Shown here: piece by piece, positions 1-64,000 of the stretch
How positions within the stretch are numbered: the stretch's first letter is position 1
Layout of the letters: every line of letters starts with the position of its first letter
Assembly: GCA_944989445.1 (NCBI GenBank)
Contig: CALYLW010000044.1
Location: 1,903,501 to 1,967,500, forward strand
From: Ampullaceana balthica
Lineage: Eukaryota > Mollusca > Gastropoda > Lymnaeidae
DNA: 64,000 nt
Reading direction: 5' to 3'
The notes under the pieces: generated by a model
What the model was told of the DNA's origin: nothing
Database searches by the model: none
The model's input: the letters and a program-made list of their open reading frames with translations, nothing else
Made by a program: the position numbers and the translations under genes

Positions 1-3000
1 GGTGGTTTAGTGATAACAGAGGACGTTTAGTGATAACAGAGGACGTTTAGTGATAACAGAGGAGGTTTAGTGATAACAGAGGAGGTTTAGTGATAACAGA
101 TGAGGTTTAGTGATAACAGAGGAGGTTTAGTGATAACAGAGGAGGTTTAGTGATAACAGATGAGGTTTAGTGATAACAGAGGAGGTTTAGTGATAACAGA
201 GGAGGTTTAGTGATAACAGAGGAGGTTTAGTGATAACAGAGGAGGTTTAGTGATAACAGAGGAGGTTTAGTGATAACAGAGGAGGTTTAGTGATAACAGA
301 GGACGTTTAGTGATAACAGATGAGGTTTAGTGATAACAGAGGTGGTTTAGTGATAACAGAGGAGGTTTAGTGATAACAGATGAGGTTTAGTGATAACAGA
401 GGAGGTTTAGTGATAACAGATGAGGTTTAGTGATAACAGAGGACGTTTAGTGATAACAGAGGACGTTTAGTGATAACAGATGAGGTTTAGTGATAACAGA
501 GGAGGTTTAGTGATAACAGAGGACGTTTAGTGATAACAGAGGAGGTTTAGTGATAACAGAGGAGGTTTAGTGATAACAGAGGAGGTTTAGTGATAACAGA
601 GGACGTTTAGTGATAACAGAGGAGGTTTAGTGATAACAGATGAGGTTTAGTGATAACAGAGGAGGTTTAGTGATAACAGAGGAGGTTTAGTGATAACAGA
701 GGAGGTTTAGTGATAACAGAGGAGGTTTAGTGATAACAGAGGAGGTTTAGTGATAACAGAGGACGTTTAGTGATAACAGAGGACGTTTAGTGATAACAGA
801 TGAGGTTTAGTGATAACAGAGGAGGTTTAGTGATAACAGAGGAGGTTTAGTGATAACAGAGGAGGTTTAGTGATAACAGAGGAGGTTTAGTGATAACAGA
901 GGACGTTTAGTGATAACAGAGGAGGTTTAGTGATAACGAGGAGGTTTAGTGATAACAGAGGACGTTTAGTGATAACAGATGAGGTTTAGTGATAACAGAG
1001 GAGGTTTAGTGATAACAGAGGAGGTTTAGTGATAACAGAGGACGTTTAGTGATAACAGATGAGGTTTAGTGATAACAGAGGAGGTTTAGTGATAACAGAG
1101 GACGTTTAGTGATAACAGATGAGGTTTAGTGATAACAGAGGTGGTTTAGTGATAACAGAGGAGGTTTAGTGATAACAGATGAGGTTTAGTGATAACAGAG
1201 GAGGTTTAGTGATAACAGAGGAGGTTTAGTGATAACAGAGGACGTTTAGTGATAACAGAGGACGTTTAGTGATAACAGATGAGGTTTAGTGATAACAGAG
1301 GAGGTTTAGTGATAACAGAGGACGTTTAATGATAACAGAGGAGGTTTAGTGATAACAGAGGAGGTTTAGTGATAACAGAGGAGGTTTAGTGATAACAGAG
1401 GACGTTTAGTGATAACAGAGGAGGTTTAGTGATAACAGATGAGGTTTAGTGATAACAGAGGAGGTTTAGTGATAACAGAGGACGTTTAGTGATAACAGAG
1501 GAGGTTTAGTGATAACAGAGGAGGTTTAGTGATAACAGAGGAGGTTTAGTGATAACAGAGGACGTTTAGTGATAACAGAGGACGTTTAGTGATAACAGAT
1601 GAGGTTTAGTGATAACAGAGGAGGTTTAGTGATAACAGAGGAGGTTTAGTGATAACAGAGGAGGTTTAGTGATAACAGAGGAGGTTTAGTGATAACAGAG
1701 GACGTTTAGTGATAACAGATGAGGTTTAGTGATAACAGAGGAGGTTTAGTGATAACAGAGGACGTTTAGTGATAACAGATGAGGTTTAGTGATAACAGAG
1801 GAGGTTTAGTGATAAACAGAGGAGGTTTAGTGATAACGTAGGAGGTTTAGTGATAACAGATGAGGTTTAGTGATAACAGAGGAGGTTTAGTGATAACGGA
1901 GGACGTTTAGTGATAACAGAGGAGGTTTAGTGATAACAGAGGTGGTTTAGTGATAACAGAGGAGGTTTAGTGATAACAGAGGAGGTTTAGTGATAACAGA
2001 TGAGGTTTAGTGATAACAGAGGAGGTTTAGTGATAACAGAGGAGGTTTAGTGATAACAGAGGTGGTTTAGTGATAACAGATGAGGTTTAGTGATAACAGA
2101 TGAGGTTTAGTGATAACAGAGGAGGTTTACTGATAACAGAGGAGGTTTAGTGATAACAGATGAGGTTTAGTGATAACAGAGGAGGTTTAGTGATAACAGA
2201 GGAGGTTTAGTGATAACAGAGGTGGTTTAGTGATAACAGATGAGGTTTAGTGATGCCAGAGGAGGTTTAGTGATAACAGATGAGGTTTAGTGATAACAGA
2301 GGAGGTTTAGTGATAACAGATGAGGTTTAATGATAACAGAGGAGGTTTAGTGATAACAGAGGAGGTTTAGTGATAACAGAGGTGGTTTAGTGATAACAGA
2401 GGTGGTTTAGTGATAACAGAGGAGGTTTAGTGATAACAGATGAGGTTTAATGATAACAGAGGAGGTTTAGTGATAACAGAGGAGGTTTAGTGATAACAGA
2501 GGTGGTTTAGTGATAACAGAGGTGGTTTAGTGATAACAGATGAGGTTTAGTGATAACAGAGGAGGTTTAGTGATAACAGATGAGGTTTAGTGATAACAGA
2601 TGTGGTTTAGTGATAACAGAGGAGGTTTAGTGATAACAGAGGACGTTTAATGATAACAGAGGAGGTTTAGTGATAACAGAGGACGTTTAGTGATAACAGA
2701 GGAGGTTTAGTGATAACAGAGGACGTTTAGTGATAACAGAGGACGTTTAGTGATAACAGATGAGGTTTAGTGATAACGTAGGAGGTTTAGTGATAACAGA
2801 GGACGTTTAGTGATAACAGATGAGGTTTAGTGATAACAGAGGACGTTTAGTGATAACAGATGAGGTTTAGTGATAACGTAGGAGGTTTAGTGATAACGGA
2901 GGACGTTTAGTGATAACAGAGGCGGTTTAGGGATAACAGAGCATGTTTGGGGATAACAAAGGTGGTTTAGTGATAACAGAGGAGGTTTAGTGATAACAGA

Positions 3001-3277
3001 GGACGTTTAGTGATAACAGATGAGGTTTAGTGATAACAGAGGAGGTTTAGTGATAACAGAGGACGTTTAGTGATAACAGATGAGGTTTAGTGATAAAAGA
3101 GGAGGTTTAGTGATAACAGAGGACGTTTAGTGATAACAGAGGAGGTTTACTGATAACGGAGGAGGTTTATTGATAACAGAGGACGTTTAGTGATAACAGA
3201 GGAGGTTTAGTGATATCAGAGGAGGTTTAGTGATAACAGAGGAGGTTTAAGGATAGCAGAGGAGGTTTAGTGATAAC
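1..3277. repeat. 20-bp satellite array (about 164 units)
   Basis: The unit is ggaggtttagtgataacaga, tandemly repeated from the first base of the window, so the array continues to the left. Variation is concentrated at unit positions 1-4 (gga-g, tga-g, gga-c and ggt-g types), while the tttagtgataacag core is nearly invariant. Each unit carries TAG, TGA and TAA back to back, and 20 is not a multiple of 3, so every plus frame is closed. Units degenerate near 2880-3260. It lies in the intron downstream of exon D on the minus-strand transporter gene. No exon is visible in it. Confidence 0.97.
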
Positions 3278-3410
3278 ATTACTTTGTTCGATTGGTTGGT
3301 GCACAACAGTGTTCATAAATACATAACATAGAACATTATTAAACAAATTTCAGTATGATGAAATACTATCATTGATCTTCTCTACATTCCACCAATAAAA
3401 CTACAATGTA
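3278..3410. other. Short unique spacer between two satellites
   Basis: About 130 bp of AT-rich sequence without repeat structure or coding signal separates the 20-bp array from the roughly 50-bp array. Confidence 0.6.
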
Positions 3411-6400
3411 TCAGCGCTCTGTAACATAGACATAGACATAGACATAGACAACACTAACCTAATTTATCAGCGCTCTGTAACATAGACATAGACATAGACA
3501 ACACTAACCTAATGTATCAGCGCGCTGTAACATAGACATAGACATAGACAGAGACATAGACAACACTAACCTAATGTATCAGCGCTCTGTAACATAGACA
3601 TAGACATAGACAGAGACAACACTAACCTAATGTATCAGCGCTCTGTAACATAGACATAGACATAGACAGAGACATAGACATAGACAACACTAACCAAATG
3701 TATCAGCGCTCTGTAACATAGACATAGACATAGACAACACTAACCTAATGTATCAGCGCTCTGTAACATAGACATAGACATAGACAGAGACAACACTAAC
3801 CTAATGTATCAGCGCTATGTAACATAGACATAGACATATACAGAGACATAGACATAGACAACACTAACCTAATATATCAGTGCTCTGTAACATAGACATA
3901 GACAGAGACATAGACATAGACAACACTAACCTAATGTATCAGCGCTCTGTAACATAGACATATACATAGTCAGAGACATAGACATAGACAACACTAACCT
4001 AATGTATCAGCACTCTGTAACATAGACATAGACACCACTAACCTAATGTATCAGCGCTCTGTAACATAGACATAGACGTAGACAACACTAACCTAATGTG
4101 TCAGCGCTCTGTAACATAGACATAGACATAGACAACACTAACCTAATGTATCAGTGCTCTGTAAGATAGACATAGACATAGACAAAGACATAGACATAGA
4201 CAACACTAACCTAATGTATCAGCACTCTGTAACATAGACATAGACAAAACTAACCTAATGTATCAGCGCTCTGTAACATAGACATATACATAGACAACAC
4301 TAACCTAATGTATCAGCGCTCTGTAACATAGACATAGACAAAACTAACCTAATGTATCAGCGCTCTGTAACATAGACATAGACATAGACAACACTAACCT
4401 AATGTATCAGCGCTCTGTAACATAGACATAGACAAAACTAACCTAATGTATCAGCGCTCTGTAACATAGACATAGACAAAACTAACCTAATTTATCAGCG
4501 CTCTGTAACATAGACATAGACAACACTAACCTAATGTATCAACGCTCTGTAACATAGACATAGACAACACTAACCTAATGTATCAGCGCTCTGTAACATA
4601 GACATAGACAACACTAACCTAATGTATCAGCGCTCTGTAACATAGACATAGACAACACTAACCTAATGTATCAGCGCTCTGTAACATAGACATAGACATA
4701 GACAACACTAACCTAATGTATAAGCGCTCTGTAACATAGACATAGACAACACTAACCTAATGTATCAGCGCTCTGTAACATAGACATAGACAAAAAAAAC
4801 CTAATTTATCAGCGCTCTGTAACATAGACATAGACAAAAATAACCTAATGTATCAGCGCTCTGTAACATAGACATAGACATAGACAACACTAACCTAATG
4901 TATCAGCGCTCTGTAACATAGACATAGACATAGACAAATACATAGACATAGACAACTTTAACCTAATGTATCAGCGCTCTGTAACATAGACATAGACATA
5001 GACAACACTAACCTAATGTATCAGCGCTCTGTAACATAAAACATAGACATAGACAAAGACATAGACATAGACAACACTAACCTAATGTATCAGCTTTCTG
5101 TAACATAGACATAGACAAAGACATAGACATAGACAACACTAACCTAATGTATCAGCGCTCTGTAACATAGACATAGACAAAACTAACCTAATTTATCAGC
5201 GCTCTGTAACATAGACATAGACAAAAATAACCTAATGTATCAGCGCTCTGTAACATAGACATAGACATAGACAACACAAACCTAATGTATCAGCGCTCTG
5301 TAACATAGACATAGACATAGACAAAGACATAGACATAGACAACTTTAACCTAATGTATCAGCGCTCTGTAACATAGACATAGACATAGACAACACTAATC
5401 TAATGTATCAGCGCTCTGTAACATAAAACATAGACATAGACAAAGACATAGACATAGACAACACTAACCTAATGTATCAGCGCTCTGTAACATAGACATA
5501 GACATAGACAAAGACATAGACATAGACAACACTAACCTAATGTATCAGCGCTCTGTAAAATAGACATAGACAAAGACATAGACATAGACACACTAACCTA
5601 ATGTATCAGCGCTCTGTAACATAGAAATAAACATAGACAACACTAACCTAATGTATCAACGCTCTGTAACATAGACATAGACATAGACAACACTAACCTA
5701 ACGAATCAGCGCTATGTAACATAGACATAGACATAGAAAACACTAATCTAATGTATCAGCGATATGTTACATAGACATAGACATAGACAAAGACAACACT
5801 AACCTAATGTATCAGCGCTATGTAACATAGACATAGAAAAGACAACACTAACCTAATGTATCAGCGCTATGTAACATAGACATAGACATGGACAACACTA
5901 ACCTAATATATCAGCACTCTGTAACATAGACATAGACATAGACAACACTAACCTAATGTATCAGCGCTCTGTAACATAGACATAGACATAGACAACACTA
6001 ACCTAATGTATCAGCGCTCTGTTACATAGACATAGACATAGACAACACTAACCTAATGTATCAGCGCTATGTAGCATAGACATAGACATAGACAACACTA
6101 ACCTAATGTATCAGCGCTCTGCAACATAGACATAGACATAGACAACACTAACCTAATGAATCAGCGCTCTGTAACATATAAATAGACATAGACAGAGACA
6201 ACACTAACCTAATGTATCAGTGCTCTGTAACATAGACATAGACATAGACAACACTAACCTAATGTATCAGCGCTCTGTAAAATAGACATAGACATAGACA
6301 ACACTAACCTAATGTATCAGCGCTCTGTAACATAGACATAGACATAGACAACACTAACCTAATGTATCAGCGCTCTGTAACATAGACATAGACATAGACA

Positions 6401-7680
6401 AAGACATAGACATAGACAACACTAACCTAATGTATCAGCGCTCTGTAACATAGAAATAGACATAGACAACACTAACCTAATGATCAGCGCTCTGTAACAT
6501 AGACATAGACATAGACAGAGACATAGACATAGACAACACTAACCTAATGTATCAGCGCTCTGTAACATAGACATAGACATAGACAGAGACAACACTAACC
6601 TAATGTATCAGCGCTCTGTAACATAGACATAGACATAGACAGAGACATAGACATAGACAACACTAACCAAATGTATCAGCGCTCTGTAACATAGACATAG
6701 ACATAGACAATACTAACCTAATGTATCAGCGCTCTGTAACATAGACATAGACATAGACAGAGACAACACTAACCTAATGTATCAGCGCTATGTAACATAG
6801 ACATAGACATATACAGAGACATAGACATAGACAACACTAACCTAATGTATCAGTGCTCTGTAACATAGACATAGACATAGACAGAGACATAGACATAGAC
6901 AACACTAACCTAATGTATCAGCGCTCTGTAACATAGACATATACATAGTCAGAGACATAGACATAGACAACACTAACCTAATGTATCAGCGCTCTGTAAC
7001 ATAGACATAGACACCACTAACCTAATGTATCAGCGCTCTGTAACATAGACATAGACGTAGACAACACTAACCTAATGTGTCAGCGCTCTGTAACATAGAC
7101 ATAGACAACACTAACCTAATGTATCAGCGCTCTGTAAGATAGACATAGACATAGACAAAGACATAGACATAGACAACACTAACCTAATGTATCAGCACTC
7201 TGTAACATAGACATAGACAAAACTAACCTAATGTATCAGCGCTCTGTAACATAGACATATACATAGACAACACTAACCTAATGTATCAGCGCTCTGTAAC
7301 ATAGACATAGACAAAACTAACCTAATGTATCAGCGCTCTGTAACATAGACATAGACATAGACAACACTAACCTAATGTATCAGCGCTCTGTAACATAGAC
7401 ATAGACATAGACAACACTAACCTAATGTATCAGCGCTCTGTAACATAGACATAGACAAAACTAACCTAATGTATCAGCGCTCTGTAACATAGACATAGAC
7501 AAAACTAACCTAATGTATCAGCGCTCTGTATTATAGACATAGACAACACTAACCTAATGTATCAACGCTCTGTAACATAGACATAGACAACACTAACCTA
7601 ATGTATCAGCGCTCTGTAACATAGACATAGACAACACTAACCTAATGTATCAGCGCTCTGTAACATAGACATAGACAGAC
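3411..7680. repeat. About 50-bp satellite with internal catagac subrepeats (left part)
   Basis: The unit contains ctaacctaatgtatcagcgc followed by tctgtaacatagac and a variable number of 6-bp atagac steps. Unit length therefore ranges from about 44 to 75 bp. Rare variants recur at a distance of about 3 kb: a catatacatagtcagag variant near 3961 and 6930, gacgtagac near 4075 and 7050, and gtaagatagac near 4160 and 7137. This shows higher-order duplication of blocks. The array is interrupted by a LINE at 7681 and resumes at 8614. Confidence 0.95.
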
Positions 7681-8613
7681 CAAACTTTGGTCTGACGATC
7701 AACACCAAGAAGACTGAAGTCCTCCATCAGCCTGCCCTTGGAAGGCCCTACGTTGAGCCCAGCATCACTGTCAACGGCCAGAGACTCAACACAGTGCAAC
7801 GGTTCTCATACCTAGGCAGCACACTGTCGCAAAATGCCACCATCGATGACGAAGTGAGCGTCAGAATTGCCAGAGCCAGCTCCACTTTTGGCAGGTTGTA
7901 CCCAAATGTCTGGAACAGAAGAGGCATTACCATCCAGACCAAGCTGAAAGTGTACAGGGCGGTGATGCTCCCCACACTGCTATATGCGTGTGAAACATGG
8001 ACTGTGTATCAGCGCCATGCCAGGAAGCTCAACCACTTTCATTCAACAAGCCTCAGGAAGATCCTCGGCATAAAGTGGCAGGATAAAATACCAGACACAG
8101 TGGTACTGACCAAGGCAGGTCTCCCCAGCATATTCACACTCCTGATGCAGTCCCAGCTTCGTTGGGCAGGGCACGTGGTCCGAATGCCAGACGAGAGACT
8201 GCCAAAGAGACTCTTCTATGGCGAGCTCCAGCATGGCCAGCGGTCCCACGGTGGGCAAAAGAAACGCTACAAAGACACACTGAAAGTCTCACTGAAAGCG
8301 TTTGGCATCAACCCAGATACGTGGGAACTTGCTGCAAAGGACCGTTCCACCTGGCGTTCTTCCATCCACGAAGGTGCCAAGTCATGTGAGGCAAACAGGA
8401 TCACCTCCGCAGAAAAAAAGAGGCAAGCCCGAAAGGCCCGTGCTGTGAACCCTCCTGGAGATGTCCCACTCGTCCCTTGTCCCTTCTGTTCCCGAACCTT
8501 CCGTGCAAGGATCGGCCTCATCAGCCATCTGCGCACACACAAACAAAGCCAGTCCCAGCAACCCTCGGATGACTAGAGTGGTCTTCGTCGAATCGACGGA
8601 CGAACAACAACAA
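7681..8613 (+). mobile_element. 5'-truncated LINE inserted in the satellite
   Basis: The sequence changes abruptly from satellite to LINE at about 7681 and back at about 8613, after a short (ACAA)n-type tail. It matches the 3' part of the LINE on the minus strand at 49731-52784: the same reading frame from the end of the reverse transcriptase domain to the stop and tail. Only the last ~930 bp are present, as expected of target-primed reverse transcription that stopped early. A catagac motif lies on both sides, but the satellite is full of it, so a target-site duplication cannot be decided. Confidence 0.9.
7794..8576 (+). pseudogene. LINE ORF2 C-terminal fragment with C2H2 finger
   Basis: An open frame of 260 codons extends upstream to about 7683 without an ATG. 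The start given is simply the first methionine. It encodes the region after the reverse transcriptase core: YLGSTLSQ, LLYACETWT and RWAGHVVRMP are typical of the thumb and C-terminal region of animal LINEs. It ends in a C2H2 zinc finger, CPFCSRTFRARIG with the two histidines in SHLRTH (C-x2-C-x12-H-x3-H). Endonuclease and RT catalytic motifs are missing, so it is non-autonomous. It is still open over its whole length, suggesting a fairly recent insertion. The LINE clade is not assigned. Confidence 0.85.
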
Positions 8614-10310
8614 GTCATAGACAACACTAACCTAATGTATCAGCGCTCTGTAACATAGACATAGACATAGACAACACTAACCTAATGTATAAGCGCTCTG
8701 TAACATAGACATAGACAACACTAACCTAATGTATCAGCGCTCTGTAACATAGACATAGACAAAACTAACCTAATTTATCAGCGCTCTGTAACATAGACAT
8801 AGACAAAAATAACCTAATGTATCAGCGCTCTGTAACATAGACATAGACATAGACAACACTAACCAAATGTATCAGCGCTCTGTAACATAGACATAGACAT
8901 AGACATAGACATAGACAACTTTTACCTAATGTATCAGCGCTCTGTAACATAGACATAGACATAGACAACACTAACCTAATGTATCAGCGCTCTGTAACAT
9001 AAAACATAGACATAGACAAAGACATAGACATAGACAACACTAACCTAATGTATCAGCTTTCTGTAACATAGACATAGACATAGACAAAGACATAGACATA
9101 GACAACAATAACCTAATGTATCAGCGCTCTGTAACATAGACATAGACAAAACTAACCTAATTTATCAGCGCTCTGTAACATAGACATAGACAAAAATAAC
9201 CTAATGTATCAGCGCTCTGTAACATAGACATAGACAACACTAACCTAATGTATCAGCGCTCTGTAACATAGACATAGACAAAGACATAGACATAGACAAC
9301 TTTAACCTAATGTATCAGCGCTCTGTAACATAGACATAGACATAGACAACACTAACCTAATGTATCAGCGCTCTGTAACATAAAACATAGACATAGACAA
9401 AGATATAGACATAGACAACACTAACCTAATGTATCAGCGCTCTGTAACATAGACATAGACATAGACAAAGACATAGACATAGACAACACTAACCTAATGT
9501 ATCAGCGCTCTGTAAAATAGACATAGACAAAGACATAGACATAGACACACTAACCTAATGTATCAGCGCTCTGTAACATAGAAATAAACATAGACAACAC
9601 TAACCTAACGAATCAGCGCGATGTAACATAGACATAGACATAGAAAACACTAATCTAATGTATCAGCGATATGTTACATAGACATAGACATAGACAAAGA
9701 CAACACTAACCTAATGTATCAGCGCTATGTAACATAGACATAGAAAAGACAACACTAACCTAATGTATCAGCGCTCTGTAACATAGACATAGACATGGAC
9801 AACACTAACCTAATATATCAGCGCTCTGTAACATAGACATAGACATAGACAACACTAACCTAATGTATCAGCGCTCTGTAACATAGACATAGACATAGAC
9901 AGAGACATAGACATAGACAACACTAACCTAATGTATCAACGCTCTGTAACATAGACATAGACATAGACAACACTAACCTAACGAATCAGCGCTATGTAAC
10001 ATAGACATAGACATAGAAAACACTAATCTAATGTATCAGCGATATGTTACATAGACATAGACATAGACAAAGACAACACTAACCTAATGTATCAGCGCTA
10101 TGTAACATAGACATAGAAAAGACAACACTAACCTAATGTATCAGCGCTCTGTAACATAGACATAGACATGGACAACACTAACCTACTATATCAGCGCTCT
10201 GTAACATAGACATAGACAACACTAACCTAATGTATCAGCGCTCTGTAGCATAGACATAGACAACACAAACCTAATGTATCAGCGCTCTGTAGCATAGACA
10301 TAGACAACAC
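8614..10310. repeat. About 50-bp satellite (right part)
   Basis: This is the continuation of the 3411-7680 array. The order of variants (aagcgctctg near 8690, cataaaacatag near 9000 and 9379, aacgaatcagcgc near 9606 and 9970) follows that seen at 4713-5720, so a block of roughly 1-3 kb was copied. A smaller block (about 9580-9830) is repeated again at about 9950-10200. Confidence 0.93.
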
Positions 10311-10315
10311 TAACC

Positions 10316-10680
10316 TCAACAGCCCCTGTAAGATCCCTACTCATCAGAACCAAACCCTGTAAGATCCCTACTCACCAGAACAAAACCTTGTAAGATCCAT
10401 ACTCACCGCAATGACCCCAGTAAGATTTATACTCACCTCAACAACCCCTGTAAGATCCCTACTTACTTAAACAAACCCCTGTAAGATCCCTACTCACCTA
10501 AACAGACCCCTGTAAGATCCCTACTCACCTAAACAGACCCTGTAAGATCCCTACTCACCTAACCAAACCCTTTAAGATTCCTACTCACTTAAACAAACTC
10601 TGTAAGATTCCTACTCACCTAACCAAACCCTGTCAGATCCCTACTTACCTCAACCAAACCCTGTCAGATCCCTACTCACC
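10316..10680 (-). repeat. 31-bp array derived from exon D end plus its 5' splice site
   Basis: On the minus strand the unit reads GTGAGTAGGGATCTGACAGG followed by GTTTGGTTGAG. This is the last 15-20 bp of exon D joined to the first bases of its intron. About 12 units are present. Eleven retain a GTGAGT or GTAAGT at the place corresponding to the exon D donor, the one at 10680 being the genuine site. Reading through the first extra unit in the exon frame meets TGA within 10 codons. The units furthest from the exon are the most diverged. Confidence 0.9.
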
Positions 10681-10794
10681 TCAACCAAACCCTGTAAGAT
10701 TCTCACTGAGATGACCAGCCCGTAGTGAACCTCCGCAGCCCCAGGCAACAAGAGATTCATACACGCAGATATCCCAATAGCCATGCCGAATAGT
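10680..10794 (-). CDS. VGLUT-like: SLC17/VGLUT-like transporter, exon D (TM3 to start of TM4)
   Basis: Internal exon of 115 bp. The acceptor is a pyrimidine-rich tract ending CTGCAG just upstream of 10794, and the donor after 10680 reads GTGAGT. Its first base completes the arginine codon begun by exon C, and it ends in phase 0. It encodes [20 protein letters not shown] (TM3) and the start of TM4, including VRILQGLVE. In vesicular glutamate transporters this last motif carries an arginine and a glutamate needed for transport (R184 and E191 in rat VGLUT2 numbering, from family knowledge), and both are present. The family continues with GVTYPA after LVE, and an exon boundary here is plausible. 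The next exon would lie left of the window. Confidence 0.93.
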
Positions 10795-11204
10795 CTGCAG
10801 AAAAGCAAAAAGAAATATATTAACTTATTGACATACTTCGGTGGATTGAATGAAACTGTTTTATTTATGTGTACCCCCTCCAACTATGTGAAAGCTATAA
10901 CCATATTTGGTTTTTTATCTTATTGATGCTAATAAAAGAATAAACATGTAAAAAATATCATTTCCGTCAAATAACATACACATAGTTTGTTATTTTAAAC
11001 TCACATTATCGTCTCAGTTATTCAGTATTGACTTGTTCGCCCCATGAAAGGACGAGGAGAAAAAATAAAATACAACGGATGTGAAAAACATTAGCATTAT
11101 ACTTCCTCACTGTGTAAGTGTTAGGTAGAAGAACAATACTCATCAGCTGAATGGCGCACATGAATGTTGTGTGCAGCTAGAACGCCGATTGAAACATTTT
11201 GTCA
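10795..11204. other. Intron C-D, AT-rich sequence without visible features
   Basis: About 400 bp adjoining the exon D acceptor. I see no coding, repeat or RNA signal apart from the acceptor tract itself. Confidence 0.5.
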
Positions 11205-11525
11205 TCTAGTATCTAGAAATCCCATTGAAATCCCCTAGAAATCCCATTGAAATCACATAGAAACCCTTATGACATAACCTAGAAATCTCTTTGACGTCAC
11301 CTGGAAATCCCATTAACGTTACCTAGAAATCCCATTGACGTCACCTAATCATCCTGTAGATGTCACATTGAAATTCCATTTACGTCACCTAGAAATCAAG
11401 TTGATGCAACCTATAAACCCATTGATGTTACCTAGATGTCCCATTGACGTCAGCTAGAAGTCCCATTGACGTCACCTAGAAGTCCCATTGACGTCACCTA
11501 GAGGTCTCATTGACGTCACATTAGG
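11205..11525. repeat. About 22-bp degenerate array
   Basis: The unit is close to cctagaaatcccattgacgt. About 14 copies vary in length and sequence, with tgacgtca CRE-like palindromes recurring in the right half. These are probably incidental to the repeat. Confidence 0.85.
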
Positions 11526-11878
11526 GGTGTAGGGAAGGTTGGCGTGGTTTGGATGACTGTTTGAGGGGGAGCGGAGCGCCAAAACTAGAATTTCTTTTAA
11601 AAATTTCATCTCGTGCCGAGATTCATTGGCGGTAAAATTAGGCGGAAATGTGATTAAAATTGGATCAATGTATATCGTTGTGGACTGAGAAGGCCAGGTC
11701 TTGCGTGCTCAATATCACCACTTTGGTGTGGACGGGGCAGGGGGAGAGAAGCGGAGGGAGGTTGTCGACGGTGAAAGGACAACGAGTGAAATAAGGAAGT
11801 GGTGTTAGAGAGTTGGAACGTGGGGTGGAGGGGGGTGTGAGTGGAAGATTATTAAGGTGCACAGTAGGTTTGAGAGAA
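11526..11878. other. Intron C-D, no clear feature
   Basis: Mixed-composition sequence. A minus-strand open frame of 91 codons (11665-11940) has no recognisable domain and overlaps a MITE, so it is not called as a gene. Confidence 0.4.
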
Positions 11879-12038
11879 ATGTTCCCTCTATGGTTCGTTG
11901 GCCCATGTGCAAAGTTGCGCAGCATCCATATTTCGTGCAATATTTTATAAAATTTGCTGCGCGGTTCTTCTAGACTACTGCGCGGCGTGGCTCAAATATC
12001 TGCGAGGCCGCACATGCGCGCAGCTTAAAGGGAACATT
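11879..12038. mobile_element. Candidate 160-bp MITE (hAT-like)
   Basis: The ends are inverted: aatgttccct at 11879 and agggaacatt ending at 12038. The subterminal segments are also partly inverted (gcccatgtgc near the left, gcgcatgtgc on the complement near the right). The flanks carry ttgagag at 11870-11876 and again at 12041-12047, a probable 7-8 bp target-site duplication. No coding sequence. Confidence 0.6.
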
Positions 12039-12960
12039 AGTTGAGAGTTTACGAAAATTGGCGAGATTTATCGCGGAGAGTATTTTAAAAAACTAAACAG
12101 GTCGTGGGTAGATAATATTTTAGAGTTTGTGCGAGTGATGGTTTGGATGTTTTTTAATTCAATTATTTTGGTACAGAAAATTTACTTAGGGATGTGTTAA
12201 GGGGGACAGAATAATAAAGAGTTTTCAGATGGGCAAAACAAAGTACTTAATCCTTGTCAATACTAGTCAGATATATAATGTTTATTCCCCTTTCTCTTCC
12301 CCCATTCTACGTGCCATTGGGGTCGATACATGACTAGACTCTTAAATGTCCCTATTTTGGAGGTTACAGCCCTGCACACCCTTGGGCTCCCAGTCCCTGG
12401 GCCCAATACCTCGATCAAGAATGAGGAAATAAACTGAAATAATTCTACGCACGCGACTCTGGTCGCCATTTCAATGGGAGATCTAATGATACGAGGGAGA
12501 CATGGACACCAGCGAATCTAACACGCAAAGAGCAAATTTTCACCGTTCACCTCCAGCTGGAACGATGCCTTTTCACAGCGGCGCATGCGCAATCACCAGA
12601 CGAATCTTGAAATCACGTGAGCGGCTTGTTGCAGGTGATTACGTTCTTGTCTTGCTGTGGAGATCGTAGAACAAGGGGCTGGAATTTATGGGACTAAAGT
12701 CGTGGATAGTTGGTGTGGGATGATGTTTTGATGGCAACGGGTAGCACTAGCAGCGATGGGAAGCTTGTGTTGTATGATCTAGGAACAAATATTCATGGGC
12801 AGTGGAAATGGGAAACATGTGTTATGTAATCTAGGTACATAGATTATCGAAAAGTCTGAGTGAGAAAACAATCCTACGATATCCGGCCAGTTGTAGTAAG
12901 AGTAATGTATCGTTTAGACTAGAGACCAAGGTGTGGCCGGGGGGGGGAGTGAAACGAGTC
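12039..12960. other. Intron C-D, no clear feature
   Basis: About 900 bp of unique sequence, including a GC-rich patch with gcgcatgcgc near 12582. No protein or RNA family is recognised. A short G run lies at 12936-12946. Confidence 0.4.
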
Positions 12961-12964
12961 CTGA

Positions 12965-13733
12965 AGGTGAACGAGATCATGTTCTGGGTGGACGAGATCA
13001 TGTTCTGGGTGGACGAGATCATGTTCTGGGTGGACGAGATCATGTTCTGGGTGGACGAGATCATGTTCTGGGTGGACGAGATCATGTTCTGGGTGGACGA
13101 GATCATGTTCTGGGTGGACGAGATTATGTTCTGGGTGGACGAGATCATGTTCTGGGGGAACGAGATCATGTTCTGGGTGGACGAGATCATGTTCTTGGTG
13201 GACGAGATCTATTCTGGGTGGACGAGATCATGTTCTGGGTGGACGAGATCATGTTCTAGGTGGACGAGATCATGTTCTGGGTGGACGAGATCATGTTCTG
13301 GGTGGACGAGATCATGTTCTGGGTGGACGAGATCATGTCCTGGGTGGACGAGATCATGTTCTGGGTGGACGAGATCATGTTCTCGGTGGACGAGATCATG
13401 TTCTGGGTGGACGAGATCATGTTCTGGGTGGACGAGATCATGTCCTGGGTGGACGAGATCATGTTCTGGATGGACGAGATCCTGTTCTGGGTGGACGAGA
13501 TCGTGTTCTGGGTGGACGAGATCATGTTCTGGGTTGACGAGATCATGATCTGGTTGGACGAGATCATGTTCTGGGTGGACGAGATCATGTTCTGGGTTGA
13601 CGAGATCATGTTCTTGGTAGACGAGATCATTTTCTGGGTGGACGAGATCATGTTCTGGGTGGACGAAATCATGTTCTGGGTGGACGAGATCATGTTCTGG
13701 GTGGACGAGATCATGTTCTGGGTGGACGAGTAA
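12965..13733. repeat. 21-bp minisatellite (about 36 units)
   Basis: The unit is atcatgttctgggtggacgag. At 21 bp it is 7 codons, so long frames are open on both strands. I treat these as by-products because substitutions are not biased toward silent changes and there is no promoter, splice or domain evidence. Confidence 0.95.
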
Positions 13734-13771
13734 GTATTAGGAATCCGATAATCCAGCCATTGTGAATACAA

Positions 13772-14065
13772 CCCTTGTAAAACCAAACCCTTGTAAAACA
13801 AAACCCTTGTAAAACCAAACCCTTGTAAAACCAAACCCTTGTAAAACCAACCCCTTGTAAAACCAAACCCTTGTAAAACCAAACCCATGTAAAACCAAAC
13901 CCTTGTAAAACCGAACCCTTGTAAAACCGAACCCTTGTAAAACCAAACCCTTGTAAAACCAAACCCTTGTAAAACCAAACCCTTGTAAAACCAAACCCTT
14001 GTAAAACCAAACCCTTGTAAAACCAAACCCTTGTAAAACCAAACCCTTGTAAAACCAAACCCTTC
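13772..14065. repeat. 16-bp minisatellite (about 18 units)
   Basis: The unit is aaccaaacccttgtaa. Three minus-strand frames are open because the unit has no stop on that strand. The complement, TTACAAGGGTTTGGTT, resembles the end of exon D (TTACAGGGTTTGGTTGAG), see findings. Confidence 0.95.
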
Positions 14066-14424
14066 CTGACCAAACACTCTTAAATCCGACCTATTATATA
14101 GCCAAGCTAACTACTTTGTTACCCAGCCCTAGTATAATCCAATTGTTCATATATCAAACTATTCCTCTATAGAAATACATTCGGTGAAGTTTATGTGGCT
14201 GTGCCACGCATAGGGACAAATATCGCTCAATATTTCACAGTCCTGCGACTCCGTCCAGGTCCTGGGTGATTATCACGTGACATTCAGGTTAATCGTATCT
14301 GTCACGTGACACCACGAGCAGCGTCTGAAGATGTCCACTCGACTCCCTGGTGGACACAGCGAAGACTAAGAAATGTATTTTTTGTTAGTGTAGGGGGGTG
14401 ATGTTTTTACGACCAATGTAGTTT
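14066..14424. other. Intron C-D, no clear feature
   Basis: About 360 bp between two arrays, with two cacgtgac-type motifs (14275 and 14302 region). No gene signal. Confidence 0.4.
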
Positions 14425-14930
14425 GTGGTGCCAAGTGCTATGAATGATCTATTGTGTGGTGCCCAGTGCTATGAATGATCTATTGTGTGGTGCCCGGTGC
14501 TATGAATGATCTATTGTGATGTGCCAAGTGCTATGAATGATCTATTGTGTGATGCCCAGTGCTATGAATGATCTATTGTTGGGTGCCCTGTGCTATGAAT
14601 GATGTTTTATGTGGCGCCCTGTGCTATGAATGATGTATTGTGTGATGCCCAGTGCTATGACTGATGTATTGTATGGTTCCAAGAGCTATGAATGATGTAT
14701 TATGTGGTGCCCAGAGCTATGAAAGATGTATTGAGTGGTGCCCTGTGCTATAAATGATGTATTATGTGGTCCCAGTGCTAAGAATGATGTATTGTGTGGT
14801 GCCCAGTGCTATGAATGATATATTATGTGGTGCCCAGTGCTATGAATGATCTATTGTGTGGTGCCCAGTGCTATGAATGATGTATTATGTGGTGCCCAGA
14901 GCTATAAATGATGTATTGTGATGTCTTGCC
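14425..14930. repeat. 31-bp minisatellite (about 16 units)
   Basis: The unit joins tgctatgaatgatctattgt and gtggtgcccag, with scattered substitutions (atct/atgt and ccag/cctg). Confidence 0.93.
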
Positions 14931-15159
14931 AGGCCTATACATATACCGTTTAAATAAAATTTGTATATTTTTTACAAACTAAAATAATTGAAAATAAATG
15001 CTATATTAATGACACGTGAACACAAAAAAGCATGATTTAACAATTCTTAAAATGCTTGACCAAGGTAAATAATGCACTAATAACTTAGGTATTCATTTTT
15101 ATATTTATTTTATAGCACATACTTTTGTACGAATTAGAAAAAATAAAAAAGAAGAAATG

Positions 15160-15868
15160 TTTTCATGCTACCCTAGATGAAACAATTATTAAAAGACGGA
15201 ATGTTTTTCATGCTACCCTAGATGAAACAATTAATAAAAGAAGGAATGTTGTTCATGCTACCCTAGATGAAACAATTAATAAAAGAAGTAATGTTTTTCA
15301 TGCTACCCTAGATGAAACAATTAATAAAAGAAGTAATGTTTTTCATGCTACCCTAGATGAAACAATTAATAAAAGAAGGAATGTTTTTCATGCTACCCTA
15401 GAGGAAACAATTAATAAAAGAAGGAATGTTTTTCATATTACCCTAGATGAAACAATTAATAAAAGAAGGAATGTTTTTAATGCTACCCTAGATTAAACAA
15501 TTAATAAAAGAAGGAATGTTTTTCATGCTACCCTAGATGAAACAATTAATAAAAGAAGGAATGTTTTTCATACTACCCTAGATGAAACAATTAATAAAAG
15601 ACGGAATGTTTTTCATGCTACCCTAGATGAAAAAATTAATAAAAGAAGGAATGTTTTTCATGCTACCCTAAATGAAACAATTAATAAAAGAAGGAATGTT
15701 GTTCATGCTACCCTAGATGAAACAATTAATAAAAGAATGAATGTTTTTCATGCTACCCTAGATGAAACAATTAATAAAAGAAGGAATGTTGTTCATGCTA
15801 CCCTAGATGAAACAATTAATAAAAGAAGGAATTCTTTCATACTGCCCTAGATGAAACAATTAATAAAT
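15160..15868. repeat. 45-bp minisatellite, left part
   Basis: The unit combines gaaacaattaataaaagaag, gaatgtttttcatgctaccc and tagat. About 15 units lie here and about 4 more at 17776-17945, separated by a LINE. Because 45 bp is 15 codons, one frame is open through 15496. Confidence 0.94.
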
Positions 15869-17775
15869 TATGTGTATCCCCTGCATCAACAACCAGATAT
15901 ATTTTGTAACTTATTTATCAACAAAATTGCTAAAATTCGTGATGAACCTGACAGAACGGTGTTGCCACCACATGATTTATCTCCTTCTCTTGCTGTGAGG
16001 TCAAGCTTTGACATGTTCCAGCCTGTTTCGGAAAATGAGGTCAAAAGTATTGTTCTAAAATCGAAACCAACGTCCTGTCCTCTTGATCCCATCCCCACTC
16101 CACTATTGGTTGAGTCATTAGACGATTTACTCCCAGCAGTAACTAATATAGTTAATGAAAGTCTAAAATCTGGCACCTTTCCCTCATTATGTAAATCTGC
16201 TATTATAAAACCCTTGCTGAAAAAACAAAGGTTAGACCAAAACAATTTAAACAACTATCGACCTGTGTCTAATATTTCATTTTTGTCGAAAGTCATTGAA
16301 AAACTAGTCTTAAAACAACTTTTTGATTATCTGAATGACCATACTCTTCTAAGACCTAATCAGTCGGCCTACAGACCTTCTCACAGCACAGAGACCACCC
16401 TGTTAAAGGTAACAAATGACCTCCTACTCGCACTGGACAGTGGGAAAATTTTTTTATTGGTCCTCTTAGATCTTAGTGCAGCCTTTGACACTGTCGACCA
16501 TCAAATACTGCTGAAAACCCTGCAAAATTATTTTGGAATTTCTGGCTCAGTTCTGGCTTGGTTTCAATCATACTTATCTAACACATCACAGGTAGTATCA
16601 GTAGATGGCTGTATCTCTCACAAAGCTGACTTGCTTTATGGTGTGCCTCAGGGCTCTATTTTGGGTCCGGTACTGTTTGTACTGTATACAAGGCCACTAT
16701 TTCTACTGCTCGAAAAGCATTCAGTTAAAAGCCAATCATTTGCAGATGATACTCAGCTATATACTCACACTGATCCCTCTAATATGGACTCCGCTGTCCA
16801 ATTGATGCAAGAGTGCATTGGTGAGGTAAAGTCTTGGATGACGTTCAGCAAACTCAAACTGAATGATGACAAGACTGAAGCCCTTCTATTTTGCAACAAT
16901 AAATCACGCAGTACTTTGTCTCTTCCGAAGTCAATTCACGTAGCCAGTTCGGATATTCTGTTCACAACATCGACTAGGAATCTTGGCTACATTATTTCTG
17001 ACAACATGTCTATTAACAACTTCATCAATCACATCTGTCGCTCTGCCTACACTGCCATTCGTCAGATCAGCTCAATCCGTCATTACTTAATAGTTAGTGC
17101 AACAAAAACTCTAGTCTGTGCTCTTGTACTAGCTCGTATGGATTACTGCAATTCTCTTCAGTCAGGTGCGCCAAAACAATGCATTGAAAAACTACAGAAA
17201 GTTCAAAATTCAGCTGCCAGACTGGTGCTCAAGGCAAAAAACATGACCATGTTACTCCACTTCTTCACTCACTTCATTGGCTGCCTATACAAGCCCGTAT
17301 TGATTACAAACTGGCCGTTCTCTGTCACAACGTCTTTTCGGACTCATGCCCATCGTATCTTACTGAACTTTTGTCGGTCTACTCACCCACTCGCCAGCTA
17401 CGATCTTCTGCAGACACACGCGTTCTCTCTGTCCTAAGACACGCACCAAAACATTTGGTGAAAGGTCGTTCTCTTTTTGTGCAGCCAAACAATGGAATTC
17501 TCTACCATTACACATCCGTAGTATTCAAACAACCAAGTCCTTCAAGACTGCACTTAAGACACATCTTTTCAAAATGTATTCTTAAAATTAATGAAACAAC
17601 ATTTCTTGTAAATGATTAACGTAGCTTATGTATAATGTACTGTAATTTTTGTGTTTGGTATGATATGAAAGTTAATTTAATACTTATATGTTATTTCTTT
17701 CATGTAAAGCGCTGTGAGCCCAGTTCCTTAATGGGATACAGCGCTATATAAATAATCAATTTATTATTATTATTA
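15869..17775 (+). mobile_element. 5'-truncated L2/CR1-type LINE inserted in the 45-bp array
   Basis: The satellite is interrupted after attaataaa at about 15868 and resumes with aaaagaagg at about 17776. The 3' end has the stem-rich gcgctgtgagccc / gcgctatataaa segment and an ATT-repeat tail (17757-17775) typical of L2/CR1-group elements. The 5' part (endonuclease) is missing. The insertion point lies in an A-rich stretch, so any target duplication would be too short to prove. Confidence 0.88.
15876..17620 (+). pseudogene. Reverse transcriptase of L2/CR1-type LINE, frameshifted at C-terminus
   Basis: The frame is open from the satellite through 17437. RT motifs are in order: SCPLDPIPTPLL, the NNYRPVSNIS finger motif, LLDLSAAFDTVDH (first catalytic aspartate), YGVPQGSILGPVLF and the catalytic SFADDTQLY box. 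They are followed by RNLGYIISDN and the thumb region ending LQKVQNSAARLVL. After about 17250 the frame is lost. The expected C-terminal continuation is found in another frame at 17371-17619 (YSPTRQLRSSADTRV). The endonuclease domain is absent. This is a dead copy. Confidence 0.87.
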
Positions 17776-17945
17776 AAAGAAGGAATGTTTTTCATGCTAC
17801 CCTAGATGAAACAATTAATAAAAGAAGGAATGTTTTTCATGCTACCCTAGATGAAAAAATTAATAAAAGAAGGAACATTTTTAATGCTACCCTAGATGAA
17901 ACAATTAATAAAAGAAGGAATGTTTTTCATGCTACCCTAAATAAA
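17776..17945. repeat. 45-bp minisatellite, right part
   Basis: About four units of the 15160-15868 array lie beyond the LINE insertion. Confidence 0.92.
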
Positions 17946-18553
17946 TCTATAACTCTTGAAATAATAAAATTAAATTCTCTGCAACTTTGAAAGGCTGAAA
18001 AAATCAATAACAAATCCCGTGATTTAATAAATCAATGCTACAGACATTTAGGTTTTAAAGATATTATTTATTAATTTTATTCTTAAACAACTATTACAAT
18101 TCGCAATCAACATGCAAAATCATATATTAGGAAAATCAAAAATTCCAATTTTTCTAAAAATACATATCGATTATTTATCGATATCCACAAACCAAAAAGT
18201 ATCCATACGCTCGATTATAAAAATTAATGACCTAATCGTGTACTCAAATTGAATCTCAATGCAAAAATTATAAGCTTTTCAAACGGAATCCCAAAGTCAG
18301 AAATATTAACTTTGCAACACTATTGTTTCAATAATTAAATATTTGAAAGAATACACTGTCCAGCAATTTACACAATTCGTGTGCAAAATTCATCATTCGT
18401 CATGTTAGAGTTGAACACTGCGCACCAGAGGATCGAACTCTTCAATCAGACGTTGGTTTGACGGTTTAACTGTCTATACAATTTGATACTTGAATACCAT
18501 TAGACTTTGAGCATCACTTGGAAATCATTAGCCTTCATGACGCATTAGATTAA
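17946..18553. other. Intron C-D, AT-rich, no clear feature
   Basis: About 600 bp with no gene, array or transposon signature that I recognise. Confidence 0.4.
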
Positions 18554-18554
18554 A

Positions 18555-18668
18555 GGAAACGTATCCTACTGAAAGGATGTAAATTGTGCCGTTTAACGTA
18601 TCCTACTGAAAGGATGTAAATTGTGCCGTTTAACGTATCCTACTGAAAGGATGTAAATTTTGCCGTTT
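18555..18668. repeat. 37-bp repeat, three copies
   Basis: Each copy contains aacgtatcctactgaaagga followed by tgtaaattgtgccgttt. The copies are almost identical, a young, short array. Confidence 0.9.
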
Positions 18669-19100
18669 CTCTGTTAATGTCTGGAAAGTTTTTAACTAGT
18701 AAGATACAGACATAATTACAATAAATACTGTATAATTTTTAATATATTAAAGAGCTTTAATGAAATTTAAGGAGTATAAAAAAGAATTATTTCCTATAAC
18801 GCCAAGGCTTATTTTTTGTTTATTTCGTCTCTGTTCACATTTGTCAAATCTCTAACTGGGTTTCTATCATTTCTAAAGTAGAAGCTCTGCCCGAAAAAGA
18901 AAAGTTTTTAAAAAATTGCGACCTCGGTTTTTGTGTGTCCCCCTGAAGCAGTGTAAAAAGTTTCCTCGGTTTGGATCTCTCTGCTTAAGGACAACATAGC
19001 AAACACACCTAATGGCCAATTAACGGGCCAGCCATTTCCTTTCTACAGCTCTCGTGGACAAGGCATGGAGTGTAGCTTGGGATCTCGGCAACGGCTCTGA
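18669..19100. other. Intron C-D, no clear feature
   Basis: Unique sequence leading into the next array. Nothing recognised. Confidence 0.4.
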
Positions 19101-19104
19101 GTGC

Positions 19105-19965
19105 GAGGTTAGATAGATGTAAGTGAGTCAGTCAGTGTGAAGTACATTACAAAAGGGAAAGCCTTGGTGTGAAGTAATATAGATTTCAGAGAGTCAGTCA
19201 GTGCGAGGTTAGATAGATGTAAATGAGTCAGTCAGTGTGAAGTACATTACAAAAGGGAAAGCCTTGGTGTCAAGTAATATAGATTTAAGAGAGGCAGTCA
19301 GTGCGGGGTTAGATAGATGTAAGTGAGTCAGTCAGTGTGAGGTTAGATAGATGTAAGTGAGTCAGTCAGTGCGGGGTTAGATAGATGTAAGTGAGTCAGT
19401 CAGTATGAGGTTAGATAGATGTAAGAGAGTCAGTCAGTGTGAGGTTAGATAGATGTAAGTGAGTCAGTCAGTGTGAGGTTAGATAGATGTAAGTGAGTCA
19501 GTCAGTGTGAGGTTAGATAGATGTAAGTGAGTCAGTCAGTGTGAGGTTAGATAGATGTAAGAGAGTCAGTCAGTGTGAGGTTAGATAGATGTAAGTGAGT
19601 CAGTCAGTGTGAGGTTAGATAGATGTAAGTGAGTCAGTCAGTGTGAGGTTAGATAGATGTAAGTGAGTCAGTCAGTGCGGGGGTAGATAGATGTAAGTGA
19701 GTCAGTCAGTATGAGGTTAGATAGATGTAAGAGAGTCAGTCAGTGTGAGGTTAGATAGATGTAAGTGAGTCAGTCAGTGTGAGGTTAGATAGATGTAAGT
19801 GAGTCAGTCAGTGTGAGGTTAGATAGGTGTAAGTGTGTCAGTCAGTGTGAGGTTAGATAGATGTAAGTGAGTCAGTCAGTGTCAAGTATATTACAAAAGG
19901 GAAAGCCTTTGTGTGAAGTAATATAGATTTCAGAGAGTCAGTCAGTGTGAAGTAAGATAGATTTA
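19105..19965. repeat. 32-bp minisatellite with longer composite units at both ends
   Basis: The basic unit is gtgaggttagatagatgtaa followed by gtgagtcagtca, about 20 copies. A longer block containing acattacaaaagggaaagcc occurs near 19145, 19245 and 19890. The original unit was thus longer and its inner part amplified later. Confidence 0.93.
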
Positions 19966-19997
19966 AGTCCCAGACATCCAAGTATCATATATTGTCT

Positions 19998-20405
19998 TTT
20001 AGATAGAGAGGTATGCAATCTACTCTTTTAGATAGAGAGGTATGCCATCTATTCTTTTAGATAGAGAGGTATGCCTTCTACTCTTTTAGATAGAGAGGTA
20101 TGCCATCTACTCTTTTAGATAGAGAGGTATGCCATCTATTCTTTTAGATAGAGAGGTATGCCTTCTACTCTTTTAGTTAGAGAGGTATGTCATCTACTCT
20201 TTTAGATAGAGAGGTATGCCATCTATTCTTTTAGATAGAGAGGTATGCCTTCTACTCTTTAGATAGAGAGGTATGACATCTACTCTTTTAGATAGAGAGG
20301 TATGCCATCTACTCTTTTAGATAGATAGGTATGCCATCTATTCTTTTAGATAGAGAGGTATGCCATCTACTCTTTTAGATAGAGAGGTATGCCATCTACT
20401 CTTCT
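19998..20405. repeat. 29-bp minisatellite (about 14 units)
   Basis: The unit is agatagagaggtatgccatc followed by tactctttt. Confidence 0.93.
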
Positions 20406-20523
20406 ACATTTACAAATATTATTTGACCAGCATTTCATCAGAAACAAAATTTAGGATTTTGGCTAATCATTGTTACTATATAGATCTATAACAATACAAC
20501 CAGAACACAGCAAAATCGTACAT

Positions 20524-20871
20524 AAATAAAGGTAAAAAAATGATTTTTAAAAACCACGTTTTTACAAGCGGACTAAAAAGAAGAAAATTATTTAAAAATT
20601 GTAAGTTCAAGTACTTTGATTTAATATGACTAAAAACGTGGGGCGGGCGCTTATGAGGTTTAACCTATGCAGCTCACTCATACTCTCACTTATAGATCTC
20701 TCTTTTGCCTTCTAAATTAGAAATCTTTAATTTTTATACCAAACACCCGACCCACGTTTTTAGTCATATTAAATGAAAGTACTTGAACTTACAAGTTTTA
20801 AATTATTTTCTTCTTTTTAGTCCGCTTGTAAAAACGTGGTTTTTAAAAATCATTTTTTTACCTTCATTTAT
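20524..20871. repeat. Large inverted repeat / foldback element
   Basis: The left arm (about 20524-20644) and right arm (about 20749-20871) are near-perfect inverted copies of roughly 120 bp around a loop of about 100 bp. Both arms contain ccacgtttttacaagcggac and ctaaaaacgtggg (or complements). A decayed copy of the arm continues to about 20985, where cacaagcgcccaccc mirrors gggcgggcgcttatg at 20640. It may be a foldback transposon. No transposase and no clear target duplication were found. Confidence 0.8.
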
Positions 20872-21039
20872 TTTATTCTTTTTAGTCCACTAATAAAAAC
20901 TTGGTTTTAAACAATATTTTTTTTATCTCTATTTATTTTACCAAACACCTCACAAGCGCCCACCCAACGTTTTAAAAACATTGTAATGTGGTCACGGGGG
21001 GAACTCACGGATGTCAACAAAAGCCGACGGTACAGATGC

Positions 21040-21840
21040 TTATATATAGACTATAGATAAACTAAAAAGTTCAATAATTTAATAACGGTACATTCGATCG
21101 ATCTGAAATTTTGATATAATGCATTGTCATCCAAGATCTATCTGTAGTAAAATTTTCAGATCTCTAGGATTATCAGAAATGGTTAAATTTTACGTTGGCA
21201 GATTTGAAAAAAATCTTGGACAAACCAACAAACCAACAAACAATGCCACAGGAACGAAAGCGAGTTAATAAAAACGTGGTAAAATAAAACAAACCCGTAA
21301 AAACAAAGTTTTTGACTATAAGTCCCTTATATATGAGACATAACAAACAGTATTGATTATTTTCAAACGCGACAAACATTTACAGACTGAATCTGTCTTA
21401 ACTCAACTTTGCTTCACAACCCTGGGGGGGTGGGGTGTGGGAGAGGGGAAAAGTCTTGTCACCGATCGCTGGTCCGAGCTCAGCGTGACACGTAAAATGT
21501 AAACAAAAGCACGCCGGTACTTCGATGGGTCGCGTCAAAGCGTCAACTCAAACTATCACGTGGAAAAAAAACAATAACAAACCTTGAATTTGAATTACAT
21601 ACGTTATATAAGGGTAAACTAAAAATGCATAAATTTAATTACGGTGCGTTCGATCGATCTGAAATTGTGATACGATGCATTGTTAGGCGAGACGGGTCCG
21701 TGTGCCAAGTGTCAGCTCGATCGGAATACGGGAAGTGGGTCATTTTTTACTTTTGTTTTTCCGCCCGCCCATGAGATGACAACAGAACGACAGAGAGAGA
21801 CGGCGGTGAAGTTAATATAAGGGATTTTTTCAGACCTAGA
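21040..21840. repeat. Two direct copies of a roughly 100-bp dispersed sequence
   Basis: A segment around 21058-21130 recurs around 21612-21690. Both copies contain cattcgatcgatctgaaatt or the close form gttcgatcgatctgaaatt, followed by a gatgcattgt-like string. The region ends with a (ga)-rich stretch and gaagttaatataagggattt near 21810. This looks like fragments of an interspersed element, but I could not define its ends or class. Confidence 0.5.
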
Positions 21841-21974
21841 TGAGTTACAAAAATTGGAAACTATGAGGAGATTGTGTGACACAATCCACAGCTACCTTTA
21901 TTTCCCTATCTAGTGTCAGCTACCATACATATTTGTGTATGTATGGTAACAATTAAAATAAATAGTATTTTCGT

Positions 21975-22125
21975 AGTTTAGTGTAATAGAACAACTTGTA
22001 TTAAGTTTAGCGTAATAGAACAAATTATATTAAGTTTAGTGTAATAGAACAAATTGTATTAAGTTTTGTGTAATAGAACACATTGTATTAAGTTTAGTGT
22101 AATAGAACAAATTGTATTAAGTGAT
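21975..22125. repeat. 29-bp minisatellite (about 5 units)
   Basis: The unit is tattaagtttagtgtaatag followed by aacaaattg. Confidence 0.9.
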
Positions 22126-22895
22126 GATTGTTTTTCTTATCTATTAATATAACAAATAGAATGTTGAAATTAATGACATTGAATCTTACTTGTACTGTTG
22201 TACATTTTAATCTTTCTATCCACAGCTGAAGATACACAAACGAATTTTAAGCCCTTCATATGATTTAGGAGCCGAATAATGTGTCGTGTAATTGTTTGAT
22301 TAGGTTGATCTGATAGATAATCTTTGCAGACTTAGAGATATTTTAGAAGATACTTATTATACTGATGTTTCGGATACATTAAAAATGGGTTTAAGAGGAT
22401 TAAATAAGACGCAACAAAACAATTGTCCAAAGTAGATGCTGCTAGAGAAGTAATTTGACGTACCTGATTACTTATGCAAACAATTAAGTTGAGCTAACCA
22501 AACATAAAATTATCTTTTTTGTTAATGCAAGAACATACAATCTGGATTCGTAAAAGTAATGGGTGTGATTTTTAATTAGTTCACTTTGCTACCAATTTCT
22601 TTTTAAATTAACTCAGATTTTTAAATACAGGTTTTTTTGGGTCTGTGATGAGCCTCATCAAAATTATAAAACGAAACTGATTTTCACCAAGGATATGAAA
22701 TATTAAACTGTTTCAGCATTTTTCTTTCTTTGCAATTAGCTTAAAATAAAATATTTAAAAAAGAGGCTAAATCATTGATCTATTTGGACGTGAAGGTGAA
22801 CATTTGAGTCTAACAATTTCTCTAGTGTACATTTTGTCATTGTTTCTGCTGGAACTTGATTTACAAATATACTTGTTATTCTTGTGATCGATCTC
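22126..22895. other. Intron C-D, AT-rich, no clear feature
   Basis: About 770 bp without recognisable gene, array or element. Confidence 0.4.
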
Positions 22896-23691
22896 GAATG
22901 ACTTGGTGTGGGTCTTGTACCTGGAGGCGGGCGGTGGTTTGCACCGTGAATTTATCGCACAGAATGACTTGGTGTGGGTCTGGTACCTGGAGGTGGGCGG
23001 TGGTTTGCACTGTGAATTTATCGCACGAAATGACTTGGTGTGGGTCTGGTACCTGGAGGTGGGCGATGGTTTGCACCGTGAATTTATCGCACGAAATGAC
23101 TTGGTGTGGGTCTGGTACCTGGAGGCGGGCGATGGTTTGCACCATGAATTTATCGCACAGAATGACTTGGTGTGGGTCTGGTACCTGGAGGTGGGCGGTG
23201 GTTTGCACCGTGAATTTATCGCACGGAATGACTTGGTGTGGGTCTGGTACCTGGAGGTGGGCGATGGTTTGCACCGTGAATTTATCGCACGGAATGACTT
23301 GGTGTGGGTCTGGTACCTGGAGGCGGGCGATGGTTTGCACCATGAATTTATCGCACATAATGACTTGGTGTGGGTCTGGTACCTGGAGGCGGGTGATGGT
23401 TTGCACCATGAATTTATCGCACAGAATGACTTGGTGTGGGTCTGGTAGCTGGAGGCGGGCGATGGTTTGCACCATGAATTTATCGCACAGAATGACTTGG
23501 TGTGGGTCTGGTACCTGGAGGTGGGCGGTGGTTTGCACCGTGAATTTATCGCACAGAATGACTTGGTGTGGGTCTGGTACCTGGAGGTGGGCGGTGGTTT
23601 GCACTGTGAATTTATCGCACAGAATGACTTGGTGTGGGTCTGGTACATGGAGGTGGGCGGTGGTTTGCACCGTGAATTTATCGCACAGGAT
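22896..23691. repeat. 66-bp minisatellite (about 12 units), open on both strands
   Basis: The unit runs from atgacttggtgtgggtctgg through tacctggaggtgggcggtgg to tttgcaccgtgaatttatcg and cacaga. At 66 bp it is 22 codons, and long open frames occur on both strands. Differences between units (gcg/gtg, ggt/gat, acc/act and gtg/atg steps) change amino acids in every frame. I therefore see no sign of protein-level selection and do not call a gene. Confidence 0.94.
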
Positions 23692-24085
23692 GACACAGAC
23701 GTTAATGATCTTTAAATAAAATGTAGGATCTCATTAAAGCGTTAGTGAAATTTTCTATTTCCATTATTTCAGCATTTTTGTGAAAATTTTGACTTTACTA
23801 TCAAATTTTTTTAATATTTAGTTTTACAAGAATAGCATCTCATCTTATCTTATCTTATCTGTTTACAGACGCTCCTTCTATACAGAAGATTATTGCGTCC
23901 TACGCTTATCTATGGTTTGTGTTTAGTCCTGCATTTTTATTAAAGATTTAAATGTTCATAAAGTGTTGGTTTTCCTGGATTCTTCAGGCAACCCATACCA
24001 CGCCCGAATTCTGGACGGGAAGAAGGAAAACTTGTATGTGTTTGTTCTTGCATACGGAATAAGAAAGGTGTTTTTATCCTTATGT

Positions 24086-25696
24086 CTATCTGATGGGTTG
24101 TATTAAGTTATCTTTGTGTTGTATTTCTAAATTAGAATTAATTGATTTATGTATGATTACTACTTTGCTCTTGGTTCTTCTATCCTCTAGTGTTTCAAGG
24201 TTTAATGATTTAACTAATGGTGTTATTCTTGTCAGTTTTGAATATTCTCCAGTAATGAATCTGGCAGCTCTTTTTTGAATTTGTTCTAGTTTATCAATGT
24301 TTTCTTTGGTGGATGGGTCCCATACAGAAGATGCATATTCTAGTACAGGTCTCACCATAGTGAGGTAGCATTTTAGTTTTAAATCTCTATTACATTTGTT
24401 AAAGTTTCTTTTTATAAAGCCTAAAGTTTTGTTAGATTTTTAATAACTTCATTGACATTGGGGATTCCATGATAGTTTCTCATTTATTAAGACTCCTAAG
24501 TATTTTGCATCTTTAGTTTGGGTCCGTTCTTTTCCATGAATGTAATATTTTGAATTTATTTGTTTCTTTTTCTTTGTTACTATTAACAGTTGACACTTTT
24601 CTGGGTGGAAAGACATACTCCAGTTAGTTTCCCATTTTATCAATTCATCTAAGTCTTTTTGTAAAATTTTGCTATCTTGTTCTGATTTAATTGTTCTATA
24701 GATTATACAATCATCAGCAAATAACCTAACTTTTGTACCTGTTGAGATGTTGTTGGGTAAATCATTTATATAAATTAAAAAGTGTAAGGGACCTAGTACA
24801 GTTCCTTGTGGAACTCCTGACTTAACCTTTATTGGTGCAGATTTAGATCCATTAATTATTACAGTTTGCTCCCTGCCCAAAAGGAAGTCTTGGATCCAGT
24901 GATGTAAGGAACCTGAGATTCCATAGTAGTTAAGTTTTTTAAGTAAACTAATGTGGTGAACTTTGTCAAATGCTTTTGAGAAGTCTAGTAATATTGTATC
25001 TATTTGATCATTTTTGTCTAAGACTTTTGATAGTTCATCTATTAAACCTATTAATTGTGTTTCACATGATCTGTTTTTTCTAAAGACGTGTTGATGTGGG
25101 CATAGGGCATTATATTTATCAATGTGGTTAACTATTCTACTATATATTATGTGTTCTAGTAATTTACAGGTGATACTAGTAAGTGATACAGGCCTGTAAT
25201 TACCAGGGTCTGATTTATCCCCTTTCTTAAAGAGTGGAGTTACGTTAGCTAATGTCCAAACCTGGGGCACTTTACCCTGGTTTAGAGAGGCTTGAAAGAG
25301 AACTACAAGGATTGGGGACAGTTCATTGCTTAGTTCTTTTAATAACCTTGCAGGCAAATCATCTGGGCCAGTAGCTTTGTTTATTTTAAAGTTTTTTAGG
25401 ACTGAATGTATACATATCTCATCTACAGTTATGTTACCTATTTCCTCCATTTTATTTAAATTTATTAAAACTTCCTTGTCGCCTGAGGCAGAAAAAGATG
25501 ATGCAAAATATGTCTTAAGGATATTAGCTTTAGTTTCATTATCATTATAGGTTTTATTATTTGAGCCTTTTAGTGTGGTTCCTGAAGGTTCCATTTTTTT
25601 AGATTTGATAAAGGACCATAAGTTTTTATTTTTATCGTTGGTAATTACATTGTTTATATATTCATTTTGGAGGTTTCGACTAAGTTTTTGTGTCAA
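24086..25696 (-). pseudogene. LINE reverse transcriptase (jockey/CR1-like), frameshifted
   Basis: RT motifs are in order: GPDDLPARLLKEL, NYRPVSLTSITCKLLE, LLDFSKAFDKVHH (first aspartate), SGVPQGTVLGPLHFLIYIND and the catalytic RLFADDCIIY box, then KYLGVLINEKLSWNP. One extra t near 24455, compared with the copy at 50760-51377, breaks the frame. The rest (RPVLEYASSVWDPSTKENID) continues in another frame at 24086-24358. Apart from a few such breaks the domain is intact. Confidence 0.88.
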
Positions 25697-26500
25697 GTGT
25701 TTAATCTTTAAGTATTTTTCTGTGTATCCTATATGAATAGGTAGCTTTATATTTCTTAAATAAGTTCTCTTTTTGTTTGCATAGCTTTTTCAATCTAGAA
25801 TTGAACCAGCATTTGTTAATTTTATTTGATGTTAGTTTTGTTGGAACATTCTCATCCATTATAGTTTTTAGATTTGTTTTTATATCTTTCCAAATTTCTT
25901 CTACTGGGCTATTTGTGTTAAATTTACTTAGGAAAGTTTGTTGGAAGTTAGCCGCTGATTGGTGTAGTTTTATTGAATTACATTTATTCCAAAGATAGAT
26001 TATTCTTCTAGGTATCTTATTAATTTTAGTTTTTATTGTATTGGTGACCCTAACAATATCATGGTCGGACAGTCCTGGAATTATTTTATAGTCTAACACT
26101 AGTCCTGGTCTATTTGTTAGGAATAAATCTAGTGTTTTATTTTTCATTGTTGCTGTTTTTACTATCTGTTCTAGGTTTATGTTGTTTATAGTGTCTAAAA
26201 AGTGTTCATTAATTTCTTTGTTAGTTTGATGGTTATCAATTGTATAATTTTTCCAATTTATATCTGGAAGATTAAAGTCCCCCATAATCCATAGAACTGC
26301 ATTTTGATTATTCTCTTTTATGAAAGATTGTTCATGTATTCTAGGGTTTGTATTCGGAGGTCTATATATACTGCCTACAATAAGTGGGGATGAGTTTGGT
26401 GTAATTATTTTACAATAAATAGACTCTATATTAAAATTTGGCTGTGTAGTAATTTATTCAGCTTTGATATTTGATTTAATTGCAAGTAGCACTCCTCCAT
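25697..26500 (-). pseudogene. LINE endonuclease domain fragment
   Basis: The frame shows YRPPN, the MGDFNLPDINW motif of apurinic-type endonucleases, a TRNKTLDLFLTN-like stretch (here KNKTLDLFLTNRP) and the catalytic LSDHDIV histidine motif. The N-terminal third is missing because the element is 5'-truncated, and an in-frame stop follows KSNIKAE. A frame change near 25700 separates it from the RT part. Confidence 0.85.
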
Positions 26501-26551
26501 AAGTAGCATGAACGTGGACACATTAAATTTAAAAATATCTCGAGCTGAATA

Positions 26552-27053
26552 ATAAGCCATGACCCATCAATCCAAATAATAAGCCATGACCCATCAATCC
26601 AAATAATAAGCCATGACCCATCAATCCAAATAATAAGCCATGACCCATCAATCCAAATAATAAGCCATGACCCATCAATCCAAATAATAAGCCATGACCC
26701 ATCAATCCAAATAATAAGCCATGACCCATCAAATAATAAGCCATGACCCATCAATCCAAATAATAAGCCATGACCCATCAATCCAAATAATAAGCCATGA
26801 CCCATCAATCCAAATAATAAGCCATGACCCATCAATCCAAATAATAAGCCATGACCCATCAAACCAAATAATAAGCCATCACCCATCAATCCAAATAATA
26901 AGCCATGACCCATCAATCCAAATAATAAGCCATGACCCATCAATCCAAATAATAAGCCATGACCCATCAATCCAAATAATAAGCCATGACCCATCAATCC
27001 AAATAATAAGCCATGACCCATCAATCCAAATAATAAGCCATGACCCATCAATC
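26552..27053. repeat. 25-bp minisatellite (about 20 units)
   Basis: The unit is aataagccatgacccatcaa followed by tccaa. One unit near 26728 lacks the last five bases. 25 is not divisible by 3, so the peptide frame cycles, which argues against coding. Confidence 0.95.
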
Positions 27054-27059
27054 CAATTT

Positions 27060-28367
27060 CCTTAGATAGAACAAAAACTCAATTTGTAATAAACGGAGTT
27101 CGGGTTTATTAATTGAACTATTTTCTACGATAACGCTAACAATGTTACTGGGTCATGATAACCGGAAATGATTCAACATGCCAAAGAGCAAGAAGTCATC
27201 ACCTACTCAAACAGCTTTTGTCTGGCGCATCGATTTCTACCCCATCATCGTTAGGGAAGTCACGTGATGAAGATCTACTTTGTTCCCGCGCCTTTATCTC
27301 GAGCATGCGCGCTTTAATCGCGGCTTTTCCCGGGTAAACAGAACGGGCACCGGAGGCGCGAAAGGAGATTTAGGGACGTGGAGAGCATGAGATAGATGGA
27401 CGTGACGTAAGGGCCGACTGAGACCAACTCAAACACTTTGTTGAGAAGACATCTTGGTCATGATGGGGCATGGATTGAAATTTTATAGTCATTATGAAAA
27501 ATCTGTTGGATTTATTTTACTTAAATCTAGATAAATCATATTAAAATTGGTCCTGAAATTATTGTACTTCATTATATATGCACTTTATTTAATTTTTTAA
27601 AATTGCTATTTATTGTTCGCACTATTGCAAGTTTAAATGAATCAAATAGAGAATAATAATTAGTGTCAATAAATAAGCCTTTTAACTATGCGGATATATC
27701 AAATGTTTTAGTATCAAAAATGTTGTTTAAGCAATGAAGGTACTTCATAATGATGGACAATCCCATAATAAAAGACTTGCTATCAACAAATAGCAGAAAC
27801 ATCCCATGATGGGATAACGAGTCTAGCGGAATGGGAAAAGATTAAGCGACAGGAGGCTTTAAAACTAATGAATTGAAGCTCAACACTGTGAAAGGACCGC
27901 ATTTATTTCAATATTTTTTCATAATTAATAGAACAACTACCATTGCCAATACTCATGAGAATTATGGAACATTTTATTTATAAAATGACAGATTTTGAGG
28001 TTATATGTTAAATAAAACATAAATGACATTAATATATTTTTTATTGATCTAGTGCGGGACCATTACATTTTTTGATTCTCTTCGCCACTGGAAATTTGCT
28101 CTTTTTTAATGAACTTATCAGTATAAAACTTAACATTGCCAGACTTGCTAAAAGAGAGACACCATGAAAAAGGGAGCATCTTAAAAATATCATAGCCAGC
28201 AAGTATAATAAGCAAAGAGACCTGTCTCTCTAGTCGAGCTACCGAGGGCCATGGCATGCAGAAATAAACGGCAAAAAGACACCAAAAAAATATAGACCAG
28301 CTAACCAGGCACATAGCAAGATGGTATAAACAGCAAAGAGACAATATTAAAGTGAATCTTGGCTCAC
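27060..28367. other. Intron C-D, mostly unique sequence
   Basis: A GC-richer patch at 27215-27440 (cgcgcctttatctcgagcat, ggcgcgaaagg) is followed by AT-rich DNA up to exon C. I recognise no gene or element. The donor of exon C begins at 28367. Confidence 0.4.
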
Positions 28368-28486
28368 CTTGTTGCGGAGATTCTAGACGCCAGGTAGCCA
28401 CCGGGTATCTGGGTCACAATGTACCCCCAGAAGAACGAGCTGTCAACGACACCAACGGTTTCCGGCGTCCAGTTGAACTCAGGTTC
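28368..28486 (-). CDS. VGLUT-like: SLC17/VGLUT-like transporter, exon C (TM2)
   Basis: Internal exon of 119 bp. The acceptor reads ATCCACCCACAG ending at 28487 and the donor is GTGAGCC at 28367. It starts in phase 0 and ends with two bases (AG) of an arginine codon completed by exon D. It encodes [12 protein letters not shown], the conserved pre-TM2 luminal motif of VGLUTs, then [20 protein letters not shown], a TM2 signature. In vertebrate VGLUTs the position before the small residue and SFFWGY is a histidine (VGLUT2 H128). Here it is aspartate ([10 protein letters not shown]). This suggests a divergent or invertebrate-type member, so the substrate is not certain. Confidence 0.95.
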
Positions 28487-28504
28487 CTGTGGGTGGATAT
28501 GAAT

Positions 28505-29510
28505 GGTTGGACTGTCATTACTAACTTGTTGAAGGAATGGTTTGACTGTCATTACTAACTTATTGAACGAATGGTTTGACTGTCATTACTAACTTGTTGA
28601 AGGAATGGTTGGACTGTCATTACTAACTTGTTGAAGGAATGGTTTGACTGTCATTACTAACTTGTTGAAGGAATGGTTTGACTGTCATTACTAACTTGTT
28701 GAAGGAATGGTTGGACTGTCATTACTAACTTGTTGAAGGAATGGTTGGACTGTCATTACTAACTTGTTGAAGGAATGGTTTGACTGTCATTACTAACTTG
28801 TTGAAGGAATGGTTGGACTGTCATTACTAACTTGTTGAAGGAATGGTTTGACTGTCATTACTAACGTGTTGAAGGAATGGTTGGACTGTCATTACTAACT
28901 TGTTGAAGGAATGGTTTGACTGTCATTACTAACTTGTTGAAGGAATGGTTGGACTGTCATTACTAACTTGTTGAAGGAATGGTTTGACTGTCATTACTAA
29001 CTTGTTGAAGGAATGGTTTGACTGTCATTACTAACTTGTTGAAGGAATGGTTGGACTGTCATTACTAACTTGTTGAAGGAATGGTTGGACTGTCATTACT
29101 AACTTGTTGAAGGAATGGTTTGACTGTCATTACTAACTTGTTGAAGGAATGGTTGGACTGTCATTACTAACTTGTTGAAGGAATGGTTTGACTGTCATTA
29201 CTAACTTGTTGAAGGAATGGTTGGACTGTCATTACTAACTTGTTGAAGGAATGGTTTGACTGTCATTACTAACTTGTTGAAGGAATGGTTGGACTGTCAT
29301 TACTAACTTGTTGAAGGAATGGTTTGACTGTCATTACTAACTTGTTGAAGGAATGGTTTGACTGTCATTACTAACTTATTGAAGGAATGGTTTGACTGTC
29401 ATTACTAACTTGTTGAAGGAATGGTTTGACTGTCATTACTAACTTGTTGAAGGAATGGTTTGACTGTCATTACTAACTTATTGAAGGATTGGTTTGACTG
29501 TCACTGTTAA
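28505..29510. repeat. 34-bp array abutting the exon C acceptor (about 29 units)
   Basis: The unit is gaatggttggactgtcatta followed by ctaacttgttgaag, with g/t alternation in ggttgg/ggtttg. The nearest unit ends about 20 bp from the exon C 3' splice site, so the region where the branch point normally lies is part of the repeat. The array itself does not include the acceptor AG. Confidence 0.94.
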
Positions 29511-29517
29511 CTTATTC

Positions 29518-29725
29518 TTATCGTATCTTCTCTGTTATTCTATACAGAATATTATTGCGTCCTACTCTTATCTATGGTTTGTGTTTAGTCCTGCATTCTT
29601 ATTAGAGTTTTAAATGTTGATAAAGTGTTGGCTTTCCTGGTTTCTTCAGGCAACCCATTCCACGCCCAAATTCCTAACGGGAAGAACGAAAATTTTTATG
29701 TGTTTGTTGTTGCATATTTAATGAA
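29518..29725 (-). mobile_element. 3' end fragment of the jockey/CR1-like LINE
   Basis: About 200 bp match the 3' terminal part of the LINE at 23842-26510, including gcgtcctactcttatctatg and ccacgcccaaattcc. It is inserted within the 34-bp array, which resumes in diverged form at about 29726. No coding capacity. Confidence 0.82.
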
Positions 29726-29935
29726 TGGCTTGGCTGTCGTTCCTAACTTGTTCAAGGAATGGTTTGACTGTCACAATTGACTTATTCAATGGATGGTTTG
29801 ACTGTCACAGTTGACTTATTCAATGGATGGTTTGACTGTCACAGTGATTTTTTCAATGAATTGTTTGAATGTCACATTTAACTTATTCAATGGATGGTTT
29901 GACCGATAACAGTTGACTTATTCAATAAATTTACT
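29726..29935. repeat. Diverged continuation of the 34-bp array
   Basis: Five or six degenerate units contain ggtttgactgtcac and gacttattcaatgga. Confidence 0.8.
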
Positions 29936-30119
29936 CGTGTGCTCAAATATGAAGTAACTGGTTCATACATTTGGCACTCTGCTCCTTTGGGCCAAAGGGT
30001 TGGTGCGAAACACTAAATACATTTCTTAAATCAATGAGACATGGCATATTTGGTGGAGATTGCCAATAAGAGAAGGCAACAGCGCTGATTATTTGTGACA
30101 GTGAAAGAGGGTTCATCGT

Positions 30120-30525
30120 AACAAGTGTTTCTGAATCAAATCTTGTTCATATTTAGTCAAATCTCGCGTTTCTCAATCAAATCTTGTTCATATTTAGTCA
30201 AATCTCGCGTTTCTCAATCAAATCTTGATCATATTTGGTGAAATCTTGTGTTTCTCAATCAAATCTTGATCATATTTAGCCAAATCTCGTTTTTCTAAAT
30301 CAAATCTTGATCATTTTTTAGTAAAATCTCATGTTTCTGAATCAAATCTTCATCATATTTAGTCAAATCTCGTGTTTCTGAATCAAATCTTGATCATATT
30401 TAGTCAAATCTCGTGTTTCTGAATCAAATATTGATGATATTTAGTCAAATCTCATGTTTCTGATCAAATCTTGATAATATTTAGTCAAATGTCATGTTTC
30501 TGATCAAATCTTGATCATATTTAGT
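30120..30525. repeat. 41-bp minisatellite (about 10 units)
   Basis: The unit includes gtttctgaatcaaatcttga and tcatatttagtcaaatctc. Units are moderately diverged. Confidence 0.9.
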
Positions 30526-30621
30526 AATTTCTCTAGATTATTTGGGAAACTATCTTATATACTAAGTCACATATAGCGTGAAATAAGTTCAATTTTACTT
30601 TTCATAAACTATTATTGTTAA

Positions 30622-31288
30622 CTAGTCGCCCCGCGGCGTAGCATACGCCGCAAACTTGCTCATAGATAGTGCAAGAAAAAAAGGGAGGGGGAGAACGGAC
30701 ACAAACAGTAGCACGAACAAATGGGAACAACGCGGGTGAACGATGGGGGACCACCGAAGCATTTCTGGTAAGTATTTAGGACATCGCCACAATATATAAA
30801 AAATATTACAGCCATGAAGCCAAGTTGGAGAGCAACAACTTCGTCCATAAACGAAATATGCGACCAATAGAAACAGACAGGTACCTGGTGAAGGAATTGA
30901 TATAACATTGAACAAAGCTTTTTTCCGTGACATGCGAAGCGGTGTTTATGTTTGCTAAGAAAGGGGGGAAAAGAATAGGCATTGACATTTTTAAAAATTA
31001 AAAAAAACATATGTTGCCACTTGGGCTTGAACCTAAGACCTTCCGCATGTTAGGCGGCTGTAATAACCAATACACTACGAAATACATACACACTGTGCAG
31101 GAACTTCGAAAGTGAATGTAAAAAGCATTGCTGTCTCAAGACATGCCCCACCCCTCCACTACCTTCGCTTGCCAACCGTTAACTGTGTTTAGTTGACCCG
31201 AGCGAGGGTCATTCGTCATGCTCGGTTGCACATATTTTTGCTGCGTACTTGCCTGGCATGGTCCCATGAAGAGAATTATATATATAGA
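30622..31288 (-). mobile_element. Non-autonomous Helitron, 667 bp
   Basis: On the minus strand it begins with TCTATATATATAATTCTC (5' end at 31288) and ends with a perfect hairpin of stem GCGGCGTA, followed after GGGGCGA by CTAG at 30622. It is flanked by A on the 5' side and T on the 3' side. A 5' TC, a 3' hairpin followed by CTRR and insertion between A and T without target duplication define Helitrons. No Rep or helicase coding. A tRNA-like segment lies inside. Confidence 0.85.
31013..31084 (-). other. tRNA-Val(AAC)-like sequence, degenerate
   Basis: On the minus strand it contains TAGTGTATTGGTTA (box A-like), an anticodon stem-loop CCGC-CTAACAT-GCGG with anticodon AAC, and GGTTCAAGCCC (box B). 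The acceptor stem and part of the T stem do not pair, so this is not a working tRNA. It is a tRNA-derived fragment captured in, or forming part of, the surrounding Helitron. Confidence 0.65.
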
Positions 31289-31315
31289 TACTTTTTACTT
31301 AGTTCAATCGTGTGT

Positions 31316-31395
31316 GTACTTTGTCAAATGCCATATGTACTTAGTCGAATGCCATATGTACTTAGTCGAATGCCATATGTACTTACTCAAATCAA
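31316..31395. repeat. 21-bp repeat, about 4 units
   Basis: The unit is tgtacttagtcgaatgccata. Confidence 0.85.
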
Positions 31396-31561
31396 TAAGG
31401 TGCGTTTAGAAAAATCAGATGTAAAAAAAATGTATTTATTTAGTGAAATCTCATTTCAAAAATCGTATTTTGTTAGTGAAATGACGGACACATCAGATTT
31501 TATGAGATCGTTAAATGTCTTGTATCCTTGAATTCGATCCTGGGAGCAAGAGATACATTAA

Positions 31562-32022
31562 ATAGTATATACTAATAGCAGATAGTATTCTAATAGCAGA
31601 TAGTATTCTAATAGCAGATAGTATTCTACTAGCAGATAGTATTCTACTAGCAGATAGTATTCTAATAGCAGATAGTATTCTACTAGCAGATAGTATTCTA
31701 CTAGCAGATAGTATTCTAATAGCAGATAGTATTCTACTAGCAGATAGTATTCTACTAGCAGATAGTATTCTAATAGCAGATAGTATTCTAATAGCAGATA
31801 GTATTCTAATAGCAGATAGTATTCTAATAGCAGATAGTATTCTAATAGCAGATAGTATTCTAATAGCAGATAGTATTCTAATAGCAGATAGTATTCTAAT
31901 AGCAGATAGTATTCTAATAGCAGATAGTATTCTACTAGCAGATAGTATTCTACTAGCAGATAGTATTCTAATAGCAGATAGTATTCTAATAGCAGATAGT
32001 ATTCTAATAGCAGATAGTATTC
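31562..32022. repeat. 18-bp minisatellite (about 25 units)
   Basis: The unit is ctaatagcagatagtatt, with a t-to-c variant (ctacta) distributed in an irregular pattern. Confidence 0.95.
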
Positions 32023-33026
32023 AAATTAAAATAATGTTTTGCCAGCAGCCTGAAGAAAAGCGTATCACTTGCTTCAGAAAAATCGATTAAAAAGGTAATT
32101 GATAGATTACATTTTCTATAATTTAATTTCTAGTCTTTCAACCTCTCAATCCGAAGTAACTTCTGTAAAATAAAATGTCGACCACACTGAGTTCTTGTGT
32201 TACAATAAGTGGAAATAAAATGTATTAGAATTGAATTTACTAAATTAAGTGCATGAGTGATGGAAATTCGAGGAATACATTATACTGAATTATTTTAACT
32301 CAATTATCCATCTCTTAAATTATATAAGAAGCTCTTATTTGTGATTTCTTTTCTTCTTTTTCTTCTTTGTCTTGTATACTTTTAGTCTTCTGTCCGAATT
32401 AGAGTATATAATAAAGAAAATACAAAATACACAAACAAATTGTTTCAATGAAAACAATAAAATTGAGCTTTATTTTTAAACTATAGCACGACAGTAGACG
32501 TTTCGGCTAATGCCTTCATCAGTACAATAACATAAAATACGTACTTACCTAAGTAATATTTAAATTCTTAAAACATATTATATTATATAATATTTATGTA
32601 ATATAAAAAGAAAGGAAACACAAAAACAAACATGGACACAGGATATAAGAAAAAGGAAGAAGCATCTAAAGTTTCAATGAAAACCACAACGGGAACAAGA
32701 TTCTGCAGTTAGGTAAAATTATGAATTTGGTTAATTCCATATGGAGCCAACGTACCAAATCGTTTTATAAGTCTATTTTCCATGTGGAATATAATAAAGA
32801 CGATAATTGTCCCATCTTTAATAATTGTGATAGCAACAGATAACTGATAGTTGATGATTATATGAAGAAACTACCCAAATAATATATGTTATTACAATAA
32901 GCCAATAGGTATTGTAGCTCCCTGTCGTTTAGTATATTGTAAATTGCCGTGGTAGGAGAGTGAGTTTCTCAATGAACAAAGATATTGCAGATATACGTTG
33001 ATTAAAAGTTATGAATTATGAAAAAA
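32023..33026. other. Intron B-C, AT-rich, with one ribozyme-like motif
   Basis: About 1 kb without arrays. A conserved-looking segment at 32487-32525 has hammerhead-like core elements (see separate entry). The rest is AT-rich and unassigned. Confidence 0.4.
32487..32525 (-). ncRNA. Hammerhead-ribozyme-like core (possible Penelope-type remnant)
   Basis: The minus strand reads CTGATGA, then A, a GGC-ATTA-GCC stem-loop, then GAAAC, a short loop and GTC. These are the conserved core pieces of a type I hammerhead (CUGAUGA, stem II, GAAA, minimal stem III of two pairs, GUC cleavage triplet). There is one extra A before stem II, and stem I pairing is not evident, so activity is doubtful. Hammerhead motifs with minimal stem III occur in Penelope-like retroelements. 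No coding remnant of such an element is seen nearby. Confidence 0.4.
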
Positions 33027-33329
33027 CTAGTGTTTATCCCGTCAAAAATGACGGAAGTGTTAAAATTAATACATTTCAGCTGAAACTGATAAGAAATGTA
33101 TTTATTTTGAAAAAATACACATCAGAATAAAAAATAATGTAATACAGAACTTTCATTTATTTTTATTTTATTCACTTATTTTCATATTGTAGAATTTTAT
33201 GTAGAACGTTCGAAAAGAGTTATTTTTGGTGCAGTAATTTGGTGCGTTGCTTTCTAAAATTAGTAGCGTCACGGACAGGACAGACGGGACACACGGGACG
33301 TGACATACATTTCAAATTATGTATGTTGA
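33027..33329 (-). mobile_element. Non-autonomous Helitron, 303 bp (copy 1)
   Basis: On the minus strand it starts TCAACATACATAATTTG at 33329 and ends with hairpin CCGTCA-TTTT-TGACGG, then GATAAACA and CTAG at 33027. It is flanked by A and T. It is homologous end to end, in opposite orientation, with 60126-60432. The two copies therefore define the same termini independently. Confidence 0.9.
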
Positions 33330-33394
33330 TATTAGTGCTTGCCATGTAAAGATCTGATGAGTATATACAAATTAATGAGAAACACTTAATAAAT

Positions 33395-33860
33395 TTGACA
33401 TCTACGTTTATCTCGAGGACTTAGTAAATACATGTTTTCTTACGTTTATCTCGAGGACCTAGTAAATACATGTTTTGTTACGTTTATCTCGGAGACCTAG
33501 TAAATACATGTTTTCTTACGTTTATCTCGAGGACTTAGTAAATACATGTTTTCTTACGTTTATCTCGAGGACCTAGTAAATAAATGTTTTCTTACGTTTA
33601 TCTCGGAGACCTAGTAAATACATGTTTTCTTACGTTTATCTCGAGGACTTAGTAAATAAATGTTTTCTTACGTTTATCTCGAGGACCTAGTAAATAAATG
33701 TTTTCTTACGTTTATCTCGGGGACCTAGTAAATACATGTTTTCTTACATTTATCTCGAGGACCTAGTAAATAAATGTTTTCTTACGTTTATCTCGGGGAC
33801 CTAGTAAATAAATGTTTTCTTACGTTTATTTCGGGAACCTATTAAATACTTGTTTTCTAA
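33395..33860. repeat. 38-bp minisatellite (about 12 units)
   Basis: The unit is cttacgtttatctcgaggac followed by ctagtaaatacatgtttt. Confidence 0.93.
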
Positions 33861-34960
33861 CTAAATGTTGAATCTCTTTTAGAGATTAAACTCTAGTTGT
33901 GCAATCTCAAGATTAGACTCAGTGAGGGCATTTGATGAAGTTATCCACAGTTCTCCAAACTCCCAATGGCTTAACTTATATCCACACATTAAGGGCAGGT
34001 GATGATCTGTCAATATGTCAACAATAGATTAACGCTTGTTTAATGTGCTCTTATTTCTATTGACATGAACGTGATGGCGGGCTTAAAGATGTAAGAGAAT
34101 AAAATGCAGGATTTCAATGTCTGTCTTTTTTCTCCAAAGAATCCACTGTTTTAATTTCTTGTTTTTAAACTCCATAAAAATATTTCTTTTAATTGCTTTA
34201 TTTTAAAAAGGCGTTAAACAAATCAAAGTACCGGGTGATTTAACTCAATCAATTGATTGAAATCGATATCAATTAAAGTGTATATTGAATCTTGTTCAAG
34301 CCTGCTTTAATGTATTTTTTTTTACATGTCTGCTATTAAATCGATGTATATTTAAAGAAACGCACATATATATATCACACACACACACAAACATACACAC
34401 CCAAACGCACACACACACATACATTCCTTTATTGAATACCTTTAAAGCAATAAAATACTTAATTTGTAACATTTAAGTTTTGAAAAATCCCTCATTTTGT
34501 TAGTGACAAATTTCATTGTTATTCATTTCAAAATTTAAAAAAATTAAGAAATCAATTAAAGGTAGCTTTACCATCATTTTCCTCCATCATTCATATACCG
34601 ACAAGTTTGTGTTAGAATTAAAAACACACATGAGATACAATATTCTGGTCTGGATGGCTTGAGAAGGGGAAAATAAGTGGGTATTTCATTCAAAGGGATG
34701 GGGTGAAAGGACAATGAAGCTAGAGCTGTAGGAAATTTATTCTAGTCTTGAGTATGGTGGTTTTTGTAAAAAACGTTTTTTAATCATTTGTTTTAGACCT
34801 TTATTTCTCTCTCCAAAACCTTTTTTTTAGAATGCAAAAAAGAATTTAATTCATTTAAAGAAGGAATCCCAATTTTTTTTTAATAAAACAACTATTTTTG
34901 TATGTGAGAACTAAATCGTGTTTTAAATCAATCTTGCTAAAAATTCCAGACATTTCGTAA
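33861..34960. other. Intron B-C, AT-rich, with a CA microsatellite
   Basis: A (CA)n-rich stretch with interruptions lies at about 34373-34420. Nothing else is recognised over 1.1 kb. Confidence 0.45.
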
Positions 34961-34964
34961 CGAG

Positions 34965-35478
34965 TCAGAAGTGCGTTCTGTTACGTGTAAGTCCAGAACG
35001 AATCAGAAGTGCGTTCTGTTACGTGTAAGACCAGAACGAATCAGAAGGACGTTCTGTTACGTGTAAGTCCAGAACGAATCAGAAGTGCGTTCTGTTACGT
35101 GTAAGTCCAGAAGGAGGCAGAAGTGCGTTCTGTTACGTGTAAGTCCAGAACGAGGTAGACGTGCGTTCTGTTACGTGTAAGTCCAGAACGAATCAGAAGG
35201 ACGTTCTGTTACGTGTAAGTCCAGAACGAATCAGAAGTGCGTTCTGTTACGTGTAAGTCCAGAAGGAGGCAGAAGTGCGTTCTGTTACGTGTAAGTCCAG
35301 AAGGAGGCAGAAGTGCGTTCTGTTACGTGTAAGTCCAGAACGAGGCAGACGTGCGTTCTGTTACGTGTAAGTCCAGAACGAGTCAGAAGTGCGTTCTGTT
35401 ACGTGTAAGTCCAGAACGAGGCAGAAGTGCGTTCTGTTACGTGTAAGTCCAGAACGAGGCAGACGTGCGTTCTGTTAT
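34965..35478. repeat. 38-bp minisatellite (about 13 units)
   Basis: The unit is gtgcgttctgttacgtgtaa followed by gtccagaacgaatcagaa. Variants are gaatc, gaggc and gagtc. It contains gtaagt on the plus strand, opposite to the host gene. Confidence 0.94.
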
Positions 35479-37425
35479 GTTTGTTCGGTTACTCCATTCC
35501 GGCTGAGAATGTGTCGTAACGACCACAGTGTGGCGGATAAAACCCGTCCCCGTATTTGCCGGCTTGTTGAGACCCATTGTGATCACAGCTCCTTTTGTTT
35601 CCTTGAAACTTTAAGCAAATACCCATTAGCTCCAAAGCTGAATGTCTAACACTGGTGTTGACTCAGTTTGGCTGAGAGGAGGAGGCGGGTGTACTTTTTA
35701 TCATCTGATTCCAATAATTTCTATACGATTTTTTATTTAAATGGGCCCCGATCTAGATGGTCTAAAGTTTTCTGAGAATGTGGAAAATAGCATGGAAAAT
35801 AGCCTGAGAAAATATCATGAAAATTCTGTTTTAGAAATCTGGTACCAGATACAAGGTTACCATGGGATCTCTAGTGTTTCTTTAATTAAAAATAATAATT
35901 CAAATATGAAAACTTATAAAGTGCGTTTCACAGGGTTCACCGCGCTTTAAATAAGGACTTGATTAAATATACATTGAATACAAAACATTCGTCACATAAC
36001 AAACTTAGTATGCTCTCAGCTACATTTAACGTTCAAAAACATATTAGATTGTCGGTTCGATCAAAAAGGTTTGAAAATCTTATATTTTAATTTTGTTTTA
36101 ATTTTATGTTTTTAGCATTTATTTAATACCTCATTGTCAGGAATGTGTAATAGGACTAAGCTTATTATTTTGGAGAACGAAATGAAAAAAAGACATTCAC
36201 TGAATATTGTAGAGCTTTTCTTGAAAACAGAAGGGGGACGTGTGTGCACAGAAGAGCAAAGCTGACCAGAGCGTCATAGGGCAGAGAGAAAAAGAGACAA
36301 GTATAAGAAGATACAGAGAGTATGAGTCGAAGAAGAAGTTAAGGCAGGGAATGGACAGTTTGAAGTCAATGCGTGTTTGTAAAGGGAAGCAATGAAATGA
36401 AACTCGGGGCTTTGGTAAAAACATAGATCAATACTCATTCAGATTGGTAACTTTAAAAAAATTAGAGAATGATTTATTAAATACAAATGTACTGATAAAA
36501 GCAGACAACATAAAATTTTGGTATCGTCGCTAGTAGTACAATTATCAATGCTTAGGTGAAATTAACTGGCACTGTTTATATTTATATATAACACCGCTAT
36601 GTTACTCCCATAAAAAACAGTGGAAAGTAGTGTATTTATTATTTTGGAGCAATAACTAAAAAAGCTTGGTGTATAAGAGCTAAAATAATTTAACACAGTT
36701 ACATTCTAATGGTTAATGCATCGTAGAAATTTTAGAACCGCTGTGCTGAAGTTAGCTAATCTGTATAGACGCGTGTTTCGACCATTAGCAGCGTTTTGTC
36801 AAGTTCCAGAACAAAGCAAACATTTGAATGATAGCGCTATTGTCGTTATACATTATGAAAATCTGGAGCTATTGAGTTCTATTTTGAATTGAGGTTTAGC
36901 CACTTACACAATTGAGCAATTAAACTGTCCACGAGGCTGTCACGACACGGAGCAGTCAAGACAGTTTTGTCACAATGTAATACATATTTTAACCTGAATA
37001 TATAGCCATAAAACAAAAACATTACCCAATAAAATTTGCGATAAAACTAGTGTGACATCGTTTAGTCCAGTGTTATTTTTGAATGAGAAGAATTTAGACT
37101 ATTCTTTGTAACATCACCTCATTATAATGAATTTGGATTTCAAATTCCTTGACTTTGGTTCCATTATTTTGACTCCAACGGCAGTGTTCAGCGATGGTCG
37201 CCTAGTTTACTGCGCGTGATGAGTTCTTAGGAAAGTTTCTCTGAGCCGATCAAATGATGGCGAAATAACTAGCTGTATTCTGTTTACCTTAGCTTCAAGA
37301 GCTCCGTGTCAGGCGGAATAAGCTCCCTTTAGAACAGTCAGTCTGTTTTAGATGACACGCCAGATCGATAGCCTCCCTTTTCAATTTACCTTCTAGAAGA
37401 TTTCATTTTACTTTTTATTTATAGT
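35479..37425. other. Intron B-C, about 1.9 kb without recognised features
   Basis: AT-rich unique sequence. The short open frames at 35741-35950 (+) and 36197-36424 (-) show no domain, no splice context and no family resemblance, so they are not called. Confidence 0.45.
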
Positions 37426-37429
37426 CAAG

Positions 37430-38535
37430 TCGTAGACACTAAATGGTCTCAGCTTATGTCATAGACTAAATGTTGTCTCAGCTTATGTCATGGACTCAAA
37501 GTTGTCTCAGCTTATGTCATAGACACAAAGTTGTCTCATCTTTTGTCATAGACTCAAAGTTGTCTCACCTTATGTCATAGACACTTATTTGTCTCAGCTT
37601 ATGTTATAGACTCAAAGTTGTCTCAGCTTATTTCATAGACTAAAAGTTGTCTCCCCTTATGTCATAGACTCAAAGTTGTCTCAGCTTATGTCATAGACAC
37701 TTATTTGTCTCAGCTTATGTTATAGACTAAAAGTTGTCTCAGCTTATTTCTTAGACTCAAAGTTGTCTTAGCTTATGTCATATACTCAAAGTTGTCTCAG
37801 CATAGTTCATAGACTCAAATTAGTCTCAGCTTATGCCATAGACACTTATTTGTCTCAGCTAATGCCATAGACTTAAAGTTGTCTGAGCTTATGTCATAGA
37901 CTCAAAGTTGACGCAGCTTATGTCATAGACACTTTTTTGTTTCAGCTTATGTCATATACTAAAAGTTGTCGCAGCGTATGTCATAGACTCAAAGTTGTCT
38001 CAGCTTATGTCATAGACACTTATTTGTCTCAGCTTATGTTATAGACTAAAAGTTGTCTCAGCTTATTTCTTAGACTCAAAGTTGTCTCAGCTTATGTCAT
38101 AGACTCAAAGTTGATTCAGCTTATGTCATAGACTCAAAGTTGTCTCAGCTTATGTCATAGACACTTATTTGTCTCAGCTTATGTTATAGACTAAAAGTTG
38201 TCTCAACTTATTTCTTAGACTCAAAGTTGTCTTAGCTTATGTCATATACTCAAAGTTGTCTCAGCATAGTTCATAGACTCAAATTAGTCTCAGCTTATGT
38301 CATAGACACTTATTTGTCTCAGCTAATGCCATAGACTTAAAGTTGTCTGAGCTTATGTCATAGACTCAAAGTTGACTCAGCTTATGTCATATACTAAAAG
38401 TTGTCGCAGCGTATGTCATAGACTAAAAGTTGTCTCAGCTAATGTCATAGACTCAAAGTTGTCTCAGCTTATGTCATAGACTCAAAGTTGTCTCAACTTA
38501 TGTCATAGACACTCATTTGTTTTAGCTAAAATCGC
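37430..38535. repeat. 29-bp minisatellite, first variant (about 38 units)
   Basis: The unit is catagactcaaagttgtctc followed by agcttatgt. A block of about 420 bp around 37690-37970 is repeated near 38030-38400 with the same private variants (tttcttagac, gcatagttcatag), a higher-order duplication. Confidence 0.93.
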
Positions 38536-38559
38536 TGACTTTATGATGTCCAAGTAGAA

Positions 38560-39095
38560 GCCATAGACACTAAATTTCTTCAGCTTAAGTCAATGGCACC
38601 AATTTGTTTCAGTTAAAGTCCGTGGTACCAATTTGTGTCAGCTGAAGTCTATGGCACCAATTTGTTTCAGCATAAGTCAACGGCACCAATTTGTTTCAGT
38701 TAAAGTCAATGGCACCAATTCGTTTCAGCTAAAATCAATGACACCAATTTTTTTCAGCTAAAGTCCATGGCACCAATTTGTCTCAGCTAAAGTCCATGGC
38801 ATCAATTTGTCTCAGCTAAAGTCCATGGCAACAATTTGTTTCAGCTGAAGTCAATGGCACCAATTTGTTTCAGCTGAAGTCCATGGCACCAATTTGTGTC
38901 AGCTGAAGTCTATGGCACCAATTTGTTTCAGCTAAAGTCAACGGCACCAATTTGTTTCAGCTAAAGTCAATGGCACAATTTTGTTTCAGCTAAAGTCAGT
39001 GGCACCAATTCTTTTCAGCTAAAGTCATTGGCACGAATTTGTTTCAGTTAAAGTCAATGGCACCAATTTGTTTTAGCTAAAGTCGTAGATACCAA
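38560..39095. repeat. 29-bp minisatellite, second variant (about 18 units)
   Basis: The unit is atggcaccaatttgtttcag followed by ctaaagtca. It has the same period as the preceding array and aligns with it (tgt-tcagct core), so the two arrays are diverged parts of one ancestral repeat. Confidence 0.92.
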
Positions 39096-39139
39096 ATTTA
39101 ACAAATCAGTGATACATTCCTAATACCATTTCTATATGA

Positions 39140-40050
39140 AAAACGGTCTCTCCCTCTATCTATGTACACGTCTCTTAACTTCTTTCTCTCCCTCTATCTA
39201 TGTACACGTCTCTTAACTTCTTTCTCTCCCTCTATCTATGTACACGTCTCTTAACTTCTTTCTCTCCCTCTATCTATGTACCCGTCTCTTAACTTCTTTC
39301 TCTCCCTCTATCTATGTACCCGTCTCTTAACTTCTTTCTCTCCCTCTATCTATGTACCCGTCTCTTAACTTCTTTCTCTCCCTCTATCCATGTACCCGTC
39401 TCTTAACTTCTTTCTCTCCCTCTATCTATGTACCCGTCTCTTAACTTCTTTCTCTCCCTCTATGCATGTACCCGTCTCTTAACTTCTTTCTCTCCCTCTA
39501 TCTATTTACTCGTCTCTTAACTTCTTTCTCTCCCTCTATCTATGTACCCGTCTCTTAACTTCTTTCTCTCCCTCTATCTATGTACCCGTCTCTTAACTTC
39601 TTTCTCTCCCTCTATCTATGTACCCGTCTCTTAACTTCTTTCTCTCCCTCTATGCATGTACCCGTCTCTTAACTTCTTTCTCTCCCTCTATGCATGTACC
39701 CGTCTCTTAACTTCTTTCTCTCCCTCTATCTATTTACTCGTCTCTTAACTTCTTTCTCTCCCTCTATCTATGTACCCGTCTCTTAACTTCTTTCTCTCCC
39801 TCTATCTATGTACCCGTCTCTTAACTTCTTTCTCTCCCTCTATCTATGTACCCGTCTCTTAACTTCTTTCTCTCCCTCTATCTATGTACCCGTCACTTAA
39901 CTTCTTTCTCTCCCTCTATCTATGTATTAGTCTCTTAACTTCTTTCTCTCCCTCTATCTATGTACCCGTCTCTTAACTTCTTTCTCTCCCTCTATGCATG
40001 TACCCGTCTCTTAACTTCTTTCTCTCCCTCTATCTATGTACCCGTCTCAC
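39140..40050. repeat. 38-bp pyrimidine-rich minisatellite (about 24 units)
   Basis: The unit is aacttctttctctccctcta followed by tctatgtacccgtctctt. Degenerate shorter units continue to about 40125. The strand is almost pure pyrimidine over long stretches. Confidence 0.94.
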
Positions 40051-40195
40051 TATCTCTCTCTCCCTCTATCTATGTTCCCGTCTCACTATTTTTCTCTCCC
40101 TCTATCTATGTTCCCGTCTCACTATCCATCCATCAATCCATAAATCAATCCATTCTTTTTTGCTCCATGATTCCCTCTTTTAATCTTTTAACCCC

Positions 40196-40262
<67 letters not shown>
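40196..40262. repeat. (TC)n / (TATC)n microsatellite
   Basis: A tc dinucleotide run of about 50 bp passes into tatc tetranucleotides. Confidence 0.95.
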
Positions 40263-40265
<3 letters not shown>

Positions 40266-41150
40266 TTTCACTCTAAACTCTGTCTTTCTTGTTATATATT
40301 TCTGTCACTTTTACCCTTTCTCGATGTTACTTGCATTCTTCATTTTTTTCGTTTTCTCTCTTTTCACTGTCTTTATTTTCTATGTAATACCTCTGTTGAA
40401 ATGTTCATTAATTCCTATATTCTAATAACCCCATTCCCCGCTGTGTACGTTGCTGTAATTGACCTTGCTATATGATAGCGTGAATCATAAGTCACATGAC
40501 AAACGTGGCTGACATTTAAGAAACCTTTCACTCTTAGTTTTTTATGAGTCATCTATTTTTTTTTCAATTGTCCTTTCGGAATTTTATTTTTAATAGAAAA
40601 CGTATTTGCCTTGCCTTAGATAAACAAAATACTCATGACAAACTTTTAACAGAGGTGTCTCCAGTTAACTTACATAGTTTTAATTGCTAGAAGCTATGTC
40701 GGAAAACAAAATAATAAAACAATATGCCCCCTCACGACGAACGTCTAATGCACAAAGGACACTTTTACCAGTTTAGAAATTGAAAGGTTTGTCTCATATT
40801 CTATCATGGAGATATCCTAACATTATACCATAAGGACCATTTGAGAACAAATATCTGACACTATTACATTATTTCATGATTATACACTGAGATCATTTCA
40901 TGATAACACACAGTGATTATATCATTGTGATAACACCACATTCGATTTTGTAGACGATTGATGGCTGCCACTTTATTTAAAACCTTTTATGATGACACCC
41001 TTTGATAGTAACATGACAGTGTCATAATACATTTCCATTAAGACATTCATCGATAATATCATGACGACAGCATTACAATTTAAAATTCCGTCATTACAAT
41101 AACATTTTATCATGATGACACCGCTACATCGCATCACCGTACACCCTATC
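40263..41150. other. Intron B-C, unique to weakly repetitive
   Basis: Unique sequence to about 40830. From there on, scattered catgat/atcatg motifs look like a decayed margin of the following array. No gene signal. Confidence 0.4.
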
Positions 41151-42545
41151 ATGATAGCAGATCTACATGACATGATGATATCACCTAAAACCCTATCATG
41201 AAAGCAGATCTACATCACATGATGATATCACCTAAAACCCTATAATGAAAGCAGATCTACATCATATGAAGATATCATCTTAAACCCTATCATGAAAGCA
41301 GATCTACATCATATGATGATATCACCTTATATCATATCATTAAAGCAGATCTACATCATATGATATCACCTTACATCCTATCATTAAAGCAGATCTACAG
41401 CATATCATGATATTATCTTTACACTCTATCATTAAAGCATATCTACATCATATGATAAAGGCAGATCTACATCATATCATGAAGGCAGATCTACATCATA
41501 TCATAAAAGCAGATCTACATCATATGATGATATCACCCTACACCCTATCATTAAAGCAGATCTACATCATATGATGAAGGCAGATCTACATCACATGATG
41601 ATATCACCTAAAACCCTATCATGAAAGCAGATCTACATCATATGATATCACCTTACACCCTATCATTAAAGCAGATCTACATCATATGATGAAGGCAGAT
41701 CTACATCATATGATGATATCACCTTACACCCCATCATTAAAGTAGATCTACATCATTTGATGATATCATCTTACACCCTATCATTAAATCAGATCTACAT
41801 CATATCATGAAGGCAGATCTATATCATATGATGATATCACCTTACACCCTATCATGAAGGCAGATCTACATCATATGATTATATCACCTTACACCCTATC
41901 ATGAAAGCAGATCTACATCATATGATGATATCACCTTACACCCTATCATGAAAGCAGATCTACATAATATGATGATATCACCTTACACCATATCATGAAG
42001 GCAGATCTACATCATATGCCGATATCACCTTACACTATATACTATATCATTAAAGCCCATCTACATCATATGATGATATCACCTTACACCCTATCATTAA
42101 AGCAGATCTACATCATATGATGATATCACCTTACACCCTATCATTAAAGCAGATCTACATCATATGATGAATGCAGATCTACATCATAGGATGATATCAC
42201 CTAAAACCCTATAATGAAAGCAGATCTACATCATATGATGATATCACCTTACACCTTATCATGAAAGCAGATCTACATCATATGATGATATCATATTACA
42301 CCCTATCATGAAAGCAGATCTACAGCCTATCATGATATCACCTTACACCCTATCATTAAAGCATATATAAATCATATGATAAAGGCAAATCTAAATCATA
42401 TCATGAAGGCAGATCTACATCATATCATGAAGGCAGATCTACATCATATCATGAAGGCAGATCTACATCATATCATGAAAGCAGATCTACATCATATGAT
42501 GATATCCCCTTACACCCTATCATCTAGGCTGATCTACATCATATG
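41150..42545. repeat. About 47-bp degenerate satellite
   Basis: The unit contains aagcagatctacatcatatg, atgatatcacc and ttacaccctatcatt. Units are 23 bp (short form) or about 47 bp, some 30-35 copies, rich in agatct and catatg palindromes. Confidence 0.92.
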
Positions 42546-42589
42546 ATGATGACATTTCTACATCAGTATATGATGTCACTCCCGCTTTA

Positions 42590-43020
42590 TTCCATGACAC
42601 TATTCCTCCATCTTGCCATGACAGTACTCCTCCATCTTGCCATGACAGTACTCCTCCATCCTTCTATGACAGTACTCTTCCATCCTGCTATGACAGTACT
42701 CCTCCATCCTGCCATGACAGTACTCCTCCATCCTGCTATGACAGTACTCTTCCATCCTGCTATGACAGTACTCTTCCATCCTGCTATGACAGTACTCCTC
42801 CATCCTGCTATGACAGTACTCCTCCATCCTGCCATGACAGTACTCCTCCATCCTGCTATGACAGTACTCATCTTTCCTGCTATGACAGTACTCCTCCATC
42901 CTGCCATGACAGTACTCTTCCATCCTGCTATGACAGTACTCCTCCATCCTGCCATGACAGTACTCTTCCATCCTGCCATTACAGTACTCCCCCATCTTGC
43001 TATTTAAGTACTCCCCCATC
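42590..43020. repeat. 24-bp minisatellite (about 18 units)
   Basis: The unit is tgacagtactcctccatcct followed by gcta. At 8 codons per unit it gives open frames on both strands. No evidence of coding use. Confidence 0.94.
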
Positions 43021-43755
43021 CTGACATGACGCCACTAGTCAATCCTATCAAGACCCAGCAAAGCAGGACGTGCGTGTTCATGTAGTCAAAGCTCATTTTG
43101 CTAATCGCATCGATTGCTCACAACAGAGGCGCATCTCATTGACTCTCGAGACAAGACAAGCTTAGCTAAACTCTGCCAGTGACCGTACCGATCCCCGCCG
43201 CTTGGCAGGGTGTTCTCGACCCACCTCCCCCACAACCTCAACTAATTGAATTCACGCCATTCTCTATGGACATCGTTATGTAAAACCACGCCAACCTCGC
43301 CCCACACATATAATAATTACCAAAGAAGAGAACACGTATACAGTAAGCTGTGGCTTTGGTATGGACGTTTTTTGTTAAAATGAGTGTGACGCTGGTTCAT
43401 TTTCTCGCACCGAGTTCAAACATTTAGAGTCAGTTGTCGATTGCTTCAGTGCCAGAACCCAGTGTTACAGAATGGAGTTATGGGCCCTTGCGTTTAATGT
43501 ATGGGAGGAAGGGACGTTTCGTGTGTAGCAGCAGGTACGATAATTACTATGGCATCAAAGTCAAGTCATTCATACCTGTATGAACAGTAAACACAATACA
43601 AAATTTTGGTGCCACCCTTCCTTTATAACATTCACAAATTTGGGACAACCTGCTTTCAATTTCGGAACTATTAGTTCAACCTAAGAAACGTGTGTTGAGA
43701 AGAATGAGATTACGGGCGTTACGACAAAGAAAACTTTTTATAGGTGCTTTTATTT
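43021..43755. other. Intron B-C, unique sequence
   Basis: About 730 bp, slightly GC-richer near 43190-43260 (ccccgccgcttggcagggtg). No gene or element recognised. Confidence 0.4.
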
Positions 43756-43759
43756 TGGT

Positions 43760-43975
43760 CATCGCTATCTTGCGGCTGGATAGCGAAGTGAATAGTCCGC
43801 TCGCCTCACAAGCTGAGGGGCCTGGGATCTAGCCCACTTTAAACTCACTATAAAAATGTTGATGAATGATTAACGCTAAGAAAGTCATCGGATGACCTGG
43901 AGAGGGATTAGCGCCGCCAAGGTCTACTAAGCCCGAGAATGTTCTAATGGAAACATTAGAACCCCCTACGACCAC
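43760..43975 (+). mobile_element. Probable tRNA-derived SINE
   Basis: The head resembles a tRNA: a D-arm-like ggatagcgaagtgaatag, an anticodon stem-loop cctc-acaagct-gagg and a box B-like gggatctagccc in a tggg/ccca stem. It is followed by about 130 bp of unrelated body and an A-rich end (43970-44010) where the next minisatellite begins. The tRNA fold is degenerate and no target-site duplication could be established. Confidence 0.55.
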
Positions 43976-44007
43976 GAAAAAAGGTTTTGGGACACACACA
44001 AAAAAAC

Positions 44008-44630
44008 AACAACTCAGTACTTATCAAACTGAAACACTCAGTACTTATCAAACTGAAAGACTCAGTACTTATCAAACTGAAACACTCAGTACTTATCAAA
44101 CTGAAACACTCAGTACTTATCAAACTGAAACACTCAGTACTTATCAAACTGAAACACTCAGTACTTATCACACTGAAACACTCAGTACTTATCAAACTGA
44201 AACACTCAGTACTTATCAAACTGAAACACTCAGTACTTATCAAACTGAAACACTCAGTACTTATCAAACTGAAACACTCAGTACTTATCAAACTGAAACA
44301 CTCAGTACTTATCAAACTAAAACACTCAGTAGTTATCAAACTAAAACACTCAGTACTTATCAAACTAAAACACTCAGTACTTATCAAACTGAAACACTCA
44401 GTACTTATCAAACTGAAATACTCAGTACTTATCAAACTGAAATACTCAGTACTTATCAAACTGAAACACTCAGTACTTATCTATCAAACTGAAACACTCA
44501 GTACTTATCAAACTGAAACACTCAGTACTTATCGAACTGAAACACTCAGTACTTATCAAACTGAAACACTCAGTACTTATCAAACTGAAACACTCAGTAC
44601 TTATCAAACTAAAGCACTCAGTACTTAACT
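44008..44630. repeat. 24-bp minisatellite (about 26 units)
   Basis: The unit is aaactgaaacactcagtact followed by tatc. A 4-bp duplication near 44482 shifts the phase. Eight codons per unit give several long but meaningless frames. Confidence 0.95.
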
Positions 44631-44689
44631 AATTGTTGGGAAAAGCACATAAATTCAAACTTAGTTTTGTTTATCGGTCTGGTATGCAC

Positions 44690-44790
44690 CCGTGTGTGCT
44701 ATCACCCGTGTGTGCTATCACCCGTGTGTGCTATCACCCGTGTGTGCTATCACCCGTGTGTGCTATCACCCGTGTGTGCTATCATCCGTT
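44690..44790. repeat. 16-bp minisatellite (6 units)
   Basis: The unit is cacccgtgtgtgctat. Confidence 0.93.
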
Positions 44791-45295
44791 TATCCGTGTA
44801 TCCATTCCAGTACCCTATTACAATTCATGATGCTGCTAGTGTGGATATAGTCAATATCCATTATTTCAGTGTCTGCTTCTATACTGACCATTACCAAAGA
44901 GGCTAACCAAAATTTTCTTACTTAAATAAAGCAGAATTTTCGAAATCAAAAGCAAGTGTTTTGTTTCAAACGGTTTTAGCCCAGACATATTCAAAAGTCT
45001 CAACAGGGGTCAATCACGACCTTAACCTTGTTACATTTAAGAGCAATGTTACATCTTGTCCTTGACCCCAGAACCTGAACCAAATTTCATTCCAAGACTA
45101 GTACCCTATCATTACCTTGACCTATGCAAATTTTACATTATGTCCTTGACCCCAGGGTTTTGATCAAGTTTCAGTCCAAGACTAGTGCTCTATTATGACC
45201 CTGTTGTTGGTTAATGCACTACTTTGACCAGTTTGATATCAGCTTAAGCCCCGAATTATGCAACATTGCTACATTAAGACATTAAATACCCCACC
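44791..45295. other. Intron B-C, with an imperfect roughly 110-bp direct repeat
   Basis: Two imperfect copies of a segment containing gtccttgaccccag and ccaagactagt lie at about 45055-45110 and 45140-45195. Otherwise unassigned. Confidence 0.5.
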
Positions 45296-45299
45296 CCTT

Positions 45300-45501
45300 C
45301 AATGTCCCACTGACCACATTCCTGGATGGAATCTTTGAGGCTGATTACTCCGTCCAGGTTCCGTGTTAGGGACCCTAACCCTCCCCTCCAATGTCCCACT
45401 GACCACATACCTGGATGGAATCATTGAGGCTAATTACTCCCGTCCAGGTTCCGTGTTAGGGACCCTAACCCTCCCCTCCCATGTCCTACTGACGACATAC
45501 C
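45300..45501 (-). repeat. Duplicated exon B 3' end with 5' splice site (2 extra copies)
   Basis: Downstream of exon B on the minus strand, the last ~50 bp of the exon plus ~40 bp of intron are repeated at about 90-bp spacing. The exon-end equivalents fall at 45501 (genuine), 45411 and 45322. The copy at 45411 keeps CCATCCAG followed by GTATGTGG. The copy at 45322 has lost the GT (CCATCCAG followed by GAATGT). The intronic part contains ggttagggtccctaac on the complement. Confidence 0.9.
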
Positions 45502-45666
45502 TGGATGGAATCATTGAGGCTAATGACTCCGTCCCCGTCCAGGTCCCGTGTGCTATTTTTGGTCATATCAAGAACGGCAACTCCCATGTTGCACCGGATA
45601 CCAAACGATAAAAGAAATCCGAGTGAGCTGAGTAGAGCTATCTGGTACCTCTTGGCCACGTTACAT
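45501..45666 (-). CDS. VGLUT-like: SLC17/VGLUT-like transporter, exon B (TM1 and luminal loop)
   Basis: Internal exon of 166 bp. The acceptor is TTTCTATGTCCACAG ending at 45667 and the donor GTATGTCG at 45500. The first base completes the arginine codon from exon A, and it ends in phase 0. It encodes [19 protein letters not shown] and [12 protein letters not shown], the TM1 signature of vesicular glutamate transporters, including the conserved arginine before CNMG (R88 of rat VGLUT2). The loop that follows has an N-glycosylation sequon (NST) and [12 protein letters not shown], which matches a 12-residue EF-hand calcium loop except for Asp instead of Glu at the last position. Both ends of this exon are embedded in tandem copies of themselves. 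Confidence 0.95.
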
Positions 45667-46802
45667 CTGTGGACATAGAAATAAGACTTGTGTCAGAGTC
45701 AGTACCGAGTGAGCTGAGTAGAGCTATCTGGTACCTCTTGGCCACGTTACATCTGTGGACATAGAAATAAGACTTGTGTCAGAGTCAGTACCGAGTGAGC
45801 TGAGTAGAGCTATCTGGTACCTCTTGGCCACGTTACATCTGTGGACATAGAAATAAGACTTGTGTCAGAGTCAGTACCGAGTGAGCTGAGTAGAGCTATC
45901 TGGTACCTCTTGGCCACGTTACATCTGTGGACATAGAAATAAGACTTGTGTCAGAGTCAGTACCGAGTGAGCTGAGTAGAGCTATCTGGTACCTCTTGGC
46001 CACGTTACATCTGTGGACATAGAAATAAGACTTGTGTCAGAGTCAGTACCGAGTGAGCTGAGTAGAGCTATCTGGTACCTCTTGGCCACGTTACATCTGT
46101 GGACATAGAAATAAGATTTGTGTCAGAGTCAGTACCGAGTGAGCTGAGTAGAGCTATCTGGTACCTCTTGGCCACGTTACATCTGTGGACATAGAAATAA
46201 GACTTGTGTCAGAGTCAGTACCGAGTGAGCTGAGTAGAGCTATCTGGTACCTCTTGGCCACGTTACATCTGTGGACATAGAAATAAGACTTGTGTCAGAG
46301 TCAGTACCGAGTGAGCTGAGTAGAGCTATCTGGTACCTCTTGGCCACGTTACATCTGTGGACATAGAAATAAGACTTGTGTCAGAGTCAGTACCGAGTGA
46401 GCTGAGTAGAGCTATCTGGTACCTCTTGGCCACGTTACATCTGTGGACATAGAAATAAGACTTGTGTCAGAGTCAGTACCGAGTGAGCTGAGTAGAGCTA
46501 TCTGGTACCTCTTGGCCACGTTACATCTGTGGACATAGAAATAAGACTTTGTGTCAGAGTCAGTACCGAGTGAGCTGAGTAGAGCTATCTGGTACCTCTT
46601 GGCCACGTTACATCTGTGGACATAGAAATAAGACTTGTGTCAGAGTCAGTACCGAGTGAGCTGAGTAGAGCTATCTGGTACCTCTTGGCCACGTTACATC
46701 TGTGGACATAGAAATAAGACTTGTGTCAGAGTCAGTACCGAGTGAGCTGAGTAGAGCTATCTGGTACCTCTTGGCCACGTTACATCTGTGGACATAGAAA
46801 TA
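45619..46802 (-). repeat. 86-bp array carrying the exon B 3' splice site (14 acceptors)
   Basis: Each 86-bp unit holds, on the minus strand, 38 bp of intron ending TTTCTATGTCCACAG plus the first 48 bp of exon B. The latter encodes the split Arg, [15 protein letters not shown] and the start of Gly. The acceptor occurs 14 times at 86-bp steps from 45667 to about 46786. The one at 45667 belongs to the intact exon, and one unit has a 1-bp insertion near 46550. Units are almost identical, indicating recent or homogenised expansion. Reading from any distal acceptor through the next unit shifts frame and meets a stop. Confidence 0.96.
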
Positions 46803-47045
46803 AGACTTGTGTCAGAGTCAGTCTCTTAAATAGAAATAAGACTTGTGTCAGAGTCAGTCTCTTAAATAGAAATAAGACTTGTGTCAGAGTCAGTCTCTTA
46901 AATAGAAGTAAGACATGTCTCACAGTCAGTCTCTTAAATAGAAATAAGACTTGTGTCAGAGTCAGTCTCTTAAATAGAAGTAAGACATGTCTCACAGTCA
47001 GTCTCTTAAACAGAAATAAGACTTGTGTCAGAGTTAGTCTCTTAA
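46803..47045. repeat. 36-bp array, extension of the acceptor array
   Basis: The unit is taagacttgtgtcagagtca followed by gtctcttaaatagaaa, about 7 copies. It shares taagacttgtgtcagagtca with the intronic part of the 86-bp unit, so the two arrays arose from overlapping sequence. Confidence 0.93.
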
Positions 47046-47059
47046 CTTGGATCAAACTG

Positions 47060-47235
47060 ATTTTTTTTTCATCATTATGTCAAGGTATTTTTTAACAATA
47101 GGTCAAGGTATTTTTCATCATTAGGTCAAGGTATTTTTTTTCATTAGGTCAAGGTATGTTTTCATCATTATGTCAGGTACTATTTAATCATTAGGTCAAG
47201 GTATGTTTTCATCATTAGGTCAGGGTATTTTTGGC
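47060..47235. repeat. About 26-bp minisatellite (7 units)
   Basis: The unit is close to tcatcattaggtcaaggtat followed by a t run of variable length. Confidence 0.88.
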
Positions 47236-47635
47236 TAAAAATAGTTACGTGCAATTTAATTCAAATAAATATAATCACTTTACATTCCTGAAAACTTCCA
47301 CCAAAGAGTAATGTAAGGAATTTATTAAATAATGAAAAATTTACGTATACACATAATTGGAATCTTTTTGTTAGTTACTTTAAAAGTTTTAAGTTTCTAA
47401 AGTCTTAGCAATTACTGTTAACTTTAATTCAAGACAAAGTGGGAAATTACCTCAAAGGAACAAGTACAAAAAGAATTTGGAAAACTGTGACTAATTAAGT
47501 CGCTAAAAAAAGATTAGAGTTCTTTTATACAAAAACATGTGTTCTTGGCTATAACTTAATCTGACCAGTGGAATAGAGAATGAGCAGCAAATATCTTCTG
47601 GTGAAATTTTGCCTGGCAACCACACACCGTGAAAT
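47236..47635. other. Intron A-B, unique AT-rich sequence
   Basis: About 400 bp with no feature recognised. Confidence 0.4.
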
Positions 47636-47639
47636 GTGC

Positions 47640-47990
47640 ACATCATGTCGCCTCTAATTATCATGATAAAGTGTGCACGTCATCTAGACTTCGTCGCCTC
47701 TAATTATCATGATACTTGTGCACGTCATCTAGACTTTGTCGCATCTTATTATCATGATACTTGTGCACGTCATCTATACTTTGTCGCATCTTATTATCAT
47801 GATACTTGTGCACGTCATCTAGACTTTGTCGCCTCTTATTATCATGATACTTGTGCACGTCATCTAGACTTTGTCGCATCTTATTATCATGATACTTGTG
47901 CACGTCATCTAGACTTTGTCGCCTCTTATTATCATGATACTTGTGCACGTCATCTAGACTTTGTCGCCTCTCATTATCATGATAATAAAG
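47640..47990. repeat. 45-bp minisatellite (about 8 units)
   Basis: The unit is tcgcctcttattatcatgat, then acttgtgcacgtcatctaga, then ctttg. Confidence 0.94.
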
Positions 47991-47999
47991 ACTTAAAGG

Positions 48000-48135
48000 A
48001 CTTTGTTTATTTGTGGTATGGCATAACTTATATAATACTTGTTTACGTATGGTATGGCATAACTTATATAATACTTGTTTACGTATGGTATGGCATAACT
48101 TATATAATACATGTACTTGTATTTGTGGTATCCCA
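48000..48135. repeat. 36-bp array split by a Helitron, left part
   Basis: The unit is gtatggtatggcataactta followed by tataatacttgtttac, about 4 units. The array stops at ...ggtatccca (48135) and resumes at taacttatataatacttg from 54597. This reconstructs an uninterrupted unit when the intervening Helitron is removed. Confidence 0.92.
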
Positions 48136-49763
48136 TCTCTATATATATATATATATATAAATCAAAGTATGTATATATGCATCTCCTTTATAGCTGACTA
48201 AACCATTCATCCGTTCTTTTGAGTACGCTGCTGGGATGGTCAGAGGCAACTTTTATTGCAACATTTTAACACTCATGGGGCGCCGGGGGCCCATAATATG
48301 ATTTTTTCTAATATAGCTATATAAAAATTAGTTTAAGCGTTAGCTATAAGGTAAATTGATGGATCTTAACCAAACATTGTATATAACAACTTGGTAGCCA
48401 ATGGTGAAATAATATATGGCACTAATTTTCTTTATGTCCATTTCTTCGGGACTAGGGCCCAAAATGTATTTTTTCATAAACGTTTAAGATTTTATTCCCC
48501 CTTCAATTATTAAAGATCTTGATAAAGATAGATACAGATATCCACTATGAAATTGATTGAAATAAACAGATGTTTTGAACTTGATATCTTGAACTAATTG
48601 GGCCTTGGGACCCTTAATGTCGTTTTTTGCTAAAATGAGCTATATAAAAATTAGTTTATGCGATAGCTACTGAGTAAATGAATGGATCTTAACCAAACTT
48701 TATATATAAAAACTTGGTAGTTCATATTAAAATAACAAAGGGCACTGCACTTCTAATGTCCAATTGTTCAGAGCCGGGGGCCCCAAATGTCTTTTTTCGT
48801 ATATGTTTGAGATATTATTTCCAATTCTATTTTTAATGATCTTGAGAAATATATACACGATGAAACTGAATTAAAATGAACAGCATTTTGAAATTTACAT
48901 CTTACATCGAATTGGCAGGGGGCCTTAAATGTCTTTTTTGTATACTTCATGATATTATTTCCCACTCAGTTTTTAACGATCTTGAGAAATATATCCACGA
49001 TGAAACTGAATTTAAATGAACAGGTTTTCAAAATGTACATTTTTTACCGAATGGGCCCGTGGGCCCCTTAATGTATTTTTTCCTTATATTAACTATATAA
49101 AAATTAGTTTAAGTGTTAGATAATGAGAAAATAACTGGATTATGACTAAACTCGGTATATAAAAACTTAAGAGCCTATATTAAATTACTATAGAGCATTG
49201 AACTCCTAATGTCCATTTCCTCGTGGATAGGGGCCCTAAAAGTGTTTTTTACTAAGCTTTTAATATTGAATTCCCCATTCAATTGAGACTTTTTGGTACG
49301 CTCCTGGGACGGTCAGTGGCTATTTCTTTTCAAAATTTAAACCTCATGGGGCGCCGGGGGCCCATAATATGATTTTTTCTTTTATCAGCTATATAAAAAT
49401 TAGTTTAAGCGTTTGCTATTCGGTAAATATATGGATATTAACCAAACTTTGTATATAAAATTATGGTAGCCAATATTGAAATACTATAGGGCACTAATTT
49501 CCTAATGTCCATTTCTTGGGGACTTGGGGCCTAAAATGTCTTCTTTCATAAACGTTTAAGATTTTATTCTCAATTCAATTATTAAAGATCTTGATAAAGA
49601 TAGATAAATATATCCACTATGAAATTGATTGAAATAAACAGGTGTTTTGAACTTGACATCTTGCACTAAATGGGCCCTTAAGATCGTTTTGCTTATATGA
49701 GCTATATAAGAATTAGTTTATGCGTTAGCTGTTCGTTCGTCCGTCGATACGACGAGGACCACT

Positions 49764-50598
49764 CTAGTCATCCGAGGGTTGTCTATGCGTGTGCAGATGG
49801 CTGATGAGCCCGATCCTAGCACGGAAGGTTCGGGAACAGAAGGGACAAGGGACGAGTGGGACATCTCCAGGAGGGTTGACAGCATGGGCCTTTCGGGCTT
49901 GCCTCTTCTTTTCTGCGGCGGTGATCCGGTTTGCATAGCATGACCTGGCACCTTCGTGGATGGAAGAGCGGTGCATTGCAGCTCGTTCCCACGTGTCTGG
50001 ATTGATGGCAAACGCTTTCATTGAGACTTTCAGTGTGTCTTTGAAGCGTTTCTTTTGCCCACCGTGGGACCGCTGGCCATACTGGAGCTCACCATAGAAG
50101 ATTCTCTTTGGCAGTCTCTCTTCTGGCATTCGGACAACGTGTCCCGCCCAGCGAAGCTGGGTCTGCATTAGGAGGGTGAAGATGCTGGGGAGACCTGCCT
50201 TCGTCAGTACCACTGTGTCTGGAATTATGTTCTGCCATTTTATGCCGAGAATCTTCCTGAGGCTTGTTGTATGAAAGTGGTTAAGCTTTCTTGCATGGCG
50301 CTGATAAACAGTCCAAGTTTCACAAGCATATAGCAGTGTGGGGAGCACCACTGCCCTGTACACTTTCAGCTTGGTCTGGATGGTAATGCCTCTTCTGTTC
50401 CAGACATTAGGGTACAACCTGCCGAAAGTGGAACTGGCTCTGGCAATTCTGACGTTCACTTCGTCATCGATGGTGACATTTTGAGACAGTGTGCTGCCTA
50501 GGTATGTGAACCGATGCACTGTGTTGAGTCTCTGGCCGTTGACAGTGATGTTGGGTTCTACGTAGGGCCTTCCAGGCGCGGGCTGATGGAGGACCTCA
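49764..50598 (-). pseudogene. C-terminal part of the C2H2-tailed LINE ORF2
   Basis: The open frame 50519-49764 is collinear with 7794-8576: YLGSTLSQNVTIDD, LLYACETWTVYQ, RWAGHVVRMPEERLPKR and the C2H2 finger CPFCSRTFRARIG...SHLHTH. It has lost seven codons after ERAAMHRS compared with the other copy. The upstream part is cut off by the nested LINE at 50602. Confidence 0.87.
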
Positions 50599-50601
50599 GT
50601 C

Positions 50602-51630
50602 TTATCTTATCTTATCTTATCTGTTTACAGACGCTCCTTCTATACAGAAGATTATTGCGTCCTACGCTTATCTATGGTTTGTGTTTAGTCCTGCATTTTT
50701 ATTAGAGATTTAAATGTTGATAAAGTGTTGGTTTTCCTGGATTCTTCAGGCAACCCATTTCACGCCCGAATTCCGGACGGGAAGAAGGAAAACTTGTATG
50801 TGTTTGTTCTTGCATACGGAATAAGAAAGGTGTTTTTATCCTTATGTCTATCTGAGGGTTGTATTAAGTTATCTTTGTGTTGTATTTCTAAATTAGAATT
50901 AATTGCTTTATGTATTATTACTACTTTGCTCTTGGGTCTTCTATCCTCTAGTGTTTCAAGGTTTAATGATTTAACTAATGGTGTTATTCTTGTCAGTTTC
51001 GAATATTCTCCAGTAATGAATCTGGCAGCTCTTTTTTGGATTTGTTCTAGTTTATCAATGTTTTCTTTGGTGGATGGGTCCCATACAGAAGATGCATATT
51101 CTAGTACAGGTCTCACCAAAGTGAGGTAGCATTTTAGTTTTATATCTCTATTACATTTGTTAAAGTTCCTTCTTATAAAGCCTGAGGTTTTGTTTGATTT
51201 TTTAATAACTTCATTGACATGGGGATTCCATGATAGTTTCTCATTTATTAAGACTCCTAAGTATTTTGCATCTTTAGTTTGGGTCAGTTCTTTTCCATGA
51301 ATGTAATATTTTGAATTTATTTGTTTCTTTTTCTTTGTTACTCTTAACAGTTGACACTTTTCTGGGTGGAAAGACATATCCAGTTAGTTTCCCATTTTAT
51401 CAATTCATCTAAGTCTTTTTGTAAAATTTTGCTATCTTGTTCTGATTTAATTGTTCTATAGATTATACAATCATCAGCAAATAACCCAACTTTTGTACCT
51501 GTTGAGATGTTGTTGGGTAAATCATTTATATAAATTAAAAAGAGTAAGGGACCTAGCACAGTTCCTTGTGGAACTCCTGAGTTAACCTTTATTGGTGCAG
51601 ATTTAGATCCATTAATTATTACAGTTTCCC
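50602..51630 (-). mobile_element. Jockey/CR1-like LINE nested inside the LINE
   Basis: About 1.03 kb matches the LINE at 23842-26510 from its 3' AAGAT-repeat tail (50602-50620) to a 5' truncation just beyond acagtttcccaaaaggaaga. The sequence agtctt stands on both sides (about 50596-50601 and about 51633-51638) as a likely target duplication. Joining the flanks restores the host LINE reading. Confidence 0.9.
50760..51559 (-). pseudogene. RT C-terminal fragment of nested LINE
   Basis: Two frames, 51559-51344 (LFADDCIIYRTIKSEQD with the catalytic FADD) and 51377-50760 (CQLLRVTKKKKQI, KYLGVLINEKLSWNPHVNE, RPVLEYASSVWDPS), are separated by a one-base change near 51378. The second frame is longer than in the 24-kb copy because it lacks the extra base near 24455. 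Confidence 0.85.
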
Positions 51631-52756
51631 AAAAGGAAGATAAGTCTTTTTAGTGTTGATTGTCAGACCAAAGTTTGTGCAGGCGCTGGATAACAGGTTT
51701 ACACTGCGTTGCATGTCGGCTTCTGAGGCAGCGTTGAGGGCACAGTCATCACCAAACAGCAGGTCTCTGATGATGTCTGTCATAACCTTGGTTTTTGCCT
51801 GGAGCCTCCGTAGGTTGAACAGTTTGCCATCTGTGCGGTACTTCGGGTTGACACCAACATCCTCGTCTCTGAAGGCATCTGTCAGCATGGCGGAAAACAG
51901 GAGGCTAAACAGTGTTGGTGCCAGGACGCAGCCCTGCTTGACCCCGATTGTAACTGGGAAAGGATAAGAAAACTTCCCGCTGTCCTGGACTCTGGCCTGC
52001 ATGCCCTTATGGAATTGTTACACCAAGACGATTAATTTCCTTGGGCAACCGTACATGGCCATGATCTTCCACAGACCCTCTCTGCCAACAGTGTCAAAAG
52101 CCTTGGTCAAGTCGAAATAGGTGGAAAACAGGTCTAAGTTCTGCTCCTGACATTTCTCTTGTAGCTGCCTGGCAGCGAACACCATGTCGCTGGTTCCTCG
52201 TTCTTTTCGGAATCCATACTGACTTTCAGGCAGGAGTCCTTGGTCAAGGTGGACTGTGAGGCGGTTGAGCAGGATTCTGGCAATTATCTTTCTTGCAATA
52301 GAAACCAGGGATATGCCTCTGTGGTTGTCCCAAGCCGCTCTACTTCCTTTTCGTTTATATAGATGTATGATGGTGGCATCTTTGAAGACCTGCGGGATCG
52401 TCTCTTGTTGCCATATCAAGAGAAACAGCTGGTGGAGCCTTTCAGTCAGGGTTGTTCCCCCCTCCTTGTAGACCTCAGCTGGTATTGCGTCAGAACCAGG
52501 TGCTTTGCCACAGGAGAGAAGATAGATTGCTTTCTGGGTCTCGAGCAAGGTTGGGGGTCATCCAGTGCTTTGTTTGTGGGCACTTGGGGAGATTATTGAT
52601 GGCTTCGTCGTTGATTGTCGAAGGGTGATTTAGGACGACATCGAAACGTTCGACCCTCCTCTCCAAGATCTTCTCTTTGTCTGTGATGAGAGTGTTACCG
52701 TCTGCGCTGAGGAGGGGGTTTGATCCTGATGGCGTGGGGCCATATACGTCTTTCAA
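51619..52756 (-). pseudogene. RT domain of the C2H2-tailed LINE
   Basis: Fragments in order on the minus strand are 52756-52490 (region before RT), 52548-52018 (GKAPGSDAIPAEVYK, WDNHRGISLVSIARKIIARI, YGFRKERGT, and FDLTKAFDTV with the first catalytic aspartate) and 52002-51619 (GVKQGCVLAPTLFSLLF and the catalytic box LLFGDDCALNA). The usual FADD is FGDD here. Frame changes near 52500 and 52010 separate the pieces, so the copy is dead. The reading continues past the nested LINE at 50598. Confidence 0.85.
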
Positions 52757-53215
52757 TTCGACGTAGAAGTTTTTATACTTCTCAGTTAGCTACTGAGTAC
52801 ATGAATGGATCTTAAACAAACTTTGTTATAAAAACTTGGTAGCCAATATTAAAATACAAAAGCACTGCACTTCTAATTTTCAATTGTTCAGGGCCGGGGG
52901 CCCCAAATGTCTTTTTTTCGTACATGTTTGAGATATTATTCCCCATTCTATTGTAACAACCTTGAGAAATATATACATGATGCGACTGAATTAAAATGAA
53001 CAGCATTTTGAAATTTACATCTTACATCGAATTGGTCGGGGGCCAAACATGTCTTTTTTTGTATACTCTTAGATATTATTTCCCACTCAATTTTTAACCA
53101 TCTTGAGAAATATATCCACGATGAAACTGAATTTAAATGAACAGGTTTTCAAAATGTACATCTTTAACCGAATGGGCCGGGGGCCCCTTAATTTATTTTT
53201 TTCTTATATTAGCTA

Positions 53216-54221
53216 CTAGCAAAATACCCGTGCTTCGCTGCGGTAAATTAGTATTTCAGTAAGCATTGAGAACCCGCGTAACACAAATTCAAAACACCAA
53301 TTGATTTCAATCTGGATTATGATGGATATAATACATATATTAACTTCACCGATTTGTCTGCCTGTCTGTCGTAGTCCCGCAGAAAAATAAAAACGAAAAG
53401 TAAAAAAATGACACGCTTCCCATGAATCTATCAAGCTGATAATTTATTTTTTTTTCATCTGCTATCATTGCGGGAGGGCACTCAACAACTTCCAAAAGTT
53501 TCATGCTCCACCTACACGGGAAGTTAGATATTTAATGATGAGTCTGTTTTATATAGCTCATATTAGAAAAAAACTACATGTGGGCCCCCGGCCCCCTATT
53601 GAATGATAATTTTATATTTGTTTTGATTGTTACCATCGCGGGAGGGTACTCAACAACTTTCCAAAGTTTTAAGCTTCTCCCTACACGGGAAGATGAAGAA
53701 TTAGTGTTCATTCAGTTTTATATAGCCCATATACGGAAAAAAACGGTTTTGGGCCCTCGGCCACCCATGAGTGAATTTTTTTAAATTTCATTTTCGCCAA
53801 TTATCGTCATAAGAGTGTACTAAGCAAGTTCCCAAAGTTTTAGCTTCTACCTTTACATGAAGTTGGAGAATTAGTGATGAGTAAGTTTAATTTAAGTTTC
53901 ATGCTTCTTCCTACACAGGAAATAGGAGAATTTGTGTTTTTCTGTTTTTATATAGCTCATATTAGGAAAAAACTACATTTGGGTCCCTGGGCCCCAGTAA
54001 GTGAAAATTTGAATATTTTTGAGCCTGTTACCATCGCGGAAGTGTTTTCAACAACTTCCCAAAATTTCATGCTTCTACCTACTCGGGATATAGGAGAATT
54101 AGTGATTTTCAAATATTTATATAAGCTATAGAAGGAAAAAAAAACGATTTTGGTCCCCCGGCCCCCATGAAGGTGAGTGAGTCAGTCAGTCAGGGCTTTG
54201 CCTTTTATTAGTATAGATAGA
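53216..54221 (-). mobile_element. Inner Helitron, 1,006 bp, in opposite orientation
   Basis: On the minus strand it starts TCTATCTATACTAATAAAAG at 54221 and ends with an imperfect hairpin CCGCAGC-GAA-GCACGG, then GTATTTTG and CTAG at 53216. The flanks rejoin as ttagcta/tataaaaatt, identical in form to other units of the outer element. The insertion therefore went between A and T with no duplication. The interior has about four ~170-bp tandem units with catcgcgg, tatatagctcatat and ggccccc parts. Confidence 0.9.
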
Positions 54222-54596
54222 TATAAAAATTAGGTTAAGTGTTAGATAATGAGAAAATAACTGGATTTTGACTAAACTCGGTATATAAAAACTTAAGAGC
54301 CTATATTAAATTACTATAGGGGAATTACTCACAATGTCCATTTCCTTGGGGCTAGGGGCCCTAAATGTGTTTTTACTAAACTTTTAATATTGTATCTCCC
54401 ATTCAACTTTACACGATATTGAGAAATATACATAGATATATTTATATATTTTTTATGAAATTGATTGAAATGAACAGATTTTCGAACTTCATTTGTCAAA
54501 TTGATGGGCCCGGTGACCCTTAATGTAATTTCTTTTTTTTTATCTATATGTATTCCTTTTTACTGGGATCGGTGCAACGCACGACGGGTCTGCTAG

Positions 54597-54652
54597 TAAC
54601 TTATATAATACTTGTTTATTTGTGGTATTGCATAACTTATATAATACTTGCC
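54597..54652. repeat. 36-bp array, right part
   Basis: One and a half units (taacttatataatacttgtt ... gcataacttatataatactt) lie beyond the Helitron. Confidence 0.88.
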
Positions 54653-55130
54653 TTCTACGAATAGACTTTGTTAACTATGCTGAATTTTTCTTTGACATTC
54701 TCTCTTTTAAATCCATGTTTTTAATCACTTTTAAACAAATGTATGATGAATTATTTCGTAGCTTTCTGTTTCAAACGTAAAATTTAATTGAACATGACAT
54801 TAAACTTTTAAAGTATTGTACTTAAAATCTTAATGAGAGGTTGAAATGTGCTGTTGTTGTCCATGCTATAAGATTTAGCAATATTTCAATTACAAAACGG
54901 GAAATGAGAATTTGTATGCCTATTTAGTTAGCAAACAATCGGGAAAATACTGTAATCAAGAAAATAGATTAATTTACCCAGAGCTTCTTTGAAAGAGACA
55001 TAAATGTTCTACTTCCAACTCTGGGAACTTTGTATGTCATATTTCAGTATATTAGATCCCTTACATACCGAGTTGTAAGTCTATGTTATTCCCATAATTT
55101 AAAATATACCTTTTAATTACTAGGACTCTT
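54653..55130. other. Intron A-B, AT-rich, no clear feature
   Basis: About 480 bp with no gene or repeat recognised. Confidence 0.4.
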
Positions 55131-55134
55131 CAAA

Positions 55135-55390
55135 AACAACACCCGCAAACAAACACAACACACCCTCAAAGACTTACACTTAGACATACACACACTTCAA
55201 TTAACACTCACACACACAATATGCATTATATCACACATATATATTAATTAATACACGACAAACACCTCACTTACACACAAACGAAACACACACAACACAA
55301 ATACATTTCCACTTACACATCATAAAAAGCACTTAAACAGTCACAAGTTCAAAACACACCCAAACACACACACACACACATACATACGCC
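55135..55390. repeat. CA-rich simple-sequence region
   Basis: An interrupted (CA)n/(ACAC)-rich stretch just downstream of exon A, ending in a pure cacacacaca run at about 55367-55380. Confidence 0.85.
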
Positions 55391-55439
55391 CACATTTGGG
55401 TGCACTCCCATACTCTTAGTGATACCCCCCCCCCAATAC

Positions 55440-55589
55440 CTGAGACATGGGCAGCTCTTTGGGATATAGGATTTACTGGGGATGAAGGACTTCTCCGACT
55501 TGGTGGGCAGCTCATCCGCCTCTGCGTAGGCGTCGTCCAACTCGTCATACTTGACAAGGCTTTTCTCGTCTGTTTGTTTGGTCACCAGC
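55440..55589 (-). CDS. VGLUT-like: SLC17/VGLUT-like transporter, exon A (cytoplasmic N-terminal part)
   Basis: Exon of 150 bp. The acceptor is TGTTTGTCCTTCCAG ending at 55590 and the donor GTATTG at 55439. It enters with one base of a split codon and leaves two bases (AG) of the arginine completed by exon B. It encodes a hydrophilic acidic segment (LVTKQTDEKSLVKYDELDDA, YAEADELPTKSEK) followed by KSYIPKSCPCLR. This precedes RCNVAKRY of exon B, just as a short cytoplasmic tail precedes (L)PKRY in VGLUTs. The sequence itself is not diagnostic, so the assignment rests on splice sites, phase and position. The upstream exon with the start codon was not found. Confidence 0.82.
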
Positions 55590-56190
55590 CTGGAAGGACA
55601 AACACGGAACATCATAAGAATATAACAATAGGAAATAATATCCTGCAGCACAAGAAGACAACGTTCCTGGCGCAGAGAAGAGAATTAAAACAAGGATGCA
55701 TTCCCAGTTATTTTTGAAGTGTGTGATGTTGAGCACTTGTAGAATGTTTGACGTCACGTAAAGCGTGAAAAGTGACGCCTTTGATGGTAATGTGACCAAA
55801 TGGTTGATGCTTTCCGGTAAATTCTATGTGTATGTGAATCCAGTCGTGCTAGACATTCCACAAGGTCTACGTGATATATATATATATATGGCAAGGTTAA
55901 AACATTCCACAAGGTCTGCTTAAGATATATATATGGCAAGGTTAAAACAGCCCCAGTGATTTCGTGAGATTTGGAAATGCTTTTTGAGGACTAAGCTCAT
56001 TCTTGAAATCAGCGATTTCCAAAATGATTCGAAGTAATCCCATGAAAGTTGTTATAAAAAATTAATTTTGCCTCATTTTGGTTATTATTAAATTTCAGAC
56101 TTTATTCTATATGCGAACATTAGTTCAACCCCCTTTTCCCACTGTAAACTGTATAATAAACGTTAACTTCTGTGCCACTGAACGGTACAC
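55590..56190. other. Intron upstream of exon A, with a two-copy TA-rich repeat
   Basis: A segment with ccacaaggtct, a (at)n run and atggcaaggttaaaac occurs twice (55856-55898 and 55906-55948). Nothing else recognised. Confidence 0.5.
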
Positions 56191-56199
56191 ATGGAACGA

Positions 56200-56285
56200 A
56201 TTACGGACACTTCGACCCCGGGCGATTCGACCACGGACAATTCGACCACAGGACGTTTCGACCCCATGACCTTTCGACCCCATTG
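56200..56285. repeat. Short ttcgacc-type repeat
   Basis: About six degenerate 13-15 bp units based on ggacattcgaccac, with variants such as gcgattcgaccacggac and gacgtttcgacccc. Confidence 0.75.
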
Positions 56286-57110
56286 AACAACTTGTGTGGA
56301 TAACGCGAATGGATAGTACAAAGATGAACGAAATTCGTACATGTTGTACTTCTTCTCTGACATAAACTACCCCCCCACCCCACGTCCTCCTCTCTTCATC
56401 TGTTTCACTTATAAGTAAATGCTATTGAATGTATGTTTTTTGCAGAAAAAAGGAGTTTATTTTATTCGTGTATTGATGTAATAAACATTTAATTGAAGAG
56501 TGCTCGAATAGTCCGCTAAATAATTTTTAAAAATTCGTTTTGGTTTTAAAGATTTTTTTTCCTTTAAATGAATCTTTTCATCTACTACGAAGCTCATAAC
56601 TCAAACGACAACTTACTTTTATCCGTAAAAATAAGAAATGTCTTAAAAAGAAAAAAATAAGGAATGTCTTAAAACAACGTATGTATTTCGAACCTTCAGT
56701 TATAATTATCAAAACTCGTTTATACAAATGATTACCCACCACATCTTTAGTAATGCATGCTTATACGTTAGCGTTTTTTAAACATTTATTTTTATAACCA
56801 TGTCTATGCATCTTTTTCCGTATTGTCTCTTAAAAAACAAAACAATAAAACAAACGTTAATTTAGAATATTGATAATTTAAAATTTAAATGAACAACAAT
56901 GATTACAATAGCAACAAACAAAAAACACTAACACACACAACAACAACGTGTGTATAATAACACAAGACATTATCATAACTCAGATACAAGCGCTTTGAGA
57001 GTATGAATCTTTGAATACACTCTCGACAAAAACCTTTGACTTTCTGAAATGACCATCGATCGCGTCGTTGCCAGAATACCGCTGACATATTGCAGCTTAA
57101 CAATTTTTAT
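56286..57110. other. Upstream intron, AT-rich, no clear feature
   Basis: About 820 bp with no gene, array or mobile element recognised. Confidence 0.4.
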
Positions 57111-57114
57111 CAAT

Positions 57115-58810
57115 TTGTTAGAGCCAAGGTTTCTCAAAGTACGATATTTCTTTGTGTTGGAGCCAAGACTTCTCAGACTATGATATTGTTCGTGTTAGAA
57201 GTTAGAGCCATGACTTCTCAAACTTTGATATTGGTTGCGTTAGAGCCATGACTTCTCAAACTACGATATTGTTTGTGTTAGAAGTTAGAGCCATGACTTC
57301 TCAAACTATGACATTGTTTGTGTTAGAGTCATGACTTCTCAAACTTTGATATTGGTTGCGTTAGAGCCATGACTTCTCAAACTACGATATTGTTTGTGTT
57401 AGAAGTTAGAGCCATGACTTCTCAAACTATGATATTGTTTGGGTTAGAGTCATGCCTTCTCAAACTATGATATTGTTTGTGTTAGAAGTTAGAGCCATGA
57501 CTTCTCAAACTATGATATTGTTTGTGTTAGAAGTTAGAGTCATGACTTCTCAAACTATGATATTGTTTGTGTTAGAAGTTAGAGCCATGACTTCTCAAAC
57601 TATGACATTGTTTGTGTTAGAAGTTAGAGTCATGACTTCTCAAACTACGATATTGTTTGTGTTAGAAGTTAGAGCCATGACTTCTCAAAATATGATATTG
57701 TTTGTGTTAGAGTCATGCCTTCTCAAACTATGATATTGTTTGTGTTAGAAGTTAGAGCCATGACTTCTCAAACTATGATATTGTTTGTGTTAGAAGTTAG
57801 AGTCATGACTTCTCAAACTATGATATTGTTTGTGTTAGAAGTTAGAGCCATGACTTCTCAAACTATGACATTGTTTGTGTTAGAAGTTAGAGTCATGACT
57901 TCTCAAACTATGATATTGTTTGTGTTAGAAGTTAGAGTCATGACTTCTCAAACTACGACATTGTTTGTGTTAGAGTCATGCCTTCTCAAACTAGGATATT
58001 GTTTGTGTTAGAGTCATGCCTTCTCAAACTACGATATTGTTTGTGTTAGAAGTTAGAGCCATGACTTCTCAAACTATGACATTGTTTGTGTTAGAGTCAT
58101 GCCTTCTCAAACTATGATATTGTTTGTGTTGGGGCCATGACTTCTCAAACTATGATATTGTTTGTGTTAGAGTCATGCCTTCTCAAACTATGATATTGTT
58201 TGTGTTAGAGTCATGCCTTCTCAAACTACTATATTGTTTGTGTTAGAAGTTAGAGCCAAGGCTTCTCAAACTATGATATTTTTTGTGTTGGGGCCATGAC
58301 TTCTCAAACTACGACATTGTTTGTGTTAGAAGTTAGAGCCATGACTTCTCAAACTATGATATTGTTTTTGTTAGAGTCATGCCTTCTCAAACTACGCTTT
58401 TGTTTGTGTTAGAGCCATGACTTCTCAAACTACGATATTGTTTGTGTTAGAAGTTAGAGCCATGACTCTCAAACTATGATATTGTTTGTGTTAGAGTCAT
58501 GACTTCTCAAAGTATGATATTGTTTTTGTTAGAAGTTAGAGCCATGACTTCTCAAACTACCATATTGTTTCTGTTAGAGCCAAAGCTTCTCAAACTATGA
58601 TATTGTTTGTGTTGGGGCCATGACTTCTCAAACTATGATATTGTTTGTGTTAGAGCCATGACTTCTCAAACTATGATATTGTTTGTGTTAGAGCCATGGC
58701 TTCTCAAACTACTATATTGTTTGTGTTAGAGCAATGACTTCCCAAACTACGATATTGTTTGCGTTAGAGGCAAGGCTTCACAAACTATGATATTGTTTGT
58801 GTTAATGCCA
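57115..58810. repeat. 36/45-bp interleaved minisatellite (about 42 units)
   Basis: The units contain catgacttctcaaactatga and tattgtttgtgttagag. A 9-bp insertion (aagttagag) is present or absent, giving 45- and 36-bp forms that alternate irregularly. A block at 57448-57700 is repeated at 57711-57950 with the same order of variants. Confidence 0.94.
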
Positions 58811-59009
58811 ATTATTTATCTTAAATTCTATATGACATACAACACTAGGAGTATCATATTTTCCACCACGTTTGACGAGCTGGTCTTATTGATAGTAAAT
58901 ATCTTGACACATTAAAATGTGCATCTTGTTTTTCGAATCAGACAATGAAATCCTTAATAGGTGATGGATAAAAGATATATACAAATAAACAGTGCAATAT
59001 TTCGTATAT
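58811..59009. other. Spacer without recognised feature
   Basis: About 200 bp of AT-rich sequence. Confidence 0.4.
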
Positions 59010-59172
59010 GTTTGAAGAAAAGTTACGATTTGTCACCTTGAAGTGGTCTTTGTTTCAAAGTCACGATTTGTCACCTTGAAGTGGTCTTTGTTTCAAATTA
59101 CGATTTGTCACCTTGAAGTGGTCTTTGTTTCAAAGTTACGATTTGTCACCTTGAAGTGGTCTTTGTTTCCAA
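59010..59172. repeat. 38-bp repeat, 4 units
   Basis: The unit is aaagttacgatttgtcacct followed by tgaagtggtctttgtttc. Confidence 0.92.
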
Positions 59173-59755
59173 TGATGGTTGGACACGCAAAGATGTTGTG
59201 CTTTTTGTAAATACTGGAATACAGCATGTGAGAAATGAAATATAACGATCCTATCTGATTCTAAAGAAAAAGATACATTTACATACAAAGAAGAAGATAT
59301 ATTTGCTCCCACCGACTAGAAGATTTATCATTGCATGACAGATTTCCCCTTGCCTAATGAAAATGATTTACCATAGACTGAAAGTTTTCAAATGAATAAA
59401 AGCGTTCAAACTAACCGAAACATTTCACACTGACTAAAACATTTCTCATTGACGGAAAGATTCCCCACTGGCTTAAGGGCTTCCCACCGACAGAATCTTT
59501 TTCCACTGACTGAAACATTGCTCACAAACCAGCTTTTGTCTCACATCAAGATTCGATCGTTCCGTCATGACACGCGTGGCACTGAATCAGTCACCAGCGA
59601 CATCAAAGAAATTTCTTAAATGATTGAAGCATCCGTCCTGGCAGAGTTGGAGAAAGATTATACTATAGTTATACAACAGCTTGAAATAGAAGGTAATCTA
59701 GTTCTAGTAGTAAAATAGACGTTGTTAGAAGGTATTCTAGGTCAAAAAGAGTGGG
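59173..59755. other. Upstream intron, weak 25-30 bp periodicity only
   Basis: Between 59330 and 59530, motifs like cattgactgaaa(c/g)att recur loosely, a decayed repeat at most. No gene. Confidence 0.4.
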
Positions 59756-59761
59756 ACGAGA

Positions 59762-60035
59762 GGGCATTTTAGTTGTACATTAGCTGAGGTTGAGATTGTA
59801 TGTCAGTTGTACATTAGCTGAGGTTGAGATGGACGTTGTACATTAGCTGCGGTTGAGATGGTATGTCAGTTGTACATTAGCTGAGGTTGAGATGGACTTG
59901 TACATTAGCTGCGGTTGAGATGGTATGCCAGTTATACATTAGCTGAGGTTGAGATGGTAGTGTAGTTGTACATTAGCTAAGTTTGAGATGGTAGTTGTAT
60001 ATTAGCTATGGTTGAGATGGTTTGTCAGTTGTACA
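59762..60035. repeat. About 34-bp minisatellite (about 8 units)
   Basis: The unit is agttgtacattagctgaggt followed by tgagatggtatgtc, with length variants. Confidence 0.92.
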
Positions 60036-60125
60036 TTTTTTCATAAAAGTGATGGAAGTATTTTAAAAATACAATTACTGATGAAGAGTAGTGGAAGTTT
60101 ATTGAAGTTTTTTAAATATAATCTA

Positions 60126-60432
60126 TCAACATACATAATTTGCAATGTATGTCCCGTCCGTCCGTCACGTTCTTCCGTCCCGTCCATGACGCTACTAATT
60201 TTAGAAAGCTGCGCTCCAAATTACTACACCAAAAATAACTCTTTTCGAACGTTCCGCATAAAATTGCTCAATATGAAAATAAATGAATGAAATAAAGATA
60301 AATCAAATAAATCAAAAATCTATCTTACATTATTTTTTTATTCTGATGTGTATTTTTTTCAAAATAAATAGATTTCAACTGAAATGTATTTATTTTGAAA
60401 ACTTCCGTTATTTTTGACGGGTAATACACTAG
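60126..60432 (+). mobile_element. Non-autonomous Helitron, 307 bp (copy 2)
   Basis: It starts TCAACATACATAATTTG and ends with hairpin CCGTTA-TTTT-TGACGG, then GTAATACA and CTAG at 60429-60432, flanked by A (60125) and T (60433). It is homologous throughout with 33027-33329, in the other orientation. No coding. Confidence 0.9.
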
Positions 60433-60445
60433 TATATATAAATAA

Positions 60446-60511
<66 letters not shown>

Positions 60512-60513
60512 CC

Positions 60514-60568
<55 letters not shown>
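60433..60568. repeat. (TA)n microsatellite
   Basis: About 110 bp of ta dinucleotides with a gcc interruption near 60511. Confidence 0.97.
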
Positions 60569-61201
60569 TAGGGCTGCGGAAATTAACGATTAATTTCTCG
60601 ATTAATCGTTAAATTTTTTTATCGATTAAAATTATTTTAATCGGTTAAAAATTCGATTAAAATTAAAGAAAATATGTATATATTTTTAATTTTTTTTATT
60701 AATAAATAATTAATTATTAATAATTAATAATAATTTATATATAATTTTTTACGTACAAACTTCTCCCGCGTAATATTATAATTTATTTTAATTTTTATGT
60801 AGACCGGCAGACGTCAACTAGAAATGGCTGACTGCCCAGCGCAGTTAAATTTAAACATATAACTAGAAAGTCGAGCAAAAATTTTGTTTTTAAGCTAACT
60901 GCGGATGGCAAAGTCGAAGATGGTGAAAAAGTTTACTGTGTTCACTGCCATAAACAATTCTCTTTTAAAGGATAAAATACATCGCTGACGTAACACCTTC
61001 AGCGCAAACATCCGATCAAGTATCAACACATTGTCATAAAATTTAGTTCAAAATATTCTTAATTTTCAATGTTCGTGAGAAATGTTCAGTTTAACGACGT
61101 CATAAATTTCTATTTTTGTCTTTAATCGAAATTATCGATTAATTGATCGATAATTTTTCAAAAGTTAACAATTAAATTTAAATTAATCGATAACAGCCCT
61201 A
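60569..61201 (+). mobile_element. Deleted hAT element with BED zinc-finger remnant
   Basis: Terminal inverted repeats are TAGGGCTG at 60569 and CAGCCCTA ending at 61201, with aattaacgattaat / attaatcgataa subterminal repeats. The flanks are atatatat and atatataa, compatible with an 8-bp duplication but lying in TA-rich DNA. It is 633 bp, so most of the transposase is deleted. Confidence 0.8.
60862..61040 (+). pseudogene. BED-type zinc finger of a hAT transposase, with stops
   Basis: The frame reads FVFKLTADGKVEDGEKVYC, VHCHKQFSFKG, stop, NTSLT, stop, HLQRKHP. The CxxC, followed by H-x3-5-H in HLQRKH, is the BED-finger pattern. Two in-frame stops and the absence of the catalytic domain make it a remnant. 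Confidence 0.75.
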
Positions 61202-61574
61202 ATATATAATATATATAATTCGACAGAAATTAGAGCAAGCGAAATGCAGTCTATATAGTTATAGGCAGGGCCGTCTCAACGCATACGCCCGTTGGGCATT
61301 TGCCCGGGGGCCCACGAGCATAGTGGGCCCATGCGAATATGTTGTAGGGTTTTGGAAAACCTGTATAAAATTTTATATATTTTTATTTTATTTTATAAAA
61401 ATCTCATAATTTTGTGTTTATATGCGAACGGTCCCCTTAAGTTTATCAATCACTTCCAACCTTGAACCTTAAAAAAAAATATTTTTTTAAAAAGAAATTG
61501 GACGATGTGATAGCTCTCTAACGCGCCGTGTTTACAAATGTAGGTCCCGTGAGCATGCTCACAATACAGTATAG

Positions 61575-61941
61575 CAGGGATCGGGAAACTTTTTGTCTGA
61601 GAGAGCCATAAACATCACATATTTGGTCTGAAAGAGCCATAAACACCACAAATTTTGAAAAATAATTATGTGAGAGCCATACTTTACGTTTAAAACTAAA
61701 AATTCATGTAAATGTTTGCATTTTGTGTAAATTCAACACTAAATATACAATAATTATGTCTCTGAATTATTTTTAATAACATCGTAATGCTGTTTTTTAA
61801 TACGCAATTAATATGTAGATCAAATGAGTCTGAATAAACGTTTTTAAAAATTCTTTTAATAATCAAACATTTGTCTAAAAGCCAGATGCTGCCATCAATA
61901 GAGCTACATCTGGCTCGCGAGCCATGGTTTCCCGACCCCTG
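61575..61941. mobile_element. hAT MITE, 367 bp, with perfect 8-bp target duplication
   Basis: The ends are CAGGGATCGGGAAACTTT and its near-complement GGTTTCCCGACCCCTG. The target duplication cagtatag stands exactly at 61567-61574 and 61942-61949. The interior repeats agagccataaacat and contains ggctcgcgagcc. It has no transposase coding. The precise boundaries make this one of the firmest calls in the window. Confidence 0.93.
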
Positions 61942-61984
61942 CAGTATAGCTATGTAGGAATACTGTAACACTATGCGTTGGTTC

Positions 61985-63960
61985 CAATTTAATTTTCTTA
62001 AAGAGAACAAAATTCCACTATCAAACTGCCGTGGCCAATCATACGATAATGCGTAAAATATATCTGGACGATACGCTGGATTGCAGGTACGTATTCATGA
62101 ACTCAATGAGTTTGCCATCAATGTCCCCTGTGCAGGACACAGCCCCAATTTGGTGGGAATCAAATCTACAGAGGGTTGTCTACAGTCTATAAAATTCTTT
62201 GACTTTGTTCAGCACCTGTATACTTTTTTTGCTGGTTCTACTCATCGCTGGAATGTATTGACATCATATTTAGAAAAAGATGTTGTGGTCAAGCGTCTGA
62301 CATACGTTGGTCAGCACAATTTTATGCTGTTCATGCTTTGTGTAGTGGTTTCGACATAATAAAACATACACTGGATTCTATATCAGGTGACAATGAACAA
62401 CAAGCGACAACAAGGCGTGAGGTGAAAGGTTTGAGCAACAAAATGAAACACCTTGAAACAATCTTTCTTACAATTCTTTGGAAGAACATTCTAGAAAGGA
62501 TGAATACAACAAGCAAAGTTTTACAATCAAAGGATGTGAACATCCTAGTTGCCACAAATCTTCTTGAGTCGCTGAAAAGCTATCTTCAGGAAACTAGAGA
62601 CAAATTCACTGAAAATGAATTCAAAGCCAGGAGTATGTGTCCATATGCCGATTACTATGATGGGAAAAAACGGGAACAAACCCGAAGTGTGCGTTTTAGT
62701 AGGTATGATAGGTCAGGAGAAGAGTTACTTCTAAATAAGTCCGAAATGTTCAATGTAGAAACTTTCCTCCCTTTTCTGGACACTTAATCGTTGAGCTAAC
62801 AAGACGTGCAGAGGCGTATTCACAAATTGAAAATCTATTTTCTTTTTTGAGTGAATTAAAACCATTACTTCTGATTCACTAGAGAAAAAAGCGAACATCT
62901 TGCCAATACGTACCACAGGGATTTGAGTTATGAAGACCTTTTAAATGAATGTGAGCTTCTCAATCATTACATGGCTCTTGATGAACATTGCAAGACTCTC
63001 CCTGAACATCTCAATCATTACATGGCTCTTGATGAACATTGCAAGACTCTCCCTGCACATCTCAATCATTACATGGCTCTTGATGAACATTGCAAGACTC
63101 TCCCTGAACATCTCAATCATTACATGGCTCTTGATGAACATTGCAAGACTCTCCCTGAACATCTCAATCATTACATGGCTCTTGATGAACATTGCAAGAC
63201 TCTCCCTGCACATCTCAATCATTACATGGCTCTTGGAGAACATTGCAAGACTCTCCCTGCACATCTCAATCATTACATGGCTCTTGATGAACATTGAGAG
63301 ACTCTCCCTGAACATCTCAATCATTACATTGCTCTTGATGAACATTGAGAGACTCTCCCTGCACATCTCAATCATTACATTGCTCTTGATGAACATTGAG
63401 AGACTCTCCCTGAACATCTCAATCATTACATGGCTCTTAATGAACATTGAGAGACTCTCCCTGCACATCTCAATCATTACATGGCTCTTGATGAACATTG
63501 CAAGACTCTCCCTGCACATCTCAATCATTACATGGCTCTTGATGAACATTGCAAGACTCTCCCTGCACATCTCAATCATTACATGGCTCTTGATGAACAT
63601 TGCAAGACTCTCCCTGCACATCTCAATCATTACATGGCTCTTGATGAACATTCCAAGACTCTCCCTGCACATCTCAATCATTACATGGCTCTTGATGAAC
63701 ATTGCAAGACTCTCCCTGCACATCTCAATCATTACATGGCTCTTGATGAACATTGCAAAACTCTCCCTGCACATCTCAATCATTACATGGCTCTTGATGA
63801 ACATTGCACGACTCTCCCTGCACATCTCAATCATTACATGGCTCTTGATGAACATTGCAAGACTCTCCCTGCACTGTACAGAAAAATTTATGTCTGACAA
63901 TTTAAAATCTGTTTTTCCGAACATGAAATTGCACTCAGAGTGTTCATGTGTATGATGGTG
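61985..63960 (+). pseudogene. ZMYM1-like hAT transposase, broken by frameshifts
   Basis: Collinear fragments are FLKENKIPLSNCRGQSYDNA (with the conserved RGQSYDNA; next codon a stop), RIHELNEFAINVPCAGHSPN, STHRWNVLTSYLEKD, a frameshift near 62300, RWSAQFYAVHALCSGFD, TRREVKGLSNKMKHLET, KSYLQETRDKFTENEFKA, FSRYDRSGEELLLNKSEMF, another frameshift after FLPFLDT, then RAEAYSQIENLFSFLSEL, a further shift, and SYEDLLNECELLNHYMALDE. The C-terminal end reappears after the minisatellite (LPALYRKI, then FMCMMVYCTGELSFSRLRL). At least three frame breaks and a stop make it non-functional. The identity rests on family resemblance to ZMYM1-like hAT proteins. Confidence 0.85.
62959..63873 (+). repeat. 51-bp minisatellite grown from hAT coding sequence (about 18 units)
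   Basis: The unit is ctcaatcattacatggctct, then tgatgaacattgcaagactc, then tccctgcacat. It is 17 codons in the transposase frame, LNHYMALDEHCKTLPAH. It begins inside ECELLNHYMAL and ends at LPALYRKI, so one segment of the transposase was tandemly multiplied in phase. Several units near 63290-63450 contain tga in frame. Confidence 0.95.
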
Positions 63961-64000
63961 TACTGTACAGGAGAACTTTCTTTTTCAAGACTTAGACTAA

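Follow-up and report, generated by a model that had tools for sequence, protein, structure and literature searches.

How is an exon spliced correctly when its acceptor is preceded by a long row of copies of itself? The question is raised by a 64,000-nucleotide stretch of Ampullaceana balthica DNA (the window), in which an earlier note had described an array of nearly identical 3' splice sites upstream of a transporter exon.

Gene structure and identity

The window holds the N-terminal part of the gene, in which four exons were placed, all on the minus strand. Exon A (55440..55589, 150 bp) encodes the N-terminal cytosolic part and lies outside any array. It is followed by intron A-B (45667..55439, 9773 bp), exon B (45501..45666, 166 bp, with its acceptor at 45667-45668 and a GTATGT donor from 45500 downwards), exon C (28368..28486, 119 bp) and exon D (10680..10794, 115 bp, ending in ...ILQGLVE). 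Joined together, the four exons form an open frame of 183 residues. Exon B was placed by its match to VGLUT, by the frame and by related proteins, and the other boundaries agree with relatives as well: the Biomphalaria fragment P0123 corresponds exactly to exon A, P0122 continues beyond the exon A donor, and the A-B junction is common to Elysia P0004 and P0074, both of which continue beyond the end of exon B used here. The open frame and these two proteins bear out the end of exon A (55440) and the start of exon B (45666) that had been proposed earlier. Biomphalaria P0023 starts with EPEFNW at the exact start of exon C and joins C to D, P0116 matches both the start and the end of exon C, and the exon D donor is passed without a break in P0011, P0068, P0075, P0078 and P0083. 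A first coding exon upstream of exon A was sought by tblastn with N-terminal pieces from four relatives, without a convincing match.

The four-exon product has a Pfam match to MFS_1, and against proteins of known structure it scores 161.5-164.2 bits with VGLUT2/3 vs 75.6-77 bits with sialin. Judged by its protein sequence, the gene is a VGLUT (SLC17A6-8), nearer to VGLUT than to sialin or other SLC17 proteins, and the earlier identification as a transporter can be refined accordingly. Among the best 120 of 184 matches, the closest named proteins are from Biomphalaria glabrata (95% over 43% of the query) and Elysia crispata (85% over 57%), while a Branchiostoma belcheri protein has 55% identity over 98% of the query; by these identities the gene comes from a heterobranch-type gastropod, and a lancelet origin was rejected. 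In a gene model of Nucella lapillus (P0054), a 12-residue near-duplicate stands just before the start of exon C, and VLCTAN/YC-LP stretches are repeated right after the end of exon C; by eye, these look like boundary repeats in the VGLUT of another gastropod.

Fourteen acceptors at exon B

The array at the exon B acceptor lies on the minus strand at 45619..46822 (TRF: period 86, 14.0 copies, 99% matches, score 2392). It had been given as 45619..46802, of which the start stands and the end is about 20 bp short. Both the TRF call and the alignment of the units support the earlier division of the 86-bp unit into the last 38 bp of intron A-B and the first 48 bp of exon B, so that each unit contains branch-point-like CTGAC motifs, a pyrimidine-rich tract, a CACAG acceptor and 48 coding bases. 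The count of 14 near-identical acceptors, 13 of them upstream of the genuine one at 45667, was also confirmed: a scan of the whole window for the acceptor 15-mer gave 14 minus-strand occurrences and none on the plus strand. The last intron bases of copies 1-7 are at 46786, 46700, 46614, 46527, 46441, 46355 and 46269, and those of copies 8-14 at 46183, 46097, 46011, 45925, 45839, 45753 and 45667. A simple acceptor filter, which gives rough counts because it overlooks real sites (the genuine exon C acceptor had no branch-point match), selected 33 acceptor-like sites in intron A-B, 14 of which are those of the array.

The units are strikingly uniform. The acceptor is intact and identical in all 14, and 11 are identical over their full length; the remaining three have one change each, i.e. 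a substitution at unit position 1 (46786), an inserted base (46527) and G18A (46097). These changes fall without exception within the 38 intronic bp; the 48 exonic bp are invariant in 14/14 units. Chance is ruled out as the source of such an array, and the best reading is that of a young minisatellite. The earlier note knew of no standard feature class for this arrangement, but one exists: the boundary-spanning tandem repeats described in amphioxus as mirages have this very structure (PMC3902484).

Arrays at other boundaries and in the rest of the window

The exon B acceptor is not the only repeated boundary of this gene: two further splice boundaries within arrays had been overlooked in the earlier note, as had the fact that nearly half of the window consists of tandem arrays. 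One is the 3' end of exon B with its donor, covered by 2.7 copies of a 90-bp unit (45290..45534, minus strand); the donors read GTATGT, GTATGT and a degenerate GAATGT, and 2/3 are thus intact. The other is the exon D donor, which lies in an array of 12.9 copies of a unit of about 30 bp (10309..10700, minus strand). GTRAGT donors are intact in 11/13 units, at 10679, 10648, 10618, 10588, 10558, 10528, 10497, 10466, 10436, 10406 and 10375; the same hexamer occurs 28 times on the minus strand of the whole window. The exon D array is older and its units have diverged. In an ungapped comparison anchored on GT its donor columns seemed the best kept. Selection for spare donors was nevertheless rejected as an explanation, since in a gapped alignment the GTRAGT columns are no better preserved than the ATCTTACAG columns of the unit.

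Two more arrays repeat parts of an acceptor region without the acceptor itself. Directly upstream of the 86-bp units, 7 copies of a 36-bp unit (46794..47045, minus strand) repeat the branch-point/pyrimidine segment of the exon B acceptor but lack CACAG, and between 46786 and 47235 not one acceptor-like site passes the simple filter. The matches in this array amount to 91%, vs 99% in the 86-bp array (TRF), and the 36-bp array is probably the older of the two because it is less uniform. At exon C, 29.5 copies of an intronic 34-bp unit (28501..29503, minus strand) end 14 bp before the acceptor, so that a candidate branch-point region is repeated and the exon C acceptor is not.

Do tandem arrays prefer splice sites in this locus? 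TRF arrays make up 47.7% of the window in 53 merged blocks, and 20,000 random placements of the four exons within it served for comparison. No enrichment at splice boundaries was found: 3/8 boundaries are in arrays vs 3.81 expected (P>= 0.74), and 4/8 are within 20 bp of an array vs 4.07 expected. Since the overlap does not exceed chance under random placement, splice sites are not special targets of array formation. Exonic bases inside arrays number 103/550 vs 263 expected, which is not significant (P<= 0.09); the deficit is a weak hint in the direction expected if selection removes arrays within exons.

A number of other elements were seen in the window. About 9 kb at 4-10306, consisting of 20-bp and ACATAG/44-50-bp arrays, belong to the intron after exon D or lie beyond the gene. 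A 51-bp array of 18 copies (62203-63897, plus strand) is open in frame and encodes a 17-residue repeat (CKTLPAHLNHYMALDEH-like); the ORF upstream of it (62203-62784) had no Pfam match, and our guess is that the array may be coding and belong to an ORF derived from a transposon. Copies of a 45-bp unit at 15147-15867 and 17769-17939 (plus strand) flank a reverse-transcriptase ORF at 15851-17434, an arrangement like that left by the insertion of a retroelement into a minisatellite (15147-17939). Further reverse-transcriptase ORFs (RVT_1) are at 24452-25789 and 52021-52557, both on the minus strand, and parts of the former element recur at about 50.8-51.4 kb. Two similar ORFs (PNVWNRRGITIQTKLKVYRAV...) are found at 7641-8576 (plus strand) and 49764-50606 (minus strand); one of the pair edges large ACATAG-rich arrays, and the ORF at 7641-8576 has only a sub-threshold zinc-finger match. 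Finally, two tandem pairs of about 140 bp (48776-49082 and 52891-53185) are alike in consensus (GGGGCC...AATGTCTTTTTT...) and probably belong to one repeat family.

Predicted consequences for splicing

With the proximal acceptor exon B is 166 nt long, and only with this acceptor does the frame stay open; the upstream acceptors give an exon of 252-1285 nt. The earlier note expected upstream choices to cause a frameshift and a stop. A premature stop does follow for 13/13 upstream acceptors (for 12 of them at codon 87 and for the other at codon 116, where codon 1 is the first complete codon of exon A), but 4/13 lengthen the exon by a number of bases divisible by 3 and so cause no net frameshift. 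As the stop is common to all 13, transcripts made with an upstream acceptor would be non-productive. Splicing from the second exon B donor likewise runs into a stop, and one is also introduced by the downstream copies of the exon D donor. The proximal acceptor would accordingly be the productive one, as we infer in agreement with the reading frames. When the distal-acceptor product was searched against about 5.8 billion proteins, there were 3 matches among 6 candidates and none extended into the aberrant tail, which is a weak test for an aberrant mRNA.

Against a proximal choice it may be held that the 3' splice-site sequence is common to 14/14 units, so that a first-come choice could favour distal acceptors. 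Masking of the upstream acceptors by RNA structure was considered and rejected: folding of a 191-nt segment that contains two units yielded z = 0.66, a weaker structure than that of most shuffled sequences, and the units are in any case near-identical. Exon definition favours the proximal acceptor over those that give exons of 252-1285 nt. We consider it likely that the array is a boundary-spanning minisatellite of the mirage type that is tolerated, and that exon definition selects the proximal acceptor. The 86-bp segment over the junction of intron A-B and exon B would have been duplicated in tandem by slippage or unequal exchange, presumably when the 36-bp branch-point/pyrimidine array was already present next door. 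What now stands there is a row of 14 near-identical, complete 3' splice-site modules, and the module that adjoins the rest of exon B is intact. With a 9.8-kb intron, the exon B donor would then be paired by the spliceosome with whichever acceptor is nearest, which yields the 166-nt exon, while an upstream choice would lead to a premature stop and a non-productive transcript that is probably removed by nonsense-mediated decay. The 13 spare acceptors may thus be tolerated passengers in a locus very dense in minisatellites.

Alternative explanations

The row of acceptors might also have an effect of its own. The upstream acceptors and the 36-bp array could capture splicing factors or splicing events, the products would decay and VGLUT output would drop as the array grows. 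Such a role would fit with the presence of CTGAC, a pyrimidine-rich tract and CACAG in every unit, with the stop that follows every upstream choice, and with the share of the array among the acceptor-like sites of the intron (14/33 by the rough filter). A parallel is provided by a VNTR in human ABCA7, where expression is reportedly lower, and exon 19 skipped more often, the longer the allele (PMC5954066). For that reason the harmlessness of the present array is not to be assumed. According to the same source, however, the use of an extra donor inside the ABCA7 repeat stays constant with length, and what changes is the skipping of the next exon. Moreover, normal splicing is described as undisturbed by the mirages that amphioxus has in its Adh3, globin and troponin C genes (PMC3087553, PMC3902484), RT-PCR of a globin mirage together with the Adh3 data suggesting that regular splicing is intact (PMC3087553). 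Within the window itself, the spare sites show no selective upkeep in the older, diverged exon D array, and arrays are not enriched at boundaries. We therefore regard this role as unlikely. It is also conceivable that the number of modules differs between alleles (14 here, plus the tier that has the branch point only) and diverts a length-dependent share of the pre-mRNA into non-productive transcripts, so that the dose of VGLUT would be set by a hypervariable minisatellite, with the arrays at the two donors (exons B and D) and beside the exon C acceptor acting likewise; this proposal appears quite improbable to us, and length-dependent tuning of the VGLUT dose in general is possible but unsupported.

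Could the array be an error of assembly or sequencing, the true locus having one or a few units? Arrays in which 11 of 14 units are identical are prone to misassembly, and the draft assembly of one amphioxus globin mirage was reportedly wrong (PMC3087553). Yet the 53 merged arrays of the window, many with diverged units, indicate that arrays are real in this genome, the diverged units of the exon B and exon D donor arrays would be hard to produce by misassembly, and the 86-bp array itself contains three distinguishable units; an artefact is thus very unlikely. Lastly, the array might be a stage of intron or exon gain, in which a unit is later recruited as a new exon or as a shifted boundary. 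Models of this kind have been published for amphioxus globin mirages and human internal tandem repeats (PMC3087553, PMC2812944), and the near-duplicate in Nucella P0054 stands at the position of the exon B end, which would fit a duplicated boundary turned into coding sequence. But the Nucella protein is an unverified gene model. In the present array, moreover, good donors are missing from all units and every upstream route runs into a stop, and we see hardly any likelihood for this course. Toleration of the array with proximal choice by exon definition remains our preferred reading.

Comparison with known systems

Tandem repeats that cross an exon-intron boundary were named mirages in amphioxus, where they are reported in Adh3, the globins BflGb6 and BflGb9, PGBD5 and TnC (PMC3087553, PMC3902484), with instability both of length and in somatic cells (PMC3087553). 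The repeats of the VGLUT gene share the defining structure, as their units span the boundary at the exon B acceptor and at the exon B and D donors and carry AG/GT signals in 14/14 acceptors, 2/3 exon B donors and 11/13 exon D donors. The likeness extends to individual genes: the BflGb6 unit likewise joins the 3' end of an intron to the 5' part of exon 2 (PMC3087553), and in BflGb9 a donor-side boundary is repeated (PMC3087553, PMC3902484). The published taxon is a different one, since the amphioxus mirages are reported in cephalochordates, whereas the VGLUT gene is from a gastropod and, among the best 120 of 184 matches, Biomphalaria and Elysia proteins are nearer to it than that of Branchiostoma belcheri. 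By structural definition the array, as read from its sequence, is a mirage; it is not an amphioxus element. BflGb6 is described with 3 and 6 units of 150-160 bp that are 81-100% identical, in contrast to the 14 units of 86 bp found here, 11 of them identical; the number of units thus exceeds the 3 and 6 given for the amphioxus globin mirages. A further contrast with the amphioxus mirages is that three boundaries of one gene are repeated, two of them being the ends of exon B, and that the branch-point segment has an additional array to itself.

Mirage-type arrays, reported from amphioxus, are hereby placed in a gastropod, at three boundaries of one gene; in searches of the open-licence literature, no report of mirages in a mollusc was found. 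This suggests that mirages arise wherever minisatellite density is high and are not a lancelet peculiarity. The locus offers a natural test in which 14 rival acceptors have an equal 3' splice-site sequence and differ mainly in their distance to the downstream donor, and the acceptor array could separate exon definition from first-come scanning.

Two human systems are also related. Internal tandem repeats at exon-intron boundaries of segmental duplications can supply alternative splice sites (PMC2812944). They resemble the present arrays in their position, but they represent variation between recent primate paralogues, and a comparable copy number was not seen in the consulted parts of that report (PMC2812944). 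The ABCA7 intron 18 VNTR has a 25-bp unit that starts with the GT of the exon 18 donor and is described in 12 to about 427 units. Single-unit retention occurs there at a rate that does not change with allele length (PMC5954066). Both ABCA7 and the VGLUT gene have a minisatellite that begins at a splice site and carries a spare site in every unit (PMC5954066). The difference is that the ABCA7 repeat is on the donor side and its link between length, splicing and expression is reported as measured, whereas the VGLUT array is on the acceptor side and includes coding sequence in every unit.
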